Positions 1 to 64,000 of a stretch of 64,000 bases of DNA are shown here, piece by piece. The notes below the pieces were generated by a model. That model saw nothing but the letters and a program-made list of their open reading frames with translations, ran no database searches and was not told the DNA's origin. The position numbers and the translations under genes are program-made. Origin of the DNA: Micrococcales bacterium 31B (GTDB taxonomy: Bacteria > Actinomycetota > Actinomycetes > Actinomycetales > Dermabacteraceae); assembly GCA_022803075.1 (NCBI GenBank), contig JAFFTF010000003.1, positions 38,037 through 102,036 of the forward strand, given 5' to 3'. Each line of letters opens with the position of its first letter. Position 1 is the first letter of the stretch.

Positions 1-545
1 CCTTTCTGCGCCTGCCCCGCCTGTACGGCTCTCCCCCCGCGGTGCGCGTGCTGCATCGCTTCGTGCAACACGTGTGCCAGCGCTTCGACCTCGCCGAGCG
101 CGGCGCCCTGATCGGCCTCAGCCGCGGCGGCTTCACGGCCCTGCGCTTCGCTACTGCCTACCCCGATTGCGTCGACGAACTCTACCTCGACGCCCCCGTA
201 GTTGACCTGCGCACCTGGCCCGCAGGCGGAGGGGGCGCACCCGAGAGCCCCCGCGACGTCGCGGACGTGCTGCGCGCCTACCGGCAGTCGCGCGCCGAAC
301 TCGAGGCCACGGACCCGCGCAGCGGCTGGATCCCGCTCGCCGCCTCTCGGATCCCCGTGATCCTCGTGTCGGGAGACGCCGATTCGGTGGTGCCGTTCGA
401 ACGCAACGGCGAGGTGCTCGCCGATTTTCTCGGTCAGGCCGGCTCGCCCGTCGAGGTCATTCTCAAGCCGGGCGGCGACCACCACCCGCACGGCCTGCCC
501 GACCCGACCCGCGTGGTGGAGTTTCTCGAACGCGCCGCCTCCTAG
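1..545 (+). CDS. Alpha/beta hydrolase, 5'-truncated by window edge
   Basis: The frame is open from the first bases of the window, so the true start lies upstream; only the C-terminal ~180 residues are seen. A nucleophile elbow Gly-Leu-Ser-Arg-Gly-Gly has its Ser codon at about 120-122. A later segment SGDADSVVPF supplies the usual acid Asp, and GGDHHPHG near the end supplies the catalytic His. This is the canonical Ser-Asp-His order of alpha/beta hydrolases (esterase, lipase or peptidase types). The substrate cannot be inferred. It is followed by a 90-base gap before an unrelated DNA repair gene. Confidence 0.8.
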   Translation, partial: FLRLPRLYGSPPAVRVLHRFVQHVCQRFDLAERGALIGLSRGGFTALRFATAYPDCVDELYLDAPVVDLRTWPAGGGGAPESPRDVADVLRAYRQSRAELEATDPRSGWIPLAASRIPVILVSGDADSVVPFERNGEVLADFLGQAGSPVEVILKPGGDHHPHGLPDPTRVVEFLERAAS

Positions 546-574
546 CCGGGCGCGCCGCGTTCAGTGGTTGGGGG

Positions 575-593
575 CCGGACGCCGCGTGGCCCG
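575..593 (+). repeat. CCGGACGC-family GC-rich repeat
   Basis: The sequence CCGGACGCCGCGTGGCCCG lies between the hydrolase and the DNA alkylation repair gene. Eighteen of its bases recur exactly at 46271-46288, and related copies occur at 10147, 18644, 28773, 31325, 45351-45394 and 49281. It is one member of a dispersed short repeat family described in the findings. Confidence 0.5.
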
Positions 594-634
594 CTGGCTA
601 GACTGATGCGGCAGCCGACCGGAGGAGACCCGAG

Positions 635-1345
635 ATGACCGAAAACCCAGCCAACCCAGCCCCCGGGGCGTCCGCTGCGGCGCCCGAAACGGTGGCCTCG
701 CTGCTCGCCGAGCTGCAGGCGCTAGCCGACCCCAAGATTCTCGCGGTCAACCAGCGCCACGGCGACGATCACGCCGTTAACCTCACCAAACTGCGGGCCG
801 TCGCCAAGCGGCTGAAGACCCAGCATCCGCTGGCGTTGGAGTTGTGGGCCACCGGGGACACCGCCGCGCGACTGCTCGCGCTGCTGATCTGCCGCGCCCG
901 CGAGTTCGGCGCGGACGACCTCGACGCGATGCTGCGCGACGCGCGCACGCCGAAGGTGCACGATTGGCTGCTCGTCAACGCCGTCAAGAAGAGCAAACAC
1001 GTGGAGGGACTGCGCGTTCGCTGGTTTGCCGACGCCGACCCCGTGATCGCGAGCGCGGGCTGGGCGCTCACGACCGATCGGGTCGCGAAGCGCCCAGAGG
1101 GCATCGACCTCCACAACCTGCTCGATCGCATCGACGCGCAGATTCTGGGCGCCCCGGAGCGGCTGATGTGGGCCATGAATTATTGCCTCGGCACCATCGG
1201 CATCGAGCACCCTGAGCTGCGGGGCCGCGTGCTTGAGATGGGCGAACGGCTCGGCGTGCTGCGCGACTACCCGACCCCGCCGAACTGCACTTCGCCGTTC
1301 GTGCCGATCTGGGTGAACGAGATCGTGAGGCGTCGCGAGGGGTGA
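635..1345 (+). CDS. AlkD-like DNA alkylation repair protein
   Basis: A 236-residue, mostly helical protein resembling the DNA alkylation repair (AlkD/AlkC, HEAT-like) family. Family members excise positively charged alkylated bases from DNA. Recognisable features are the N-terminal segment on leaving the right substrate (MLQALADPK region), the motif LALELWATGDTAARLLA, and the tail YPTPPNCTSPFVPIWVNEIV, which is typical of actinobacterial members. A ribosome site GGAGGAG (about 621-627) sits 7 bases before the ATG. The gene stands alone with no co-directional partner within an obvious operon. Confidence 0.8.
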   Translation: MTENPANPAPGASAAAPETVASLLAELQALADPKILAVNQRHGDDHAVNLTKLRAVAKRLKTQHPLALELWATGDTAARLLALLICRAREFGADDLDAMLRDARTPKVHDWLLVNAVKKSKHVEGLRVRWFADADPVIASAGWALTTDRVAKRPEGIDLHNLLDRIDAQILGAPERLMWAMNYCLGTIGIEHPELRGRVLEMGERLGVLRDYPTPPNCTSPFVPIWVNEIVRRREG

Positions 1346-1470
1346 AGGGGGCGTGGCCTGCGAAGGGCCCGCACTCAGTGATGGCTCCTGGTTGACCGCC
1401 TCGCGCCGCGCTCTTTAAACTCATAAAACTCATAAGATTCACAAGACTCATAGCCGCTCATGGGAGTCCC

Positions 1471-2562
1471 ATGCAGAATCCCTTTCGCCCCTCCGCCGGA
1501 GCCAACCCACCCGACCTGGTCGGCCGCGCCAACTTGCTCAACGACTTCGAGTACGGACTCGACCTCGGCGCCGGCGCGCCCGGACTCATCACGATCTTCT
1601 CGGGCACCCGAGGCATCGGCAAGACCGTCATGCTCGGCCAAGCCCACGAGATTGCCCGCCGCCACGGGTGGCTCGTCTTGACCGAAACCGCCACGCCAGG
1701 CTTCATGGCGCGCATTGACGCCGCCACCGCGACACAACTCAACGAACTCGGCGCGGGCCCGGCTCCGCGCCGCGTCATCGGCGCAACGTTCGCTGGCTTT
1801 GGAGTCACCACCGCGCTCCCTCCCGAGCGGCAGGTCGCGTGGCGCGAAAACCTCGAACAGCTGCTGAACCGCCTCGCCGAGCACCGCACCGGTCTCATCC
1901 TCAGCGTCGACGAGGTCCATGCCGCCGACCGCACCGAACTAGCCCAACTCTCGGCCGTGGTGCAGCATTGCATCCAGGCCGACCTCCCCATCGGCTTAGT
2001 GTTCGCAGGGCTGCCATCGGCGATATCTGACCTGCTCAACGAGGGCGTCGCCACGTTTCTGCGCCGCGCCGACAAGATCGACCTGCACTCGGCCTCGGTC
2101 AACGAGGTGCGCGACTCACTCGCCGCCACCCTCGCCGCTGGCGGCATCCGCGTCGGCGAAGACGACCTGATGCGCGCGAGCGAAGCGACCGGCGGCTACC
2201 CATTCCTGATCCAGCTGGTGGGCTACTACCTGTGGCGCGAAGCCGAGACCGCCCACCACAGCCTCGACACCCCCGCCGTGGATCGCGCCATCGCGGCCGC
2301 GGAGTCGCGCTACGCGCGCACCGTGGTGGAGGCAGCGCTCGCCACCGTCTCCGCCCGCGACCGCGAGTACCTGGCGGCCATGGCCGTTGACGACGCCTAC
2401 AGCCTCTCCGCGGACCTGACCCGACGGCTCGGCATGACCGCCAGCGCCGTCGCCAACTACCGGGCCCGGATGATCGATGCCGGGCTGATCGAGCCCGCGG
2501 GCCACGGTCGCGTCCAATTCGCCGTGCCGGGGGTCCGCGAGCACCTGCGGGTGAAGGGCTGA
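1471..2562 (+). CDS. AAA family ATP-binding protein
   Basis: A 363-residue P-loop ATPase of the archaeal/Orc1-like AAA type that is common in actinobacteria. Walker A is GTRGIGKT at residues 45-52 and Walker B is LILSVDEVH at about 142-150. The C-terminal third reads as a winged-helix domain (LSADLTRRLGMTASAVANYRARMIDAGLI), so the protein probably couples ATP hydrolysis to binding of DNA or a partner protein. The role is unknown. A duplicate-like preceding stretch of CATAA/CATAAG motifs (1420-1445) precedes the start but I assign no function to it. Confidence 0.75.
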   Translation: MQNPFRPSAGANPPDLVGRANLLNDFEYGLDLGAGAPGLITIFSGTRGIGKTVMLGQAHEIARRHGWLVLTETATPGFMARIDAATATQLNELGAGPAPRRVIGATFAGFGVTTALPPERQVAWRENLEQLLNRLAEHRTGLILSVDEVHAADRTELAQLSAVVQHCIQADLPIGLVFAGLPSAISDLLNEGVATFLRRADKIDLHSASVNEVRDSLAATLAAGGIRVGEDDLMRASEATGGYPFLIQLVGYYLWREAETAHHSLDTPAVDRAIAAAESRYARTVVEAALATVSARDREYLAAMAVDDAYSLSADLTRRLGMTASAVANYRARMIDAGLIEPAGHGRVQFAVPGVREHLRVKG

Positions 2563-2609
2563 GGCGGGCTCATCGCACGCCCGCCCTCCCCTGCCGTCGC
2601 CAACCGCGG

Positions 2610-3320
2610 CTAGCGGCGCGGCTCCCAGCGGAACATGCGCCAGGCCAGACCCGCCGCGACCACGACCCACGCGAGGGAGAGCCCCACCGAGGCGGTCGCT
2701 TCCACGCCCCAGTCTCCCGACCACCCCGCGCTCACGATGTGCCCCACGCCGCCGCCAGGTAGCGCGAGCTTCAGCCACGTGTAGTCGGTCAGCCCGGTCG
2801 CCGACACCCACACCGAGACGCCCACGGCCACCAGAAAGACGGGCAGGGTGGTGTATTGAGCGTGCTCGGGCGAGGAGGTGACGCCCGCCGTCGCGAACGC
2901 CAGCGCTGCGAACAAGAGCTGCGTAAGCACCACACCCAGCGTCACCGCCGCGGGCAGGGCGGGCGCGTCGACGGCCACCGCGAGGCACGCCAGCACCACC
3001 ACAACCTGCACCACATTGACCGCGATGATCGGGGCCACGAGACCCGTCATGACGCTGGCATCTGACGCGGTGCCGCTGCGCAGCCGCTTCAGGAACAGCG
3101 TTTTCCGCCGCGCCGCGAGCGTCGTCGTGGCCGTGACGTACACGCCCATGACGCTCATCATGATCACCTGAATGGGGGCGACAGCGCCGCCACCGCCTGC
3201 CATGGTGCCGCCGCGGTAGACGAAGAAGGCACCAAAGACGTGGGGCACGAGCAGGGCCGAGAAGGCAACCACGCGGTTGCGGCTCAGCATCGACAGTTCG
3301 GAAAGGGCGATGGCACACAT
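2610..3320 (-). CDS. ABC-2 type transporter permease
   Basis: A 236-residue membrane protein with about six hydrophobic segments (first at LLVPHVFGAFFVYRG) and the general layout of ABC-2 export permeases. It lies 8 bases downstream of its ATPase gene with a good AGGAG ribosome site. With the ATPase and the neighbouring two-component genes it forms the layout typical of Gram-positive drug or lipid exporters controlled by DesK/DesR-like systems. The substrate is unknown. Confidence 0.8.
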   Translation of the reverse strand: MCAIALSELSMLSRNRVVAFSALLVPHVFGAFFVYRGGTMAGGGGAVAPIQVIMMSVMGVYVTATTTLAARRKTLFLKRLRSGTASDASVMTGLVAPIIAVNVVQVVVVLACLAVAVDAPALPAAVTLGVVLTQLLFAALAFATAGVTSSPEHAQYTTLPVFLVAVGVSVWVSATGLTDYTWLKLALPGGGVGHIVSAGWSGDWGVEATASVGLSLAWVVVAAGLAWRMFRWEPRR

Positions 3321-3328
3321 GAGGGCTC

Positions 3329-4228
3329 CTACGAGTTCGTGGTGGCGAGGTCGGTGAAGAGATCGTTGAGGCTGGCGGCTTCGACGCGCAGGTCGGCCAG
3401 CGTGACCTGGGCCTCGGTGGCCCAGGCGAGCAGTCGAGCCATGTCGGCCTGCGGATTCTCGGTGGTGATCACCGCGGTGCCCGCCTCGGCCGCCGTGAAC
3501 GGCAGGGGCAGGTTCGCGGTCGCTGCGGGATCACGTGGCATCGTGAAGCGAATCGTCGTGCTCGACCCCCGCGCCAGTTCGCTCACGGTGCCCTCGCGCA
3601 GTAGCTGGCCCGCGCGCATCACGCCGATGCGATTCGCGTAGCGCTCGGCCTCTTCGAGATAGTGCGTGGTCAACACGATTGTGGTGCCGCGCGCCTGCAG
3701 GTCCAGCACGGCCTCCCACAGTTGCGCGCGAGCCGAGGGGTCGAGGCCCGTCGTGGGTTCGTCGAGAAACAGCAGTCGAGGCGAGCCCCACGAGGCGCAC
3801 GCGAAATCAAGCCGACGCCGCTCTCCGCCGGAAACCTGCCCCACGCGCGTCCGGGCCTTTTCGGCGAGGCCCACCGTGTCGGGCACCCGCTCGACGGTGT
3901 CGGAGCGGCCCGAGAGGGCGCCCGCGAGGCGCACCGACTCGGCCACCGTGGCGTCCGCCGCGAACCCCGCCTCCTGCAGCATGATTCCCATCTGCGGACG
4001 CGTCTGGGCCCGGTCGCGCGGGTCGCCCCCGAATACCGTGACCCGGCCTGCGGTGGGCTGGCGGAAGCCCTCCACCATTTCGAGGGTGGTGGATTTGCCC
4101 GCCCCGTTCGTGCCGAGGAGGGCGTAGATTTCGCCCTCGCGAATCGACAGGTCGATGCCACGAACCGCGTGGTGACCGCCGGCGTAGGTGTACTCGAAGC
4201 GCTGCGCTGATAAGACGTGTGAGTTCAT
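3329..4228 (-). CDS. ABC transporter ATP-binding protein
   Basis: ATPase of an ABC-2 exporter, 299 residues from the ATG at 4228. It has Walker A (GTNGAGKST), signature (VSGGERRRL), Walker B (LLFLDEPTTGLD) and the switch His (TTHYLEEAE), so it should be catalytically competent. An upstream GTG at 4258 would add ten residues but has no ribosome site. It is transcribed divergently from a damaged sensor kinase gene; the palindrome at 4287-4298 lies between them and could be the shared operator. Confidence 0.88.
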   Translation of the reverse strand: MNSHVLSAQRFEYTYAGGHHAVRGIDLSIREGEIYALLGTNGAGKSTTLEMVEGFRQPTAGRVTVFGGDPRDRAQTRPQMGIMLQEAGFAADATVAESVRLAGALSGRSDTVERVPDTVGLAEKARTRVGQVSGGERRRLDFACASWGSPRLLFLDEPTTGLDPSARAQLWEAVLDLQARGTTIVLTTHYLEEAERYANRIGVMRAGQLLREGTVSELARGSSTTIRFTMPRDPAATANLPLPFTAAEAGTAVITTENPQADMARLLAWATEAQVTLADLRVEAASLNDLFTDLATTNS

Positions 4229-4286
4229 GGCTCCAGCCTGCTCCGGGCCGCCTGCCACGAACAGTGACGTCGCGCTCAGATCTTTC

Positions 4287-4298
4287 TGACAAATGTCA
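4287..4298. promoter_or_regulatory. Palindrome TGACAAATGTCA in divergent promoter region
   Basis: Five-base arms (TGACA/TGTCA) separated by two bases lie between the ABC exporter and the two-component genes. This is the expected place for a NarL/DesR-type response-regulator site. No binding data are available; the assignment is by position and symmetry only. Confidence 0.4.
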
Positions 4299-4353
4299 TG
4301 GGGTTTCGTGGGGCGACCGCGCGGACACCCGTGCGTGGGGTTATGTGGGTGCT

Positions 4354-5445
4354 ATGGCCATCGCCTCCACTCGCGTTCCCCTGCAATCCATGCGGCGCTA
4401 CGTCACCGTCACGCTGGTAGGCACGGTTGCCGCCATCGTCGTGGTTTTCGCCGACCGTCAACCCGATACCACTCACCTCGCGGGCGCCCTTTGCGCCAGC
4501 GCCGCCGCCCTGTGGCTCACCCTGTGGTGGCAGCTCACCCTGTGGTGGCAGCGCACCCCGCCGCGTCCGCTCGCCCTGGCTGCCACCGCCGTCGCGGTCG
4601 CCTGGTGGTACGTGAGCGTGCCGACCCGTGGCGACGTCATGGATGTCGTGCCCGCGAGCATCGCCCTCGGCATTCTCGCTCAACCCGGCACGCGACGCCT
4701 CACGCGAGTTGCCGCCGTGTGCCTCGCGGTCGTCTTTGCCCCGCTACTGGTGGTGGCGCTGCTGCGGCCCGCCGAAGATTGGCGCCCGTGGCTGGTGAGC
4801 GCGGCGATCACGTGCGGCGTCACGGGCTGCGCGACGTGGGCGAACTCGTATCAGTGGGCCCTCACGGAGCACGTGGATCGTGCGCGCAAGGCCGAGGGTG
4901 AGCTCGCGTTGTTGCAATAGCGGTAGCGGTTCGCGAGCGACCTGCACGACATTCAAGGTCACACCCTGCATGCGTTGAAGCTCTCGCTGCGCGTGGCCCG
5001 TAAGCCGATTCCGAGCGACCCGCAGGCCGCCGCCGCGCGCCTGGAGGAGGCCGAGCACCTCGTGGAACAGGCGCTGCGCGAAACGCGCAGTCTCGCGACG
5101 GGAGAACGGGAGATGAACATTGGCTTCGAACTCGCCAACGCCGAGCAGCTCTCTAGGGCCGCAGGCATCGAGTGGCAATGCGCGGGCGAGGCCGCCGACG
5201 CGAGCGACGAACTGCTCGCCATCCTGCGGCGGGAGGCCACCACCAACCTGCTTCGTCATGCGACGGCGACGCACGTCGAGGTGACGCTCGCGCCCGGGCT
5301 CGTGAGCATGCGCAACGACGGCGCGAAGCCGTTCAAGGGCATGCGGGGGCTCGCGAATCTCAGCAATCGCTTCTCCGCCCGAGGGGGCACCCTGAGCGCT
5401 CAGTGCACGGACGGATGGTTCACCGTCACGGGTAGGCTCCCATGA
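4354..5445 (+). pseudogene. DesK-type sensor histidine kinase with two in-frame TAG codons
   Basis: One reading frame runs from the ATG at 4354 to 5445 but carries TAG at 4918-4920 and again at 4924-4926. The first part has about five membrane segments, including a perfect 18-base tandem repeat (4516-4533 and 4534-4551) that doubles the residues LTLWWQ. Directly after the stops the dimerisation/phosphoacceptor box (SDLHDIQGH) and a HATPase_c domain (REATTNLLRHA, GLANLSNRF) continue undisturbed. The only plausible restart, a TTG at 4975, lies after the phosphoacceptor His. Without suppression no working kinase would be made. The stops sit where related kinases read QQRERF, so CAG and GAG were probably lost, or a six-base duplication occurred. 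Confidence 0.75.
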
Positions 5446-6044
5446 TTCGAGTGCTGCTCGCCGACGACGAGCACCTGCTACGAAGCTCCCTCGCGGCCCT
5501 GCTCGACTTCGAGGACGACCTCACCGTGGTGGGGCAGGCGCACTGCGGGGCCGAGGCCGTCCGGCTAGCCGCCGAGATTCGCCCCGATGTCGTCGTTACC
5601 GACCTCGACATGCCGACCCCCGACGACGCCGACGCGCTCGACGGCCTCGGGGTGGTGATGGCCCTCGCCCGTGACCTGCCCACCCTGCCGACGGTGCTGC
5701 TCACGAGGCATGCCCGCCCGGGCGTCCTGAAGCAGGCCCTCGCCGCGGGTGTACGCGGCTTCGCCAGCAAATCGGTGGACCCCGACGAGCTCGCCGCCAT
5801 TATTCGCACGGTGCATTCGGGGCGGCGCTACATCGACCCCGAGATTTCGAGTGCGGCGCTGGTCAATGACTGCCCGCTCACAGAGCGCGAGCTCGACGCG
5901 CTGCGGGCGGCGGCGGACGGCGCGACGGTGCGCGAGGTCGCCGACCGGCTGCACCTCGCTCAGGGCACGGTGCGTAATTACCTGTCGCAGGCCATGGCCA
6001 AGACGGGGCCGACACTCGGCATTCGGCGGCGCGCATCGCCCTAG
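5442..6044 (+). CDS. NarL/DesR-family response regulator, C-terminus apparently frameshifted
   Basis: A 200-residue regulator overlapping the kinase stop by four bases (ATGA). The receiver domain has the acidic pair (ADDE, residues 8-11), the phosphoacceptor Asp in VVTDLDMP and the conserved Lys in FASKSVD. A LuxR/NarL helix-turn-helix follows (LTERELDALRAAADG...REVADRLHLAQGTVRNYLSQAMAKTG). After KTG the frame gives PTLGIRRRASP and stops. The adjacent frame instead reads RHSAFGGAHR, which matches the normal end of this family (KTGARxSAFxAAHRA). A small indel near 6013-6020 therefore probably removed the native tail. It would pair with the broken kinase. Confidence 0.7.
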   Translation: MIRVLLADDEHLLRSSLAALLDFEDDLTVVGQAHCGAEAVRLAAEIRPDVVVTDLDMPTPDDADALDGLGVVMALARDLPTLPTVLLTRHARPGVLKQALAAGVRGFASKSVDPDELAAIIRTVHSGRRYIDPEISSAALVNDCPLTERELDALRAAADGATVREVADRLHLAQGTVRNYLSQAMAKTGPTLGIRRRASP

Positions 6045-6105
6045 CACGGGGGTGGCTATAGGGGCCTCCAACTCTCGGCGCGGGCGCAGAAGAGGGCAAC
6101 GAAAA

Positions 6106-6141
6106 GGGCGCCGGGTACCCCACGTGGAGTATCCGACGCCC
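6106..6141. terminator. Hairpin between convergent genes
   Basis: Arms of 14 bases (6106-6119 and 6128-6141) pair with two mismatches and one G-U, around an 8-base loop (CCACGTGG). The hairpin lies between the response regulator on the + strand and a secreted-protein gene on the - strand, so it could terminate both. Confidence 0.55.
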
Positions 6142-6159
6142 CGTCATCGGGTAAACCGA

Positions 6160-6924
6160 TTACCGCCCGGGTGCGGGCAGCGCGTTACAGGCGTCGGTTG
6201 AGTTGGAGCGCGTTCCGGTCGGATTGGGTGTCCCCATGTCGACCCACTCCTGATACGTGACGTGCTTCCACCGGGTCTCGCAATCGGCGCCGCCCCCCGA
6301 CTGGATGTAGATATTGCCCGCGGAGGTTTTGATCATCCAGCTCGCGACCGTGCCGTCGACCTTCGGCTGCGGGCCGCCGTAGTGCACCCAGTCCTCGAAT
6401 TTGATGGGTGCAGGCGCAAAATAGCCGAACTGGTTGAAGACGGTCTTGCCGCCGGGCGCGGCATAGAACTTATTGCCCGAGAGCTCTGGCGCCGGGTAGC
6501 CCAGGGTGGCCCACTGCTGGGGCGTGAGGTGTAGTCGCGGCTCTCCCGCCTCCACGTAGAGGTAGACCTGCGCGCTGGTTTCGTCGCGCTCGACCGTCTG
6601 CCCGGGAACGTTCGTCACGACCTGGGGCGTGGGGCGACCCGCGGCGACCCACTCGGAGTAACTCAGCCACTCCGAGGGCGCCCCGCTGCCGCCATCGTGC
6701 ACCGCGTACACGCGGTCGCTGAACGAATACTTGACGTAGGTGGTGGCGCTGGGCTCTGCGGGCGTGGCCGCGGCGGGTGTCGCGCCCAGCAGGGCACCTC
6801 CGAGCAGCCCCGCCCCGATCAGGCCGGACGCCAGGGCGGCCGCGCTGGCAGCCCGCGCCCGGCGGGCACCACGGGTGCCGCGGGTAAAGGCGTGATTGAG
6901 CGATGGTGTAAACATAGAAATCAT
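6160..6924 (-). CDS. Secreted protein with four short aromatic repeats
   Basis: 254 residues from the ATG at 6924, chosen because GGAGGAG lies 7 bases upstream; the longer frame lacks a ribosome site. The N-terminus has an Arg-rich region, a long hydrophobic core (ALASGLIGAGLLGGALLG) and an AxA-like cleavage region (PAAATPAEP), a clear signal peptide. The mature part contains about four ~40-residue repeats with a Tyr-rich strand, then a Trp-containing helix and a Gly-x-Pro-x-Pro turn (YSEWVAAGRPTP, TPQQWATLGYPAP, FEDWVHYGGPQP, YQEWVDMGTPNP). Two Cys near the end may form a disulphide. Function unknown; the repeats suggest cell-surface or peptidoglycan interaction (inference). Confidence 0.75.
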   Translation of the reverse strand: MISMFTPSLNHAFTRGTRGARRARAASAAALASGLIGAGLLGGALLGATPAAATPAEPSATTYVKYSFSDRVYAVHDGGSGAPSEWLSYSEWVAAGRPTPQVVTNVPGQTVERDETSAQVYLYVEAGEPRLHLTPQQWATLGYPAPELSGNKFYAAPGGKTVFNQFGYFAPAPIKFEDWVHYGGPQPKVDGTVASWMIKTSAGNIYIQSGGGADCETRWKHVTYQEWVDMGTPNPTGTRSNSTDACNALPAPGR

Positions 6925-7096
6925 CCCTGTCTCCTCCCGACGGAGGTTAAACAGCCGCAACGTTGCGGCGCGGTTTCTTACGCGACGCGCGAGAATGCAC
7001 GTCAACCGGGCAGGGGGCTCCCGATGGGGCCAGTCTACTCCGCTGGGTGCCTGAAGAAACCAGTTCAGAGAAGTTGCTTGTCGCTGTGTGCTGACG

Positions 7097-8767
7097 TTAC
7101 GAGGTGGGCGTCACGAGCGAAGGCGGTCGGACGCGCTTGAGACTGCGGGCAGGGCCAGCCCCCCCTTCGTCATGCCACGATGCACAGGTCAGCACCTCAT
7201 TCGGTCCAATCAGGAGGGGCCACGACTGTCCTGCGTAGGTTAGTTCACCCACCACCTCGGTGGCGCGCATTCCCTGCACCTCAAGCAGAGCGCCTTTGCG
7301 ATCCGTCACGAGACGTGTGCCGCGCGGCGCCGAAGCCAGTTCGTGGCCGTCCCGATACACTCGGCACCGATTCGCGTCGTTGAGCAGAACGAACTCGTGC
7401 CCATCGACCTTGCGCGCATATTCGGTCGAGTTCTCGGCCTGCCGGTGCGTCACTTCGGAGGGTGTCAGTCCCGTAAACCATAGGGTGCCGTCGGGTCGCG
7501 GCTGGATTCCGCATAGTCGCTCCACAAAGTCGAGGAGACAGAGAACCGCAGGCGAATATCCCTCGGTGTAGCCAGACTCCCCGTTCCAGGCGCTGACGTT
7601 TTGGGCGAACCGTTCGCTGCGTGCGAGTGCGTGCAGTGACGGCTGCATCACCCAAGTGAGTTCTACATTTCGCATGTGCGCCTCGAATGCGTGCGGAGCG
7701 CGCAGCAGTGACAGCATGTTCGTTGTGCCGCCCCAGGAGTTGTATGCCGTGGCCGGGTCGAAGCGTGGGTCGTCGAGTGCCAGCGATGTGAACGGGTACT
7801 TCGCATAGAACTTGCGAGAGTTGAGCAAGTAGCGTTCCAGGGCAACGTCGAAGAAGCGGTCGTCGCCCACCTCGCAGGCCAGTACGCGAAGCAAAACGTC
7901 AGACTGTACGCGTACGTGCCGTCCGGTTCGGTCCTTGTCGTAAAAAAAGTGGTCCACTGGGTCGAAGCAGTGTTCGAAGAGCGCCAGTTCCGCTGCTTTG
8001 GCACGGTCGAGCCAGGACGCGGCGGCGGAAAGGTAGTCAGGTGCCGTGGGAGTTTCTCGCATGGCCAGTAGGAGCGCGAGATAGCGGCGCTGGCAGGCGA
8101 CTGCGGCTGTGAGGTCGGGCGCGAGAAACGGTAAGAGTGGCGAATCCGGGCTCACTTGGGTGGGGTCATTCTCGTGGGGCGTGTCGGGGACGTGCCAGAA
8201 GCGGGGCGACAGATCGTGACCCGTGTCGTACGTGCAGAACGCCTCGATGCATTCGGTACCGCGAGACGTGCGGTATTTCGTTAGCCACTCGTCGTAGGCG
8301 CCGAAAGCGTCTGTCATGGTTCGCGCCAGGGCTGGGTCCGGGCCGTTGATGCCCAAATGGCTCCAGACAGATCGGGCTTGTGGAGTGACGAATTGAATTT
8401 GCGTAAACGCAGGCCCGTCGCGCGTGACCTTGTAGGGCAGCAACCCGTCGGATCGCTGGTGGCGTGCGAAGATCTCAAATGTTGCGCGCGCCGTATCGGG
8501 CAAGAATCGGCTGAGTACCTCGGCACTGATGGCGCCCGTACTTTCCAACCAGCACCCCTGGTAGGCGCCACCTTCGAGCAACACCGGTGGACCATCATCC
8601 AGGTGTGCGATGGAGGTTCCGAGTTCGGCGACCGCGCGCTGGTGAGCGCGCTCTAGGGTGATGTTGCTTGATGCGAACTGCACCCCGTGGTGGGCCCATT
8701 CGGCAGCGAAGCCACCCGGGTCGGCAGCGATGGTCACGCGATGGCCGCTTGCGATTCGCGCAACCAC
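7097..8767 (-). CDS. Glycoside hydrolase with (alpha/alpha)6-barrel fold, GH63/MGH1-like
   Basis: A 556-residue cytoplasmic protein (no signal peptide) resembling the six-hairpin glycosidases that include mannosylglycerate hydrolase, glucosylglycerate hydrolase and trehalase-like enzymes. Indicative segments are LLEGGAYQGCWLESTGAIS, FEIFARHQRSDGLLPYKV, YDTGHDLSPRF, and the late barrel motif AYNSWGGTTNMLSLLRAP followed by YTEGYSPAVLCLLDFV. Its GTG start at 8767 lies inside the end of the upstream sugar-binding protein gene (34-base overlap), so the two are translationally coupled. It probably cleaves an oligosaccharide imported through that binding protein. The exact substrate cannot be fixed. 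Confidence 0.7.
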   Translation of the reverse strand: MVARIASGHRVTIAADPGGFAAEWAHHGVQFASSNITLERAHQRAVAELGTSIAHLDDGPPVLLEGGAYQGCWLESTGAISAEVLSRFLPDTARATFEIFARHQRSDGLLPYKVTRDGPAFTQIQFVTPQARSVWSHLGINGPDPALARTMTDAFGAYDEWLTKYRTSRGTECIEAFCTYDTGHDLSPRFWHVPDTPHENDPTQVSPDSPLLPFLAPDLTAAVACQRRYLALLLAMRETPTAPDYLSAAASWLDRAKAAELALFEHCFDPVDHFFYDKDRTGRHVRVQSDVLLRVLACEVGDDRFFDVALERYLLNSRKFYAKYPFTSLALDDPRFDPATAYNSWGGTTNMLSLLRAPHAFEAHMRNVELTWVMQPSLHALARSERFAQNVSAWNGESGYTEGYSPAVLCLLDFVERLCGIQPRPDGTLWFTGLTPSEVTHRQAENSTEYARKVDGHEFVLLNDANRCRVYRDGHELASAPRGTRLVTDRKGALLEVQGMRATEVVGELTYAGQSWPLLIGPNEVLTCASWHDEGGAGPARSLKRVRPPSLVTPTS

Positions 8768-10014
8768 TGGGAGGTGGCCTGAGCGACACTCAATCGACCA
8801 AACGAGAGGTCCGAAAGGGCGCGGGCCGTTATGTCTTCGATCTGGCTGGCCCCCGCGGGGCCAAGATAGGTGGGTGGCATGTCCAATTTCGCGATCAGGT
8901 CTATGTACTCCAACTGCTGAATGGACGCTGCGCTGAGGTCCGGTGCGATGGCGTCGCGAATAGTGGCGTTGGCGGGCACGCCACGATTCATACCGAGGAT
9001 GGCACCGGCTTCCACGTTATTGACGAGATAGTCGAGCAGGCGCGCAGACTCACGTGGATGCTCGGTCTGTGCCGAGATGCAGTAGAACTGCGAGGGCTGC
9101 AACCACATGCCCGTGCGTGGAGTATCGCCGGGCACGCGCAGTAGTCGCAGATCTGTTTTTGCAGCGGCAGCGAGCGCGTCGAGTGAGTTGCTCCACGTAA
9201 TCCAGAAGGCCGCCTTTCCCTGCGCCATGAGAGATTGCTCAAGGCTGACGCCGAGTTGCTCCTGTGCGAGGCCGGGTTCGGGCATGGCACCACTCGACGA
9301 CAGTTTCTCAGCGATTTCAAAGTACGTGGTGAGGACGTCGGAGGAGATGCCGAGGCCGCCGCTCTCGGTAAACAACCGCTCACCATGTTGCCTTGCGATG
9401 AGGTCAGTGTTGTTGTGGTCGAGCGTGGCCTGCACTCCGTAGGTGCCCGACGGGCTGGATTTCGTGATCTCCGTGCCGAGAGAGATGAAGTCATCCCAGG
9501 TCCAAGTGGTGTCGTCGGGCATTTCTAGGCCCGCGGCAGCGACCACAGCGGGGTTCGCAATGACAGCGATAGCGTTGGTGGAATTGATGACGCCGTATTG
9601 AACCCCGTCGATTGCACCACTTGCGAGACCCGTCGAGTCGATGTGAGTGAGGTCAAGGTCGGCCTTCACGGTGTTGAGATCCAGTAGCGCACCTCGACCT
9701 GCGTATTCGCTGGGGTAGGCGCCACCCAAGGTGAAGACGTCCGGCGCTCGCTTTGCGGCGACAGTGGTTGCGAGTCGATCAAAGTACCCGTCGATGTCGC
9801 CTGGTTCTCCCTTGACGGTGACTCCCGGGTTCGCGGATTCAAAGCCTGCGATGACTGCATTCATAAGTTTCGTGCGCTCGTTGTTGCCCCACCAGGCGAG
9901 GCGAAGTTGCACACCCCCAGTATCCGATTCGCCGCGTCCGCACGCGCCAAGACTGAGTCCCGCAGCGACGCCGAGGGCGAGGCCAAATGCTTGTCGTCGT
10001 GTGGTGCTGATCAT
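8734..10014 (-). CDS. Sugar ABC transporter substrate-binding lipoprotein
   Basis: 426 residues from the ATG at 10014 (GGAG six bases upstream). The N-terminus has a twin-Arg-like start (STTRRQAFGLALG) and a lipobox LSLGAC, so the protein is a membrane-anchored lipoprotein. The body has features of family 1 extracellular sugar-binding proteins (LRLAWWGNNERTKLMNAVIAGFE; APDVFTLGGAYPSEYAGRGALLDL; AQGKAAFWITWSNSL). No permease or ATPase genes are adjacent, so it must use permeases encoded elsewhere or be a remnant of a larger locus. It is coupled to a glycosidase. Confidence 0.85.
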   Translation of the reverse strand: MISTTRRQAFGLALGVAAGLSLGACGRGESDTGGVQLRLAWWGNNERTKLMNAVIAGFESANPGVTVKGEPGDIDGYFDRLATTVAAKRAPDVFTLGGAYPSEYAGRGALLDLNTVKADLDLTHIDSTGLASGAIDGVQYGVINSTNAIAVIANPAVVAAAGLEMPDDTTWTWDDFISLGTEITKSSPSGTYGVQATLDHNNTDLIARQHGERLFTESGGLGISSDVLTTYFEIAEKLSSSGAMPEPGLAQEQLGVSLEQSLMAQGKAAFWITWSNSLDALAAAAKTDLRLLRVPGDTPRTGMWLQPSQFYCISAQTEHPRESARLLDYLVNNVEAGAILGMNRGVPANATIRDAIAPDLSAASIQQLEYIDLIAKLDMPPTYLGPAGASQIEDITARALSDLSFGRLSVAQATSQWLRESQAAIA

Positions 10015-10350
10015 GGTGACTCCGTTGTCGCTCGGGCGCGAGGCTGCGGCGCTCTCGCCACATCCAGCAAGAAACCGATTTCTCACTGGTGCCAACTATA
10101 TGCATGTATGCAGTCAACGGGAACCCCCCGCGTCCAGAAGAACTCAGCCACGCGTGCGTCCGGTCGCCAATATCGTTCCGGTCGCCCTGATTCAGCGAAA
10201 AGTCGTGAACGCGAAGTCAATCAATCCGACCACCTGCTCAGAAGCTCGAGAAATTCTGAGTTGAGCTTTGCAACGTCGAAGTTCTCAGCATCGCCGCCCT
10301 CGAAACACCGCCTCGCTGTGTCTCGCCCACCGCGAGGAGGCGAGGACCTC
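10015..10350. other. Intergenic region upstream of the sugar-binding protein
   Basis: Contains the promoter side of the binding-protein gene with the inverted repeat TGCATGTATGCA (10101-10112), a CCGGACGC-family repeat on the - strand (10147-10163), and a second inverted repeat CTCAGAA/TTCTGAG (10237-10243 and 10254-10260). A short - strand frame ending at 10221 has no convincing start. No gene is supported. Confidence 0.5.
10101..10112. promoter_or_regulatory. Inverted repeat TGCATGTATGCA, candidate operator
   Basis: Five-base arms with a two-base centre lie about 87 bases upstream of the sugar-binding protein start, overlapping an AT-rich TATATGCAT stretch. Position and symmetry suggest an operator for a GntR- or LacI-type regulator; the regulator is not identified. 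Confidence 0.35.
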
Positions 10351-10362
10351 TCAGCGAGGCGG
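10308..10362 (-). terminator. Inverted repeat overlapping the peptidase E stop codon
   Basis: Eleven-base perfect arms (10308-10318 and 10352-10362) bracket a 33-base loop, beginning at the stop codon of the peptidase E gene. It may end that transcript, but there is no clear U-run. Confidence 0.3.
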
Positions 10363-11064
10363 TCGATCGCCCGCCGAGCCGCCCACCGCCGCGCCGTCAG
10401 CCGCGAACGCGTGCCACTGGCCTTCCGAGACCACCCGCACCCCCGCGGCGTCCACGACCACGGCGCTCTGGTCGTCGAGCGCGTACGAGGGCACCCCGAT
10501 GCGCGCCGCCCAGTGGCGCGCGTCGGGTAGCGTGTTTTCGTCAAAGCCCGGGTAGTCGAGGTGGGGAAAAATCGCGAAGTCCACCGCCCCCAGGGTCTCG
10601 GCGGCCCCCTCGGGCGGTTGCCACTGCGTGAACTCGGGGCCCACGCGAGGGGTCATGACCATGCTGCCCGCGCTCACGCCGACCCACACGTGGTCGGGCA
10701 GGTCGTCGATGAGGTCGGCGAGGCCCGAGGCACGCATCCAGTGGGCGAGAAACAGGGCGTCACCACCGTCGACAAGCAGCACATCAGCCTCGCGCACCCA
10801 CGCCTGCCAGCGCTGCGGTTCGAGGCTCGGCAGGGCCGTAAGCTCGAGCAGCCCGACCCGCGCCCAGCCCAGGTCCGCCATGGGCGCCGGCGAGTCACCC
10901 GAGACGAATCGCCACGCGGAATAGGGAGTGCACGCCGGGTGGCCGTATTCGGCGGTCGGTATCACGAGCGCGGTGCACAGGTCGGGGGGTCGGCCGAGCA
11001 GCGCCACCAGTTCGGCGCGAATGCTTGGGTTGCTGACTCCGCCGGAGGTGAGCAAAAGTTTCAT
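10351..11064 (-). CDS. Peptidase E (S51 family) homologue
   Basis: 237 residues from the ATG at 11064; an upstream frame extension lacks a ribosome site. The S51 Ser nucleophile motif GVSAGSM and the preceding VDGGDALFLAHWM match aspartyl dipeptidases (PepE) and cyanophycinase relatives. The start MKLLLTSGGVSN and the later FAIFPHLDYPG are also typical. It probably hydrolyses Asp-X dipeptides or a similar small substrate in the cytoplasm. It is divergent from the GntR regulator gene across 143 bases. Confidence 0.8.
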   Translation of the reverse strand: MKLLLTSGGVSNPSIRAELVALLGRPPDLCTALVIPTAEYGHPACTPYSAWRFVSGDSPAPMADLGWARVGLLELTALPSLEPQRWQAWVREADVLLVDGGDALFLAHWMRASGLADLIDDLPDHVWVGVSAGSMVMTPRVGPEFTQWQPPEGAAETLGAVDFAIFPHLDYPGFDENTLPDARHWAARIGVPSYALDDQSAVVVDAAGVRVVSEGQWHAFAADGAAVGGSAGDRPPR

Positions 11065-11207
11065 GGGGCCTGCCGTTTCGTCGTCATGGAACCGCCATAG
11101 TAGCGGCATTCTGGACGCTCGCGCGGCCCGCCGACGCGCCCCGCCCCGATCGCGCTTGGTACGCTACCTTATTCTGTGCACCCACCTTCCCGAACAACGA
11201 GGACCCC

Positions 11208-11867
11208 ATGCCCCCAGGCGAAGAGTCAATGGCCGAGCGCGCCTATCAGTCGCTGCGACGTCGGCTCATCTTGCTCGACATCGCGCCGGGCGAGGCCATA
11301 AGCGAGTCTGCGCTGAGCCACGAGCTGGGCGTGGGCCGCACGCCGTTTCGCGAGGCGTTGAAGCGGCTCGAAAGCGATCATCTCGTGGTGTCGTACGCGC
11401 GGCGCGGCACGTTCGCGACGCACGTCGACATCACCGACCTGGCCGCTATCTCTGAGATGCGCGGAGTACTCGAGCCCCTTGCGGCGCGCAACGCCGCGCG
11501 GCACCGGCGGGAGCCCGTGCTGACGCGGCTGCGCGAGGTGGCGCACGAACTCGAGTCGACCGACCTCGGCAACGACCAGCGCGCCCTGCTCGAACGAGAC
11601 CTCGGCATTCACCGCTTGATATATAGCGCAGTGGACAATCACCACCTGGCCGAGACCCTGATTCGGCTCGATGACCTGGCCACCCGCATCTGGTCGGTGG
11701 TGCTCGACCGGATTCCCAACATTGCCGCGAACGTGCACGAGCATGCGGAGTTGTTGCATGCGATCATCGACGGCGACGCCGACCGTGCGGCGGCGCTCGC
11801 GGCGAGCCACGTGCAGCACTTCGAGGCCACCGTGCGCAAGGCCCTGGCCGGCGCTCGGCTAGGATGA
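11208..11867 (+). CDS. GntR-family (FadR/FCD) transcriptional regulator
   Basis: 219 residues. N-terminal winged helix (AERAYQSLRRRLILLDIAPGEAISESALSHELGVGRTPFREALKRLE) is followed by an all-helical FCD ligand-binding domain (SEMRGVLEPLAARNAA; DRAAALAASHVQHFEATV) with His residues suited to a bound metal. FCD regulators usually sense small carboxylic acids. The ATG has GAGGA five bases upstream. The next gene, an IclR regulator, starts 4 bases after the stop, so the two are co-transcribed and probably regulate the betaine genes that follow (inference from position). Confidence 0.85.
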   Translation: MPPGEESMAERAYQSLRRRLILLDIAPGEAISESALSHELGVGRTPFREALKRLESDHLVVSYARRGTFATHVDITDLAAISEMRGVLEPLAARNAARHRREPVLTRLREVAHELESTDLGNDQRALLERDLGIHRLIYSAVDNHHLAETLIRLDDLATRIWSVVLDRIPNIAANVHEHAELLHAIIDGDADRAAALAASHVQHFEATVRKALAGARLG

Positions 11868-11871
11868 CCGC

Positions 11872-12651
11872 GTGACAGAGATGGATCCTCGCGAGGGCAC
11901 CCCGCAGACCGTGCAGTCCGTCGATCGCGCCGTGCAGATTCTCGACCTGCTGGCCGCGCACGATGCGCTCGGCGTCAGCGAGATTTCGCGAGAGCTGGGG
12001 GTGCATCGCTCAACCGCGTTTCGGCTGCTCAGCACCCTGGAGTCCCGCAACCTCGTGCAGCAGGAGGAGCATCGGGGCACGTATTCACTCGGGTTTGGCC
12101 TGCTGAAGTTCGCGGGGGCCGTGAGCGGCCGCGTGGACCTCGTGCGGCAGGCCCAGTCGGCGTGCGACGCCGTGACCGCCGAACTCGACGAGACCAGCAA
12201 TGTCGCGATCCTCTCCGACGGTGCGGCCGTGAACATTGCGCAGGCCACGGGCGCGCGCCTTGTGAGTGTGCGGCGCCAGTACGTGGGGCAACGCACTCCC
12301 CTGCACGCCACGTCGACGGGCAAGGTGTTGCTGGCTCACGCGTCTCCGCAGGCGCTTGCGGACGCCCTGGGGGCCGGGTTGGCGCGCTTTACGAACCGCA
12401 CCATCACGGCCGGGCCTGACCTGCATGCGGCCCTGGAATCGGCGCGCGCGGAGGGGTGGGCAGCGGCGGTCGAGGAGTGGGAGGACGACACGAACGCCGT
12501 GGCCGTTCCCGTGTGGGGGTCGGGTGGCGCGTGTGTCGCGGCGCTCAGTGTGACGGCGCCGAGCTTTCGCATGACGTCCGATTCGTTCCCTGACCTGGTG
12601 GTGACCCTGCGGAGGCACGCTACCGACCTGGGAGCGCGGCTGGGCGGCTAA
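11872..12651 (+). CDS. IclR-family transcriptional regulator
   Basis: 259 residues from a GTG start with AGGA seven bases upstream. N-terminal winged helix (SVDRAVQILDLLAAHDALGVSEISRELGVHRSTAFRLLSTLE) precedes an IclR effector domain (PLHATSTGKVLLAHASPQ; AVPVWGSGGACVAALSVTAPSFRM). The consensus PLHxTAxGKxLLA is present. It lies directly before the dimethylglycine oxidase gene, whose upstream region has two tandem 19-base dyads (12731-12768) that are good operator candidates for it. Confidence 0.88.
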   Translation: MTEMDPREGTPQTVQSVDRAVQILDLLAAHDALGVSEISRELGVHRSTAFRLLSTLESRNLVQQEEHRGTYSLGFGLLKFAGAVSGRVDLVRQAQSACDAVTAELDETSNVAILSDGAAVNIAQATGARLVSVRRQYVGQRTPLHATSTGKVLLAHASPQALADALGAGLARFTNRTITAGPDLHAALESARAEGWAAAVEEWEDDTNAVAVPVWGSGGACVAALSVTAPSFRMTSDSFPDLVVTLRRHATDLGARLGG

Positions 12652-12730
12652 CCGGGCCCCGGAGCGTCCGCAATTAATGCCAGGTTGAGTGGCGAAATCT
12701 CTTGTCGGGGGACGTTGCACGCCGATAGAC

Positions 12731-12768
12731 TGTTGCTCCATACGCACACTGTTGCATAATACGCAACA
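12731..12768. promoter_or_regulatory. Two tandem 19-base dyads upstream of dimethylglycine oxidase
   Basis: TGTTGCATAATACGCAACA (12750-12768) is a dyad with perfect six-base arms and a 7-base centre. Directly before it, TGTTGCTCCATACGCACAC (12731-12749) is an imperfect copy. Adjacent tandem sites of this size and form fit IclR-type operators. They lie 46-83 bases before the ATG at 12814, over the likely promoter. Confidence 0.55.
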
Positions 12769-12772
12769 CAAA

Positions 12773-12787
12773 GCGGCCTTCGGCCGC
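12773..12787 (+). other. Small 5'-UTR hairpin
   Basis: GCGGCC-TTC-GGCCGC forms a six-pair stem about 26 bases before the dimethylglycine oxidase start. It may stabilise the messenger or mark the transcript start region; no riboswitch features are visible. Confidence 0.35.
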
Positions 12788-12813
12788 CACTCGACACGCA
12801 AGGGAGCCGTCGA

Positions 12814-15327
12814 ATGACCGATCATTCCACGCTGGAACAGCAGCCCACCATCATCGTGATCGGCCTTGGCGTCGTGGGCGCCGCCCTCGCCGACGAGCTC
12901 ACCGCCCGCGGCATGCGACACGTCACCGTGCTCGAGCAGGGCCCCCTCTACGTCACCGGAGGGTCGTCCTCCCACGCCCCCGGCTTCGTGTTTCAGACCA
13001 GTGGCAACCGCGTCATGAGCACGCTCGCGAAACGCACACTCGACAAGCTCGACGGCCTCGAACACGACGGCCAATTTCTGCTCAAGCGCATCGGCGGCCT
13101 CGAAATCGCCACCACGCCCGAACGCCTCACCGAACTACAGCGCCGCCACGGCTTCGCGAGCTCGTGGGGCATTCCCTCCCGACTCATCACCCCCGCCGAA
13201 TGCGGCGAGATGTGGCCCGGCCTCGACACCTCACTCATTCTCGGCGCCCTACACACCCCCACTGACGGCATCGTGAAGAGCGTCGCCGCCGTGCAATACC
13301 AGGCCGAACGCGCCCTCGAACGCGGTGCGAAGATCGTCGGCCACACGCGAGTCACCGCCATTCACCGAGAGAACGGCAAGGTCACGGGCGTAAGCACCGT
13401 TCCCGTGACCGAAACCGGCGCCGAACCGCAGTTCGTGCCCGCCGACATCGTCGTCTCGTGCGCCGGCCTCTGGGGCCCCGGCGTCGCCCGCGACATGCTC
13501 GGCTTCGACCTGCCCATGGTGCCCATGGAGCACGGCTTCGGCTTCACCGAGCCCCTGCCCCAACTGGCCGGAGTCAACCAGGTGCAGAACGAGGCGTCCC
13601 GCCCCATGCTGCGCCACCAAGACCACGCCATGTACCTGCGCGAATTTGTGGACCGCATCGGCATCGGCGCCTACGAACACCGCCCCATGCCGCTCGACCC
13701 CGAGCAGATCGCGAGCGCAGACGAGTTCGCCCGCACCGGCGTACACCCCGCGATCCACCCGTTCACCGAGGCCGACTTCGCACCCACGTGGCGCGAGGCG
13801 CAGCGCCTGCTGCCCGAACTCGGCGAGGCCAAACTCGGCGAAACCTACAACGGAATATTCTCTTTCACCCCCGACGGCGGCCCCATGCTCGGCCCCGTCG
13901 ACGGCGTGCGCGGGCTGTGGCTCGCCCAGGCCGTGTGGGTCACCCAGTCGGCGGGCGTCGCACAGGTGATGGCCGACTGGATCGTCACAGAAGAGCCCGG
14001 CATTGACACGAGCGGCCTCGACTACCGACGCTTCGACCCCACGGTCGTGTCGAAGCAGTGGGCCGTGGCTCGGGCGTCCGAATCCTACGACGAGGTGTAC
14101 GACATCGTGCACCCCCAAAAACCCACGCTGCAGCTGCGCGGCCTGCGCACCAGCCCGTTCTACCCCCGTCACGTTGAGCTCGGAGCCCAGTTTGAGGAGA
14201 CCCACGGCTGGGAGCGCCCCACGTGGTTCGCGGCGAACGCGCCGCTCGTCGACGCCCTGCCCAGCGTGCCCACGCGCGATGCGTGGTCGGGCGCGGTGTG
14301 GTCGCCCATCGCCGCCGCCGAGGCGCACGCCACGCGGCAACAGGTCGCCCTCTACGACATGAGCCAACTGTCGCGCATCGAGGTCAGCGGCCCGGGCGCG
14401 AGCGACTTTCTGCAGCCGCTCGTCACCCGCAACGTGAAGCGCACCGTCGGCTCCGTGATCTACTGCCTGCTGCTCAGCGCCGAGGGCGGGATACTCAGCG
14501 ACGTCACCATCGCGCGACTCGGCGAGGAACGCTACATGATCGGCACCAACGGCAACCTCGACCTCGCGCGCCTGCGCGACCTGCGCGATCTCGACCCCAA
14601 CGCCCAGCACGTACAGATGCGCGACCTCACCTCGGGCGAATGCGGTCTCGGCCTGTGGGGCCCCCACGCGCGCGACGTGCTCGAAAAGCTCACGAGCGAC
14701 GACGTCTCGCACGAGGGCCTGAAGTACTTTCGCTGCCGCGAGATCCGAGTCGCGGGCGCGCCCGTGCTCGCCCTGCGCGTCAGTTATGTCGGCGAGCTCG
14801 GGTGGGAGCTCTATACCACCGCCGACCACGGCCTCTACCTGTGGGACGCCCTGTGGGCCGCGGGTCAAGAGTTCGGCATCGTCGCAGCGGGCCGCCGCGC
14901 GTTTAGCTCATTGCGTCTCGAAAAGGGCTACCGCTCCTACGGCAGCGACATGACCCGCGAAGACACGCCCGACGAAGTGGGACTCTCGTTCGCCGTGCAC
15001 CAGCCCAAGGAGGGGTTCGTCGGCCGCGAGGCGCTCGCGGGGCGCGAAGTGCGCCGCCGCCTCGTCACGGTCACCCTCGACTCCCCCGACGCCCTGGTGA
15101 TGGGCTCCGAGCCCGCCTATCGTCGCGGCACGGACGAGGTGGTTGGGTACGTCACGAGCGCCGACCAGGGGTATTCGATCGGACGCTCCGTCGCATACGT
15201 CTGGCTGCCGACCGACCTTGCCGAGGTGGGCAGCGAAATAGACCTCGAATACTTCGGCACTCGGCTGCCGGCAACCGTGCAGGCCGAGCCCCTGTTCGAC
15301 CCCGAGATGACCCACATTCAGCGCTGA
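12814..15327 (+). CDS. dmgO: Dimethylglycine oxidase/dehydrogenase, FAD and folate dependent
   Basis: An 837-residue fusion. Residues ~1-400 are a DAO-type FAD oxidase with a dinucleotide motif (VIGLGVVGAALADEL) and the motif SSHAPGF, in which the His near residue 54 matches the covalent-flavin His of Arthrobacter dimethylglycine oxidase. A linker domain follows (~400-460), then a GcvT-like folate domain (~480 onwards: YDMSQLSRIEVSGPGA; VSYVGELGWELYTTADHGLYLWDALW; LEKGYRSYGSDM). The enzyme oxidises dimethylglycine to sarcosine and passes the one-carbon unit to tetrahydrofolate. Sarcosine itself could be an alternative substrate. It is followed after 22 bases by purU, forming a one-carbon operon. 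Confidence 0.88.
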   Translation: MTDHSTLEQQPTIIVIGLGVVGAALADELTARGMRHVTVLEQGPLYVTGGSSSHAPGFVFQTSGNRVMSTLAKRTLDKLDGLEHDGQFLLKRIGGLEIATTPERLTELQRRHGFASSWGIPSRLITPAECGEMWPGLDTSLILGALHTPTDGIVKSVAAVQYQAERALERGAKIVGHTRVTAIHRENGKVTGVSTVPVTETGAEPQFVPADIVVSCAGLWGPGVARDMLGFDLPMVPMEHGFGFTEPLPQLAGVNQVQNEASRPMLRHQDHAMYLREFVDRIGIGAYEHRPMPLDPEQIASADEFARTGVHPAIHPFTEADFAPTWREAQRLLPELGEAKLGETYNGIFSFTPDGGPMLGPVDGVRGLWLAQAVWVTQSAGVAQVMADWIVTEEPGIDTSGLDYRRFDPTVVSKQWAVARASESYDEVYDIVHPQKPTLQLRGLRTSPFYPRHVELGAQFEETHGWERPTWFAANAPLVDALPSVPTRDAWSGAVWSPIAAAEAHATRQQVALYDMSQLSRIEVSGPGASDFLQPLVTRNVKRTVGSVIYCLLLSAEGGILSDVTIARLGEERYMIGTNGNLDLARLRDLRDLDPNAQHVQMRDLTSGECGLGLWGPHARDVLEKLTSDDVSHEGLKYFRCREIRVAGAPVLALRVSYVGELGWELYTTADHGLYLWDALWAAGQEFGIVAAGRRAFSSLRLEKGYRSYGSDMTREDTPDEVGLSFAVHQPKEGFVGREALAGREVRRRLVTVTLDSPDALVMGSEPAYRRGTDEVVGYVTSADQGYSIGRSVAYVWLPTDLAEVGSEIDLEYFGTRLPATVQAEPLFDPEMTHIQR

Positions 15328-15349
15328 TGCGCACCGACACAAGGCAACC

Positions 15350-16246
15350 ATGACTACTTCAGCCCCCACGGCCCCCAGTTTTATCGTCACCTTCACCTGC
15401 CGCGAGCAGCGCGGCATCGTGCACGCCATCACCGGCGTGCTGGTAGAGCACGGCGGCGACATCATCGAACTGAAGCAGTTCGACGACCCCATCAGCGGTC
15501 ACTTCTTCTTTCGCGCACGGTTCGCGCTCGCCACGGACAGTTCACAGGGTGCGACGGAATCCCCCGGCGTGCTGCAGACCCTGCGGGACGATCTCACGGC
15601 TCTCGCGCAGCGCCTCGACGCCGAGTTCTCACTGCGACCCCACGGAGAGAAAGTGAAGACTCTGGTGATGGTGTCGAAATTTGGCCACTGCCTGAACGAC
15701 CTGCTCTACCGCACACGCATGGGTGACATCGACGCTGAGATTGTCGCCGTGGTGTCGAATCACCCCGACCATCGCCAGGTGGTGGAGTGGCACGGGATTC
15801 CCTTCTTTCACGTGCCCGTCACGCCCGACACGAAGCCCGCGGCCGAGGCGAAGCTGCTCGATATTATCGAACGCTTCGAAGTTGATCTCGTGGTGCTAGC
15901 GCGGTACATGCAGGTGCTTTCCGATTCGCTGTCGCGCGCCCTCTCGGGCAAGGCCATCAACATTCACCACTCGTTTTTGCCCTCGTTCAAGGGCGCGAAG
16001 CCGTACCACCAGGCCTGGGAACGTGGCGTGAAGAACGTGGGCGCCACGGCGCATTACGTCAATCACGAACTCGATGAGGGTCCCATCATTGCGCAGCGAG
16101 TGCAGCCCGTCGACCATACCTTCAGCCCGGAGGACCTCGTGGCCGCGGGCCGCGACACCGAGTCGAAGGCCCTCGCGGACGCCGTCACCTGGCACTGCCA
16201 GGCTCGCGTGTTCCTTAACGGCAGCCGCACGGTCGTGCTGCGCTAA
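15350..16246 (+). CDS. purU: Formyltetrahydrofolate deformylase PurU
   Basis: 298 residues. N-terminal ACT domain (TFTCREQRGIVHAITGVLVEHGGDIIELKQFDD) followed by a formyltransferase-fold hydrolase domain. The catalytic Asn-His-Asp set is visible in INIHHSFLPSFKGAKPYHQA and HELDEGPII. It hydrolyses 10-formyl-THF to formate and THF. Next to dimethylglycine oxidase it would regenerate THF from one-carbon units released by demethylation, a pairing well known in betaine and sarcosine loci. It ends before a strong terminator. Confidence 0.92.
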   Translation: MTTSAPTAPSFIVTFTCREQRGIVHAITGVLVEHGGDIIELKQFDDPISGHFFFRARFALATDSSQGATESPGVLQTLRDDLTALAQRLDAEFSLRPHGEKVKTLVMVSKFGHCLNDLLYRTRMGDIDAEIVAVVSNHPDHRQVVEWHGIPFFHVPVTPDTKPAAEAKLLDIIERFEVDLVVLARYMQVLSDSLSRALSGKAINIHHSFLPSFKGAKPYHQAWERGVKNVGATAHYVNHELDEGPIIAQRVQPVDHTFSPEDLVAAGRDTESKALADAVTWHCQARVFLNGSRTVVLR

Positions 16247-16284
16247 GGCCAGCGTCGCTGCCCGCTCTGGGCCGCACACGACAC

Positions 16285-16326
16285 CGGACCGGATCCCAGC
16301 CCCGCGGGGCGGGGGGATCCGGTCCG
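16285..16326. terminator. Strong bidirectional terminator hairpin
   Basis: Perfect 13-base arms (16285-16297 and 16314-16326, core CGGACCGGATCCC) around a 16-base GC-rich loop, followed on the + strand by TTGATTTATTG. It separates purU from the convergent BCCT transporter gene. Confidence 0.8.
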
Positions 16327-16375
16327 TTGATTTATTGTCTGCGATGTCGCGGCACGCGCGCGCCGCGTTCAGCCG

Positions 16376-18328
16376 CTACGTCGCCTGGGGTTCCACGGGG
16401 CTGCGGTGGGCATCGCGATTGACTCGCTCCGACTTCTCGGCGTGATCGCGCGCCGCTTCGGTGCCCCCCTGATGCTCACCGTCGCCACTGCCGTCTCCCT
16501 CCTCGTGGTCGGCGGGCTCGGCGTCGTCGTCCTCTCCGGCCTGCTTGGCCGCCGCCAGCAGCTCGGGAGTGATCACAGGAATCTCCTGAGTTTGCAGCGT
16601 GAACGGGCCATCGTGATCGGCAATGGCATTCACGACCGTCTCCTCCAGCAACTTCGTCGCCAGTTCGCCCTGAATCATGAGCGTGTCACGCGAGAGGTCC
16701 TTCCACAGCGCGACGCACAGCAAGATCATGACCGCCACGAACGGCAGCGCAGACACGATGGTGATGTTCTTCAACCCATTCAGGGCCGAGGCTGGTTCGT
16801 TACCGCCCGCGAGCAGCATCACGGCGGCGACGCCGCCCGTCGCCACGCCCCAGAACACGACCGCCCGCTTCGTGGGTTCTTCCACGCCGTGCTCGGCGAG
16901 CGAGCCCATCACGATCGAGGCCGAGTCGGCGCCCGTCACAAAGAAAATCGCGATCAGCAGTACCGTCAACACGATCAACACGGTGTGCACGAACTCGGGG
17001 GCAGGCAGGGCCCGTAGCAGGTCGAACAGTGCGAGGTCGAAGTTCAGGTCCGGAACGCCGTCCACCACGTTCGCGAGCGCCCGCACGCCCGCCTCGCCAC
17101 GTTCGGCTTGTTCCTGAATGCCGATGGCGCCGCCACCGAAGATCGCGAACCACACGAGCGAAATGGCGGAGGGCACAAACAGCACGCCCGCGACAAACTG
17201 ACGGATCGTGCGTCCGCGAGAAATGCGCGCAATGAACAGGCCAACGAAGGGCGCCCACGACACCCACCACGCCCAGTAGAAGACGGTCCAACTCGAGAGC
17301 CACGCCGACACCGCCTCGTCGCCCACTCCCGTGGTGCGCGACGCCATGTGCGGCAGCTGCTCAATGAACGAACCAATCGACGAGGGGATCACGTTCAGGA
17401 TGAACAGGGTCGGACCGAACACAAACACAATCAGCGCGAGAATCACCGCGAGCACCATGTTGGCGTTCGAGAGCCACTGGATGCCGCGCTCGATGCCGGA
17501 GACCGCCGAGGCCACAAACGCCGCCGTCAGCACGGCGATGATGGCGACCAGCAGGGGTGACGTGGCCTGGTCGACGATGCCCGTCGATTGAATGCCGCCG
17601 CCGATCTGCAGGGCGCCCAGGCCGAGCGAACATGCCGAGCCAAACAGGGTCGCCAAGATGGCGAGCACGTTAATGACGCGACCGCCGACGCCGTTGACCA
17701 CGCGCTCGCCGAATAGCGGGGTGAACATCGACGAGAAAAGCTGGGAGCGCCCGAGCCGGAACGAGCCGTACGCGACGCCGAGGCCGACGATGGCGTACAT
17801 CGCCCAGGGGAAGAGGGTCCAATGGAACAGCGTCTGCCCCATCGCCACCTGCATCGCCTCGGCCGCGCCTGCCTCGACGGTGTTCGGCGGCGGCGAGAGA
17901 TAGAAGAATAGCGGTTCGCCAACGCCGTAGAACACGAGTCCGATGCCCATGCCGGTCGCGAACATCATGGCCACCCACGACGACGTGGAGTACTTGGGTT
18001 TCTCGCCGTCCTTACCGAGGGGGATGCGACCGAAGCGGCCGGCGGCGACCACGATCACGAACGTGGCGAACAGGGCGCCGCCCACGACGAACAACCATCC
18101 AAAGTTGTCCATGGTGCCGGCGAGCAGGGTCGACGCGACGTCGCCGAGCCCCGTGGGCGACGCTATGCCCCAGATCAGGAACGCGATGGCGACCAGCCCT
18201 GCGGCGCCAAAGACCCAGCGGTCGGTGCCGGTGCGGTGCCGCTCCCGGCGGGGCTTGCGGATTCTCTTGAGGTGCGCGATGAGTTCGTGCGTGGTTTCGG
18301 GTCGCTTCTTGGCGATGAGTTTCTTCAT
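16376..18328 (-). CDS. BCCT-family betaine/choline transporter
   Basis: A 650-residue membrane protein of the betaine-choline-carnitine transporter family, with about 12 membrane segments. The family motif GMGIGLVFYGVGEP and the Trp-rich substrate segment WTVFYWAWWVSWAPFVGLFIARISRGRTIRQF are clear. An acidic, His-rich ~60-residue tail (EDDDAEPADHEEGDGSGDG) resembles the regulatory tails of osmosensing members. Given its neighbours it probably imports glycine betaine or dimethylglycine for catabolism. It is convergent with the oxidase/purU operon and reads from its own promoter near 18330-18500. Confidence 0.9.
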   Translation of the reverse strand: MKKLIAKKRPETTHELIAHLKRIRKPRRERHRTGTDRWVFGAAGLVAIAFLIWGIASPTGLGDVASTLLAGTMDNFGWLFVVGGALFATFVIVVAAGRFGRIPLGKDGEKPKYSTSSWVAMMFATGMGIGLVFYGVGEPLFFYLSPPPNTVEAGAAEAMQVAMGQTLFHWTLFPWAMYAIVGLGVAYGSFRLGRSQLFSSMFTPLFGERVVNGVGGRVINVLAILATLFGSACSLGLGALQIGGGIQSTGIVDQATSPLLVAIIAVLTAAFVASAVSGIERGIQWLSNANMVLAVILALIVFVFGPTLFILNVIPSSIGSFIEQLPHMASRTTGVGDEAVSAWLSSWTVFYWAWWVSWAPFVGLFIARISRGRTIRQFVAGVLFVPSAISLVWFAIFGGGAIGIQEQAERGEAGVRALANVVDGVPDLNFDLALFDLLRALPAPEFVHTVLIVLTVLLIAIFFVTGADSASIVMGSLAEHGVEEPTKRAVVFWGVATGGVAAVMLLAGGNEPASALNGLKNITIVSALPFVAVMILLCVALWKDLSRDTLMIQGELATKLLEETVVNAIADHDGPFTLQTQEIPVITPELLAAAKQAGEDDDAEPADHEEGDGSGDGEHQGGTEAARDHAEKSERVNRDAHRSPVEPQAT

Positions 18329-18721
18329 GGGGATTCGGCCCGCGCGTACAGGGGCCGCGCTCCTTACTGCGTGGTGGGTGATTGGTTCGCTGCTTTGCTT
18401 GGCCGGCTAGACGCGCGGGCACGCCGCCGCTGCCTCCATAAAACTCCTTGTGACCAGGTGCCGTGCAGAACCCGGGTGGTGAACTGCGGTAATGCCCTTT
18501 GAGTCTAGTCACATAAAATTCGCGGTGGGTCCGTGAGCGCCATGCCTGCGAGAGCCTCCGCGAGGCCCACGTGGCGAGTTCGCCCCGGTGAGCCGACGGT
18601 CGAGGGGGGAGGCCATTGAGTGCCGCTTCGGCGTGTCGGGGGGCCGGACGCGCGCGTGGCCCGAGGCGCCCCGGCCCGGGCTGGCTGCCAGCCCGGCCAC
18701 CGGGGCGTCCGGAATGCCGAC
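18329..18721. other. Intergenic region between fdhA and the BCCT gene
   Basis: 393 bases with no supported gene. The part near 18330-18500 is the likely promoter and leader of the BCCT gene. The part at 18644-18712 is a large palindromic element (see next entry), probably terminating fdhA. Frames in this stretch are short and lack ribosome sites. Confidence 0.5.
18644..18712. terminator. Nested hairpin bounded by CCGGACGC and GCGTCCGG
   Basis: An outer inverted pair CCGGACGC (18644-18651) and GCGTCCGG (18705-18712) encloses CGCCCCGG/CCGGGGCG (18667-18674, 18700-18707) and a ten-pair inner stem CCGGGCTGGC/GCCAGCCCGG (18676-18685, 18687-18696). It lies just downstream of fdhA. The left arm extends into CCGGACGCGCGCGTGGCCCG, the repeat family consensus. 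Confidence 0.6.
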
Positions 18722-19951
18722 CTACGCGGCCGTAATGAGCCCATGCGGGTCGAGCACGAACTTCTGCGCGGCGCCGCCGTCGAAGGCCGCGTAGCCCTGC
18801 GGCGCATCTTCGAGGGAGATGGGGGTGGCGCGCACGTTCTTTGCGATGCTGACCTTGTCGTGCAGGATCGCCTGCATGAGGCCCCGGTTGTATTTCATGA
18901 CGGGGCACTGACCGGTCACGAAGGTGTGCGATTTGGCGAAGCCGAGGCCGAACCGCATCGAGAGGGAGCCGACCTTAGCGGCTTCATCGACGGCTCCGGG
19001 GTCGCCCGTGACGTACAGGCCGGGGATGCCGAGGCTGCCGCCCGCGCGGGTGATCTGCATGAGCGAGTTCAGCACGGTGGCGGGCTGCTCGGTGGCGGCT
19101 TCCTTGCCGTGGCCGCGGGCCTCGAACCCCACGGCGTCGACGCCGCAGTCGACCTCGGGCACGCCGAGAATCTGTTCGATCTGATCTTGTGGGTCGCCCA
19201 GGTTGAGGTCGACGGTTTCGCAGCCGAAGCTGCGGGCCTGCTCGAGGCGGTCGGCGTTGAGGTCGGCGACGATCACGACGGCGGCGCCCAGCAGGTGAGC
19301 CGAGGTGGCCGCCGCGAGCCCGACGGGGCCGGCGCCCGCGACGTAGACCGTCGAGCCGACGGTGACGCCCGCGCCCACGGCGCCGTGGAACCCGGTCGGG
19401 AAGATGTCGGAGAGCATGGCCAGGTCGAGGATCTTGGCGAGGGCCTGATCGCGGTCGGGGAACTTCAGGACGTTCCAGTCGGCGTAGGGCACGAGCACGT
19501 ATTCTGCCTGCCCACCGACCCAGCCGCCCATGTCGACGTAGCCGTATGCCGAGCCGGGGCGGTCGGGGTTCACGTTGAGACAAATGCCGGTGCGCCGTTC
19601 CTTGCAATTACGACAGCGACCGCACGAAATGTTGAAGGGAACCGAGACAATATCACCGGCCTTGATAAACTCCACGTCGCGGCCGACTTCTACAACTTCT
19701 CCGGTTATTTCGTGACCCAGCACGAGACCCTCGGGCGCGGTCGTGCGACCTCGAACCATGTGCTGGTCAGAGCCGCAGATCTTGGTTGCGATGGTGCGGA
19801 GAATGACTCCGTGATCCACGCGCCTGCCGATATTGGCGGGGTTTACTCCCGGGCCATCTTTCAAAACAAAGTCGGGGTATTCGGTGTCAATGACCGCGAC
19901 CTTACCCGGCCCTGCGTAGCTGACTGCCCTGTTGTTGCTTTTTGCGCTCAT
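18722..19951 (-). CDS. fdhA: Glutathione-independent formaldehyde dehydrogenase
   Basis: 409 residues from the ATG at 19951 (GGAGG upstream). A zinc-dependent medium-chain dehydrogenase: catalytic-zinc residues in ATKICGSDQH and LGHEITG, structural-zinc Cys set in CGRCRNCKERRTGIC, and a Rossmann motif GAGPVGLAAA. The closest known type is Pseudomonas FdhA, which oxidises formaldehyde to formate with bound NAD and without glutathione (segments VDAVGFEARGHG and SGRVTG-like end). In this cluster it removes formaldehyde released by betaine demethylation. Confidence 0.88.
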   Translation of the reverse strand: MSAKSNNRAVSYAGPGKVAVIDTEYPDFVLKDGPGVNPANIGRRVDHGVILRTIATKICGSDQHMVRGRTTAPEGLVLGHEITGEVVEVGRDVEFIKAGDIVSVPFNISCGRCRNCKERRTGICLNVNPDRPGSAYGYVDMGGWVGGQAEYVLVPYADWNVLKFPDRDQALAKILDLAMLSDIFPTGFHGAVGAGVTVGSTVYVAGAGPVGLAAATSAHLLGAAVVIVADLNADRLEQARSFGCETVDLNLGDPQDQIEQILGVPEVDCGVDAVGFEARGHGKEAATEQPATVLNSLMQITRAGGSLGIPGLYVTGDPGAVDEAAKVGSLSMRFGLGFAKSHTFVTGQCPVMKYNRGLMQAILHDKVSIAKNVRATPISLEDAPQGYAAFDGGAAQKFVLDPHGLITAA

Positions 19952-20072
19952 CGTTGAGCCTCCACTCGGCTGAAATACCAGTTGAATACCAAAAGGTAGT
20001 AGGCAGTCTGCTCCTCCTCGGGCCACCTGTCAAGCACCCGAAACGCGCCAGCGGGCCGCCCGAGCGTCCCCC

Positions 20073-21000
20073 TCATTCGCTGAGGCGCTGCTCCAAGAGC
20101 TCGGCCGCCGTCTCCCGCACGAGCCGCAACGACTCCGCCACCAGCGGCGATCCACCACCCCCGCGCCGCACCACCGCCACGATGCGCCGCACCGGCCGAT
20201 GCGGGCCCGCAAGACGCACTCGCGCCACATTGTCGATACCACCCGCGTTCACGAGACGCGGCGCGAGACCCAACCCCAGCCCGGCCCCCACCAGGGCAAT
20301 CGTCGTCTCCCACTCCACCACTTCATGCGCAACCCGCGGGTAGACCCCCCACGGCAGCAAACGCCGAGGTGAACAGGTCGTGATAGGGCGAACCGGCCGC
20401 CGCGGTCACCCACTCCTCACCCGCAAGGTCTTCGAGCCGCAACGACTCCGCCGCGGCCAGGGGGTGATCGAGCGGCATCATGACATCCAGCGGATCGTCG
20501 AGCAGGGCAATGCGCTCGAAACGCGCATCGGCCTCGGAGCGCGGCGAGCGGTGGGTCTCGACGATCAGGGCCAGGTCGATCGCCTCAGCGACCAGCAGGT
20601 CCAAGCATCGCGCCGGGTCCGCCTCCACCACGTGAACGCGCAGGTCCGGATGCTCGCCGCGCAGATGCGCCGCGAGCGGCGCCAGCAGATTCGAGGCCGC
20701 GGTCGAGAACCCGCCGATGCCAAATCGCGTCTGCGTCTCACGCCCCTCCGTGAGCGCAGCCGCTTTGAGCCGCTCCCACTCGGCGACGAGCGCATCGGAA
20801 TGATCCACCAGGTACTGCCCCGCCACCGTGAGCCGCAGGTTGCGACCATCGCGCACCAAAAGCGTCATACCCAGCGCTCTTTGCAACTCCTTGAGCTGCG
20901 CCGACACCGCCGATGCAGAGTAGCCCGTGAGGCTCGCCGTCGCCGCGACGGTGCCAGATACCGCGAACGCCCGCAGGGTCGCGAGCCGCTCGTCGATCAT
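20073..21000 (-). pseudogene. LysR-family regulator, frameshifted in a C6/G6 tract
   Basis: A LysR regulator split across two frames. The first frame (ATG at 21000) encodes the winged helix (MIDERLATLRAFAVSGTVAATASLTGYSASAVSAQLKELQ) and most of the effector domain up to FTSAFAAVGG, then stops at 20323. The second frame (to 20073) continues correctly as VYPRVAHEVVEWETTIALVGAGLGLGLAPRLV. Removing one base from the six-C run at 20345-20350 restores a full ~308-residue protein. It is divergent from gbcA and would be its regulator. Either a true +1 mutation or a homopolymer sequencing error. Confidence 0.75.
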
Positions 21001-21176
21001 GCGGAGTTCCCGCACATAATTAGCCAGATAGTTGTGCTTTTCATGTCCACCCCAGCGCACCTAAGATTCAAACAGAACCCTCAGTGTCTGGCAGCGCCGC
21101 CACGTCGTGCAAGGTTTTCATCATTTCGGCGCCAAGCCCCCTCGCGACACTTGCCCCCTCGTGACCGGAGTGCCCC

Positions 21177-22463
21177 TTGACCCTCACCGCGAACCCGCGC
21201 ACCCCTTCTCGCATCTCGCGCGAAACCCATGCCCACCTGAGTGAATTACTCGGACGCCGCCGGCCCGGCTATTCGCTCGAGGCCCCGTTTTACACCGACC
21301 CCGGGGTATTCGACGCCGACATGGAGGCCATCTTCGGCCAGCAGTGGATCTTCGCCGCAAGCCTCGCCGAGGTTCCCGAACCCGGCGACTACGTGACGCT
21401 CGACATCGGGCCGTACGCCATCGCACTCGTGCGCACCGACGACGGCGGGGTGAACGCACTGCACAACGTGTGTCGACATCGCGGCGCGCGCGTGCTCACC
21501 GAAGCCCGCGGCTCGACCGGCAACCTCGTGTGCGGGTACCACTCGTGGACGTACTCGCCGGACGGCCAACTGTTGCACGCGGCGTCCGCGCCCGGAGAAA
21601 AAATCGACAAGGCCTGCTTCGCATTGCGTCGCGCCCACTGTCGAGTGGTCGCGGGCCTCATCTTCGTGTGCTTCGCCGCCGAGCCGCCCGCCGATTTCGA
21701 CGCGATGAGCCAAATCATCGAGCCTTACCTCGCGCCCCACGACCTCGGGGCCACCAAGGTCGCCTACCAGCAGAACATCGTCGAAGAAGGCAACTGGAAG
21801 CTCGTGATGGAGAACAATCGCGAGTGTTACCACTGCGATGGGCACCCCGAACTCGCATGCTCGCTGTTCCCCACCTGGGGGCTCACCGAAGCGACCGTGC
21901 CGCCCCACCTCGAAGCCGTGTGGCAGCGCAACACGCAGGCGCAGCAGGACCTCGAATACCGGTGCGAACGATACGGCCTGCCCCACGCCGTGATCGAGCA
22001 GCTCGACACGAGAGTGGCGGGTTTTCGCATCTCGCGCGAGGCCCTCGACGGCGACGGAGAGTCGTTTTCTGAAAGTGGGCGCCGACTGTCGAAGAAACTG
22101 CTGGGCGACCTGCGCGACTTCAGGCTCGGCCGCTGCTCCCTGCATCTGCAACCCAACAGCTGGTTTCACCTGCTCGGCGACCATGCGATCACGTTCGCCG
22201 CGATTCCCCTGAACGCGCATCAGACCCTCGTGCGCACGACCTGGCTCGTCGCCGACGATGCCGTCGAGGGCGTGGACTACACGCTCGACGAACTCACGCA
22301 CGTGTGGAAGCAAACCAACCTACAAGACCAGAATTTCGTCGAGATGTGCCAGCGGGGGGCGGCGAGCCCGGCCTACGCGCAGGGGCCATACATGGCGAGC
22401 GAGTATCAGGTGGAGATGTTTATCGGGTGGTACGTGCAGCGCATGCAGGAGCACCTCGCGTGA
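21177..22463 (+). CDS. gbcA: Glycine betaine demethylase oxygenase component (Rieske), GbcA
   Basis: 428 residues from a TTG start with GGAG seven bases upstream; no ATG or GTG is available in this frame nearby. The Rieske cluster is CRHRGARVL...CGYHSW and the mononuclear-iron region is ENNRECYHCDGHPELACSLFPTW, the pattern of GbcA-type oxygenases. With GbcB it converts glycine betaine to dimethylglycine and formaldehyde. Stachydrine demethylase is a close alternative, but the local dimethylglycine oxidase, formaldehyde dehydrogenase and BCCT gene favour betaine. It overlaps gbcB by four bases (GTGA). Confidence 0.85.
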   Translation: MTLTANPRTPSRISRETHAHLSELLGRRRPGYSLEAPFYTDPGVFDADMEAIFGQQWIFAASLAEVPEPGDYVTLDIGPYAIALVRTDDGGVNALHNVCRHRGARVLTEARGSTGNLVCGYHSWTYSPDGQLLHAASAPGEKIDKACFALRRAHCRVVAGLIFVCFAAEPPADFDAMSQIIEPYLAPHDLGATKVAYQQNIVEEGNWKLVMENNRECYHCDGHPELACSLFPTWGLTEATVPPHLEAVWQRNTQAQQDLEYRCERYGLPHAVIEQLDTRVAGFRISREALDGDGESFSESGRRLSKKLLGDLRDFRLGRCSLHLQPNSWFHLLGDHAITFAAIPLNAHQTLVRTTWLVADDAVEGVDYTLDELTHVWKQTNLQDQNFVEMCQRGAASPAYAQGPYMASEYQVEMFIGWYVQRMQEHLA

Positions 22464-23695
22464 CGAGCCTTCATGACGGGGGCGCGGCGGGCGGCGCAGC
22501 GGGGGGCGCGGCCTTGCGGGGGCTCACGATGCCGTGGCACAGGCTCGGGCCCGAGGGCCCCTTCGCGCCCTCGTTCCCGCAGGAGTTTCTCGCCGAGTGC
22601 GTGGGCCGCCAGGCCGAAACCCCCGACCTCGTGACGTTCACCTTTCGTCGCAGTGACGGGCTGCCGCTCGCGTTCCGCGCGGGGCAGTATGTCAACGTGG
22701 CGTTCCCGGTGCATGGCAGCGGCGCCGAAGCGGTGGACCGAAGTTACTCCCTGTCGAGTGCGGCGACCTCACCCTGGACGTTTTCGATCAGCATCAAGCG
22801 AGACCCCGAGGGCCTCGTGTCACGCTGGGCGCACGACGCGCTGCATCCCGGCGCCGTGCTTGAGATGATCGGCCCGGTCGGGTCGTTCCACCTGCCCGAC
22901 CGCGACCGCCGCGGCCGGTATCTGCTGCTCGCCGCGGGGGCGGGAATCACGCCGCTGATCTCGATGCTGCGCACGCTGCATGCGTTGCCGGGCCGCACCG
23001 AAGCCGTGCTGCTCTACCACGCCTCAGCGCCCGAGGATTTCGCGTTTAGGGCCGAACTCGATTACCTGGCCGCCGTCGATTCGCGTATCGCGGTGCACTA
23101 CTCACTCGGCGACGGCCCCGCCCCCGCAGCGTGGGCGGGTTTCACGGGTCGGCTCAGCGCCGAGCGGATCGACGAGATCGCACCCGACGCCAACGTCAGG
23201 CAGGTGTTCGCGTGCGGGCCCGAGGGCTACCTCGCGGCACTAGATTCAGTGCTTGCTGAGTGCCGCATTGACCCTTCCGACACCCACACCGAGCGCTTCA
23301 CGAGCGACACCCAGACCGAGCCCGTCGACGCACCGGCCCACCCGGAGCCCTCCTACGCACCGCCAGCAGCTGATGGGCCAGAGCCACATCCGACCGTAGT
23401 GAGCACCGACGGGTTCGAAACGTTCGGCACCGGCTCCCTCGCCATGACGTTCCTGCGCAGCCGCAAGCAGGTGCGCCTTGAACCCGGTGACCGCATGCTG
23501 CCCGCAGCGCTGCGAGCGGGCGTGCGCATCGGCATGAATTGTCAAGAGGGCATGTGCGGCTCGTGCAAAGTCACTAAGGTGCAAGGAGAGGTCGAGATGC
23601 ACCACCAGGGCGGCATCCGCGCCCGCGAGATTGCAGCCGGCAAGTTTCTGCCGTGCTGCTCCACCCCCCTCACCGACGTCGTCGTGGACGCGTAA
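22460..23695 (+). CDS. gbcB: Glycine betaine demethylase reductase component, GbcB
   Basis: 411 residues from the GTG at 22460, which overlaps the gbcA stop. An FAD domain (FRAGQYVNVAFP, RSYSLSSA), an NAD domain (LLAAGAGITPLISMLRTL, VFACGPEGYL) and a C-terminal plant-type [2Fe-2S] ferredoxin (CQEGMCGSCKV...CC) are in the usual order. A 60-residue acidic linker rich in Thr, Pro and Glu (about residues 275-330) joins the last two and is longer than usual. It passes electrons from NAD(P)H to GbcA. Confidence 0.88.
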   Translation: MTSLHDGGAAGGAAGGAALRGLTMPWHRLGPEGPFAPSFPQEFLAECVGRQAETPDLVTFTFRRSDGLPLAFRAGQYVNVAFPVHGSGAEAVDRSYSLSSAATSPWTFSISIKRDPEGLVSRWAHDALHPGAVLEMIGPVGSFHLPDRDRRGRYLLLAAGAGITPLISMLRTLHALPGRTEAVLLYHASAPEDFAFRAELDYLAAVDSRIAVHYSLGDGPAPAAWAGFTGRLSAERIDEIAPDANVRQVFACGPEGYLAALDSVLAECRIDPSDTHTERFTSDTQTEPVDAPAHPEPSYAPPAADGPEPHPTVVSTDGFETFGTGSLAMTFLRSRKQVRLEPGDRMLPAALRAGVRIGMNCQEGMCGSCKVTKVQGEVEMHHQGGIRAREIAAGKFLPCCSTPLTDVVVDA

Positions 23696-23718
23696 TCGGG
23701 GCGGAGGCGGCAAAGAGG

Positions 23719-23733
23719 CACGCGGGCGTCCAC
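23719..23733 (+). repeat. 15-base direct repeat, left copy
   Basis: CACGCGGGCGTCCAC occurs here and again exactly at 24300-24314, so the two copies bracket the SRPBCC gene. The right copy forms part of a terminator stem. Confidence 0.6.
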
Positions 23734-23753
23734 ATATATATAAGGAGAACCCC

Positions 23754-24260
23754 ATGACCCCCGCACCGGAACCCCATGGCACGCTCGGCGAGGGCCCCGA
23801 CGGGCCCGAATTGCAGATCGTGCGCGACATCGACGCTAGCGTCGAGGCGGTGTGGGCCGCGCTCACCGAATCGTCGCGGCTCGAAGAATGGATCGGCCGC
23901 TGGGAGGGTGACCCCACGTCGGGCGAGGTCACGTTCTACATGACCGCCGAGGGGGCGGACGCCGGGGCCGAGCAGTGCAGCATCTTGGAGTGCGTGCCGC
24001 CGCGCCGCCTCTCCCTCGTCACGAGCGTGGGGCCAGATTCGTGGCGGCTGCGGGTCGAGTTGGACGCCACGGCGGCCGGCACCCGCCTCACTTTCTGTCA
24101 GGCGGTGGGTTCGGACCCGCTCGATAGCATCGGGCCGGGCTGGGAGTACTACCTCGAACGACTCGTGCGCGTACTGCGCGGTGGCGACGCAAAGGCGGTC
24201 GTATGGGACGAGTACTTCCCGCATCTGAGTGCGCACTATGCTGCGCTGACCGGCGCGTAA
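23754..24260 (+). CDS. SRPBCC/AHSA1-like domain protein
   Basis: 168 residues from the ATG at 23754, preceded by a strong AAGGAGA after a run of TATATATA. The start ELQIVRDIDASVEAVWAALTESSRLEEWIGRWEGDPTSG and the end GWEYYLERLVRVL are typical of the START-like SRPBCC (AHSA1) fold, a hydrophobic ligand-binding cup. It lies 58 bases after gbcB and may be in the same transcript, but its role in betaine catabolism is not evident. Fifteen-base direct repeats flank it. Confidence 0.75.
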   Translation: MTPAPEPHGTLGEGPDGPELQIVRDIDASVEAVWAALTESSRLEEWIGRWEGDPTSGEVTFYMTAEGADAGAEQCSILECVPPRRLSLVTSVGPDSWRLRVELDATAAGTRLTFCQAVGSDPLDSIGPGWEYYLERLVRVLRGGDAKAVVWDEYFPHLSAHYAALTGA

Positions 24261-24280
24261 CCCCCGGCTCATGCCGTCGA

Positions 24281-24312
24281 GGACGCCCGCGGGTCGGAAC
24301 ACGCGGGCGTCC
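24281..24312. terminator. Bidirectional terminator hairpin
   Basis: Perfect 11-base arms GGACGCCCGCG (24281-24291) and CGCGGGCGTCC (24302-24312) around a 10-base loop, between two convergent genes. The arms contain the GGACGC/GCGTCC core shared by several other hairpins in the window. Confidence 0.75.
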
Positions 24313-24327
24313 ACTATTCTGGGGCGC

Positions 24328-24729
24328 TTAGCGGGGTTCGAGCAGGTAGATGGGGATCGTGCGTTCCGTGTTCGCCTGGTATTCGGCGTATGGAGGAAAC
24401 ACAGAGACCGCGAGCTTCCACCACTCGGCGTGCTCCTCACCGTCGATACTGCGCGCACGCACGTCGTGGCTGACCGTGCCGTCTTGAACCACCACGTCTG
24501 GGTACGCGTCGAGGTTGTTCGTCCAGACGGGGTTCTTCGGTGCGCCGCCCTTGCTGGCCACTGCTGCGTACACGCCGTCTCTTTCAACCCGCATGAGCGG
24601 CACGGGGCGGGGGTTGCCCGACTTTGCGCCGGTCATGCGCACGAGCATGACGCGCATTCCGTTGATGTCGACGCTTTCGGTGGTGCCCGTGCGTTCGATT
24701 TCGGCGATCTGATCTTCTACCCAGCCCAT
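24328..24729 (-). CDS. Deazaflavin (F420)-dependent nitroreductase family protein
   Basis: 133 residues from the ATG at 24729 (GGAGG upstream). It resembles the DDN/FDOR-B family: GMRVMLVRMTGAKSGNPRPVPLMRVERDG, then KNPVWTNNLDAYPDVVVQDG and a Tyr-containing end. Family members bind coenzyme F420 or similar and reduce nitro or unsaturated compounds; some bind other ligands. Convergent with the SRPBCC gene. Confidence 0.8.
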   Translation of the reverse strand: MGWVEDQIAEIERTGTTESVDINGMRVMLVRMTGAKSGNPRPVPLMRVERDGVYAAVASKGGAPKNPVWTNNLDAYPDVVVQDGTVSHDVRARSIDGEEHAEWWKLAVSVFPPYAEYQANTERTIPIYLLEPR

Positions 24730-24866
24730 GGGGGCCTCCTTCGCGGGGGTGTGGTGGCAGCGCATGCGCGCGCGTAACTGTGCCTATCTTGCCACGCGGG
24801 CGCCGCGTGGCGGGGTGGGGGTTTCGCGGGGCTGGCGTTCCGCAGTGCCGGCTGGGGCGGCGGGGC

Positions 24867-25253
24867 TTATTCGGGCACCGCCACGATCTGTACGTCGTCC
24901 TCGTAGACGATGCGGCCCGGTGCCGTGGTTTCGAGGCGCTGCCACGCGACGCCGTAGCGATCGAGGAGGTCGAGGTAGCCGGCCACGCGGTCGAGCAGGT
25001 GGGCGGCGGCGTCCAGTTTGAACCACGACCGCGCCCCGGGGTTGATGACATGGTCGTACACGCTGGGGTCGCGGGTGGAGGGGTCGGCGTAGGCGGCGTT
25101 GCACCAGTAGTTTGCCGCTAGCCACCAGGCGTGATCGTCGGGGCTGAGCCGGTTGTCGCGCGCGAGGCCGTTGGCAAGGGCGAAGATTCCCGGCCGGGAG
25201 CCCCGACGATTCTCGTGTCGCGACTGATAGCGAACGTAGATTTGCGGGGTCAT
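24867..25253 (-). CDS. Conserved hypothetical protein
   Basis: 128 residues from the ATG at 25253; the frame is open further upstream but overlaps the next gene's promoter. The protein is rich in Trp and Tyr (DDHAWWLAANYWCNAAYADPS; SWFKLDAAAHLLDRVAGYLDLLDRYGVAWQRLE) and ends in an acidic strand (IVYEDDVQIVAVPE). No signal peptide or membrane segment. I do not recognise a characterised family. Confidence 0.6.
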   Translation of the reverse strand: MTPQIYVRYQSRHENRRGSRPGIFALANGLARDNRLSPDDHAWWLAANYWCNAAYADPSTRDPSVYDHVINPGARSWFKLDAAAHLLDRVAGYLDLLDRYGVAWQRLETTAPGRIVYEDDVQIVAVPE

Positions 25254-25320
25254 GGCGACGATACTCACACAGCGGCACGGTCGTGCGGCGGGGAGGAGCC
25301 TCGCGGCATAGGCTGTGCGG

Positions 25321-26054
25321 GTGAACTCTGATGCGCCCCTGCCGACCGCTCCCCCGCTCGGTGCCTCCCCGATCATGCGCCAGCGATGGAGCGACGTCTC
25401 TTTTGTGCACTGGCGCGTGGACCCGACGCAGGTGGAGCGATTCATGCCGCCCGGCTGCCGCCCAGATGTGCGCGACGGCAGCACGTGGGTGGGGCTGATC
25501 GGCTTTCAGATGTCGCAGTTTTCGTTCTTTGGCGGGCCGCGAGTGCCGTGGTTGGGGGATTTCCCGAGATCAACGTGCGCGTCTATTCGCATGACGAGCA
25601 GGGTCGCCGCGGTGTGGTGTTTCTCAGCCTGGAGGCGTCCCATCTGATCCCCGTGTTGGTGGCTCGCGCCGCGTTTGGGTTCCCCTATCAGTGGGCGTCA
25701 ATGCGGCTCAAGCACCGGGCCGGCGTCGTGGAATACGAGACGACTCGGCACGGTCAGCGGGCGGCGTTCTCGCGCTTCGCGGTGCGACCCGAACCCGAGT
25801 CGGTGGTGGACGACCCGCTGTCGCACTTTCTCACCCCGCGCTGGGGTTTTCACGAGCGGCACCTCGGGAGATCGATCTACTGCCGAAACGAGCACGAGCC
25901 GTGGCCGCTGCGCCGGGCGCAGGTCGAGCATCTGGACGACGGCCTGCTAGAGGCCGCGGGCTTCCCCGGCCTCGCGGGGAGAGCACCGGATTCGGTGCTG
26001 TACGCGAGCGCCGTGACGACGCAGTTCGCCGCAGCGCGGCGCCTTGCGCTCTAA
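25321..26054 (+). pseudogene. DUF2071 (YqjF-like) protein, frameshifted
   Basis: Two frames together encode a DUF2071 acetoacetate-decarboxylase-like protein. The first (GTG at 25321) runs through RWSDVSFVHWRVDPTQVERFMPPGCRPD to PWLGDFP, then drifts. The second continues as EINVRVYSHDEQGRRGVVFLSLEASHLIPVLVARAAFGFPYQW to the end at 26054. Adding one C in the short run at about 25562-25566 restores one frame of ~244 residues. Either a real single-base deletion or a sequencing error. The function of the family is unknown. Confidence 0.7.
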
Positions 26055-26148
26055 GGCGAGTCGCATAGTTTTCAACAGTTGCAGCTGTTTGGACACGGGC
26101 GCGAGGTGCGCTGGGTATCTTGGGTGTTCGCCGCCGAGAGGAACACCG

Positions 26149-26985
26149 TTGTTTACCCGCACCCATCAACCCACGCGTCGCGGCACTGCCGCCGCCCTCC
26201 TGCTCAGCGTCAGCCTGCTCACCGGCTGCACCCAAGATCAGCCACTCGTCCGCGAGGGCGGCTACGGTGGCACCGACCCCACCACCAGCGCAACCAGCGG
26301 CCCGGACGCCCCGGCCACCAGCCCCAGCGACACCTCCACCCCGGGCGCCGGCGCGAGCAGCGCAACGAGCGCCGACGCCGATACCGGGATCATCCCCACC
26401 GGGCTACCCGCACCGGGTTCAACGTGGAGGCCGCCGAGCCCCGGACCACAAGACCTTGCCTATTACAAGAGCGCTACCGCCGCCGGCTACGTCCTGGAGT
26501 TGCGCGACCCAGCCACATTCCCACCGAAGATGCCTGCGATGGAACCACCATTCATGGACGCAGACGGACAAACCCGCACCGAAATGGGCGCGATAACCAT
26601 TGCGTACTATTACTTCAACGCCGTCAACTACTACGTCGCAACGGGCGACACCCAGCCCCTCGATTATGTTTCTACCTCAGATTGTGAAACCTGCGCCAAA
26701 GAACTGCAGGTACTCGATCCAATATTTAAGAGCGATGGCTATGCCGTGGCTAGCAAGATTCGAGTAAGCGATTTAATAGTGGTTGAGCGACGCGACACCG
26801 GATATACACTTCAAGGCGAAGTGGTATTCCCTGCAGTAGAAACTTATATACCCAAGAATTCGGCGTATCTCAAGACGCCGGAGCGAAGTGGAACATACAA
26901 GATCGATGTCGAGTGGTCGGAGGCAGGAAGGTTCCTGATTACCAACTACGGCAAGGTTGAACCAGAAACTGGATCGCAGAAATGA
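26149..26985 (+). CDS. DUF6318-like lipoprotein
   Basis: 278 residues from the TTG at 26149 (GAGAGGAA upstream). A signal sequence with lipobox (LLLSVSLLTGC) is followed by a ~70-residue Ser/Thr/Pro/Ala-rich linker typical of wall-spanning lipoproteins, then a globular domain with YYYFNAVNYYVATGDTQPLDYVSTSDCETC, characteristic of the actinobacterial DUF6318 family. GC content drops sharply in the second half (from about 26590). The stop overlaps the start of the next gene (ATGA), so the two are coupled. Function unknown. Confidence 0.75.
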   Translation: MFTRTHQPTRRGTAAALLLSVSLLTGCTQDQPLVREGGYGGTDPTTSATSGPDAPATSPSDTSTPGAGASSATSADADTGIIPTGLPAPGSTWRPPSPGPQDLAYYKSATAAGYVLELRDPATFPPKMPAMEPPFMDADGQTRTEMGAITIAYYYFNAVNYYVATGDTQPLDYVSTSDCETCAKELQVLDPIFKSDGYAVASKIRVSDLIVVERRDTGYTLQGEVVFPAVETYIPKNSAYLKTPERSGTYKIDVEWSEAGRFLITNYGKVEPETGSQK

Positions 26986-28001
26986 GGTACTTAATCCGCT
27001 TAGCCGCTACTCTCTCCATTCTGCCACTTCTTCCATTTTCCAATTCAACGCCCGAAGAAGATCCAGGACCTGCGTTTTGGGGTTCGGCAGAAAATTCAAC
27101 GGCTACTGTAATTGGAGAATATCAGTCATCTACCACAATAATCGCTGAAAATAGTTCTGCTCCAACAAAGCAGAAACCCGTTCTTCCGAAAGGAACTCAG
27201 GCTCCAAAAAACATTCAAGGCAGCGATTTAGCGACCCAGACTACTGAATCTGACCTCCAGCCCATAGCAACGCTCACCACCCTGAACGACGGTGCGACCA
27301 TCACGGCCCCGTGGAATGGAGTCGGCTCGAACCCCTGCGCGGCCACCCCGGGCGGTCAAGCATTCTCCAAGATTGCGCTCACCAACGAGCCCAGCAGAAC
27401 CGGCGTCAACGGAATGGTTGACGTACCCACGCGCGTCGGCAGCGCCTGCATCCCACCCGCAGCCCCGGGTCGACCCCCGGCCCCCGGCCAGGCTGCGGCG
27501 CCACGCATCATCACCATCACGGTCACCGCCAGCGACTTCCAAAAACTCACCCTCCGCGACCGCACCTCGTACTGCTCCTGCGTGCCCAACGAACACAACA
27601 AGCCCATGGCACTCGTCCACCGACCCCAGGCCTATTGGACCGACGGCACCACAGAAACCCTCACCACCGTCATGCTCGGCCAGATCGTACAGATACGCGC
27701 CACACCCGTCTCCTGGACCTTCAACTTCGGCAATGGCACCAGCGCCACCAGCAGCGGCCCCGGCGTGAAATACACCCTGAACCCCATCAAACACCCCCCT
27801 AAGACCGTCAAGGGCACCATCTGGAACGTCTACCACCACAAAGGCACCTACCACGTCACCCAAACCATCACCTACACCGCCGAGTACAGCGTCAACCTTG
27901 GCCCCTGGCAACCCATCACCGGCACCCTCACCCGCCCCGGCCAATCCATGACCCTCGAAGCCCGCGCCTACACCGCACTCCTCGTCGACGAAGACTACTA
28001 A
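26982..28001 (+). CDS. Secreted protein of unknown function, partner of the DUF6318 lipoprotein
   Basis: 339 residues. A signal peptide (MRYLIRLAATLSILPLLPFSNS) precedes a disordered linker and a beta-rich C-terminal domain (SWTFNFGNGTSATSSGPGVKYT; HHKGTYHVTQTITYTAEYSV) that resembles a PKD-like fold. The first ~90 codons are low GC, the rest is high GC with strong C-ending codon bias, so the gene looks mosaic. Coupled to the upstream lipoprotein gene by a four-base overlap; the two products probably act together at the cell surface. Confidence 0.7.
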   Translation: MRYLIRLAATLSILPLLPFSNSTPEEDPGPAFWGSAENSTATVIGEYQSSTTIIAENSSAPTKQKPVLPKGTQAPKNIQGSDLATQTTESDLQPIATLTTLNDGATITAPWNGVGSNPCAATPGGQAFSKIALTNEPSRTGVNGMVDVPTRVGSACIPPAAPGRPPAPGQAAAPRIITITVTASDFQKLTLRDRTSYCSCVPNEHNKPMALVHRPQAYWTDGTTETLTTVMLGQIVQIRATPVSWTFNFGNGTSATSSGPGVKYTLNPIKHPPKTVKGTIWNVYHHKGTYHVTQTITYTAEYSVNLGPWQPITGTLTRPGQSMTLEARAYTALLVDEDY

Positions 28002-28081
28002 CCCGCACCCCGAGAGACCACCCGGCGCTACCGTGGTGACAACCCGGCCCACGCCGCAAGACACGACCAAAGGACGCCCCC

Positions 28082-29131
28082 ATGCCCGAACCCACGCGCC
28101 CCCTCGCCTCCCTGGGCTTCCTCACCATCGGGCTCTTCGACCCCGCCGACCCCGCGACGGGCCACGAATCCACCCTGCAGATCATCGAACTCGGTGAGCG
28201 GCTGGGTTTCGACAGCGCCTGGCTGCGGCACCGCCACCTACAATTTGGCATCTCATCACCCGTCGCCGTGCTGGCCGCCGCAAGCCAACGCACGCGCCGA
28301 ATCGCACTCGGCACGGCGGTGACGCCGCTCGGCTGGGAGAACCCCCTGCGCCTCGCCGAAGACCTCGCCACCGTCGACCTCCTCGCGGGCGGCCGCCTCC
28401 ACCCGGGCCTCAGCGTCGGCACTCCCATGCACTACGACACCGTCCAGCACGCGCTCTATCCCGACTCGGCCGAACTCGAAGACTTCACCTACGCACGCGT
28501 CGAGCGACTTGCTCGCATGATCGCGGGTGAGCCCGTGCGCGAGTTTTCCGGCAAGCAGGGCGTGGTCGAGGAGTTCTCCCGGCGCGTCGAGCCGCACTCC
28601 CCCGGACTCCGCGAGCGGCTCTGGTACGGGGCCGCCAGCTTGGGCTCGGCCAGGTGGGCCGGCGAGCACGGTTTCAACTTGTTGACCAGCAGCGTTATCT
28701 TTGCCGAGGAGGGCGAGCGGCCCGACTTTGCTGAGATTCAACAGCGGCAGATTCTCGCGTACCGCGAGGCGGCCGGACGCGCGGGTGGCCCGGCCCGCGT
28801 CTCCCAGGGCCTGGTCGTGATACCGACCGACTCGGCGTCCGACCAGCAACGCGCCAAGTACGAAAAGTATGTCGAGGAGCGGCTACCCCGCACGCGCGAA
28901 CCGCAGGGCCCCAAGGGCATGATGTTCGCTCCCGATCTGATCGGCACGAGCGAGCAGATCGCCGAACAGTTGTACGCGCATGCGGGGTTTCGCGAGGTCG
29001 ATGAGGTGGCTTTTGCGCTGCCGTTCAGCTTCGATCACGACGATTACGTGCAGATTCTCACCGACATCGCGGAGCATCTGGGGCCCGCGTTGGGGTGGTC
29101 GCCGCGCGCCGAGTCACCGCCCGGCGCGTAG
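28082..29131 (+). CDS. LLM-class flavin-dependent oxidoreductase
   Basis: 349 residues with the luciferase-like TIM-barrel layout: LGFLTIGLFDPADPATGHESTLQIIELGERLGFDSAWLRHRH, RRIALGTAVTPLGWENPLRLAEDLATVDLLAGGRLHPGLSVG, and VFADE-like strands. Uses FMN or F420; substrate unknown. An RBS-like AGGAC lies before the ATG. Its last 18 bases overlap the convergent Nudix gene. A CCGGACGC-family repeat (28773-28792) is embedded in the coding sequence. Confidence 0.82.
   Translation: MPEPTRPLASLGFLTIGLFDPADPATGHESTLQIIELGERLGFDSAWLRHRHLQFGISSPVAVLAAASQRTRRIALGTAVTPLGWENPLRLAEDLATVDLLAGGRLHPGLSVGTPMHYDTVQHALYPDSAELEDFTYARVERLARMIAGEPVREFSGKQGVVEEFSRRVEPHSPGLRERLWYGAASLGSARWAGEHGFNLLTSSVIFAEEGERPDFAEIQQRQILAYREAAGRAGGPARVSQGLVVIPTDSASDQQRAKYEKYVEERLPRTREPQGPKGMMFAPDLIGTSEQIAEQLYAHAGFREVDEVAFALPFSFDHDDYVQILTDIAEHLGPALGWSPRAESPPGA
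28773..28792 (+). repeat. CCGGACGC-family repeat inside a coding region
   Basis: CCGGACGCGCGGGTGGCCCG matches the dispersed consensus found mostly between genes, here read as part of the oxidoreductase (residues GRAGGP). Confidence 0.4.
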
Positions 29132-29536
29132 GTGCTGTTGCAGCCAGCCCCGCTGACCGGGGTATGAGTAGCCATCGGCGGGTAGGTCGTCGGGGCCGAA
29201 CCAGGCCAGGTCGTCGTGCTCATCGGGCTGCAGATTGGTGGGCTCGCCGCGCCACGCGTCCACCTCAAACGCCCAGGCGGAGATCTCGGGGTCGGGCAGT
29301 GAAATGTCGAGCGGCCGCAGAGTGTCGAAGGTGATGCCGAGCTCTTCGCGGCATTCTCGGCGCAGCGCGCCCTCGGGTGATTCGTCGCCTTCGAGGTGGC
29401 CGCCCGGCAGGTCCCAGCTGTTGGCATACCAGGGACGCTCCGGTGAGCGGTGCACGAGCAGCACGCGTCCGGCGCGCACGAGCATCGCAAAAACGACGCG
29501 GTGCGGCGTCGAAGCGCGCTCGGGGCCGGTGTTCAC
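29114..29536 (-). CDS. Nudix hydrolase
   Basis: 140 residues with a complete Nudix box (GGHLEGDESPEGALRRECREELGI, fitting Gx5Ex7REUxEExGU), so a Mg-dependent pyrophosphohydrolase. The segment VHRSPERPWYANSWDLPGG resembles 8-oxo-dGTPase-like members, but the substrate is not certain. Overlaps the end of the convergent LLM gene. Confidence 0.88.
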   Translation of the reverse strand: MNTGPERASTPHRVVFAMLVRAGRVLLVHRSPERPWYANSWDLPGGHLEGDESPEGALRRECREELGITFDTLRPLDISLPDPEISAWAFEVDAWRGEPTNLQPDEHDDLAWFGPDDLPADGYSYPGQRGWLQQHLRAGR

Positions 29537-29637
29537 GTCAACGACAGTAGCCGATTCTCGCGCCCCAACCGGGTTCTGTGGGGCTTCCTGCCGCCCCCAG
29601 CCACTGTGATTTCAGCGGCCGCAGTGTTCGTGTCGCG

Positions 29638-31233
29638 CTATCGCTGCACGCGGTTGGCCTCGTCCGATTCGGCGATCTCGACGATGCGCCGCGCCATGCC
29701 CGCGAACACAATGCCATGAAAGGGGGTCACTGCGAGCCAATACAGGCGACCGGCCAGCCCGCGGGGAAAGAAGATGGCCCGCTGCACGTATTCTGCGTCG
29801 GTCTCGTCGCCCTCGCAGGTCAGTTCGAGCCACGCGAGCCCCGGCAGGCGCATCTCGGCGCGCAACCGCAGCATCCGCCCCGGTTCGCAGACCTCCACGC
29901 GCCAGAAGTCGATGGCGTCGCCCACGCGAACGTCAGAGCGATTGCGGCGCCCGCGCTGCAGGCCCACACCGCCCACGAGTCGATCCATCCACCCTCGCAG
30001 CGCCCAGAGAACGGGCGGCGAGTACCATCCGTTTTCTCCCCCGATGCCCGTGATCACCTTCCAGAGGGCGTCCCGCGACGCATAAGTGGGCTCACTCCGC
30101 AGGTCCGTGTACACCACCCGACCGGCCCACTCGGGGTCGCTCGGCAGCGGGTCGCTCGGCGCACGAGAGACGGCGGCGTCCACCCAACTGGTCTCCACCT
30201 GATCGACCTCGATGCGCCTGAGGGCGAGGCTCACGGCCTGCGCGTACGGAGTGAGGCCCGCGGGCGGAGGAGCGATCACGCCGTCAATGCGGTGATCTCG
30301 CATAACGCAATCATGCTGCAGCGACTCGACGAGGGGGCGCGCCAACCGGCCCGGCACGGGTGTCACGAGATTGACCCAGTGCGATGCAAGCCGCGGAGTC
30401 AGCACCGGTAGCGCGAGGATCCGCCGCGGCGGCAGCCCCGCGGCTCGCGCATAGCCGTTCATCATGGCGGCATAGGTGAGCACGTCGGGCCCGCCAATGT
30501 CGAAGGTGCCGCCTACCTCCGCGCCAACGCGGGGCGCGGCCAGCAGGTAGTGCATGACATCGCGAATCGCGATGGGCTGAATGCGATTGAGCACCCACTT
30601 GGGGGCCGGCATCACGGGCAGCACCTCGGTCAGATGCCGCACCATCTCGAACGACGCCGAGCCCGAGCCGATCACCACACCCGCCTGAAACACGAGGGTG
30701 GGCACCCTCGACGCCTCGAGAATCTCGGCGACCTCATGCCGCGACGCCAAGTGCACCGAGAGGTCACTCGTCTCGGGCGTCAGGCCACCGAGGTATATGA
30801 TGCGCCGCACTCCGTGGCGCGCAGCGGCACCCGCCACGTTCTGGGCGATCTGACGGTCGACGCGCGCGAAATCGCGTTCGGTAGTCATCGAATGAATGAG
30901 GTAATACACCACGTCGACGCCCTGCATCGCGGCGTCTACGGCACCCGCGTCCGATGCGTCGCCCGCGACAACCTCCAGGGAGTCGCCCGCGGAGCCCTCC
31001 AGGCGTTCGCGGCGCCGCGACAGCACCCGCACGGTGTAACCCGAGTTCACGAGTCGCGGCAGCAGGCGGCCCCCAATGTAGCCGCTGCCGCCGAGCACCA
31101 GTACACGCTCGGGGCGCGCACCGAGTGGCCTCGCGTACATCGGCTCCGCTCCGCTGGGGCTCGAAATCACCGGAGCGGAGTCTGGGTTCGGCTGCGACGG
31201 GGGTTCAGGGTGGTTAGGGTTCGGGGTCGTCAT
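29638..31233 (-). CDS. NAD(P)-binding SDR protein with C-terminal DUF2867 domain
   Basis: 531 residues. An atypical SDR domain (VLVLGGSGYIGGRLLPRL; VYYLIHSMTTERDFARVDRQIAQNVAGAAARHGVRRIIYLGG) covers residues ~40-340, and a SRPBCC-like DUF2867 domain (FWRVEVCEPGRMLRLRAEMRLPGLAWLELTCEG; FFPRGLAGRLYWLAVTPFHGIVFAGMARRI) the rest. The first ~35 residues are Pro/Ser-rich and may not be translated if a later start is used. Such fusions are common in actinobacteria; the reaction is unknown. Confidence 0.8.
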   Translation of the reverse strand: MTTPNPNHPEPPSQPNPDSAPVISSPSGAEPMYARPLGARPERVLVLGGSGYIGGRLLPRLVNSGYTVRVLSRRRERLEGSAGDSLEVVAGDASDAGAVDAAMQGVDVVYYLIHSMTTERDFARVDRQIAQNVAGAAARHGVRRIIYLGGLTPETSDLSVHLASRHEVAEILEASRVPTLVFQAGVVIGSGSASFEMVRHLTEVLPVMPAPKWVLNRIQPIAIRDVMHYLLAAPRVGAEVGGTFDIGGPDVLTYAAMMNGYARAAGLPPRRILALPVLTPRLASHWVNLVTPVPGRLARPLVESLQHDCVMRDHRIDGVIAPPPAGLTPYAQAVSLALRRIEVDQVETSWVDAAVSRAPSDPLPSDPEWAGRVVYTDLRSEPTYASRDALWKVITGIGGENGWYSPPVLWALRGWMDRLVGGVGLQRGRRNRSDVRVGDAIDFWRVEVCEPGRMLRLRAEMRLPGLAWLELTCEGDETDAEYVQRAIFFPRGLAGRLYWLAVTPFHGIVFAGMARRIVEIAESDEANRVQR

Positions 31234-31324
31234 GGGCCCTCCTCGACGTCGAGCAGCGTCTATGCTGCGCTAGTTGCACTCTAGCAACGTCGCCGATGCG
31301 GCTCACGGCGGCCGAAAAAATAAT

Positions 31325-31343
31325 CCGACACACGCGCGTCCGG
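31325..31343 (-). repeat. CCGGACGC-family repeat next to a terminator
   Basis: On the - strand CCGGACGCGCGTGTGTCGG directly follows the yjdM terminator stem and precedes its T-run. Confidence 0.5.
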
Positions 31344-31366
31344 TCCCACAGGCCCCCGCTGGGACC
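31342..31366 (-). terminator. Terminator of yjdM
   Basis: Arms GGTCCCA (31342-31348) and TGGGACC (31360-31366) form a seven-pair stem just after the yjdM stop. On the - strand a run of six T follows at about 31314-31321 after the CCGGACGC-type element. Confidence 0.6.
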
Positions 31367-31370
31367 GCCG

Positions 31371-31733
31371 CTACACGACCTTCTTCACGACGCTCGACTT
31401 CAGTTGAATGCGCCCGAACCCGGGCACGTTGGCATCGATATCGTGGTCGCCCACGCCGTCCGTGATGAGGCCAATGCCGCGCACCTTCGTGCCCACCTTC
31501 ACGACCCCGCCACCCGCGCCTTTGACTTTGAGGTCTTTGACGACGGTCACGGTGTCGCCGTCGGCGAGGGGGTTGCCCACCGCGTCTTTGATGACGGTCG
31601 CGGACGCCTCGGCCTCCCCGTTGGCCTCGTCGGGTGACCACTCGTGGCCGCACATGGGGCACACGAGGAGCGAGCCCTGCTCATAGGCGTAGGGCTCGTG
31701 GCAGGCGGGGCAGGGGGGCAGGGTTTCAGGCAT
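31371..31733 (-). CDS. yjdM: Zinc-ribbon protein YjdM (PhnA)
   Basis: 120 residues from the ATG at 31733. The N-terminal zinc ribbon (CPACHEPYAYEQGSLLVCPMCGHEW) and the beta-barrel domain (DGDTVTVVKDLKVKGAGGGVVKVGTKV...GDHDIDANVPGFGRIQLKSSVVKKV) match YjdM, formerly PhnA, closely over the whole length. Despite its old name it is not needed for phosphonate use; its function is not established. Confidence 0.9.
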   Translation of the reverse strand: MPETLPPCPACHEPYAYEQGSLLVCPMCGHEWSPDEANGEAEASATVIKDAVGNPLADGDTVTVVKDLKVKGAGGGVVKVGTKVRGIGLITDGVGDHDIDANVPGFGRIQLKSSVVKKVV

Positions 31734-31840
31734 GGCTCTCACGGTACACGTTGCCGGGGCTGGGGGAGTTCTGCGGGGGATGCGGGAGAAAGTTGACCGC
31801 CGCCGCAGTTCCCGCTAACCTACCTTCACCGCACGTTAAT

Positions 31841-31855
31841 TTGCATTCAACGCAA
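31841..31855. promoter_or_regulatory. Dyad TTGCATTCAACGCAA upstream of the MacB-type exporter
   Basis: Four-base arms (TTGC/GCAA) with a 7-base centre, 17 bases before the exporter start. It shares 12 of 15 bases with the core of the dyad at 12750-12768. A candidate operator for the operon's own TetR regulator. Confidence 0.4.
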
Positions 31856-31872
31856 GATAGGAACGATTGGAC

Positions 31873-32577
31873 ATGCCTTCCACTCCCCTCATTCGGGCCA
31901 CTGGGATCACCCGCACCTACGGGCGGGCGCCCACCGAATCCCATGCACTGCGAGGCATAGACCTCGACATACATGCCGGCGAATCCCTTGCGATCATCGG
32001 CAAATCCGGCTCCGGAAAGTCCACCCTGATGCACCTCTTGGCGCTCCTCGACCAACCCACGGCGGGTCGCATCGAGATCGATGGAACAGACTCCACCGGG
32101 CTCTCCGCCTCCGCGCTCAATGCCCTACGCAACAAACGCTTCGGCTTCGTGTTCCAACAGTTCTTTCTCACCGCGGGCCAATCGGTTCTCGACAACGTCA
32201 GTTTGCCCCTCACCATCGCAAGAGTGCCCAAGCAGCAACGCGTGAGCGCCACCCTGGCGGCCCTCGAAGCAGTCGGTCTCGCCGACATGGCTCACAACCG
32301 TGCGACCGATCTCTCGGGTGGGCAAAAGCAACGGGTCGTCATCGCCCGCGCGCTCGTCAACAATCCATCGGTCATCTTTGCCGACGAGCCCACCGGCAAC
32401 CTCGATTCCTCAACCGGCGCCCACATCGAAGACATGCTCTTCTCGCTCCAAGCAGATCGCGGTATCACCCTCGTCGTCGTCACCCACGACCCCGACTTGG
32501 CCCGACGCTGCGACCGCGCCGTGACGGTCGCAGACGGCCACATCGAAAACGCCACTCACCCTGCCAACCCCGCCTAG
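31873..32577 (+). CDS. MacB-type ABC transporter ATP-binding protein
   Basis: 234 residues from the ATG at 31873; a TTG six bases earlier is an equally possible start given AGGA at 31859-31862. Walker A GKSGSGKST, signature LSGGQKQR, Walker B VIFADEPTGNLD and the switch His in VVTHDPDLA are all intact. The LolD/MacB-type ATPase works with an FtsX-like permease to move substrates by a periplasm/outside-driven mechanism. Twelve bases separate it from the permease gene. Confidence 0.9.
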   Translation: MPSTPLIRATGITRTYGRAPTESHALRGIDLDIHAGESLAIIGKSGSGKSTLMHLLALLDQPTAGRIEIDGTDSTGLSASALNALRNKRFGFVFQQFFLTAGQSVLDNVSLPLTIARVPKQQRVSATLAALEAVGLADMAHNRATDLSGGQKQRVVIARALVNNPSVIFADEPTGNLDSSTGAHIEDMLFSLQADRGITLVVVTHDPDLARRCDRAVTVADGHIENATHPANPA

Positions 32578-32589
32578 GAGCGTCCCACC

Positions 32590-33894
32590 ATGACTTTCGC
32601 CGACATACTCCGCACCGCCGCAAAAAACGCGTTCCGCAGCAAACTTCGCACCACCCTCACTGTGCTCAGCCTCGTCGTCGGCGCATTTACGCTCACCCTG
32701 ACCACTGCGCTCGGCACCGGAGTCAATGACTACGTCACACGCCAGGTTGCGACACTCGGCAGCAGCGACGTCCTGCTCGTGAGCCCCGCCGCCACGACCA
32801 GCACCAACGAAGGGCCCCCACCCTATGAACCCGACGGCCGACAAACTTCTGGCGCCAACAACCCCTTAGCTTCGGGTGCCTTGCTCAACCAACGCGACCT
32901 TGACAGTCTCGGCCGCCTCGACGGCATCAAGCGCGTCCAACCCATTACCCAGGTAAAGGTCGACTGGATCCAGGCCACTGGAGCAACCGAGAAGTTTGAG
33001 ACCACCATCAACCCCACCTCCTCGGTGGGCCGCAACGACCTCCTCGCTGGTGCACAACTTCAGCAACAAAACGCGCGGCGAGAAATCGTGATTCCCGAAG
33101 ACTTTGTCTCGGCTCTCGGCTTTGCGGACCCCGCGAGCGCAGTTGGCCAGAACATCACCCTTGGCTTTCAGGGCTACTCGCAGGGCACCTTGGCCACCCA
33201 GGAAGTTGACGCCACCATCGTGGGCGTGAGCCGCTCCAGCCTCTTCGCCTCGGGCGCCGGCGCCAACGCGGCCCTGACCTCCGCCATCGCCGAAGAGCAG
33301 ACCGTGCCCGGTCAACCCAAGTCGTGGCCACTCGCGGTCGCCTACCTCACGGGCACCGGGGAGGGCGGCGCGGTCACCGCAGCCGACGTGAATCGGGTCA
33401 AGTCCGAGCTCACCACACACGACCTCGCGGGCCAAACGTTAGAAGACCAACTGGGGATTATCCAGACCGTAATCAACGGAATCGTGGGGGTGCTCTCCGC
33501 ATTCTCCGTCGTCGCCCTAGTGGCTGCCTCCTTTGGCATCATCAACACCCTGCTGATGAGCGTGCAGGAACGCACTCGCGAGATTGGCCTGATGAAGGCC
33601 ATGGGAATGCCGAATGGTCGTGTCTTTGCCCTGTTCTCACTCGAGGCGATTCTCATCGGGCTGCTCGGCTCGGCACTGGGTGCTCTCGTCGCGATCGGTG
33701 CCGGCACTGCCATCTCGTCAGCGCTCTCGCAGACCGCCCTGGCCGACCTTCCCGGCCTGAGCATCATGCTCTTTGACCCCGTTAAAATTGGGGGTGTCAT
33801 CGTGCTCATCACACTTATCGCGTTCCTATCTGGGGTTCTCCCCGCCCGGCGCGCGGCACGTCAAGACCCCATCGCGTCACTGCGCTACGAATAA
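32590..33894 (+). CDS. MacB/FtsX-type ABC transporter permease
   Basis: 434 residues: one N-terminal membrane helix (RTTLTVLSLVVGAFTLTLTTALG), a large extracellular MacB_PCD-like domain (~60-300), and three C-terminal helices of the FtsX domain (IVGVLSAFSVVALVAASFGIINTLLMSVQERTREIGLMKAMGMPNGRVFALFSLEA). The motif TREIGLMKAMG is diagnostic. Probably exports or extracts a peptide or lipid; the TetR gene 18 bases downstream suggests induction by its substrate. Confidence 0.9.
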   Translation: MTFADILRTAAKNAFRSKLRTTLTVLSLVVGAFTLTLTTALGTGVNDYVTRQVATLGSSDVLLVSPAATTSTNEGPPPYEPDGRQTSGANNPLASGALLNQRDLDSLGRLDGIKRVQPITQVKVDWIQATGATEKFETTINPTSSVGRNDLLAGAQLQQQNARREIVIPEDFVSALGFADPASAVGQNITLGFQGYSQGTLATQEVDATIVGVSRSSLFASGAGANAALTSAIAEEQTVPGQPKSWPLAVAYLTGTGEGGAVTAADVNRVKSELTTHDLAGQTLEDQLGIIQTVINGIVGVLSAFSVVALVAASFGIINTLLMSVQERTREIGLMKAMGMPNGRVFALFSLEAILIGLLGSALGALVAIGAGTAISSALSQTALADLPGLSIMLFDPVKIGGVIVLITLIAFLSGVLPARRAARQDPIASLRYE

Positions 33895-33912
33895 GACCGA
33901 GGACTGCAGATC

Positions 33913-34557
33913 ATGTCGACCCCACCGCCACGTCGCCGTGACGCTATTGCCAGCAGCGACGCCATTGAACGGGCCGCCACCGACCTCGTGTACGAGATCG
34001 GGCTCGAAGCGGTCACGGTCGACATGATCTGCGCCCGAGCCGCCATCAGCAAACGGACGTTTTTCAACCACTTTAAGAACAAGGAAGCCGCAGTCCTGGG
34101 GCAGTCCGCGCCCACCCTCAACGAACGTGCAGCCCGCGAATTTATTGCCTCCACGGGGCCCTTGCTCCTTGAGGCCGCGAGGCTCATCGACGTCAATCCG
34201 GGGGCGGCAGAGACGGACCCCGAACTCTTGCACCGCCGCATGGTCATCGTGGCTCGCAACCATCCGCTCATGGCGCAGCAGATGGCTCGGCTCGCGGCAT
34301 TGGCCCCCGAACTGCGCGAGATCATCTACCTGCGGTTGAAGACGCAGTCCGTCGCCTCCTCCCCCACGCAGCAGGCCGACGGCGACCTGCGCGAGCAGGC
34401 CGAACTCATCACCCATCTACTCACCGGCCTGCTGAACTATGTCGGCTCCAGCTGGGCACGCCAAATTGAACTCGGCGCCCCACCCGTGACCGACCCCGCG
34501 GCCATCGGCACCCTGCTGCAGACGACTCTCTCTACACTCGCTCAACGACCCGAATAG
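33913..34557 (+). CDS. TetR-family regulator of the exporter operon
   Basis: 214 residues. The helix-turn-helix AAISKRTFFNHFKNKEA is preceded by TDLVYEIGLEAVTVDMICAR. The C-terminal ligand domain is of the type seen with MacB-like exporters in actinobacteria. It is the third gene of the operon and likely represses it through the dyad at 31841-31855. Confidence 0.88.
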   Translation: MSTPPPRRRDAIASSDAIERAATDLVYEIGLEAVTVDMICARAAISKRTFFNHFKNKEAAVLGQSAPTLNERAAREFIASTGPLLLEAARLIDVNPGAAETDPELLHRRMVIVARNHPLMAQQMARLAALAPELREIIYLRLKTQSVASSPTQQADGDLREQAELITHLLTGLLNYVGSSWARQIELGAPPVTDPAAIGTLLQTTLSTLAQRPE

Positions 34558-34613
34558 CCGCCACGCCGCACAAACGCAATGCGCTGACCGGCCCCGTCGT
34601 GTACCTTCGCCGC

Positions 34614-35954
34614 ATGAGTTCAACATCTGCTCCCCCCACATCCCTGCGCCGCTCGGTGTCGAACACCCTCAAAGGTTCGGCCGGTAACCTCGTCGAATGG
34701 TTCGACGTGTACGTGTATTCCGTGTTCGCCATCTACTTTGAAAAGCAGTTTTTCGCCGAAGACGACCAGAACTCCAGCATCTACATTTGGGCGATTTTCG
34801 CGGTCACTTTTCTGATGCGCCCCGTCGGCTCGTGGTACTTCGGCCGCTTCGCCGACCGCCACGGCCGCCGCCTCGCCCTCACCATCTCCGTGTCGATGAT
34901 GGCGCTCGCCTCCATCGTCATCGCCTTCACGCCCACGCGAGAAACAATCGGCGCGGGCGCCGCGATCATCCTCGTCCTGTGCCGCCTGTTGCAGGGCTTC
35001 GCCACGGGTGGCGAATACGGCACGAGCGCCACTTACATGTCGGAGGCCGCCATTCCGGGGCGGCGCGGCTTTCTCTCCTCGTTCCATTACGTCACCCTCG
35101 TCGGCGGTCACGTGCTGGCACAGGCCACCCTGCTCATCATGGTGCTCGCCCTGCCTCAAGATGCCATCGAGACCTGGGGCTGGCGCGTGGCGTTCGGTCT
35201 GGGCGGCATCTCGGCCGTGGTGGTGTTCTGGCTGCGGCAAACCATGGACGAATCACTCGAAAAGAGCTCGATCGACGCCGTGCGCGAGGGTCGCGACACC
35301 ACGAGCGGCTCGATCAAAGAACTGTTCGGCCCGTACTGGCGTGAGCTGCTGCTCTGCTTCCTCGTCACCATGGGTGGCACCCTCGCCTTCTATGTGTTCA
35401 GCGTCAACGGCCCCAAGATCGTGCAAACCAACTTCGCGGGTGAGAGCAAGGTGTCGGCGACGGTAATCAACCTGATCGCCCTGACCATCCTCATGCTGCT
35501 GCAGCCCCTCGGCGGCTGGCTGAGTGACCGCGTGGGCCGCAAGAGCCTGCTCGTGTTCTTCGGCGTGGGCGGGGTGCTGTTCAGCTACGTCATGATTGTC
35601 ACCTTGAAGCAACAAACCAGCGAGTTCGCCGCCTTCGGCATCCTCGTGGTCGGCTTCATCATTCTCACGGGCTACACGTCGATCAACGCGGTCGTGAAGG
35701 CCGAACTGTTCCCCACCCACATTCGGGCGCTCGGCGTGGGCGTCGGCTACGCGCTCGCCAACTCCATCTTTGGCGGCACCGCGCCCCTGCTGTACGCCGC
35801 GGCGAACGAAAACGAGCAGATCCCCCTCTTCGTCGGCTACGCCATCGTGACCATCTTCGTCTCCCTGCTGGTCTACATTTTCGCGCTGCGCAATCACGGC
35901 GACAACTGGCTCGATCACGAAAAGGCCATGCGCGAGAAGGTAACCAGCCGCTAA
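34614..35954 (+). CDS. MHS-family MFS transporter (metabolite:H+ symporter)
   Basis: 446 residues from the ATG at 34614. Twelve predicted membrane segments with MHS family signatures: LVEWFDVYVYSVFAIYF, FGRFADRHGRRLAL (loop 2-3 motif), GFATGGEYGTSATYMSEAA, and LSDRVGRKSLLVFFGVG (loop 8-9). MHS members take up dicarboxylates, alpha-ketoglutarate, proline/betaine or aromatic acids; the segment AELFPTHIRALGVGVGYALANSIFGGTAPL is close to the KgtP group. Substrate uncertain. Confidence 0.88.
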   Translation: MSSTSAPPTSLRRSVSNTLKGSAGNLVEWFDVYVYSVFAIYFEKQFFAEDDQNSSIYIWAIFAVTFLMRPVGSWYFGRFADRHGRRLALTISVSMMALASIVIAFTPTRETIGAGAAIILVLCRLLQGFATGGEYGTSATYMSEAAIPGRRGFLSSFHYVTLVGGHVLAQATLLIMVLALPQDAIETWGWRVAFGLGGISAVVVFWLRQTMDESLEKSSIDAVREGRDTTSGSIKELFGPYWRELLLCFLVTMGGTLAFYVFSVNGPKIVQTNFAGESKVSATVINLIALTILMLLQPLGGWLSDRVGRKSLLVFFGVGGVLFSYVMIVTLKQQTSEFAAFGILVVGFIILTGYTSINAVVKAELFPTHIRALGVGVGYALANSIFGGTAPLLYAAANENEQIPLFVGYAIVTIFVSLLVYIFALRNHGDNWLDHEKAMREKVTSR

Positions 35955-35960
35955 CCGACC

Positions 35961-36665
35961 CTATTCAGCCGCAGCCTCGGGTCGCGCAATCCGGTACCGA
36001 AACACCACCACCGACCCGCAGGGACGCACGTCGCGCAGGGTCGCGGCCAGGTGGCGTCCGTCGAGATGACGCAACGCGGGCACAATCGACGGCGCCGCCG
36101 GGTCGCCCAAGCGCCACGGCGCGACCGCCCACTGCAGTTCATCGGCGACCCCCTCCGCGAGGGCGGCAGCAAGGGTCGCCGCGCCTCCCTCAATCATGAG
36201 GCGCCGGACGCCCCGGGTGGCCAGGTTGGCTGCGATCGCGCCGAGCGTGAGTGGCCCGCTCACACTCACCACCTGTGCGCCACGACCCAGCTCGCGGGCG
36301 AGCCCCTCGGCATGCGGCGCGGAAGTAAACACGAGGGGTGCCCCCACGCCCTCCTCGCGCGTGGTGAATAGGTGGGCCCGCGCCGACAGTCCACCCGATC
36401 GCGTAAACGTCACCCGCAGGGGTGACGCGGCAAGGCCCCGCGCGACCCGCTCGGCCCGGAGCCGCGGGTCGCGCACGAGGAGACGCGGGTTGTCGGCGCG
36501 AACCGTGCCAGGCCCCACCAAGATGGCGTCGCAGGCTGCCCGCTCGGCGTCCACGCGGGCGAGGTCCGCGGCGTCCGAAATGACGAGGCGCGTGGGGCTC
36601 GAATCGTCGAGGGCACCATCGAGGGTGGTCGCGCACGACAGCACCACTTGGGGCCGGTCAACCAT
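35961..36665 (-). CDS. RibD C-terminal-domain (pyrimidine reductase-like) protein
   Basis: 234 residues from the ATG at 36665. A stand-alone reductase domain of the RibD/DHFR fold: PQVVLSCATTLDGALDD at the start, CDAILVGPGTVRADNPRLLVR, and MIEGGAATLAAALAEGVADEL. In riboflavin synthesis this domain reduces the ribosylamino-pyrimidinone made by GTP cyclohydrolase II. Here it is the last gene of a compact operon and overlaps the upstream membrane protein gene by eight bases, so it is probably committed to that pathway rather than to riboflavin. Confidence 0.82.
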   Translation of the reverse strand: MVDRPQVVLSCATTLDGALDDSSPTRLVISDAADLARVDAERAACDAILVGPGTVRADNPRLLVRDPRLRAERVARGLAASPLRVTFTRSGGLSARAHLFTTREEGVGAPLVFTSAPHAEGLARELGRGAQVVSVSGPLTLGAIAANLATRGVRRLMIEGGAATLAAALAEGVADELQWAVAPWRLGDPAAPSIVPALRHLDGRHLAATLRDVRPCGSVVVFRYRIARPEAAAE

Positions 36666-37554
36666 GACTGCCCTCGCGGGGCCGCGCGAAAAGACTCTGG
36701 GGCAGCCACGTGAGCACCCCCGGCGCGAGGGCAATCGTGCCCAGCACACCGAACGCGACGGAGACTGCGAGCGCATCGGGCGCGCTCAGCCCGAGGTGCG
36801 TGCCCGCCCACACCGCGACGCCCTCGCGCGGACCCCAGCCGGCCACGTTGATCGGAATCGCCGCGCCCGCGAGCACCAGAGCGGCCAGCACGATGAGGTG
36901 CGCGTCGAGGGGCCGGCCGGTCACGGTCATGGCCACAGCCACAAAGATTGCGGCGTGCGACAGAACCACCAGGGCCGACGTGCCACCCACCCTCGACAGG
37001 TCATCCCGGCGCACGTACCCGCGGCTCACCGCGCACCACCCCGCCAGGGTCACGGCGAGCAGCCCGGCGGCGGTCAGTAGCGCCGCCGCGCCCGCGGCGG
37101 GGCGCCACGGCGAGGGCAGCCACGCCAACGCGACGAGCGTCAACGCGGCCTGCACCACCTGCCCCAGCACGCGTTCGACGATCACCACCCGGGCCCGGGT
37201 GCGCAACGTCGTGGAGGCCGCATGCCTGTCATCGACGGCGCGGTTGACATCGCCGACGATGCCGCCCGGCACGGTCGCGTTCAGTAGTTGCGAGCGATAG
37301 CACGCCGCGACGGCGACGCCCACTGGCAGGTGTAAGCCCGCGGCGCTCGCCACGAGCGACCAGCGTAACGCCGCGGCGCACGTCGCCACGAAGGTCACGA
37401 CCAGCGCAAACGTCGGCAGGGCCGTGCCAGTTGCGGTGCCGGTGAGCCGCGCCCACGCGGTGCCCCACGTCTCCGTGCCCGCAAAGCGCACGACAGCCAC
37501 GAGCACCAGTACGCCCAGCACTCCCTGCAGCAGCGCCCGCAGGTTGCCGCGCAT
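36658..37554 (-). CDS. LPG-synthase-like (UPF0104/AglD) integral membrane protein
   Basis: 298 residues from the ATG at 37554, which overlaps the glycosyltransferase stop (TGATG). About seven or eight membrane helices; the family signature CYRSQLLNATVPGGIVGDVNRAV...RVVIVERVLGQVVQ and the later PINVAGWGPREGVAVW identify the lysylphosphatidylglycerol synthase TM region family (PF03706), seen in MprF and AglD. It lacks any soluble synthase domain. Probably flips or transfers a lipid-linked product. Confidence 0.85.
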   Translation of the reverse strand: MRGNLRALLQGVLGVLVLVAVVRFAGTETWGTAWARLTGTATGTALPTFALVVTFVATCAAALRWSLVASAAGLHLPVGVAVAACYRSQLLNATVPGGIVGDVNRAVDDRHAASTTLRTRARVVIVERVLGQVVQAALTLVALAWLPSPWRPAAGAAALLTAAGLLAVTLAGWCAVSRGYVRRDDLSRVGGTSALVVLSHAAIFVAVAMTVTGRPLDAHLIVLAALVLAGAAIPINVAGWGPREGVAVWAGTHLGLSAPDALAVSVAFGVLGTIALAPGVLTWLPQSLFARPREGSHG

Positions 37555-38609
37555 CACGCGACCCCCGCGAGCGGTTCGGCGACGGCCTGCTCCCATTGCG
37601 CGCCGACGGCCGACCACGGAGTCAACGTCTCGCGCCGCGCCATTGCGCGCTCGCGCAATTCGGTGCGCAGGGACGCCCGCGTGAGCCAGTCGCGGAGGGC
37701 GCCAGCGAGTGCCGCAGTGCTGGCGGGCCGAACGAGCGTCCCGGGGGTCTGGCCGGAGGCCACCGTGCCGAGAGCCTCGGGGAGGCCCCCGAGTCGCGGT
37801 GCGAGGACGGGGATGCCCCGCGCGAGGGCCTCGCCGACCACCATGCCGTAGGTTTCGAAGCGCGACGCCACGACCAGCAGGTCGGCCTTGTCGTAGGCCG
37901 CGTGCAGTTTCGCCCCCGCGAGGGCGCCGCGGATGCGCACGCGCTCGGCCATGCCTGCCCTTTCGCACGCGGCGCGCAGCTCGGTCACGTACTCGGGTTC
38001 GATGTCGGGCGCACCCACGACCTCCCAGGTCCAGCCGAGGTCGGTGCACCGGGCGAGCGCGGCGGCGATGAGGTCTTGGCCCTTGAGGCTTGTCACGGCA
38101 CCGACCGTGAGCAGCCTCGCTCCGCCCGGGCTAGGCCGCACCGGCGGCGCGGCGTCCACGCCGGGCCGGATCACGCTGATTGTCGAGCGAACCAGCCACG
38201 GGTAGCGTTCCAGCAGCAGTTCGCGGCTCCACGCGCTGGTCACGACCACCCGAGTGGCATCGCGTAGGGCAGCGGTTTCGGACGCCGTGTGGGCCGGTTC
38301 TAAGGGCATGTGAACCAGCAGCGTGAGGGCGAGTCGGTCGGACTGCTCGAGCAGAACCTCACCCGCCGCGGCTCCCACGAGGCCGTCGACGATGACCGCG
38401 CCGCCGTCGGGGCAGCACAGCAGGGATGCCCGCAACCGGGCCCGGTCGGTGGGTTGCGGGTGGGGCCACGCGCCGGCCACATCGTGGCGAGTGACGTCAT
38501 GACCGCGCGCCGCGAGTTCGGCGGCGATGCGCAGGTCGTACACGTTGCCGCCGCTAGGGCGGCGCGGGTCCGCGATGCCAGCGGGGACGATCAGGGCAAC
38601 GCGGCTCAT
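37554..38609 (-). CDS. Family-4-type glycosyltransferase
   Basis: 351 residues from the ATG at 38609, overlapping the upstream pterin-synthase-like gene by four bases. A GT-B glycosyltransferase: N-terminal acceptor domain with GGNVYDLRIAAELAARGHDV, donor domain with LLTVGAVTSLKGQDLIAAAL and the EX7E-type motif in SRFETYGMVVGEALARGIPVLAPRLGGLPE. Cytoplasmic, no signal. It likely adds a sugar to the product of the two upstream enzymes; donor and acceptor unknown. Confidence 0.87.
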   Translation of the reverse strand: MSRVALIVPAGIADPRRPSGGNVYDLRIAAELAARGHDVTRHDVAGAWPHPQPTDRARLRASLLCCPDGGAVIVDGLVGAAAGEVLLEQSDRLALTLLVHMPLEPAHTASETAALRDATRVVVTSAWSRELLLERYPWLVRSTISVIRPGVDAAPPVRPSPGGARLLTVGAVTSLKGQDLIAAALARCTDLGWTWEVVGAPDIEPEYVTELRAACERAGMAERVRIRGALAGAKLHAAYDKADLLVVASRFETYGMVVGEALARGIPVLAPRLGGLPEALGTVASGQTPGTLVRPASTAALAGALRDWLTRASLRTELRERAMARRETLTPWSAVGAQWEQAVAEPLAGVA

Positions 38610-38998
38610 GGCGTCCGCCGATAGCTGGCCCATGCCACGGGAGATTCGCGCAGCGTGACCTCGAGGTCGTCCACCGCCGCAGAGCCCAGCTGGCCCGCGG
38701 CCAGGGCGGCGGCGAGGCGGTCCGCGATCACGCGGCACAGCACCTCGGTGGTGGTGTTGACACCCGCGAGCGTGGGGTCGTCGTCCAGATTGCGGTGGCT
38801 GAAGCCGCCCACGATGTCGCCGAGCAGCGCGCCGGCGCGGCCGATGTCGAGCACGATGCCGTTCTCGTCCAACTCGCGCGCGCGGAAGGTGGCCTCGACC
38901 ACGTACGTGGCGCCGTGCAAGGCCTGCGCGGGGCCAAAGATCTCACCCCGCAGGCTGTGGGCGATGAGCATATGGCTTTGGACGGTGACTGCGTACAC
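38606..38998 (-). CDS. Divergent 6-pyruvoyl-tetrahydropterin synthase / QueD-like protein
   Basis: 130 residues from the GTG at 38998, one base after the dehydrogenase stop with GGGAG upstream. The fold is that of PTPS/QueD: IAHSL, FGPAQALHGATYVVEATF, LDIGRAGALLGDIVGGFSHRNLDD, NTTTEVLCRVIADRL, and VTLRESPVAW with the conserved Glu. Compared with QueD, the catalytic Cys is Ala and the zinc motif His-Gly-His reads His-Gly-Ala, so one of three zinc ligands and the Cys are missing. It may use another mechanism or substrate. Confidence 0.82.
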   Translation of the reverse strand: MYAVTVQSHMLIAHSLRGEIFGPAQALHGATYVVEATFRARELDENGIVLDIGRAGALLGDIVGGFSHRNLDDDPTLAGVNTTTEVLCRVIADRLAAALAAGQLGSAAVDDLEVTLRESPVAWASYRRTP

Positions 38999-38999
38999 G

Positions 39000-39977
39000 T
39001 TAGGCTCCCGGCGGGTAGGTGATGGTGTGACAGAGGGCGGGCTGCTCGCCCGAGGCGAGTCGGGGCAGCAGGTCTGGTAGATCGGCGAACGGGCTCGAAC
39101 CCGTGAGTAGGAGGTCGAACGCGGGGTCATCGAGCAACCTGAGGGCGAGTTCGAGACGGTCGCGGAACGTGCGGCGGGCGGCCCGTGCGGGTGCGATGGT
39201 GCCGACCTGGCTCGAACGAATGTGAAGTCGGGAAGAATGGTAGGTGCCGCCGAGCCGCAGCGAGACGTCCCCGTCACCGTACCAGCTGAGGTCGATCACG
39301 GTGCCCTCCGGGCCGAGGGTGTCGAGCGCGGTTTGGAGGCCCGTGGAGGTCGCGCTCGCATGGAACGTGAGGTCGAGGCCCGATGGCGCCGCGCCGGGCA
39401 GCGCGAAGTCGGCGCCGAGCGCCCGCGCGATGGGTTCGCGGCTGGGGTCCACGTCGACCACGGTGACCTCAATGCCCGGGATGCCGACGAGCAGTCGGGC
39501 CACGGCGAGGCCAATCATGCCCGCGCCGACGACGGCGACGCGGTCGCCAATGCGGGGGCCCGCGTCCCACAGCGCGTTGACGGCGGTCTCGACGGCGCCC
39601 GCGAGCACCGCCCGGGGGGCGGGCACCTGTGCGGGCACGGGCACGACGGCGTCGGCGGGCACCACGAATGCCGTGTGATGGGGGTGCAGGCAGAATACGG
39701 TCTGACCCAGCAAATCGGGCTCGCCCGCCTCGACGCGGCCGACGCTCAGATAGCCGTAGCTGACGGGGCCCGAAAACTCGCCTCGCTGGAACGGCGCCCG
39801 CATGCGGTCGTGCTGATCTGCGGGCACGCGACCCGAAAAGACCAGGGTCTCGGTGCCGCGGCTGACCCCCGACACGAGCGTGCGGACGCGCACCTCGCCG
39901 GGGCCGGGCTCGGGCACATCCATGGAGCGAATCTCGCCGACCCCGGGGCTCGCCACCCAAAAGGCCTGTTCTCGCAT
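39000..39977 (-). CDS. Zinc-type medium-chain dehydrogenase
   Basis: 325 residues from the ATG at 39977 (GGAGG upstream); first gene of the operon. MDR fold: RTLVSGVSRGTETLVFSGRVP, CLHPHHTAFVVPADAV, VETAVNALWDAGPRIGDRVAVVGAGMIGLAVARLL (NAD(P)-binding), and STGLQTALDTLGPEGTVIDLSWYGD. The usual Cys-His zinc ligands at the catalytic site are not obvious (SGVSRGTE replaces the CGSD-like motif), so the true cofactor use is uncertain. Likely oxidises or reduces a side chain on the pterin-like or sugar intermediate. Confidence 0.82.
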   Translation of the reverse strand: MREQAFWVASPGVGEIRSMDVPEPGPGEVRVRTLVSGVSRGTETLVFSGRVPADQHDRMRAPFQRGEFSGPVSYGYLSVGRVEAGEPDLLGQTVFCLHPHHTAFVVPADAVVPVPAQVPAPRAVLAGAVETAVNALWDAGPRIGDRVAVVGAGMIGLAVARLLVGIPGIEVTVVDVDPSREPIARALGADFALPGAAPSGLDLTFHASATSTGLQTALDTLGPEGTVIDLSWYGDGDVSLRLGGTYHSSRLHIRSSQVGTIAPARAARRTFRDRLELALRLLDDPAFDLLLTGSSPFADLPDLLPRLASGEQPALCHTITYPPGA

Positions 39978-40049
39978 GAACCTTAACCTCCTCGCGCTCG
40001 TGCTTATGGTGTACGTGTTCGACACCCTATATACGGAGGCACGCGGCGC
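39978..40049. promoter_or_regulatory. Divergent promoter region of the pterin-like cluster
   Basis: The 72-base gap holds GGAGG sites for both flanking genes and a dyad-like GTGTACGTGTTCGACAC (40011-40027) followed by TATATA. Both operons probably share control here. Confidence 0.45.
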
Positions 40050-42356
40050 ATGGTTCAGATGCTCGCTATGCAACGTGCGTTCAATTATGCAAACGCCGTG
40101 ACCACGGTGCGCGCGGTGCTCGTTGTGGCCCTCATCGTGCCGCTGTTTCAGTGGTTGACGGCCGCCGAGGCTGACCCCGGTCGCACCTCGGGGGTGCCCC
40201 TCGCGGTCGCGCTCGTGGCCCTGCTTGCAGTTGCGCTCGACGGCGTTGACGGCTGGGTGGCGCGACGCCTGCACTGCGTGACCGAGTTCGGTGCCCGCTA
40301 CGACATGGAGGTTGACGCCGCGCTGATCCTGCTGCTCTGCCTCCCCGCCGCGCGGCTGCTGGGGGGTTGGGTACTGCTGATCGGCTTCGCGCGCTACCTC
40401 TGGATCTTTCTCACCGTGTTGTTTCCGCGTCTCGCGACGCCCGTGCCCTCCCATCGCTGGCGCAAAGCGGTGGCCGTCCTGCAGGCGCTCGCGTTGGTGG
40501 TAGCCATCGCCGAGATCACCCCGCGCGCTGCGGCGGTGACGCTGCTCGCGGGGGCGCTCGCGGCGCTCGCGTTGTCGTTTGGAACGCAGGCCATCGAGGC
40601 GCTGCGACTCTCGCGGGGTGCGGTGCCAGCGCGGGGTGCGGCGCGAACGGGTGCGGCGGTGCCAACGCGGGCCGAGGTGCCAGGGCGGGCCTCCGAGGCG
40701 TCCGAAATAACGACCGAAATAACTGTCAGTAAGGGGGCCGCGAAGCCAGCCGGTTGGCGCACGGGCATCGCCGTGGCGCTGCTGTGGGCGGTGTTCACGT
40801 GGCCGCGCTCGGGGCCGCTCACGGTCGATGCTCTGCTGCGCGTGCCGGCCGAGGCGCTCGCCCTCGGCGTCGTGGCCGTGTGGCTGCCACTGCCCCGTGG
40901 TCGCTGGGGCCGCGGGATCGCGCGGGGCGGCGCCCTGATCGTGGGGCTCGCGCTGACCGTCGTCGTACTGCTGCACGGCCTCGACTTCGGCTTTAGCCAG
41001 GCCTTTGATCGGCCCTTCGACGCGCGCAGCGACTACGGGTACGCGCAGTCTGCGTTCGACCTGCTGGGAGATGCGGTGGGGCGCGCGGGCGCGATCGCCC
41101 TGCTGGCCGTGGGGGCGCTCGCGGTGGCGGCGCTCGCGTGGGCGCTCACCTGGTCAGTGCTCCATGTGGCGAGCCTGCTGGCGACCCGCCGCGAGCGCGG
41201 GCGGCCCGTGGTGGCGATCGCGGCGGCGGCCTGGCTCGTGGTGTTCGCGGGCTCGGTCACCCCGGTCCCGGGCCTGCCGGTGGCCAGCCACTCGACCGTC
41301 AACCTCGTCGCGGACCACGTGGGTCGCTGGACCGCCGCCGCCACCGACGAACGCACCTTCGGCCGCGTGATTGAGGCCGACCCGGCGGCGCGCGAGCCCG
41401 CCACGGCGCTGGTCGGGGGCCTCGCGGGCACCGACGTGCTGGTCATTTTCGTGGAGAGTTACGGTCGCGTCGCGCTGGAGGACTCGCCGGTCGCCGCGAC
41501 CGTCGGCCGCACCCTCGACGCGTCGACCGCGACCCTCGCCGACCACGGCTACGCGTCGCGCAGCGGCTACCTCACGTCACCCACGTTCGGCGGGCTCAGC
41601 TGGCTCGCGCACGCCACCCTGCACACGGGCCTGCCGGTGACCTCGCAGCGCCGCTACGACCAACTGCTGGCCACGCGGCATTCCACGCTGACGGGCATTT
41701 TTGCGGACGCCGGGTGGCGCACCGTCTGCGTTGACCCCGCCAACCGCTCCCCTTGGCCGCCCGCCCGCGAGTTCTATCGCTGCGACGCGGTCTACGATGC
41801 GACCTCGCTCGGCTATGAGGGGCCCCGGCTCGGGTACCCGTCCGTTCCCGACCAATTCACGCTGCACGCCTTCGCGCAGCGCGAGCTCACTCCCGGCCAC
41901 GCGCCCGTCATGGCGGCCGTCGACCTCGTCTCGAGCCACACTCCGTGGAGCCCGATCCCGCCCATGCTGCCCGTCTCGGCGCTGGGCGACGGCAGCATCT
42001 ATGGTCGCTTGGACCTCTCGGGCAGCAAGGTCGCAGACGTGCATGACGCGGCGCAGGAGACCGAGGGGTACGGCCGCGGCATTCGCTACAGTCTCGAGGC
42101 CGTGACGCAGTTTCTCGCCGACCTCGACGACCCCAACCTCGTGGTCGTCATGCTGGGCGATCACCAGCCCAACGCGCTCGTGTCGGGCGAGGGCGCGAGC
42201 CGCGACGTACCCGTCTCGATCATCGCGAGCGATCCCGCGCAGCTCGACCGCATCGCCGGGTGGGGCTGGTCGAGCGGGTTGCGGCCCGCCCCGGACGCTC
42301 CGGTGGTGCCGATGGCAGCGTTCCGCGAGCGGTTCTTTGAGGCGTACGGGGGCTGA
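40050..42356 (+). CDS. CDP-alcohol phosphatidyltransferase fused to a sulfatase-fold domain
   Basis: 768 residues. Residues ~10-190 form a CDP-alcohol phosphatidyltransferase with the full motif DGxxAR...GxxxDxxxD (LDGVDGWVARRLHCVTEFGARYDMEVD) and several helices. A linker (~190-230) leads to about four more helices, then a sulfatase/alkaline-phosphatase-fold domain (~455-768) with VIFVESYGR, the nucleophile region YLTSPTFGGLSW, VDLVSSHTPW and the metal motif GDHQP. The C-terminal part resembles phosphoglycerol transferases (LtaS-like). GGAGG lies nine bases before the ATG. It would make and then modify or use a lipid-linked phospho-alcohol at the membrane. Confidence 0.85.
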   Translation: MVQMLAMQRAFNYANAVTTVRAVLVVALIVPLFQWLTAAEADPGRTSGVPLAVALVALLAVALDGVDGWVARRLHCVTEFGARYDMEVDAALILLLCLPAARLLGGWVLLIGFARYLWIFLTVLFPRLATPVPSHRWRKAVAVLQALALVVAIAEITPRAAAVTLLAGALAALALSFGTQAIEALRLSRGAVPARGAARTGAAVPTRAEVPGRASEASEITTEITVSKGAAKPAGWRTGIAVALLWAVFTWPRSGPLTVDALLRVPAEALALGVVAVWLPLPRGRWGRGIARGGALIVGLALTVVVLLHGLDFGFSQAFDRPFDARSDYGYAQSAFDLLGDAVGRAGAIALLAVGALAVAALAWALTWSVLHVASLLATRRERGRPVVAIAAAAWLVVFAGSVTPVPGLPVASHSTVNLVADHVGRWTAAATDERTFGRVIEADPAAREPATALVGGLAGTDVLVIFVESYGRVALEDSPVAATVGRTLDASTATLADHGYASRSGYLTSPTFGGLSWLAHATLHTGLPVTSQRRYDQLLATRHSTLTGIFADAGWRTVCVDPANRSPWPPAREFYRCDAVYDATSLGYEGPRLGYPSVPDQFTLHAFAQRELTPGHAPVMAAVDLVSSHTPWSPIPPMLPVSALGDGSIYGRLDLSGSKVADVHDAAQETEGYGRGIRYSLEAVTQFLADLDDPNLVVVMLGDHQPNALVSGEGASRDVPVSIIASDPAQLDRIAGWGWSSGLRPAPDAPVVPMAAFRERFFEAYGG

Positions 42357-42408
42357 GCGGGTCGGGCTGGGGCGGCGGGCGGGGCTGGTTTTTGGGTCGG
42401 CGGCGCAC

Positions 42409-43110
42409 TCAGGTGCTGAGGCTCAGCACCACGTCACCGTCGGCGGCGACCACCTCGACGCGAGCGATGTCGGCGCGGTCAGTGGCGGTCGCGCCTGCGA
42501 GGCTCATGGTGTGGCCGGGCAGGCCCTTCCACGTGGCCACCCGCTCCGTGGCACCCGCGAGGGTGTGCACCACGAGCGAGTAGGTTTGATTGTCAGACGC
42601 CGCGTCGCTGCCGACCGGATACTCGCAGTTGAGGTCGAGCCGGGTTCCCCGCGCCACGGTAGTAAGTGAGAGATTGCCGGTCACCCCGTACGACTCCCCC
42701 GCGGCCATGGTTTGGGGGGCGGCGCCGACCACGGCCGGTGTCTGGCCCGAGGCAGGGGCGTGGCTTTGGCCCACGGCGTAGCCCAGCCCGCCCACCAGCG
42801 CGACACTCGCCGCGAGGCCCAGCGCCGTCACGAGTAGGCGCCGACGTCGCTCGAGGCGGACGGTGGCGAGCAGCGCGGGCAGCACGGCGGTCGGTACGGC
42901 GGGGGGCGCGGGGGTCTCAGGGTCGGCGTCGAGGAGTTCGAGTTCCTTCGCGTCGACGCGCGCCAGCAGACCCGTGAGACCGGCCAGCTCTCCGATGGCG
43001 GCGCGGCACGCCTCGCAGCCGGGCAGGTGGTCTTCAAATTCGCGCCGCTCGGCCGGGCTGAGGGCACCCAGGAGGTATGCCGCATCGTGGTGGGCGAGGG
43101 GACATTTCAT
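42409..43110 (-). CDS. Anti-sigma factor, zinc-finger (RskA-like)
   Basis: 233 residues from the ATG at 43110, overlapping the sigma stop by four bases. N-terminal anti-sigma zinc finger (LAHHDAAYLLGALSPAERREFEDHLPGCEAC, HxxxCxxC), a single membrane helix (LLVTALGLAASVALVGGLGYAVG), then an extracellular domain (~115-233) like the RskA/DUF domain. It should bind and inhibit the ECF sigma factor and release it on an outside signal. Confidence 0.9.
   Translation of the reverse strand: MKCPLAHHDAAYLLGALSPAERREFEDHLPGCEACRAAIGELAGLTGLLARVDAKELELLDADPETPAPPAVPTAVLPALLATVRLERRRRLLVTALGLAASVALVGGLGYAVGQSHAPASGQTPAVVGAAPQTMAAGESYGVTGNLSLTTVARGTRLDLNCEYPVGSDAASDNQTYSLVVHTLAGATERVATWKGLPGHTMSLAGATATDRADIARVEVVAADGDVVLSLST
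42412..42430. terminator. Palindrome at the anti-sigma gene end
   Basis: Nine-base arms GGTGCTGAG/CTCAGCACC around one base cover the last codons of the anti-sigma gene. On the - strand GGTTTTTG-type bases follow some distance downstream. It may serve as a terminator between this gene and the convergent fusion gene. Confidence 0.45.
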
Positions 43111-43619
43111 GAGGTCACGCCCTCTTCGGCGAGAGTGAGTCGGAGCGCGCGCAGGGCATAGTGGGCGCGCGACTTCACGGTGCCCTCGGGAATCCCGAGC
43201 CGAATGGCGGTCTCGGCGACGGAGGAGCCTCGGTAATAGCATTCGAGCACTACGCTGCGACGTTCAGGGCTGAGGTCGCGCAGGGCATCGGCGACAACCC
43301 ACGCCTGCAAGACCCGGTCGACCTCGTCGGCGTCGTGGGCTCGGTCGGGCACGTCCGCGACGGTGAGTTCGCTCTGGGCGCGCCGGGTACGCCACTCGTC
43401 GATCACGAGATTTCGAGCCACGGTGAATAACCACGACCTCACGGAGCCCTGAGACTCAGAGAGCTTGCTTTGATGCTTCCACGCGCGAATCAGGGTGTCT
43501 TGCACGATGTCCTGCGCATGGGCGTCGTCGTTGCCGGTCAGGCGCAGGCAGTACCGCCACAGCGCCGCGGCGTGCTCGTCATGCAATTGCTGCACGAGCA
43601 GGGTGGGGTCGATATTCAC
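43107..43619 (-). CDS. ECF-type RNA polymerase sigma factor
   Basis: 170 residues if the GTG at 43619 is used: AGGAGG lies five bases before it, whereas the GTG at 43625 overlaps the ribosome site. Sigma region 2 (EHAAALWRYCLRLTGNDDAHAQDIVQDTLIRAWKH) and region 4 (LRDLSPERRSVVLECYYRGSSVAETAIRLGIPEGTVKSRAHYALRALR) are complete. The layout resembles SigK/SigL-type pairs with a co-encoded RskA-like anti-sigma factor. Confidence 0.92.
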   Translation of the reverse strand: MNIDPTLLVQQLHDEHAAALWRYCLRLTGNDDAHAQDIVQDTLIRAWKHQSKLSESQGSVRSWLFTVARNLVIDEWRTRRAQSELTVADVPDRAHDADEVDRVLQAWVVADALRDLSPERRSVVLECYYRGSSVAETAIRLGIPEGTVKSRAHYALRALRLTLAEEGVTS

Positions 43620-43676
43620 GTTCACCTCCTGACCTGTATACGGCCGCTGAGCCCCGGCGGTTCACCGGGCGCCCCC

Positions 43677-43997
43677 TTATTCTGCGGTGGGTTTCGCGCG
43701 GGCCGAGTCACCCGAGGCGTCCGATTCGGTGACGGTGTACTCGCGGAGGATTCCCGCCGTGTTACGGCCCCACTCACTGAGCGCCGCGCGCACCTGATGG
43801 GCGTCGAACGCTGCCCGGTCTACGAAGCGCTCTGCGACGCTCCACACGTGTGGGTCGCTCGTGGGTTCGACCACGAAGGCGAGGCAGCCCGGTTCGGCGC
43901 TCGAAAGTTCGCGATGCCGGGGTAGGTGCCGTGCAACCCGCTCGGCCTCGGCTGGGGTGGAGCACACGAGGCGTCCGGTCAGGGTTACGGCGTTCAT
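43677..43997 (-). CDS. Antibiotic biosynthesis monooxygenase (ABM) domain protein
   Basis: 106 residues from the ATG at 43997. The dimeric alpha-beta barrel ABM fold is suggested by TLTGRLVCSTPAEAERVARHLPRHRELSSAEPGCLAFVVEPTSDPHVWSVAERFVDRAAFDAHQ. Family members are cofactor-free quinol monooxygenases or similar small enzymes. Confidence 0.75.
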   Translation of the reverse strand: MNAVTLTGRLVCSTPAEAERVARHLPRHRELSSAEPGCLAFVVEPTSDPHVWSVAERFVDRAAFDAHQVRAALSEWGRNTAGILREYTVTESDASGDSARAKPTAE

Positions 43998-44182
43998 GAG
44001 ACTCCCGGGTGATGCGGTCGCGGCAGAGGGCTTTGTGCAGCGAGGCTCCAACCGCGCCGTCAACCCATCATGTCACTCGCGGGTGCCTCGCGCCCCGAGC
44101 GCGACTTTGGTAGGGCTAGCACCCGCAAAATCTGGAGGATAGATCCCGTGACTCGCGGGCCCGGCCGGCATAGAGTGAGCGC

Positions 44183-44437
44183 ATGAACCCTCTCTTTGAA
44201 GCCATTCGTCAGTCCGGTTTTCGTCGCGGCCCCGACCGCCTGGTTGGCGGCCTCGCCGGAGGTCTCGCCGTGAAATTCGGGTTCGATGTGTGGATCACCC
44301 GCCTGCTCATTTTGATTGCGTTCCTCCTGCCCGTCATCGGCGTGGGTCTCTACTTTGTGCTGTGGGCGCTGACCCCCTGGCAGGACGCCTCGATTCCCCT
44401 CGAGCGGGCGCTTTCGAATAGGCCCAATTCACGCTAG
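44183..44437 (+). CDS. PspC domain small membrane protein
   Basis: 84 residues: RRGPDRLVGGLAGGLAVKFGFDVWITRLLILIAFLLPVIGVGLYFVLWALTPWQD is a PspC domain with one or two membrane segments. PspC proteins act in envelope stress responses; this short form lacks the sensory domain of longer members. Confidence 0.82.
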   Translation: MNPLFEAIRQSGFRRGPDRLVGGLAGGLAVKFGFDVWITRLLILIAFLLPVIGVGLYFVLWALTPWQDASIPLERALSNRPNSR

Positions 44438-44459
44438 CGTCGGCGCAGGGAACTGACCT

Positions 44460-44795
44460 GTGAGCACTGAGGATGACGTACGCAGCCTCGCGGGATCGTT
44501 GCCCAAGGTGACCGAGCGCACCTCGTATGGCACACCGGCGTTCTACGTTGCGGGAAAGATATTCCTGCGGTTCCACGAGGAGCCTGGCGTGCTGGTGTGC
44601 TGGCGCAAAGACCTCTCCGAACGCGAACTGCTGCTCGCGACCGGCGAAGGCAAGTTCTTATCGACCTCACACTACGCGGGCCATGCCAGCGTCCTTGTCC
44701 GGCTGTCTCTCGTCGGGCTAGACGAACTCGCCGAGCTCGTGACGGAAGCGTGGGAAGCCCGCGCCCCGAAGCGCCCCACCACAGCGCTCGAGTAA
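44460..44795 (+). CDS. MmcQ/YjbR family protein
   Basis: 111 residues from a GTG start. The sequence VRSLAGSLPKVTERTSYGTPAFYVAGKIFLRFHEEPGVLVCWRKDLSERELLLA matches the YjbR/CyaY-like fold family, small proteins of uncertain function that may bind DNA. It follows pspC by 22 bases. Confidence 0.8.
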   Translation: MSTEDDVRSLAGSLPKVTERTSYGTPAFYVAGKIFLRFHEEPGVLVCWRKDLSERELLLATGEGKFLSTSHYAGHASVLVRLSLVGLDELAELVTEAWEARAPKRPTTALE

Positions 44796-44853
44796 TCGAC
44801 CCGGCGCCAACCAAGTAGTCCATCTCGAACCCCGATTAGGGCTCGACGCTCAG

Positions 44854-45297
44854 TTAGTTGTCGGCCTCTAGCAGCGCCCCGAGCCGGGCGAGGTCTCCGC
44901 GGGTGGCCCGTCTCATTGCCGCCTCCAGAAGCGGCGCCGTGAACCGTGCAAACCCCGCGGGCTCGCCGCGATTTCGCAGACGCATTCGCGTGTGCGACTC
45001 CCCGACCGCCTCCCACTCGTAGGTGGTCTCCATGGGGAACGGACCGTCCGCGGTGCGCATCACGAGGCGACGACCCGGCGCGAACTCCACCACCTGGTAC
45101 GTGTAGGCCAGTCGCCTGCCCAGAAACGTCGCGACGAAGTCCATGCGTGAACCTAGTGCGACAGGCAGCTCCGTTTGCCACTCCACCGAGCGGATGTTCG
45201 CGTACCAGCGGGTGACGTTAGACGGGTCCGCGGCAAAACTCGACACCACCTCAAGGGGTCGGCGAATCATGGTCTCCACCTGCACGTCAACGCTCAT
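44854..45297 (-). CDS. SRPBCC (polyketide cyclase-like) family protein
   Basis: 147 residues with the START-like order: ETMIRRPLEVVSSFAADPSNVTRWYANIRSVEW, VEFAPGRRLVMRTADGPFPMETTYEWEAVGESHTRMRLRNRGEP and a long C-terminal helix (AAMRRATRGDLARLGALLE). Binds a hydrophobic ligand; function unknown. Confidence 0.82.
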   Translation of the reverse strand: MSVDVQVETMIRRPLEVVSSFAADPSNVTRWYANIRSVEWQTELPVALGSRMDFVATFLGRRLAYTYQVVEFAPGRRLVMRTADGPFPMETTYEWEAVGESHTRMRLRNRGEPAGFARFTAPLLEAAMRRATRGDLARLGALLEADN

Positions 45298-45350
45298 GGC
45301 TGCAGTCTAGGCGCAGTGCCTGGTCGCGGCAGCCCACCGCGCCCCGTCGT

Positions 45351-45394
45351 CCGGACGCAGAGGTGGGCTGGTACCAGCCCACCCGCGCGTCCGG
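45351..45394. terminator. Large palindromic element with CCGGACGC ends
   Basis: CCGGACGC (45351-45358) and GCGTCCGG (45387-45394) flank the perfect 20-base palindrome GTGGGCTGGTACCAGCCCAC (45363-45382). Both arms read as the dispersed repeat, CCGGACGC...GTGGGCTGG. It lies between the start of the SRPBCC gene and the CPBP protease gene. Confidence 0.6.
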
Positions 45395-45478
45395 CCTGTG
45401 CCTGGGTTTTCGCGACTCCCGGCAGCGCGGCGCAGAACCTGCTTGGATGGCAGTGTGCGCTTCACTTTCGAAGACCGC

Positions 45479-46251
45479 ATGCTTCGCCGCTCCTGTATGT
45501 TGCTCGCCGTGCGCCTCGTCGCGGTGCTCCTCGTCGCGTGCGCCTCGTCGCGTGCGTCTCGTGGCTCGCGCTGCGGGTCGCCACCGGCACGTCGGCTTTT
45601 CCACCGAGTTCGGTGTGGGCCACGCTGGGCCTCGTGCCCGTTAATCTGATCTGCCTCGTGCTGGTGCGAAAGTACTATCGCGAGCTGGGGCTCGGCCTGC
45701 GAGAAGCCCTCGGCGTGCGTCGCGGGCGCCTCGAGCGCGACGTGCTGTGGGGACTGTTGTGGCTGTGCGTGCTCAACATTCCCTTCACGCTGGCCGTTGG
45801 CGCCACCGTGTTCGCCCTGTATGGCCCCGCCGCGCCGCGCGCCGTCGAAACCATTTTCTTCGACGCCTCAGCGCAGTCTCCCCTCGCGGCGGTGCCGCTG
45901 CTCGTGCTGTCGCCCGTCGCGATCGTGCCGTTCATGCTGATCAACGCGCCCACTGAAGAATTGGTGTTCCGCGGCTACGCCCTCACCGGGTTGACTCGGG
46001 CATGGGGTGCCCCAGCGGGCAAGCTCGTCACCTCCGGGGTATTTGGCGCCCAGCACATCGTCTTCGCAGCCACCCCACCCGGAATGCTCGTCTACTTCGT
46101 GGCGTTTACCGCGTGGGGCCTTACCGCCTCGCTGATCGTTCGTCTGCAGGGGCGCCCGCTACCGGTCGCGATCGCCCACTGGATCACCATCATCATGCTC
46201 TCGGCGCCCGGTATCGTGTTCCCGATTCTCATGCTCGTGGGGGTCGTGTAG
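45479..46251 (+). CDS. CPBP family intramembrane metalloprotease, N-terminus shifted by a tandem repeat
   Basis: The family motifs EELVFRG (EExxxR) and FGAQH (FxxxH) and about six membrane helices identify a CAAX protease/bacteriocin-processing protein. The natural start appears to be the ATG at 45479, giving a membrane helix, but between 45510 and 45552 three near-identical copies of TGCGCCTCGTCGCG (15, 14, 14 bases) shift the frame. Deleting one 14-base copy joins the N-terminal helix to CVSWLALRVATG. As read, an in-frame GTG at 45538 would still allow a ~237-residue product with a shortened first helix. Likely substrate: a peptide or membrane protein. Confidence 0.7.
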
Positions 46252-46270
46252 AGGGTCTGGGTTGTGATTG

Positions 46271-46288
46271 CGGACGCCGCGTGGCCCG
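46271..46288 (+). repeat. CCGGACGC-family repeat
   Basis: CGGACGCCGCGTGGCCCG is identical to bases 576-593 and lies between the CPBP gene and the convergent acetyltransferase. Confidence 0.55.
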
Positions 46289-46311
46289 TTCCGCGCCCGG
46301 CCCCCTTGGCC

Positions 46312-46857
46312 CTACCCCTGGGCGACGGGGAGCGGGTCAAAGACGGGGCTATGATCAGTGCGCAGTCGTCCGTAAGTGTCGACATCGACGCGCTCGTCGT
46401 CCACGAGAAACTTCTGCCGTTCCGTGCCCTCCTTGATGAACCCGGCCCGCCGCGCGACGGCCCCCGAGGCGGGGTTGTTGACGCGATGGCCGGGTTCGAG
46501 CCGGTCGAGGCCCCAGTCGGTCAGCGCCCACCCGGCCACGGTGGCAACCGCACGCGCCACCCAACCGTGGCCGCGCGCGTCCGCATGCATCCAATACCTG
46601 AGCCCGCCGCTGCGGTTCTCGGCGTCGATGCTCACTCACACGAGGCCGACGAGGCGGTCGGCACGTGCGATGGCCCAGGGGCGGTGCGCGGAGCCGGGCG
46701 AGAGCAGCCGCGCGATGTAGCCGTCGGCGTCGCCCTTTGTCTCGAGCTTGCCCTGCCGGCTCATGTCGGGGTTCGAGGCGAAGGCCGCGAGCACGTCCGG
46801 CGCGTCGCCGGGGCGTAGGCGTCGAAGGCGCGGTTCGGGGGTGTGCGTCGGTGTCAT
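46312..46857 (-). pseudogene. GNAT acetyltransferase with an in-frame TGA
   Basis: One frame from the ATG at 46857 encodes an RimJ/RimL-type GNAT enzyme: RLRRLRPGDAPDVLAAFASNPDMSRQG ... RPWAIARADRLVGLV, then TGA at 46636-46638, then VSIDAENRSGGLRYWMHADARGHGWVARAVATVAGWALTDWGLDRLEPGHRVNNPASGAVARRAGFIKEGTERQKF. Related proteins read Gly at the stop position, so GGA probably mutated to TGA. The acetyl-CoA site (ARGHGWVARAV) lies after the stop. Confidence 0.75.
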
Positions 46858-46906
46858 GGCACCAGTATGTCCGGCAAGCAGCCCTTGGAAAGAACATTTT
46901 TTCTCG

Positions 46907-46934
46907 AAAGTACTTTTCATTTTGGAAAGTACTT
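46907..46934. promoter_or_regulatory. Two AAAGTACTT operator copies
   Basis: AAAGTACTTT (46907-46916) and AAAGTACTT (46926-46934), centres 19 bases apart, lie in an AT-rich promoter zone just before the small membrane-protein operon that ends with a winged-helix regulator gene. The pattern suggests autoregulation by that regulator. Confidence 0.5.
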
Positions 46935-46979
46935 GCTACGCTAGTGGCACATCGCAAGACCACCACCAAGGAGCACATC

Positions 46980-47207
46980 ATGGGAACCACAAACACCACC
47001 AAAGCACTCCGTATCAGCCTCAAGTGGGCGTGGACGGGCCTCGCAGCCGGCATCGCGTGCATGATCGCCCTGTTCATCGCGGGGATCGTGACGCAAACGC
47101 CGGGCCTTACCGTCATGGCAGCATCCATCGCCGCCATGCTGGGCGGCGCCTGGGCCGGCATCCACACCACGCTTCAACGCAAGCTCGCCCGGGCGGAGCA
47201 GCCATAA
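46980..47207 (+). CDS. Small two-helix membrane protein
   Basis: 75 residues from the ATG at 46980 (AAGGAG upstream). Two hydrophobic segments (TGLAAGIACMIALFIAGIV and LTVMAASIAAMLGGAWAGI). First gene of a three-gene operon with a second membrane protein and a winged-helix regulator. Function unknown. Confidence 0.65.
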   Translation: MGTTNTTKALRISLKWAWTGLAAGIACMIALFIAGIVTQTPGLTVMAASIAAMLGGAWAGIHTTLQRKLARAEQP

Positions 47208-47641
47208 GCCGCCCCACGAGCGGCGGCCTCAGCCCCGAAGAGGCCCGCAGGCTCCTCGCGCAGGCCGCCCAAACCGAAACCACCGCCAAGGCCGGGGCCA
47301 GTTGGCCGCACATTGCGGGGCTCTTGACACTCGGGGCGGCCTCGTCGATCACACTGCCCGCTTTGGCATTTGCACCCAGCGGCATGATCGCGATCCCCAT
47401 CAGCCTCTTGATGCTGTGGATCGCACTGTCATTTACCGTCATGACAGTTTTCAATCGCGGCGCGAAACGCGGATTCGGCAAGCGGTGGGTCATCACGATC
47501 ATCTTGTGGGGCGTCGCCTGGATGGTTAGCGTTATCGGCGCCTTGAACTGGTTCGCCGATCAGACGTGGTTTCTCGTGGCCGCCTGCGCGGCACTGACCG
47601 CCATCACCGTGGCGGGAGCCTGGGTTGAGGCCACGCGATGA
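47204..47641 (+). CDS. Membrane protein, apparent ATA start
   Basis: 145 residues if translation begins at the ATA at 47204-47206, which has GGAG five bases upstream and forms ATAA with the stop of the preceding gene. No ATG, GTG or TTG is available in frame at a sensible place. The start region (SRPTSGGLSPEEARRLLAQA) looks like a complete N-terminus, followed by four membrane segments. An ancestral ATGA junction with one G-to-A change would explain this. Function unknown; coupled to the regulator gene by ATGA. Confidence 0.6.
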   Translation: MSRPTSGGLSPEEARRLLAQAAQTETTAKAGASWPHIAGLLTLGAASSITLPALAFAPSGMIAIPISLLMLWIALSFTVMTVFNRGAKRGFGKRWVITIILWGVAWMVSVIGALNWFADQTWFLVAACAALTAITVAGAWVEATR

Positions 47642-47952
47642 CCGAAAAACACCCCAGGCACCAGCTCGTTGAAGCGCTCACGCATCCCGTGCGGTTCTCG
47701 CTCGTCGCCGCGTTGAACGCCACCGATTCTGTCGACTTCGCGACCGTGCGCGATCAACTTCAAATCAGCGACTCGGTACTCAGCCGACAGGCTTCTCAGC
47801 TCGAGGCCCTGGGCCTGCTCTCCATCAAAAAGGGGTACGTCGGCAAGCGACCGAAAACCTGGCTCGCGCTCACCCGGTCGGGCCGCGCCCAGTGGGCCTC
47901 GCACCTCGCGGGCCTGCACGCCATCGCGAGCGCGCCCGCGCCCGGCCCATGA
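47638..47952 (+). CDS. Winged-helix transcriptional regulator
   Basis: 104 residues, a single winged-helix domain: LVEALTHPVRFSLVAALNATDSVDFATVRDQLQISDSVLSRQASQLEALGLLSIKKGYVGKRPKTWLALTRSGRAQW. The wing and recognition helix match the HTH_34/MarR-like group often encoded beside membrane proteins. It probably binds the AAAGTACTT sites at 46907-46934 and represses its own operon. Confidence 0.85.
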   Translation: MTEKHPRHQLVEALTHPVRFSLVAALNATDSVDFATVRDQLQISDSVLSRQASQLEALGLLSIKKGYVGKRPKTWLALTRSGRAQWASHLAGLHAIASAPAPGP

Positions 47953-47965
47953 CACAATCGGCTCC

Positions 47966-48472
47966 ATGAATCAGACAGTTGAGCAGTGGGAAGCCTCGGT
48001 ACGGAGTTATTGGGAGCGCTTCGACACGCTGCAGCCGGCAGCCGCCGTCGCCGCCATGCGACACCTGGCAGAGTACTGCCCCGCGAGCGATGGGCGCGGC
48101 GCGTTCGAACTCGCCGGTGCTTATGACTCCCTGGGCTTCGAGGCCGAGGCAGGCAGGGCATACGAGCGCGCCCTCGAGTTGGGGCTCGATGAAACCAGGC
48201 ATGCCCGGCTGGCCGTGCAGTACGGTTCCACGCTGCGAAATGAGGGACGCCTCGATGAGGCGATTGCCGTCCTGCGCGCCGCCCCCCGCCACGAGTCCAC
48301 CGGTAACGCTCCCCAGATCGTTTTGGCGCTCGCCCTGCACAGTGCGGGTCGCAAGGATGAGGCTCTGCGAGTGGCTATAGAGGCACAGATTGATGCGCTG
48401 CCGCGCTACCAGCGGTCGATGCGAGGATACGCGGCCGCACTTACCGCGACCGCGGAGGCGGACGGAGAGTAG
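47966..48472 (+). CDS. Tetratricopeptide repeat protein
   Basis: 168 residues composed of helix-turn-helix repeats (GAFELAGAYDSLGFEAEAGRAYERALELG; ARLAVQYGSTLRNEGRLDEAIAVLRAAPR; IVLALALHSAGRKDEALRVAIEAQ) close to the TPR consensus. A cytoplasmic scaffold of unknown partner. Its last 67 bases overlap the convergent gene. Confidence 0.8.
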   Translation: MNQTVEQWEASVRSYWERFDTLQPAAAVAAMRHLAEYCPASDGRGAFELAGAYDSLGFEAEAGRAYERALELGLDETRHARLAVQYGSTLRNEGRLDEAIAVLRAAPRHESTGNAPQIVLALALHSAGRKDEALRVAIEAQIDALPRYQRSMRGYAAALTATAEADGE

Positions 48473-49137
48473 GACCGCTCGACTGGGGGCCCGAGGCAAT
48501 CAGACGGGCCCGCCAGAAACTCTTCAGCCATCTCCAAGGTCGGCTCTTGGCCCGGATACCGCCGCGCGCAGAAGTCAACGAAATTCGCCTCGACGCCGTC
48601 GGGCTCGCAGCGCGTGTAGACCTCGCTGGGCGCGACGTACGAGACGGCCTCGGGCAGCGGGAGGTCGAGCAACTCGATGAGATTACGGAGGTTGATCTCC
48701 GGAGTCTCCCGATGTTCAAGGTCGGCGCCACTCGCATCGATCACGATACGCCCGGCCTCAAACTCAGACATCGCGCCGTCAAAGTCGGTGAAACCGATCG
48801 TGATCGCGGCGCCGCGTGTGGCGGCGAGGGCGGCGTGCAGGGCACTCCACGCGGGCGCTGCCGTCGCAAAGTGCGGGGTCTGTTCGTCCCCCACCCACGT
48901 CGGAGGCGTCTCAGCCGTTCCAACAAGGTAATTCTCAATGTTTGCCCGGTAGCGCCAGCGGCCCGTCGCATGCCCGGTGAACACCGCAGTATTCGCGTCT
49001 AGGTCCTCGCGCACCCAGCCAAGGTCGAGCAGGTTGTAATGTCCTGGCTGCGGATCGAGGGCGACCAGGTACCGCTCGACCTCCGGCGCCACGTGGTGCG
49101 CGGTGATAGTGACCTTGGCTATTGACTCATTGGCCAT
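48406..49137 (-). CDS. Hypothetical protein
   Basis: 243 residues. The N-terminal half is beta-rich (YNLLDLGWVREDLDANTAVFTGHATGRWRYRANIENYLVG). The last ~35 residues run antisense through the end of the TPR gene and are Ser/Ala-rich. In the adjacent frame a stop falls right after EEFLAGPV, so the natural end may be at about 48510 and a one-base change may have extended it. No family recognised. Confidence 0.55.
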   Translation of the reverse strand: MANESIAKVTITAHHVAPEVERYLVALDPQPGHYNLLDLGWVREDLDANTAVFTGHATGRWRYRANIENYLVGTAETPPTWVGDEQTPHFATAAPAWSALHAALAATRGAAITIGFTDFDGAMSEFEAGRIVIDASGADLEHRETPEINLRNLIELLDLPLPEAVSYVAPSEVYTRCEPDGVEANFVDFCARRYPGQEPTLEMAEEFLAGPSDCLGPPVERSYSPSASAVAVSAAAYPRIDRW

Positions 49138-49280
49138 GCGTTGGCACCTTGGAATGATTTTCGGTGGCGTTCACGCCCGACAGCCAGGGTCGCGGTTGAC
49201 TGCGCTGCAATTCTTTCAGATTCACACCGGCAGCTGCCGAGGTTGACGGGAATGCGGCTCGCGGGCAGTTGCGAAAACCC

Positions 49281-49298
49281 GGCCACCGGAGCGTCCGG
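49281..49298 (-). repeat. CCGGACGC-family element downstream of a - strand gene
   Basis: On the - strand CCGGACGCTCCGGTGGCC contains a small CCGG/CCGG stem and is followed by GGGTTTTCG, so it may end the gene at 49308. Its first 16 bases also occur at 42291-42306. Confidence 0.5.
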
Positions 49299-49307
49299 CC
49301 TGCCAAT

Positions 49308-49733
49308 TTATCTCGCGAGGTGCTCGAACCCGGCGTCGCCGGGCGCCCACACCGCCCACGTACCATCGGCGAAACCCATGAGCTCGGCGATCTCCACGTG
49401 GACCTCCTCGCGGGCGGGATTAATGAAGAGCGCTCCCGTGTCCAGGGTAATGCCGAGACCCGCAGCCGCCCGCTGCGAGGTCGCGGTGACCGTGCCGGGC
49501 GTCAGCTTGCGCAGGGCGTCGGCGTAGCCAAGGTCGGCCTCGCGCCAGAGCCTGCCCGCGTACTCGACCTGCGGCCAGACGTAACAGTTGAGGGTGAGTG
49601 ACTCACTCACGTCGGTCTCGCCGTCGAGCCTGAATTGCACATAGTCGTTGACCACGAACTCCACGGCATACAGGCGAAACCCGACGAGTCGTTCGAGGGT
49701 CTGCTGCGGGGCGTACTGGCTGTGCTCGTTCAT
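49308..49733 (-). CDS. Hypothetical protein
   Basis: 141 residues from the ATG at 49733 (GGAGG upstream). Contains VNDYVQFRLDGETDVSESLTLNCYVWPQVEYAGRLWREADLGYADALRKL and an end GTWAVWAPGDAGFEHLAR. No signal or membrane segment and no family recognised. Confidence 0.6.
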   Translation of the reverse strand: MNEHSQYAPQQTLERLVGFRLYAVEFVVNDYVQFRLDGETDVSESLTLNCYVWPQVEYAGRLWREADLGYADALRKLTPGTVTATSQRAAAGLGITLDTGALFINPAREEVHVEIAELMGFADGTWAVWAPGDAGFEHLAR

Positions 49734-49804
49734 GCGACCTCCTGGGGGTGCGCGTTGCACGCTACCCTTGAATGCCGACCGCGCTCGCACTAGTCTCGCG
49801 AAGC

Positions 49805-50362
49805 ATGGGACTCCTAACTTTCAGCATGAACGTGACCGTGGATGGCTGCATCGATCACCGCGAGGGCATCGCCGACGACGAAACGCACGCCTACTTCACA
49901 GGCCTGCTTGGCGAGAGCGGGGCCATGCTGTTCGGTCGCATCACGTACGAAATGATGGAGGTCTATTGGCCTGCCGTCGCCCGCGGGGAGGTTGAGGCGC
50001 CGCCTGCGATTAGCGCCTGGGCCACGGCGCTGGAATCAAAACCCAAGTACGTGGTGTCGTCGACGCGCACTGACTACCCGTGGACCAACAGTCATCACCT
50101 CACCGGTGACCTGCGCAAGGCGGTGCAAAGTTTGAAGGACGCCACCCCGGGGGGCGTGCTGGTCGGCAGCGGTGCGCTCGCGAATCATCTCGACCGCCTC
50201 GGCCTCGTCGACGAGTACCGGCTACTGCTGCAACCGCGGATCGTCGGCCACGGCCCCACCCTCTACGCGAGTGGCCTGCCGGAGACGCGCCGGCTCACGC
50301 TGCTCTCGGCGCGGCAACTTGGCAACGGGGTGCTTGCGCTGCATTACGGACGCGGGGGGTGA
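49805..50362 (+). CDS. Dihydrofolate reductase-family (RibD C-like) protein
   Basis: 185 residues from the ATG at 49805. MGLLTFSMNVTVDGCIDHREGIADDETHAYFTGLL, ESGAMLFGRITYEMMEVYWP and GGVLVGSGALANHLDRLGLVDEYRLLLQPRIVGHG are typical of the YyaP/YwjB-like branch of the RibD/DHFR superfamily. An NADPH-dependent reductase of unknown substrate. Confidence 0.82.
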   Translation: MGLLTFSMNVTVDGCIDHREGIADDETHAYFTGLLGESGAMLFGRITYEMMEVYWPAVARGEVEAPPAISAWATALESKPKYVVSSTRTDYPWTNSHHLTGDLRKAVQSLKDATPGGVLVGSGALANHLDRLGLVDEYRLLLQPRIVGHGPTLYASGLPETRRLTLLSARQLGNGVLALHYGRGG

Positions 50363-50455
50363 CCCGTTGGCCGGAACGCCACCCTTGGCCGGTGTGGTTG
50401 CGAAAGTCGAATCGCAATACGCCTCCGCTTGCCTCGCAGCCAACAGCACAGACAC

Positions 50456-50746
50456 CTAGAAATGCCGCTCGAAATCCATTCGCTTATGCAGCACCCTGAC
50501 CACCTCAATGTGGTTCGCGCTGTGCCGGTAGAAAATGTGGTGAACTCCGACAGCGTAACTGCGATAGCAGGCGCGAACTTCATCGCGAGCTCGACCCCTT
50601 TCAGGATCATCGACTAGCCGCTCGACCGCCGCCTGCACCTCGCGGATGTACTTCTTCGCTTGGCCAGCACCCCAACGCTCCGCGGTAAAATCCCAGATCG
50701 TCGACAGGTCTCGTTCGGCGGCCGGAGTGAATTTAAACCGGTTCAC
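50456..50746 (-). CDS. parE: ParE/RelE-superfamily toxin
   Basis: 96 residues: FKFTPAAERDLSTIWDFTAERWGAGQAKKYIREVQAAVERLVDDPERG and VGVHHIFYRHSANHIEVVRVLHKRMD are typical of ParE-type toxins, which act on gyrase. It overlaps its antitoxin gene by four bases (ATGA). Confidence 0.88.
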   Translation of the reverse strand: MNRFKFTPAAERDLSTIWDFTAERWGAGQAKKYIREVQAAVERLVDDPERGRARDEVRACYRSYAVGVHHIFYRHSANHIEVVRVLHKRMDFERHF

Positions 50747-50976
50747 GATGCCTTTGACGCAATAAACGCTTCAAAATCGAATTCTTCGGCCTCGCCGCTC
50801 GCTTCACCCATCGCCAATGCCGAGCGTAGTGTGGCAAGGTGGACCTCGCGCTCTTCCAATAGGCGCAAGCCAGCACGAACGACCTCGCTCGCCGACCGAT
50901 ACCTTCCCGTTTCGACCTGTTCCGAGAGGAACGAAGCGAAGTGAGCATCAAGGCTGATCGACGTGTTTGTTGACAT
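50743..50976 (-). CDS. parD: ParD-type antitoxin
   Basis: 77 residues of the CC2985/ParD ribbon-helix-helix family: ISLDAHFASFLSEQVETGRYRSASEVVRAGLRLLEEREVHLATLRSALA, then a flexible acidic tail that wraps the toxin. Antitoxin-first order with ParE downstream. Confidence 0.88.
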   Translation of the reverse strand: MSTNTSISLDAHFASFLSEQVETGRYRSASEVVRAGLRLLEEREVHLATLRSALAMGEASGEAEEFDFEAFIASKAS

Positions 50977-50987
50977 AGGCCAATGTT

Positions 50988-51000
50988 ACCAAGGATTGGT
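50988..51000. promoter_or_regulatory. Inverted repeat ACCAA-GGA-TTGGT before parDE
   Basis: Five-base arms lie 12 bases upstream of the parD start, a typical place for ParD autoregulation. Confidence 0.45.
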
Positions 51001-51086
51001 ACTCGAGGCTGCCGGCAGCAGGCCCTGCCCCACAGCCGTGGGCGACACAACAGGCTGCCCGGCGCCCCCGCATCGCGGCTACTCCC

Positions 51087-51644
51087 TTAGCCCTCGTCGT
51101 CATGCATGTGCACCGTGCGCCCTTCGCGGTCGAAGAGCATGATGAGCTCGGCCGCCCCTCCCTCGGCGACGAATGCGTGCGGGGTCATCGTGCCGAACTC
51201 GGCCGCCTCGCCCGCCTGCACCACCACCTCGCGCTCCCCCAAGAACAGGCGAACGCGCCCCTCGAGCACGAAGAACCAGTCATGACCGGGGTGCACCCGC
51301 TGCTCGGGCACCGCAGCCGTGGGTTCGAGGCGAATCTTGAGGGCCTGCAAGTTACCCGTCGACTTCGACAGCATCCAGGTGGTGCGCGAGCCTTCGTGGC
51401 TGGCCGTCGGCCTGATCACGACGTCGTCGTCGGTGTCGGTCTCGAGTAGGGTTTCGACATCCGTGCGGAGCGCTCGCGCGAGAGGCAGCAGCACATCGAG
51501 GCTGATCGCCCGCTTGCCAGTCTCTATGCGGCTGATGGTGGATGGGCTCAGGTGGGAGCGCGCGGCCAGATCATCGAGCGAGAGGGACTGCGACTGCCGT
51601 AGGCTGCGCAGCCGGGTGCGCACGATGTGTTCAATCTCAGACAT
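51087..51644 (-). CDS. XRE-family regulator with cupin domain
   Basis: 185 residues from the ATG at 51644 (GGAG upstream). Helix-turn-helix SLDDLAARSHLSPSTISRIETGKRAISLDVLLPLARAL is followed by a cupin barrel (HPGHDWFFVLEGRVRLFLGEREVVVQAGEAAEFGTMTPHAF). Such regulators sense a small ligand. Divergent from the oxidoreductase-methyltransferase fusion, which it likely controls through the dyad between them. Confidence 0.87.
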   Translation of the reverse strand: MSEIEHIVRTRLRSLRQSQSLSLDDLAARSHLSPSTISRIETGKRAISLDVLLPLARALRTDVETLLETDTDDDVVIRPTASHEGSRTTWMLSKSTGNLQALKIRLEPTAAVPEQRVHPGHDWFFVLEGRVRLFLGEREVVVQAGEAAEFGTMTPHAFVAEGGAAELIMLFDREGRTVHMHDDEG

Positions 51645-51670
51645 GGTGACTCCTCGCCAATCCGTGCAAT

Positions 51671-51696
51671 CTTGCAGATTTTGCGAATACTGCAAG
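51671..51696. promoter_or_regulatory. Inverted repeat CTTGCAG-N12-CTGCAAG
   Basis: Perfect seven-base arms (51671-51677 and 51690-51696) in the 91-base divergent gap, with a further half-site-like TGCAA just before. A good candidate operator for the XRE-cupin regulator. Confidence 0.55.
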
Positions 51697-51735
51697 AGTC
51701 TATGCGATATTGGCATGCGCTGCTAGCATCCCAGC

Positions 51736-53394
51736 ATGACGAACCATCCGCACCACGCGAACCATCCGCACCACGCGGCCAACCCGCCCGATTCGGCCAA
51801 CCCGCCCGGCGCGGCGTCCCACCGCACGATCACCCGCTATGCCGACGTCGCGATCATTGGTGGCTCCGCGGCCGGCCTCGCAACCGCCCTGCAAGTCTCT
51901 CGCCAGCTGAGATCGGTGATTGTGATCGACTCCGGCGAACCGCGCAACGCTCCCGCCTCGTCAATGCACAGCTACCTCGGCCACGAGGGGCGCTCCCCCG
52001 CGGGCCTCCTCGAGATCGCGCGCGCCGAGGTTCGCTCTTACGGCGCCGAGGTCCTGACCGGGCGCGCCACCCGCATCACCCGCACCGAGACCGGCTTTCG
52101 CATAGAACTGACCGGGGGCCACGAACTGCACGCGCGGCGCGTTGTCGCGGCCACGGGCCAGCGCGACGAATTGCCCGAGATTTCCGGCCTCGCCCAACAC
52201 TGGGGCGCGTCGGTAATTCACTGCCCGTTCTGCCACGGCTACGAGGCCCGCGACGGCCGCATCGTCGCCCTCATCACGTCGCCCCAGGGCCTCCACGCGG
52301 TGCCCCTGCTGCGCTCCTTGACGCAGCGACTCACCGTCGTCGTGCATGCCGGCGTGCCCGCCGACGACCCGGAACTCGCCACGTTCGCTGCGGCGGGCAT
52401 CCGGGTGATCGCTACACCCGTGCGGCGCGTCCGCAGCGACTCCGCGGGCAGGCTACGCGCGCTTGAGCTGACCGACGGCACCGAGGTGGAGGCCGACACC
52501 ATTCTCGTGGGCACCCGCCTGCATGCGAGGGCGGACGCCCTGGCCGGCGTTGGCCTCGTCGCCACCGAACACCCCAGCGGCGTGGCAACGTACATCGAGG
52601 CCGACGCCGTCACCGGCCTCACCGCCGCGCCCCACGTGTACGCCGTCGGAACCCTCGTCGAGCCGATGCTGCAGGTGCTGCCAAGCGCGGCCGCCGGCAC
52701 GCGAGTGGGGGCGATGGTGAGCGCCGACCTCGCCCGCGAGGACCTCGAGGCCGCCGCCCGCCCCGTCGCCCATGCCGCCGATTGGGACCATCGCTATAGC
52801 GGTGACCTGCAATGGAGCGGAAACCCCAACGGCTCGCTCGTGGCCGAGGTCTCGGGCCTCACCCCGGGCACAGCCCTCGACATCGGAGCGGGAGAGGGCG
52901 GAGACGCCATCTGGCTCGCGGAACACGGCTGGCGAGTCACGGCGAACGACATCTCTCAGCAGGCGCTGCTTAAGATTCGCGAGGTCGCGCGACGGCGGTC
53001 GGTGCCGGTCGAGACCCTCCTGGCGGATGCGAACGCGGCCGACCCCTTCGGCGGCGCCCGTTTCGACCTGGTGACGGCGGCGTATGCGTCGATCCCGCGC
53101 ACCCCCGACTCCCGCGGAATCGAGAACTTTCTGCGTGCCGTGGCGCCGGGCGGCCGCCTGCTGCTGATTAATCACGACCTGAGCGATATGGGCGCGGTGC
53201 TAGCGGGCGCGGGCGGCGACGCCACCCGCCCCTTCGACCACGAGGCGTTCGTCGACACCGACGCCTTCGCGGCGGCGCTGCAGGCCTCGCCCGACTGGGA
53301 AATCGAGGTGCACGAACGTCGCGAGCGCTCCGCTGGAGCGGCCTCGGGCCACCACGTTCGTGACGTCGTGCTACGCGCCCGCCGAATCGCCTAG
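51736..53394 (+). CDS. Fused thioredoxin-reductase-like oxidoreductase and SAM methyltransferase
   Basis: 552 residues. An N-terminal low-complexity tract of repeated NHPHHA units leads to a pyridine-nucleotide oxidoreductase: FAD motif IIGGSAAGLAT (40-50), redox pair C163-P-F-C166 (IHCPFCHGYE) and a Gly-Thr-Arg FAD-closing segment near 310. From ~350 a class I methyltransferase follows (motif I ALDIGAGEGGDAIWLAEHG, 380-398; FDLVTAAYASIPR; APGGRLLLINHD). This fusion is found in many actinobacteria. It may detoxify a thiol- or metalloid-type compound by reduction then methylation (inference). Confidence 0.85.
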   Translation: MTNHPHHANHPHHAANPPDSANPPGAASHRTITRYADVAIIGGSAAGLATALQVSRQLRSVIVIDSGEPRNAPASSMHSYLGHEGRSPAGLLEIARAEVRSYGAEVLTGRATRITRTETGFRIELTGGHELHARRVVAATGQRDELPEISGLAQHWGASVIHCPFCHGYEARDGRIVALITSPQGLHAVPLLRSLTQRLTVVVHAGVPADDPELATFAAAGIRVIATPVRRVRSDSAGRLRALELTDGTEVEADTILVGTRLHARADALAGVGLVATEHPSGVATYIEADAVTGLTAAPHVYAVGTLVEPMLQVLPSAAAGTRVGAMVSADLAREDLEAAARPVAHAADWDHRYSGDLQWSGNPNGSLVAEVSGLTPGTALDIGAGEGGDAIWLAEHGWRVTANDISQQALLKIREVARRRSVPVETLLADANAADPFGGARFDLVTAAYASIPRTPDSRGIENFLRAVAPGGRLLLINHDLSDMGAVLAGAGGDATRPFDHEAFVDTDAFAAALQASPDWEIEVHERRERSAGAASGHHVRDVVLRARRIA

Positions 53395-53782
53395 GGCGCC
53401 GGGGCCCTGTCGGTGGCGTCGTCGCGAGGTTCGAGCACCTTGGCCATGCCGAAGTTGGTCATGGCCACTCCCCCGGTCACGGGGTGTTGCTCGGCCACCA
53501 TCTGAAGGCCGGACGCCTCGAGGGCTGGCCTGGCCGTGCTACTGACGTTGGAGAATCCGACTGGTTCCGCGTCGGCCCCTGCCACGAAGGTGTTGCGCGC
53601 AGGCAACGCGGGGACCCACCCCAGGAGGGCCCGGGCGTCCGGCCAGGACACGCCGAAATCTGTTCGGGCGAATAATCTGCCGCTGCCGTGACGGTAATGG
53701 CCGTCACGAATCTGCGCAGGGCCGCGGGGGCGTCGGAGGGGTCGTAGGGGCTGACGCGTGCGTGGGCGGCGGAGGCGGTCAC
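53391..53782 (-). pseudogene. GNAT acetyltransferase remnant with frameshift and internal deletion
   Basis: A GTG at 53782 starts TASAAHARVSPYDPSDAPAALRRFVTAITVTAAADYSPEQISA, a normal GNAT N-terminus. Near 53645-53655 the reading moves to another frame (WPDARALLGWVPALPARNTFVAGADAEPVGFS). That frame jumps directly to NVSSTARPALEASGLQMVAEQHPVTGGVAMTNFGMAKVL, the normal C-terminus, so the ~50-60 residue acetyl-CoA-binding core is missing. Non-functional. Its first bases overlap the end of the fusion gene. Confidence 0.65.
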
Positions 53783-53840
53783 GGCACCATTGTGGCACCG
53801 GCCGATCTCCGCACCATCGAAGCCCGGCCGACACCGCTGC

Positions 53841-54707
53841 TCAGGCGCGCTCGATCGGAAACCAGAGCTCACACGTCGCCGAGCTAAAGTCGGCAGCGCG
53901 CTCAAGGACCGCGACGATCGAGGGGCCGGGGCGCAACCGCCAAGGATTCGACGGGAACCACTCCGTCGCCGACGCCGCGTAAGCCGATTGGAGTGCCGAC
54001 GGGTGCTCCCCCACGGTGCGGAAGACAACCCACGATCCGCCCTCGGCTTCGATCGCATCGAGGTCATCGGGCACGTCAGAGTCGGCGTCGACCGCGACCC
54101 CATGCAAGTAGGTCAGTTCGCTGCCCTGGGCGTAGTCGGGATCGACGTCGGCGCTTACCTGCAACAGGCCAGCGGGAGACGTTCCGCTGAGCTGCTTAAG
54201 ACGCTCATGCTCGGTAGCGGGCAAGGAGGCAATGTGCTGCTGAATGTGCGAGTTGATGCCTTCGTGGATCAGTGGCACGCGGGCGGCGTGTCCGATCAAG
54301 CGGAACGCGGGTCGTTCGATGATTCTGGCGTCCATGGGGTCACTCCCTTCGACGGTCAGGCGGAACCTGAGTTGCGGATAGTTTCGAAGGGGACCGCCAT
54401 CGCGACGGACGTCGCCGTGACTCACGCCATGCACGGCTCGGAACGCTCTACCAAACGCCTCGGTCGACCCGTATCCATATCGCACGGCAATCGTGAGGTA
54501 GTCCTCGTCGCCAACGACGTCTGCAGCCGCGAGCGCCATGCGCCGACGACGCACGTATTCCGACACGGGAACGCCCGCTAGCGACGAGAACATGCGACGA
54601 GCGTGATAGCCCGTCGTCCCCATCTGTGCGGCGAGGGCGTCGATGTCGATGTCCTCTCCGATGTGCTTCTCGATCACGTCTACGAGGCGGTTAAGGATTT
54701 CGATCAT
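53841..54707 (-). CDS. AraC-family regulator with GyrI-like effector domain
   Basis: 288 residues: N-terminal AraC DNA-binding domain (NRLVDVIEKHIGEDIDIDALAAQMGTTGYHARRMFSSLAGVPVSEYVRRRRMALAAADVV; TIAVRYGYGSTEAFGRAFRAVHG) and a C-terminal GyrI-like ligand domain (MDARIIERPAFRLIGHAARVPL). A diverged copy of its first ~37 codons and upstream region occurs at 58122-58236. It lies 13 bases downstream of a decayed vapC. Confidence 0.87.
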   Translation of the reverse strand: MIEILNRLVDVIEKHIGEDIDIDALAAQMGTTGYHARRMFSSLAGVPVSEYVRRRRMALAAADVVGDEDYLTIAVRYGYGSTEAFGRAFRAVHGVSHGDVRRDGGPLRNYPQLRFRLTVEGSDPMDARIIERPAFRLIGHAARVPLIHEGINSHIQQHIASLPATEHERLKQLSGTSPAGLLQVSADVDPDYAQGSELTYLHGVAVDADSDVPDDLDAIEAEGGSWVVFRTVGEHPSALQSAYAASATEWFPSNPWRLRPGPSIVAVLERAADFSSATCELWFPIERA

Positions 54708-54887
54708 GGTGCTCCCTTCTCAACTAAGTCTCCTCGGCCGGGGAGTCCCTCGCCCGACCTTTCCGGTCCTGTTTTGTCGGATCCATTGCGCATCCCGAGG
54801 ACCCCAGTCGAACCTGGGCGGAAGGCGGTGCCGACCAAACACTGCCTCACTATCGCGTGGGTTCACGCGATTCTCAGCCACGTCACC

Positions 54888-55046
54888 CGAGCGGGCGGAA
54901 AAACCCAGTTCGAGTTGGGTCACTGTCGAAATGTGCACCAGCCCGCGCTCGATGCGCGAGTTCCACTCGGCGATGCTCGCTGCCTGGCCCGCCTGCAAGT
55001 GTGCGTATGCCGACTTGTCGACCAGCCGGTTCGTATTCACAACCAC
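54888..55046 (-). pseudogene. Decayed VapC toxin (N-terminal 53 codons)
   Basis: The first ~53 residues ([47 protein letters not shown]) match the VapC encoded at 58483-58902. Then the sequence passes directly into a stretch that is non-coding in the other copy, so about 85 C-terminal residues and the region beyond them are deleted. vapB is also absent: the start lies directly beside a degenerate operator (55058-55073). Confidence 0.75.
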
Positions 55047-55624
55047 CCCGGCTGCGATGACATTGCGATATCACCCACCCTCTAATGCTGCACACAAGCG
55101 CCCTGGTGTCGCGACTGGGCCATCCTTCCGACATCACACCTTCGGCTTGGTCGCCTTGGCTAACGAGGGCAACTTGACCACGAGAAACCGAACTGTGCTA
55201 AATCGATCCGCGATCATCTGCGAATGTGGCTCGCCCGGTTTGTTAGAGAGCAGCAGGGCGCGCATCGTGATATCGCCTACCTAGTCATCATCGTCGTAGC
55301 GCCCGGCGAAGCGGGAGATATGGTCGACTCGATCTCAAGCGCGCAGAAACCGATCCTGGAAGTTCCCCACCTTCGCAAGGTCGACGTGGCCGATCGGGTG
55401 TTGTTGGTCGAACCAGGTGGGCACTTGGGAGTGCGCATGTAGTGCTTACACCCACGCCAACGACAAGCCGGCGTCTTTCACTGATCGTGCCTGACACGAC
55501 TCGCGCCGCAGGAGGGCCCCGCCTCAGCGCTCGGCTCCAAGACCTGGTCAAGGCGCGTTCGACGCCACGAATTAATCTAGGTAGACTGATCTACCTAGAC
55601 CGCCAGAGAGAAAGGTGCCACGAA
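55047..55624. other. Degenerate region upstream of the TetR gene
   Basis: 578 bases without a supported gene. It holds the operator-like TGACATTGCGATATCA (55058-55073), a 43-codon - strand frame at 55134-55265 (begins MRALLLSNKPGEPHSQMIADRF) with TGATATCGC just upstream at 55268-55276, and further short - strand frames (PTWFDQQHPIGHVDLAKVGNFQDRF) that look like pieces of a decayed gene I cannot identify. The TetR operator lies at the right end. Confidence 0.45.
55576..55599. promoter_or_regulatory. Perfect TetR-type operator
   Basis: Ten-base arms TCTAGGTAGA and TCTACCTAGA flank a 4-base centre, 26 bases before the TetR start. Size and symmetry are those of TetR-family operators, so the gene is probably autoregulated. 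Confidence 0.7.
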
Positions 55625-56194
55625 TTGTCAGATCAACGGATTGTGCCAGCCCGCACGCGCCTGCTCGACGCAGCATCGCGGCTGTTCTACGCACAGGGCA
55701 TGACCGCAACGGGGATTGACGCGATCACCGCTGAGGCCGGGGTGGCCAAGATGAGCCTCTACAACAATTTCTCGTCGAAGGACGAGTTGATTTCGGCGTA
55801 CATCGAGGCGCGTCACGAGGAGTGGCTGGATCTGTATCGGGACCGCGCCGAGGCGACGAGCACGCCGTCCGAGCGAGTGCTTGCCGTCTTCGACGCCTAC
55901 GCCGATCACGCGTCCCACGAATACGAGCATGGCTTTCGTGGATGCGGGCTGCTGAATGCGGCCGCGGAGCTACCGGTCGGCTCGGCTGGCCGCGACGCTG
56001 TGCGTCGCCACAAAGAGCAGGTCGAACAGATTCTCCTGGATGCGCTGGTGGAAGCCGGTGCAACCGATCCTGCAGGAACGGCGGAACACTTCTCGTTTCT
56101 CCTTGAGGGGGCGATGTGCCGCGCGGGGCTGGAGGGGAGTCCGGCGCGCGTGCTGGCGGCTCGGCGGCTGGCGGCTTCCCTACTGGGGCGCTGA
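55625..56194 (+). CDS. TetR-family regulator
   Basis: 189 residues from the TTG at 55625 (GAAAGG upstream). N-terminal helix-turn-helix ARTRLLDAASRLFYAQGMTATGIDAITAEAGVAKMSLYNNFSSKDELISAYIE. The C-terminal domain is of the QacR/YvkB-like size. Its stop overlaps the start of the EamA transporter gene (TGATG), so it controls that transporter through the operator at 55576-55599. Confidence 0.88.
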   Translation: MSDQRIVPARTRLLDAASRLFYAQGMTATGIDAITAEAGVAKMSLYNNFSSKDELISAYIEARHEEWLDLYRDRAEATSTPSERVLAVFDAYADHASHEYEHGFRGCGLLNAAAELPVGSAGRDAVRRHKEQVEQILLDALVEAGATDPAGTAEHFSFLLEGAMCRAGLEGSPARVLAARRLAASLLGR

Positions 56195-57165
56195 TGAGCC
56201 GAAACCGACTGTTAGGTATCGCGGCCATCACTGTCACGTCACTTCTCTGGGGCACAACGGGTACCGCGGCGACATTCGCACCGGACGCCGGTCCACTCGC
56301 GATTGGCGCGGCTGCACTCGGCATCGGCGGACTCCTGCAGGCCGCGGTCGCCATCCCCGCGCTGCGCCGGTCACGAGCCTCGCTCCGCGCGCGACTCGGC
56401 GTCGTAGTGCTGGGTGCGATGGCCGTGGCCGTGTACCCGCTGGCGTTTTACAGTTCGATGCACTACGCGGGTGTGGCCATCGGCTCGGTGATCTCGCTGG
56501 CATCGGCACCGCTTGCGTCCGGTCTGCTCGAGCGACTCGTAGACGCGTCGCCGCTGAGCCGCTGGTGGGTGCTGGCCGCGGGGCTGGGCATCGCCGGCAG
56601 CACCGTGCTGTGTGCGTCGAAGCTTGAGGGGCCTGCCGCGGATGCGACATCGAGCTTCATCGGGATCGGACTCGGGCTTGTCGCCGGGGCGACCTACGCA
56701 GTGTACTCGTGGGTCGTGCACGGTCTGATGCGCTCGGGCATCGACCGTCCCGCGGCGATGGGCTCCGTGTTCGGCACGGGTGGGGCTCTGCTACTCCCGG
56801 TGCTGCTGCTGACCGGCGCGCCGCTGGTCGCCTCCGCGCAGAACCTCGCGGTGGCGGGATACATGGCTCTGGTGCCGATGTTCGTTGGCTACCTGGTCTT
56901 CGGCTATGGGCTCACGAAGGTCACCGCGAGCACCGCGACCACCGTGACCCTGACCGAGCCGGCGATCGCTACCGTCCTGGCCGTAGCGGTCGTCGGCGAA
57001 CGCCTCAGCCCGCTCGGCTGGATGGGCCTGTGCGTAATCGGCATCGCACTGCTCATCCTCGCCTTCGCTCCGGCCAACGCGGCGTCGCCGCCCCGCACTC
57101 TCTCGGGCGGTGAAGCGCTTCATGAACCGGAACGAGCAGACACGTCAACCGCGCAGTCTGGATGA
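56194..57165 (+). CDS. EamA/DMT-family transporter
   Basis: 323 residues from the ATG at 56194. Ten membrane segments in two EamA repeats (LLGIAAITVTSLLWGTTGTAATFAPDAGPLAIGAAALGIGGLLQ; FIGIGLGLVAGATYAVYSWVV; TASTATTVTLTEPAIATVLAVAVVGERLSPLGWMGLCVIGIALL). The motif LTEPAIATVLAVAVVGERL is typical. Probably exports a metabolite or drug; co-transcribed with its TetR regulator. Confidence 0.9.
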   Translation: MSRNRLLGIAAITVTSLLWGTTGTAATFAPDAGPLAIGAAALGIGGLLQAAVAIPALRRSRASLRARLGVVVLGAMAVAVYPLAFYSSMHYAGVAIGSVISLASAPLASGLLERLVDASPLSRWWVLAAGLGIAGSTVLCASKLEGPAADATSSFIGIGLGLVAGATYAVYSWVVHGLMRSGIDRPAAMGSVFGTGGALLLPVLLLTGAPLVASAQNLAVAGYMALVPMFVGYLVFGYGLTKVTASTATTVTLTEPAIATVLAVAVVGERLSPLGWMGLCVIGIALLILAFAPANAASPPRTLSGGEALHEPERADTSTAQSG

Positions 57166-57257
57166 GGTCACAAGTACGTTCCGGCCTCCGTCAGGCTGAC
57201 CTTACCCTCGAGACGCAGGCCTTTACAGGACGCTTCTATTTTGAAAGCATCCTGCAC

Positions 57258-57662
57258 ATGAGCCTTTTCATCACTTGCCCCGTCGACAGCGTCGAACGCG
57301 CGACCGCTTTCTACACAGCTCTCGGCTGGCAGTTCAACCCCGAGATGTCCAGTGAGAATGTGTCGTGCTTCTCTATCGCGACCGACCAATACGTCATGCT
57401 CGGCAGTCGCGAAATGTATGCCAGCGTCGGCGCCACCGAGGAGATGGTCGGCGGACCCGACACGCCTTCAAAGGTGACGGTGTCCTTCAGTCTCGACAGC
57501 CGCGAGGCCGTCGATGAACTTGTAGAGCGCGCCGGCGCTGCGGGCGGCCGCATCGGAGACACCGATGACTACCCGTTCATGTATCAGCGTCAGTTCGATG
57601 ACCCTGACGGCTACCACTATTCGCCATTCTGGATGAAGCCGGACGGCCCTACAGACGAGTGA
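57258..57662 (+). CDS. VOC (glyoxalase/bleomycin resistance) family protein
   Basis: 134 residues from the ATG at 57258. VOC fold: LFITCPVDSVERATAFYTALGWQFNPEMSSENVSCFSIATDQYVMLGSREMY and a C-terminal FDDPDGYHYSPFWM. The PhnB/YaeR-like branch; substrate unknown. Confidence 0.85.
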   Translation: MSLFITCPVDSVERATAFYTALGWQFNPEMSSENVSCFSIATDQYVMLGSREMYASVGATEEMVGGPDTPSKVTVSFSLDSREAVDELVERAGAAGGRIGDTDDYPFMYQRQFDDPDGYHYSPFWMKPDGPTDE

Positions 57663-57769
57663 GCGACGTCGAACCATCGCTCGCGACACCAGGGCGGGCC
57701 GACGTCCGGACCGCTCTCGCCCACGCAGCGGATCAGGTTCTGCCCATACCGCCATCGCCCGGGCGAAGC

Positions 57770-58000
57770 TCAGACGTCATCAGGCACTGCGCCTTCGGAG
57801 AGATCCCACGGCGTGAAGTCATCCCAATACTCCGCGTCCGCACCGCGAAATGCCCGGTCGAATGACTCCATGCGACGACAACGCTCATAGGCGTCGAGCA
57901 AACTCTCGATCAGCCTTGCAGCTGGGAGCCCCCGTTCCTTGGAACCACATTTAATGCGATCCCGGAGCTCAGTCGACACCTTGATGGTCGTCATATTCAT
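57770..58000 (-). CDS. Orphan ribbon-helix-helix antitoxin-like protein
   Basis: 76 residues from the ATG at 58000 (the ATG at 57994 is an alternative). TTIKVSTELRDRIKCGSKERGLPAARLIESLLDAYERCRR is a ribbon-helix-helix DNA-binding segment, followed by an acidic toxin-binding-like tail (DAEYWDDFTPWDLSEGAVPDD) typical of MazE-class antitoxins. No toxin gene follows; the downstream bases hold only short frames. The TACCTATAGGTA palindrome lies just upstream. Confidence 0.75.
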   Translation of the reverse strand: MNMTTIKVSTELRDRIKCGSKERGLPAARLIESLLDAYERCRRMESFDRAFRGADAEYWDDFTPWDLSEGAVPDDV

Positions 58001-58010
58001 GGGCAAGGTA

Positions 58011-58022
58011 TACCTATAGGTA
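58011..58022. promoter_or_regulatory. Palindrome TACCTATAGGTA before the orphan antitoxin
   Basis: A perfect 12-base palindrome, overlapping GGTATACC (58007-58014), 11 bases upstream of the start. A likely autoregulatory site. Confidence 0.6.
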
Positions 58023-58121
58023 GCCTCCTAAGGCTACGGAACGCGGGCCGTCGACTTCACATTATGTGGCCATGGAAAACTGCCTGCGGGGCGTACCCCG
58101 TGGTCGTTGAGCCTCCCGATT

Positions 58122-58236
58122 CATGGCGAGCGTGGTAGCCCGTCGTCCCCATCTGTGCGGCGAGCGCTTCGATGTCGATATCCTCTCCCATGCCCTCCTT
58201 AACCAGGTCGACGAGGCGCCCAAAGATTTCGGTCAC
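58122..58236 (-). pseudogene. 5' fragment of an AraC-family regulator gene
   Basis: From the GTG at 58236 (AAGGGAG upstream) about 37 codons (TEIFGRLVDLVKEGMGEDIDIEALAAQMGTTGYHAR) match the start of the AraC gene at 53841-54707, then the match ends abruptly. The upstream non-coding bases to about 58410 also match 54708-54890. A truncated duplicate. Confidence 0.8.
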
Positions 58237-58482
58237 AGCGCTCCCTTCTCGAATAAATCTGATGGGCCGGCGAGTCCCTCACCCGACATTTCCGGTCCTG
58301 TTCTGTCGAATCCGTTTGCGGACCAACAAGACCCTAGTCGAACCTCACTGGATGGCGGTGCGGACCGAACACCGCCTGCCGCGAGAGTGAGTTCACGCGG
58401 TCGTCAGCGGCGTGATCACGGCAATCCGCTCACCTAAGGCACTTGGAGCCATCTCATGATCTAGGGGCTCGACATGGATGAG
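58237..58482. other. Duplicated non-coding stretch
   Basis: Bases 58237 to about 58410 match 54708-54890 (for example TTTCCGGTCCTGTT in both), the spacer between vapC and the AraC gene. The remaining ~70 bases up to the vapC stop have no counterpart in the other copy, where they are deleted with the toxin's 3' end. Confidence 0.65.
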
Positions 58483-58902
58483 TCAGACCAGCGCAAGCAT
58501 CTCCACGGACTGACCGGTGATCGCGGCGATCAACTCAAAGTCCTTGTCCAAGGCCAGCACCGTGAGGCCTGCCTTCTCCGCGGTCGCTGCGATGAGCAGG
58601 TCCGGGATGGATGGAGCACGATGCTGGCCCCGGTCGGCAAGGAGCATCTGCACCTCGAAGGCGCGGTCCTCCATCGCGGGAGTAAGGTGTTCGATCGGCA
58701 TGAGCGAGAGCGGTGGCAGTCCAAAAGCCTCGCGACCTGCCTCACCCGATCGGGCGGAGAAGCCAAGTTCGAGTCGAGTCACCGTCGAAAGACGTACCAG
58801 ACCTCGCTCGATGCGTGAGTTCCAGGTGGCGATGCTGGCCGCCTGGCCGGCTTGCATCCGCGAATACGCCGACTTGTCGATCAGCCAACTTGTTACCGCC
58901 AC
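58483..58902 (-). CDS. vapC: VapC PIN-domain toxin
   Basis: 139 residues from the GTG at 58902. PIN acidic residues are visible: LIDKSAY (first Asp), [10 protein letters not shown] (Glu), [10 protein letters not shown] (Asp) and [10 protein letters not shown] (last Asps). An Mg-dependent endoribonuclease toxin. It overlaps vapB by ten bases. A decayed copy is at 54888-55046. Confidence 0.9.
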
Positions 58903-59117
58903 GCAGCGTCCATCACGTCCGGATCTTCCAGATCGCTGAAGGCCGCAGCCGACCTTCCCCAGTCGGCCGGCGTCAGTGCGACCGCAGGGTCGGAGACGGC
59001 AACACCTTCCAGCCGCCGGCGCAAGAACTCGTTGCGTGACAGGCCCAGCGCGGCAGCTTCGGCGTCAATTCGCTGTACCGCCGATTCACTGATCCCTCGT
59101 ATGAGTATGTTCGTCAT
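58893..59117 (-). CDS. vapB: VapB antitoxin
   Basis: 74 residues; ribbon-helix-helix start ([40 protein letters not shown]) then an acidic C-terminal segment ([21 protein letters not shown]) to cover the toxin site. AAGGGGG lies before the ATG at 59117, and a 16-base perfect palindrome lies 20 bases upstream. Confidence 0.88.
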
Positions 59118-59137
59118 GACAACCCCCTTGAGCTAAA

Positions 59138-59153
59138 TGATATCGCGATATCA
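59138..59153. promoter_or_regulatory. vapBC operator, palindrome TGATATCGCGATATCA
   Basis: A perfect 16-base palindrome just upstream of vapB. Ten of its bases recur in the promoter of the HepT/MntA locus (60029-60038) and a copy with two mismatches lies beside the decayed vapC (55058-55073). Confidence 0.75.
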
Positions 59154-59239
59154 CACAGTGCACCGAGCCGTGAAATCTAGCTTGGACTCGACCTTGAACC
59201 TAAACTCCGCCACGTCACGTAACGAAAATACTTCTGGCA

Positions 59240-59581
59240 TCACTCCAGGTGGTTCAGCGCCTCCAGATAGCGCTTGATGGTCGGCAGATCACCCACCAGC
59301 GTGTCCCAGACCGCTCCGTGGTCCGTTCCCTCGTAGTGATGCGCCAAGCGATCGCGCATGCGCTTGATGAGGGACCAGGGCACTTCGGGATGTCGGTCGG
59401 TCGTGTCAGCGCCCAAGCGTGAAACGTTCTCTCCGATTTTGATGATCAACGACTCCGCCGCCAAGCCCGGCACGTTCTCGGGGTCGCCCACGTACCACTC
59501 GTGTCCGCGAGCAACCATAGCAGCGCCGACATCGCAAAGTCGGGCGATCTCTCGCAACGCTGCTGCGTCTCGAGGAGTCAT
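59240..59581 (-). CDS. hepT: HEPN-domain toxin HepT
   Basis: 113 residues. The catalytic motif RDRLAHHY fits RX4-6HXY of HepT ribonuclease toxins, within RMRDRLAHHYEGTD. The start overlaps the mntA stop by four bases. HepT/MntA is a type VII toxin-antitoxin system in which the partner AMPylates the toxin Tyr. Confidence 0.88.
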   Translation of the reverse strand: MTPRDAAALREIARLCDVGAAMVARGHEWYVGDPENVPGLAAESLIIKIGENVSRLGADTTDRHPEVPWSLIKRMRDRLAHHYEGTDHGAVWDTLVGDLPTIKRYLEALNHLE

Positions 59582-60021
59582 AAGGCGACGGCCGTGGTCA
59601 GCAACTCGTGGTCAGCGCGCAGACCGCCGTCGGTGACCACGTCGACCTCGACTCCGAGAAGTTCGGTCGCCCTCTCGGCGAACTCGGCCAGCGCCATCAG
59701 ACCCACGCCAGGAGAGCGTGCAACGAGGATGTCGAGGTCACTTCCTGGTCCATCGGTGCCGCGCGCGACAGACCCGAAGATTCGTAGGTTTGTGAGTCCG
59801 AAACCCTCGGCCAGAGTCACAAGTTCGCGCCTGTGTGCGGCCAAAGCCTCGCGCGGGAGCGGACGAGCGGCCCGACGCAGCCGCTCCACCATGGCGACAG
59901 AAGCGCTGCGCCTGCCAGCCTCATAGGCTGCGATGTTGGGCTGCGCAACGCCCGACCGAGCGGCCAGCTCGGCTTGGCTCAGCCCAGCCGACTCCCGCAG
60001 TCCTCGCACGACGTTTGCCAT
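59578..60021 (-). CDS. mntA: XRE-MNT fusion antitoxin (MntA-like)
   Basis: 147 residues. An N-terminal XRE helix-turn-helix (LRESAGLSQAELAARSGVAQPNIAAYEAGRRSASVAMVERL) is fused to a minimal nucleotidyltransferase domain with a complete GSX10DXD motif (GSVARGTDGPGSDLD). The second part should AMPylate HepT; the first gives autoregulation, which most MntA proteins lack. The site ATATC-GCGT-GATAT lies just upstream. Confidence 0.88.
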   Translation of the reverse strand: MANVVRGLRESAGLSQAELAARSGVAQPNIAAYEAGRRSASVAMVERLRRAARPLPREALAAHRRELVTLAEGFGLTNLRIFGSVARGTDGPGSDLDILVARSPGVGLMALAEFAERATELLGVEVDVVTDGGLRADHELLTTAVAL

Positions 60022-60028
60022 GTGACCA

Positions 60029-60044
60029 TGATATCGCGTGATAT
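60029..60044. promoter_or_regulatory. Candidate operator of the HepT/MntA locus
   Basis: Arms ATATC and GATAT with a 4-base centre, beginning TGATATCGCG, eight bases upstream of the mntA start. It shares its first ten bases with the vapBC operator. Confidence 0.55.
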
Positions 60045-60109
60045 AGACGGATCAAACCGTGGGCCGATGGTTCGAGAACTCTCGTGCGGGAGCTCACCAG
60101 ACGATAGAC

Positions 60110-60244
60110 GTCTAACTTGCAATCCACCCCATCCCTGCCCTGCTTGACATAGTCCTTGCCGTGCAGGTGCGCCTTGTCCTTCGACCACGCGTCGAGCACA
60201 GATTCGGTCACGATCAGGCCGCCGAAAGAGATCACTTCAGCCAT
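60110..60244 (-). pseudogene. Diverged fragment of the ychF 3' end
   Basis: The - strand reading AEVISFGGLIVTESVLDAW...KAHLHGKDYV...CKLDV is clearly homologous to the YchF C-terminus (AEVISFADLVELGSVAEAK...KARIEGKEYV...FRFNV) at 62525-62660. At the DNA level identity is roughly 60 per cent. It is in the same orientation, ~2.4 kb from ychF, and the two copies bracket the VapC, hydrolase and HigBA genes. Confidence 0.7.
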
Positions 60245-60309
60245 GCTGAAGCCTTTCTGAAGACGGCAATCGAAACCCGCTTGCCGCTCAATGAACTATG
60301 GCTGTTCTC

Positions 60310-60720
60310 TCAACGAGCTGATTCCTGGCCCGGGGCGACGACCACAAGGCCCGTTGCCACCGCTGCCTGAGCCAGCCGATGGTCGTAGGTAAGGATCGCG
60401 TCGGCGTCAAGCCGGATCGCTGCTTCTAAGTGCAAAGCATCGAGAGTCCGCAGGTACGACATCGGCAATATCCCTGCCGATCGGTAGGTGGCGCGATCAA
60501 GCGCAGCGAGAGAAACGCCGTCGAGGATCGCGCTTACCTTGGCCTGGTCCCGCCCCTCGCGAACAGCCATCCGTCGCAGTTCTGTTTCAAGCAGGTCACA
60601 CGAGACGAGGGTGGCGTCCGCCTGGTCGAGCCACTCGACCAGCGCTTCAGTTTCGGGCTGCGCGATGATGAGCGCGCCAAGTGCGGACGTGTCCACATAG
60701 ACGACCGAAGTGCGGCTCAC
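60310..60720 (-). CDS. vapC: VapC-like PIN-domain toxin
   Basis: 136 residues: VVYVDTSALGALII (first Asp), SCDLLETELRRMAVREG (Glu), LRTLDALHLEAAIRLDADAILTYDHRLAQAA (Asps). A PIN endoribonuclease toxin. It overlaps the Phd-type antitoxin gene by four bases. Confidence 0.9.
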   Translation of the reverse strand: MSRTSVVYVDTSALGALIIAQPETEALVEWLDQADATLVSCDLLETELRRMAVREGRDQAKVSAILDGVSLAALDRATYRSAGILPMSYLRTLDALHLEAAIRLDADAILTYDHRLAQAAVATGLVVVAPGQESAR

Positions 60721-60998
60721 AGCCGATCCTCTCGAAGCTCGTCCACGATGCGAGCCATCGAACGGTCGTTCTGTTCTGGCCGGGGCCTCAGCGCGGCCCA
60801 GCCAGCGACACGCTTGGCCGGTCGCACAATCGGGAGCTTCATAGCAGGCGCGTCCAGCGGAACAATGCGACCAACCGGTACGCCCCGGTTGGTCAAGACG
60901 AAGGACTGCCCTTCACTGACGGCACGAAGAACTCGACTCGACTCGTTCCGCAGTTCGCGCTGCGAGAGGGTTTCTAGCTGGGGCTCCGTCGCACTCAT
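60717..60998 (-). CDS. Phd/YefM-type antitoxin
   Basis: 93 residues: LSQRELRNESSRVLRAVSEGQSFVLTNRGVPVGRIVPLDA is the Phd/YefM DNA-binding fold; the C-terminal part covers the toxin. A perfect palindrome (61007-61024) lies nine bases upstream of the start. Confidence 0.88.
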   Translation of the reverse strand: MSATEPQLETLSQRELRNESSRVLRAVSEGQSFVLTNRGVPVGRIVPLDAPAMKLPIVRPAKRVAGWAALRPRPEQNDRSMARIVDELREDRL

Positions 60999-61006
60999 GC
61001 TCCAAT

Positions 61007-61024
61007 TGTAGCACTCGTGCTACA
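61007..61024. promoter_or_regulatory. Operator of the Phd-VapC locus
   Basis: TGTAGCAC-TC-GTGCTACA, perfect eight-base arms directly before the antitoxin start. Confidence 0.7.
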
Positions 61025-61098
61025 CATTGAACCTGAACTGGACCGAGTTCCGGCATAGGTCAACGTCGTGCCCCTTCCAACAACGATGGCAACTCTAC

Positions 61099-61918
61099 TC
61101 AATGACCGACCGACGACGGCCTGGCCAGCACGGCTGCCTTCGTCCACTTGCGCAATACAGCTTCAACGACTTCGGGCTGTTCGAGGTGGACATTGTGTCC
61201 AGCCCCGTCGATTACGACATAGGTTGCTCGTGAATAGTGCGCCAACAGGGTGAACTGGTCTTCGAAGCCCACGACGTGATCCTGTCGTCCGGTAATGATC
61301 ACCGTCGGGCCCTCGAACCGACCGAACACGTCTTCGGGCCGTTGCTCAAGGAAGTAGCGCCGCGAAAGACGATCCATTGCCGCCTGACTAGCGGCACGAA
61401 TGCCTGGAAGCGCATGGTCGCGAAAGGCCCTCCACGACTCATTATTCTGGCGCACCGCGATGCCTGCAAAGTCTTTACGGTCTTCGGGGGTTAGGGCATT
61501 CAGCACCTCCACGTCCGACTCGAGCACGACCAACTCCGGCAGTTGACGAAGCGTGGGGTCGGGGTCCACCACCGGTGCGATCAGGGCGAGGCCGATCACC
61601 TGGCCGACGAAAGCGGCGACGACATGCCTCGCGAGAAGCCCGCCCATCGAATTGGCCAAGAGCGCGAATGGGGACTCTCCGACGAGCTCGCGGATCATGT
61701 CAACGAGCCATGATGCAAGTTCGGGAAGTCCACCAAGCCCGTCGAGTTGGGCAGTCTCGCCGAAACCGGGAAGATCGAGGTAGATGCGCTCCCCCCCCCC
61801 CGCTTTCGGTGAAGCAGTCATCAAGTGCGAGCAGCAGGCGATGATCCACGCCGTTGCCGTGAACGGCGATGAGCGGGATCCCGCTACCCCGACGCACGAG
61901 GTTCACGCCCGCGATCAC
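61099..61918 (-). pseudogene. Alpha/beta hydrolase interrupted at an 11-base G tract
   Basis: A GTG at 61918, overlapping the higA stop (GTGA), begins IAGVNLVRRGSGIPLIAVHGNGVDHRLLLALDD with an oxyanion HGNG. After 40 codons the coding strand has eleven G (61791-61801) and the frame is lost. With ten G it would continue as ERIYLDLPGFGET, NSMGGL (nucleophile elbow), TGRQDHVVGFE and GAGHNVHLEQPE, a full ~270-residue hydrolase with the catalytic Ser-Asp-His. Slippage in the tract would turn it on or off; a sequencing error is the simple alternative. Confidence 0.75.
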
Positions 61919-62238
61919 GCGATCTGCAGCGGCACGATCGCCGCGACCGCATCCCGCAGAGCGCGACGTTCGAGCCGCAACTCGTAGTTCGACTGCAGGT
62001 TCATCCAGAGTTCCTCGGACGTCCCGAAATACCGCGCCAGGCGAATCGCCGTGTCTGCCGTGATGCCGCGCTTGCCGTGCACAATTTCGTTGATCCGGCG
62101 CGGCGGCACGCCGATGGACACGGCGAGCTTGTTCTGCGTGATCTCGAAACCCTTGATGAAGTCCTCCATCAGGATCTCCCCCGGGTGGATCGGCTCGATC
62201 AGGTCACGCTCAGTGATAGTCGACGAGTTCGACATCAT
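61915..62238 (-). CDS. higA: HigA-type antitoxin
   Basis: 107 residues from the ATG at 62238 (GGGAGG upstream). An XRE domain of the HigA/VapI type: EPIHPGEILMEDFIKGFEITQNKLAVSIGVPPRRINEIVHGKRGITADTAIRLARYFGTSEELWMNLQSNYEL. Follows higB, the usual toxin-first order for this class, and is coupled to the hydrolase gene. Confidence 0.92.
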   Translation of the reverse strand: MMSNSSTITERDLIEPIHPGEILMEDFIKGFEITQNKLAVSIGVPPRRINEIVHGKRGITADTAIRLARYFGTSEELWMNLQSNYELRLERRALRDAVAAIVPLQIA

Positions 62239-62491
62239 CCGCACCTCCCTCTCTCCAGACGAAACGAATGCGCCACTGCGCATTGACTCGGATGCTGTGC
62301 TGGCCCCGACGATCACCGACGAGTTGCTCCAAGCGATTCCCCGGCGGAATCCTCAGGTCCTCGACGTCGTTCGCTGCGTGGATCAACTCCAACTTCCGCA
62401 GAGCCGCCCGCTGCACGGTTCGATCGACACGCTTGACATACTGCTCATGCCAGATGCGTTCGGTGTCCTTGCTCCCGAACGACCTGATCAC
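62210..62491 (-). CDS. higB: HigB/RelE-type toxin
   Basis: 93 residues: IRSFGSKDTERIWHEQYVKRVDRTVQRAALRKLELIHAANDVEDLRIPPGNRLEQL...QHSIRVNAQWRIRFVW, a RelE-fold mRNA interferase. It overlaps higA by 29 bases. Confidence 0.9.
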   Translation of the reverse strand: MIRSFGSKDTERIWHEQYVKRVDRTVQRAALRKLELIHAANDVEDLRIPPGNRLEQLVGDRRGQHSIRVNAQWRIRFVWREGGADDVELVDYH

Positions 62492-62524
62492 CAGACCAGC
62501 ATATAACGGTGTGCGTCAATAACG

Positions 62525-63610
62525 CTAGACGTTAAACCGGAACTCCACCACGTCACCATCCACCATGACGTACTCCTTGCCTTCGATGCGCGCCTTGCCC
62601 TTGGCCTTGGCCTCCGCCACCGAACCTAACTCGACCAGGTCAGCGAACGAAATCACCTCGGCCTTAATGAATCCGCGCTCGAAGTCGGTGTGAATCACGC
62701 CGGCCGCCTGCGGGGCGGTCCAGCCCTTCTTGATCGTCCACGCGCGCGACTCCTTGGGGCCCGCCGTGAGGTACGTCTGCAGGCCGAGCGTGTCGAAACC
62801 GACCCGCGCGAGCTTATCGAGGCCAGATTCGTCGAGGCCAGCGTCAGCGAGCATCTCGCGGGCATCGTCCTCGTCGAGTTCGGCAAGGTCAGCCTCGAAC
62901 TTCGCGTCCAAGAAAATGGCCTCGGCGGGCGCCACCAGCGCCTGCAGATCGGCCTTCATCGCCTCGTCGGCGAGCCCCGCGTCGTCGGTGTTGAACACGT
63001 AAATGAACGGCTTCGTGGTCATGAGCTGAAACTGCGCGAGTTCGGCAAGGTCGAGCTTCGCAGCCTTCGCGCCGGCGAACAGCGTGGTACCGGCTTCGAG
63101 CACGGCCACGGCGGCCTTGGCGAGTTCGAGCACCCCGGCCTCCGCCTTCTTGGCTTTGACCTCTTTTTCGAGACGGGGAATCATCTTCTCGAACGTCTGC
63201 AGGTCGGCCAGAATCAACTCGGTGTTGATGGTTTCGATATCAGAGGCGGGGTCTACTCGCCCGTCGACATGCACCACGTCGGGGTCGGCAAATGCGCGCG
63301 TGACCTGGCAGATCGCGTCGGCTTCGCGGATGTTCGCGAGAAACTTATTGCCCAGCCCCTCGCCCTCGGAGGCGCCGCGCACAATGCCGGCAATGTCAAC
63401 GAACGACACGGTCGCGGGCAGGATCCGCTCCGACCCGAAAATCTTGGCCAACTCGCCCAAACGCGCGTCCGGCAACGGCACCACGCCCACATTGGGCTCG
63501 ATCGTTGCGAACGGGTAGTTCGCCGCGAGCACCTGGGCGCGAGTAAGAGCATTAAACAGGGTCGACTTGCCAACGTTGGGCAGACCCACGATTCCAATAG
63601 TTAAAGCCAC
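62525..63610 (-). CDS. ychF: Ribosome-binding ATPase YchF
   Basis: 361 residues from the GTG at 63610. G-domain motifs GLPNVGKST (Walker A) and VDIAGIVRGASEGEGLGNKFL, helical insert, and the C-terminal TGS domain (GFIKAEVISFADLVELGSVAEAKAKGKARIEGKEYVMVDGDVVEFRFNV). A universally conserved Obg-family protein that prefers ATP and acts with the ribosome and in stress responses. Divergent from rmuC. Confidence 0.95.
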   Translation of the reverse strand: MALTIGIVGLPNVGKSTLFNALTRAQVLAANYPFATIEPNVGVVPLPDARLGELAKIFGSERILPATVSFVDIAGIVRGASEGEGLGNKFLANIREADAICQVTRAFADPDVVHVDGRVDPASDIETINTELILADLQTFEKMIPRLEKEVKAKKAEAGVLELAKAAVAVLEAGTTLFAGAKAAKLDLAELAQFQLMTTKPFIYVFNTDDAGLADEAMKADLQALVAPAEAIFLDAKFEADLAELDEDDAREMLADAGLDESGLDKLARVGFDTLGLQTYLTAGPKESRAWTIKKGWTAPQAAGVIHTDFERGFIKAEVISFADLVELGSVAEAKAKGKARIEGKEYVMVDGDVVEFRFNV

Positions 63611-63781
63611 AGGCGCAATTTTAGGGGACGCCCGCTCCCCCCGCCGTTCGGTCTTATGCAGGCGGCGGCGTGGCCGGGTTTCCGCCGCGCAACCCGCGAC
63701 GGTCAGGCACCCCACCCCATCGGCAACAGGGGACCAGCCATCTCGTTCAAAAACCTATGACACCCCTGATGTACTCAGCCT

Positions 63782-64000
63782 ATGGACCTTACTGCTCTAC
63801 TCTTCGGTGTTCTGCTCGGCCTGGTGGCCGGCGTCGCACTCAGCGTGTGGCTCATGCTGCGCTGGTTCCGCCGTCACCAGTCCGAGGTGCTGGCCGCCGC
63901 GCCGAGCCTTGATCACAATGCACTCGCAGGGGCAGTGCATTCTGTGGCTAGCCAGGCAATTCAGCACAACCAGCAGCAGTTTTTGCAACTCGCCGAAGAG
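63782..64000 (+). CDS. rmuC: DNA recombination protein RmuC, 3'-truncated by window edge
   Basis: Only the first 73 codons are in the window: MDLTALLFGVLLGLVAGVALSVWLMLRWF is an N-terminal membrane anchor and HNALAGAVHSVASQAIQHNQQQFLQLAEE begins the coiled-coil that precedes the RmuC nuclease-like domain. A ychF-rmuC neighbourhood is common in Micrococcales. Confidence 0.75.
   Translation, partial: MDLTALLFGVLLGLVAGVALSVWLMLRWFRRHQSEVLAAAPSLDHNALAGAVHSVASQAIQHNQQQFLQLAEE

Follow-up and report, generated by a model that had tools for sequence, protein, structure and literature searches.

Six adjacent genes in the window (the whole 64,000-nucleotide stretch of Micrococcales bacterium 31B DNA that was analyzed) represent, by sequence comparison with relatives, a biosynthetic cluster that is widespread among actinobacteria. 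The substrate of the cluster is very likely a GTP-derived pyrimidine or pterin, as suggested by the enzymes linked to it in other genomes, and we infer a product that is lipid-linked, glycosylated and exported.

Layout and recurrence of the cluster

Five of the genes lie on the minus strand. In coordinate order they encode a RibD_C-type reductase (35961-36665; Pfam PF01872, 107 bits), an LPG_synthase_TM integral membrane protein with the flippase-like part only (36658-37554; PF03706, 69.8 bits), a GT4 family retaining glycosyltransferase (37554-38609; PF13692/PF00534, with E252...E260), a PTPS-IV protein of the SCO6650/3D7J type with the FGPAQ motif and a GTG start (38606-38998; PF01242, 89 bits), and a BchC-like, MDR-fold dehydrogenase without catalytic zinc ligands (39000-39977; ADH_zinc_N, 24.5 bits). 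The four junctions between them are overlaps of 8, 1 and 4 nt and a 1-nt gap (base 38999). On the plus strand, across a 72-bp divergent intergenic region (39978-40049) next to the MDR gene, lies a fusion of a CDP-alcohol phosphatidyltransferase with an LtaS/EptA-type domain (40050-42356; PF01066, 57 bits, and PF00884, 33 bits). The preliminary description had placed five coupled minus-strand genes opposite a sixth, and all six open reading frames were found where it put them. The Pfam search confirmed the family of each, that of the MDR protein weakly and below the Pfam cut-off. No sigma-70-type consensus promoter was found in the 72-bp intergenic stretch. Base composition (GC 72.2% versus 65.8%) was considered as proof of transfer but is weak, because GC3 overlaps that of the neighbors.

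Among the 80 best relatives, the PTPS-like gene was flanked by genes for the MDR protein in 77, the GT4 glycosyltransferase in 79, the LPG-TM protein in 76 and the CDP-transferase in 73. The same neighborhood was seen in a second sample of 58 loci, largely separate from the first 80. Chance adjacency is excluded because the neighborhood is kept across other actinobacterial families, and the recurrence of the six families together over the 80 and 58 loci, on which the preliminary description had staked its reading, argues for one functional unit. PTPS-IV was present in ~14% (about one in seven) of the class genomes sampled. Not every part is constant: the LtaS-like domain is missing from many relatives' clusters, and the methyltransferase found in relatives is missing from this genome's cluster and from some others. 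One locus (L074) holds a solitary PTPS-IV gene, whose neighbors (metallo-beta-lactamase, YbaB-like and glucosaminidase pieces) gave no functional clue.

Probable entry from GTP

A GTP cyclohydrolase II (GCH2) gene was linked in 60/80 loci of the first set and 44/58 of the second, and a creatininase gene in 15/80 and 31/58, respectively. The preliminary description had proposed a GTP-derived pterin or pyrimidine and had named GTP cyclohydrolase, creatininase and methyltransferase genes as the ones to look for; all three occur in relatives' clusters, which supports that proposal, and none lies within the cluster of this genome. In the first set, the residue equivalent to Tyr105 of GCH2 was kept in 45/45 creatininase-less clusters and replaced by Met, His or Gln in 15/15 creatininase-bearing ones. 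In the second set it was lost in 31/31 clusters with creatininase and kept in 12/13 without (L094 was read by eye); in the lone exception, the only creatininase of the genome sits just outside the slice examined. The rule thus covers 104 loci, both sets together, with no real exception.

Loss of the Tyr together with gain of creatininase is expected if the creatininase deformylates FAPy, and from this residue rule we infer that the relatives' creatininase is a putative FAPy deformylase. Existing sequence models scored below cut-off on these proteins. BrbF is a creatininase-family formamidase for which deformylation of exactly the FAPy intermediate has been proven (PMC9478397). The creatininase-type GCH2s form one clade, so that a single evolutionary event, or a few, may lie behind the rule. 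Recruitment of GCH2 took place as separate clades. GCH2-RibD_C fusion proteins occur in the clusters of two relatives (L094 and L176). Together, the residue rule and the fusions point to conversion of GTP to diamino-ribosylamino-pyrimidinone phosphate as the cluster entry, with reduction probably next.

The RibD_C protein scored 107 bits against a cut-off of 24.1, and its 234 aa contain no deaminase or other domain. Its best PDB matches were 5xv5/5xux, which we take to be archaeal Rib7, and 6p8c, a DARoPP reductase. The curated equivalog TIGR01508 gave 94.6 bits versus the 186.45 required, so that by that model the protein is a relative and not an orthologue. It is a predicted reductase of diamino-ribosylamino-pyrimidinone 5'-phosphate (DARoPP). 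The RibD gene is missing from most creatininase-type clusters, so this reduction is either not a general step or is carried out by an enzyme encoded outside them.

Both GTP cyclohydrolases of this genome are of the riboflavin type and lie outside the cluster. The standalone GCH2 (contig C26) was rejected as a cluster-type enzyme since it groups with the genome's own RibBA and not with the cluster clade. The genome's own creatininase was likewise rejected as the deformylase; it is GntR-linked, lies in another neighborhood and has 32% identity to the cluster type. A search of this genome for the methyltransferase, run without a positive control, gave no match. A separate riboflavin-type locus carries ribD and ribBA ~2 kb apart on contig C1, and this separate location speaks against the cluster being a riboflavin operon.

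Pterin-fold, sugar and membrane proteins

The PTPS-IV protein matched 3d7j with E = 5e-43 and 58% identity. Its FGPAQ motif is invariant across 26 sequences. Set against a QueD reference sequence, Ala replaces the catalytic Cys in 151/151 aligned PTPS-IV sequences and the third zinc His in 150, the window protein having both replacements, while the Glu that anchors the 2-amino-4-oxo ring is kept in 152/152. An active PTPS, as implied by the earlier label of pterin-like synthase, is not supported, as the catalytic Cys is gone. The protein of Streptomyces coelicolor to which it is closest, SCO6650 (PDB 3D7J), and SCO6655 were reportedly the subject of an earlier biochemical study. We take SCO6655, near SCO6650, to be a Met-type GCH2 that makes FAPy, which matches the creatininase-type clusters. 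In contrast to the layout thereby predicted for S. coelicolor, the window cluster lacks creatininase and a linked GTP cyclohydrolase, and has RibD_C and the LtaS-like domain.

A search of the accessible literature for the whole cluster found only fragments, none beyond PMC5445326 and PMC5041015. The passages seen of the first, the AGeNNT study, give FGPAQ as the PTPS-IV signature and PF00925, labelled FolE2, and PF01872 as its neighbors; they name no other neighbor, and nothing is said in them of MDR, GT4, LPG-TM, CDP/LtaS, methyltransferase or creatininase genes, of the residue rule or of the fusions. The signature is shared with the window protein; of the two neighbors, RibD_C is present in its cluster, and GCH2 is linked in relatives only and unlinked in this genome. 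The earlier label of an uncharacterized operon pair is nearly right, except that PMC5445326 already notes PTPS-IV with GTP cyclohydrolase and RibD_C and that SCO6650 and SCO6655 were reportedly studied.

For the MDR protein, both the BchC model TIGR01202 (36 bits) and ADH_zinc_N were below cut-off. In a 134-sequence family alignment, SRGTE and YGYL are conserved in place of the zinc motifs GxCGTD and GHE, and the catalytic ligands of a zinc-dependent alcohol dehydrogenase are absent. The best PDB matches of the GT4 protein were 3c4q/3c48, predicted glycosyltransferases; we presume these structures to be MshA. PF03706 spans aa 12-275 of the 298-aa LPG_synthase_TM protein, which lacks the MprF-type C-terminal aminoacyl-tRNA transferase domain, and its earlier description as a membrane transferase is not upheld.

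The N-terminal domain of the fusion protein (aa 11-167, DGVDGWVAR...G...D...D) contains the CDP-alcohol phosphatidyltransferase motif DxxDGxxAR...GxxxDxxxD as DGVDGWVARRLHCVTEFGARYDMEVD, with motif residues invariant in 24 sequences. In the C-terminal domain, Thr275, Glu232, Asp467-His468 and His393 (segment numbering) are invariant in 21 sequences; the role of these alkaline-phosphatase superfamily site residues was assigned by motif and the fold by Foldseek. AlphaFold models of the two domains had pLDDT of 84 and 89, and the best Foldseek matches were PgsA (7drk) for the CDP-transferase domain and LtaP/LtaS (4uop/4uor) for the C-terminal domain. In these models the fusion resembles PgsA plus lipoteichoic-acid synthase, the C-terminal domain being a putative extracytoplasmic LtaS/EptA-type phospho-transferase. 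Glycosylation with membrane linkage or transport, as the preliminary description proposed, is partly supported, by the families and by the CDP-transferase and LtaS-like folds.

Proposed pathway and alternatives

We consider it an even chance that the cluster diverts GTP into an envelope-associated product by entry, reduction, lipid linkage, glycosylation and flipping. In a first step, well supported by comparison, GTP would be opened to 2,5-diamino-6-(5-phosphoribosylamino)pyrimidin-4-one (DARoPP), in relatives by a Tyr-type GCH2, or by a Tyr-less GCH2 that halts at FAPy, a formyl intermediate, together with a creatininase-family deformylase; in this genome, unlinked housekeeping GTP cyclohydrolases would have to supply DARoPP. 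The RibD_C reductase, also with support, would turn the ribosyl into a ribityl chain without deamination. PTPS-IV may then grip a 2-amino-4-oxo-pyrimidine or pterin through the conserved Glu, and the zinc-less MDR protein may oxidize or isomerize a side-chain alcohol. The PgsA-like domain would couple the polyol-phosphate to lipid from CDP-diacylglycerol, GT4 would add a sugar, the LPG-TM protein would flip the lipid, and the LtaS-like domain, outside the cell, might transfer or cleave the phospho-headgroup. The entry resembles that of archaeal and BrbF-type riboflavin synthesis (ArfA-ArfB-ArfC; BrbF, PMC9478397), with the same two steps from GTP by way of a formyl-pyrimidine to DARoPP, a creatininase-family formamidase, and then a reductase without deamination, but in the cluster the linked genes are those of lipid and sugar enzymes, not of riboflavin synthesis, and the first enzyme has the GCH2 fold. 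The scheme as a whole would follow the logic from phosphatidylinositol to PIM, with a GTP-derived polyol replacing inositol. A CDP-DAG:polyol-phosphate transferase fold, GT4 and a membrane step are common to this PgsA-type assembly and the cluster, whereas the cluster's acceptor is predicted to be GTP-derived and its CDP-transferase is fused to an LtaS-like domain.

Some cyanobacteria make glycosylated pterins by means of a PTPS and a glycosyltransferase. A soluble pterin glycoside, for which DARoPP would become a pterin by Amadori rearrangement and ring closure and this pterin would be handled by PTPS-IV, glycosylated by GT4 and exported while the CDP-transferase acts on something else, would fit this precedent, the PTPS fold with its invariant pterin-anchor Glu, and the lack of a RibD gene in most creatininase-type clusters. 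We regard it as unlikely: PTPS-IV lacks both the catalytic Cys and the third zinc His and so differs from the usual PTPS, the GCH2-RibD fusions imply a reduced ribityl chain unable to close to a pterin in that way, and genes for the CDP-transferase and the flippase-like protein accompany PTPS-IV almost everywhere. The membrane-lipid genes in the core also argue against a diffusible toxoflavin- or roseoflavin-like antimetabolite made from a riboflavin precursor. Toxoflavin synthesis does start with a GCH2, a RibD-type reductase and a methyltransferase; the last is missing here and in other clusters, and the presence of PTPS-IV in about 14% of the class genomes sampled, with a conserved core, suits a widely kept trait rather than a sporadic antibiotic, which makes this reading improbable.

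Coenzyme F420 has a ribityl-aminopyrimidine precursor in common with the proposed route. A role for archaeal PTPS-IV in its synthesis has been mentioned in an unpublished remark (PMC5041015). With lipid-type genes at the core, and none of the F420 families FbiA-D/Cof among those found to recur around PTPS-IV in either neighborhood set, service of the cluster to F420 is very improbable. Still less credible is a spare riboflavin pathway; GCH2 and RibD_C are riboflavin families, but the host has its separate locus on contig C1, no lumazine or riboflavin synthase was among the conserved neighbors examined, and the cluster reductase lacks a deaminase domain. That the genes are unrelated neighbors with separate roles had no point in its favor and is already refuted by conservation of the linkage across actinobacterial families, together with the fusions and translational coupling.

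Within the envelope reading, we tentatively suggest, as a possibility of rather less weight than the general pathway, an unrecognized class of actinobacterial envelope lipid whose headgroup is a glycosylated GTP-derived ribityl-pyrimidine or pterin moved to the outside, the same intermediate being reached by two alternative entry modules (Tyr-type GCH2, or Tyr-less GCH2 plus creatininase deformylase). From the GCH2 residue rule a function can be predicted for a group of creatininase-family proteins, and the cluster supplies a pathway context for the solved, function-less PTPS-IV structure 3D7J. The presence of the marker gene in about one-seventh of the class genomes sampled implies that the maps lack a metabolite of some importance, and a pterin or pyrimidine lipid, if true, would add a new type of molecule to the known components of membranes.

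Arrangement and conservation of the cluster

All six ORFs were found where the preliminary description had placed them (35961-42356). The five - strand genes (RibD_C, LPG-TM, GT4, PTPS-IV and MDR) are joined by overlaps of 8, 1 and 4 nt and one single-base gap, and the + strand gene starts 72 bp away from the first of them. Pfam matches were obtained for RibD_C, LPG_synthase_TM, GT4 domains, PTPS and, in the + strand gene, a fusion of CDP-OH_P_transf with Sulfatase (LtaS-like); the zinc-dehydrogenase fold of the MDR gene gave a weak match. The PTPS gene starts with GTG at position 38998. Directly downstream of the fusion gene, and oriented towards it, lie an ECF sigma factor (43107-43625, - strand) and an adjoining zf-HC2 anti-sigma protein (42409-43625 for the pair). 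Elsewhere in the window, ORF reading indicated a likely betaine catabolism region at 11200-23700 (dimethylglycine oxidase-like, PurU-like, BCCT transporter, formaldehyde dehydrogenase-like and Rieske oxygenase ORFs) and, at 51736-53394, a 552-aa ORF in which a thioredoxin-reductase-like domain precedes a SAM-methyltransferase-like one.

Two sets of PTPS-IV loci were compared. The first comprised the best 80 of at least 587 relatives found with a two-sequence PTPS profile, one genome per species, and its counts are of genes within fetched slices, short contigs among them. The second comprised 58 loci from whole-genome searches within the same order and class; the MDR proteins of loci L057 and L126 are identical, so at least one genome is apparently common to both and the two sets are not entirely independent. 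Genes near PTPS-IV in the first and second sets, respectively, were MDR (77/80, 58/58), GT4 (79/80, 58/58), LPG-TM (76/80, 50/58), CDP-transferase (73/80, 50/58), methyltransferase (68/80, 47/58), RibD_C (63/80, 21/58), GTP cyclohydrolase II (60/80, 44/58), the LtaS-like domain (38/80, 18/58) and creatininase (15/80, 31/58). The preliminary description would have been contradicted had the families not occurred together elsewhere; they do, with MDR, GT4, LPG-TM and CDP-transferase as near-constant neighbors, and the GTP cyclohydrolase, creatininase and methyltransferase that it expected in relatives' clusters are all present there. In the class sample, the PTPS-IV gene was present in 57 of 395 genomes and 26 of 138 genera.

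Individual loci varied. In Streptomyces brasiliensis the PTPS-IV gene stands alone (L074:9998-10390), its cluster partners absent nearby, and in Nocardioides ungokensis (L058:10369-13139) the GT4 and RibD_C matches are fragmented in a frameshift-like manner, through sequencing error or decay. Four creatininase-type clusters of family f102 (L153, L161, L169, L174) contain a few kb of extra DNA between cluster genes, for example in the GT4/methyltransferase and MDR/PTPS gaps.

GTP cyclohydrolase II and the ring-opening step

The clusters have two main layouts. GTP cyclohydrolase II is paired with RibD_C in one, and a distinct GTP cyclohydrolase II with creatininase in the second. Tyr105 of the E. 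coli enzyme lies close to the ring-opening site; S. coelicolor SCO6655 has Met at this position, and its reaction halts at the formyl intermediate FAPy. E. coli RibA served as the reference sequence, and this genome's own RibBA (L082) aligns with the same Tyr. In first-set alignments, Tyr was kept in 45/45 creatininase-less clusters and replaced by Met, His or Gln in 15/15 creatininase-bearing ones. In the second set it was absent in all 31 clusters with creatininase and kept in 12 of 13 without (eleven calls from alignment, L094 by eye from the translation). Locus L165 has Leu and is creatininase-less within its slice; the sole creatininase of that genome lies ~4 kb past the slice and at a distance of 10 kb from LPG-TM, which brings L165 into line with the rule.

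Deformylation of FAPy is proven for BrbF, a Sinorhizobium creatininase-family protein (PMC9478397). The obvious reading of the residue pattern is that the Tyr-less enzyme would make FAPy and the creatininase would complete the reaction. The creatininase-type cyclohydrolases form a single clade (97/81), and the cases are thus not independent. Another clade, with 55 members, holds the enzymes from creatininase-less clusters, and L094 and L176 branch outside both, so the same step was apparently recruited more than once, which argues for a pathway requirement of its product.

Entry step and origin in this genome

The cluster of this genome has no linked GTP cyclohydrolase, so for its entry step it must depend on enzymes of general metabolism. 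Two unlinked enzymes, a standalone copy on contig C26 and RibBA on contig C1, both bear Tyr and group together in the tree; the riboflavin-locus RibD is also on C1, and a GTP cyclohydrolase I is present. The Microbacterium and Smaragdicoccus clusters likewise showed no linked GTP cyclohydrolase and may borrow this step too. A search of this genome for the cluster-type methyltransferase, run without a positive control, gave no match. Horizontal acquisition of the cluster is suggested because PTPS-IV was found in 0 of 24 same-family genomes searched and the MDR tree placed the window beside Intrasporangiaceae (Tetrasphaera, Knoellia, Nostocoides; a set of 4 rows); base composition added little to the case.

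Predicted pathway and product

The window PTPS protein is 58% identical to SCO6650 (PDB 3D7J) and contains FGPAQ, described as the PTPS-IV signature in PMC5445326. Against a QueD reference sequence, Ala replaces the nucleophilic Cys in 151/151 aligned sequences and the third zinc His in 150. Two zinc His remain in 151, and the Glu that anchors the pterin is present in 152/152. Given these losses, PTPS-IV is unlikely to be an active PTPS, and with the Glu kept it likely binds a 2-amino-4-oxo ring.

At L094:12499-14562 and L176:11094-12614, inside divergent cluster versions, one ORF encodes GTP cyclohydrolase II with RibD_C behind it and lacks a deaminase domain. The nearest solved structures to the window RibD_C are 5xv5/5xux (archaeal Rib7) and an entry named DARoPP reductase; the protein departs from its family at 12 or more otherwise conserved positions. 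It would likely reduce DARoPP to the ribityl form. The gene is missing from most creatininase-type clusters.

The N-terminal domain of the fusion retains the complete CDP-alcohol transferase motif, and its AlphaFold model (pLDDT 84) best matched the phosphatidylglycerophosphate synthase PgsA (7drk, TM 0.64/0.71), with PIP synthases ranking behind. The substrates of PgsA-like enzymes are CDP-DAG and, as acceptor, a polyol-phosphate; the predicted intermediate carries a ribityl phosphate, which is a polyol-phosphate of that kind. The C-terminal model (pLDDT 89) matched LtaP, LtaS, GacH and EptA/MCR transferases, and its expected nucleophile and metal-binding residues are invariant in 21 sequences. 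The usual paired Glu is present in GT4, and the LPG-TM protein is limited to the flippase-like part. These features suggest lipid linkage by the CDP-transferase, glycosylation by GT4 and flipping by LPG-TM, each step being tentative.

The PTPS-IV structure was already known, as was, from PMC5445326, a PTPS-IV neighborhood with PF00925/PF01872. The full gene set in its two layouts, the GTP cyclohydrolase II residue rule and the fusions are new within the reach of our searches. At the sequence level, the comparisons establish that the cluster is conserved, that GTP ring-opening genes form its entry and that two lineages carry a fused reductase. We infer that its product would be lipid-linked and glycosylated, and made or displayed at the envelope.
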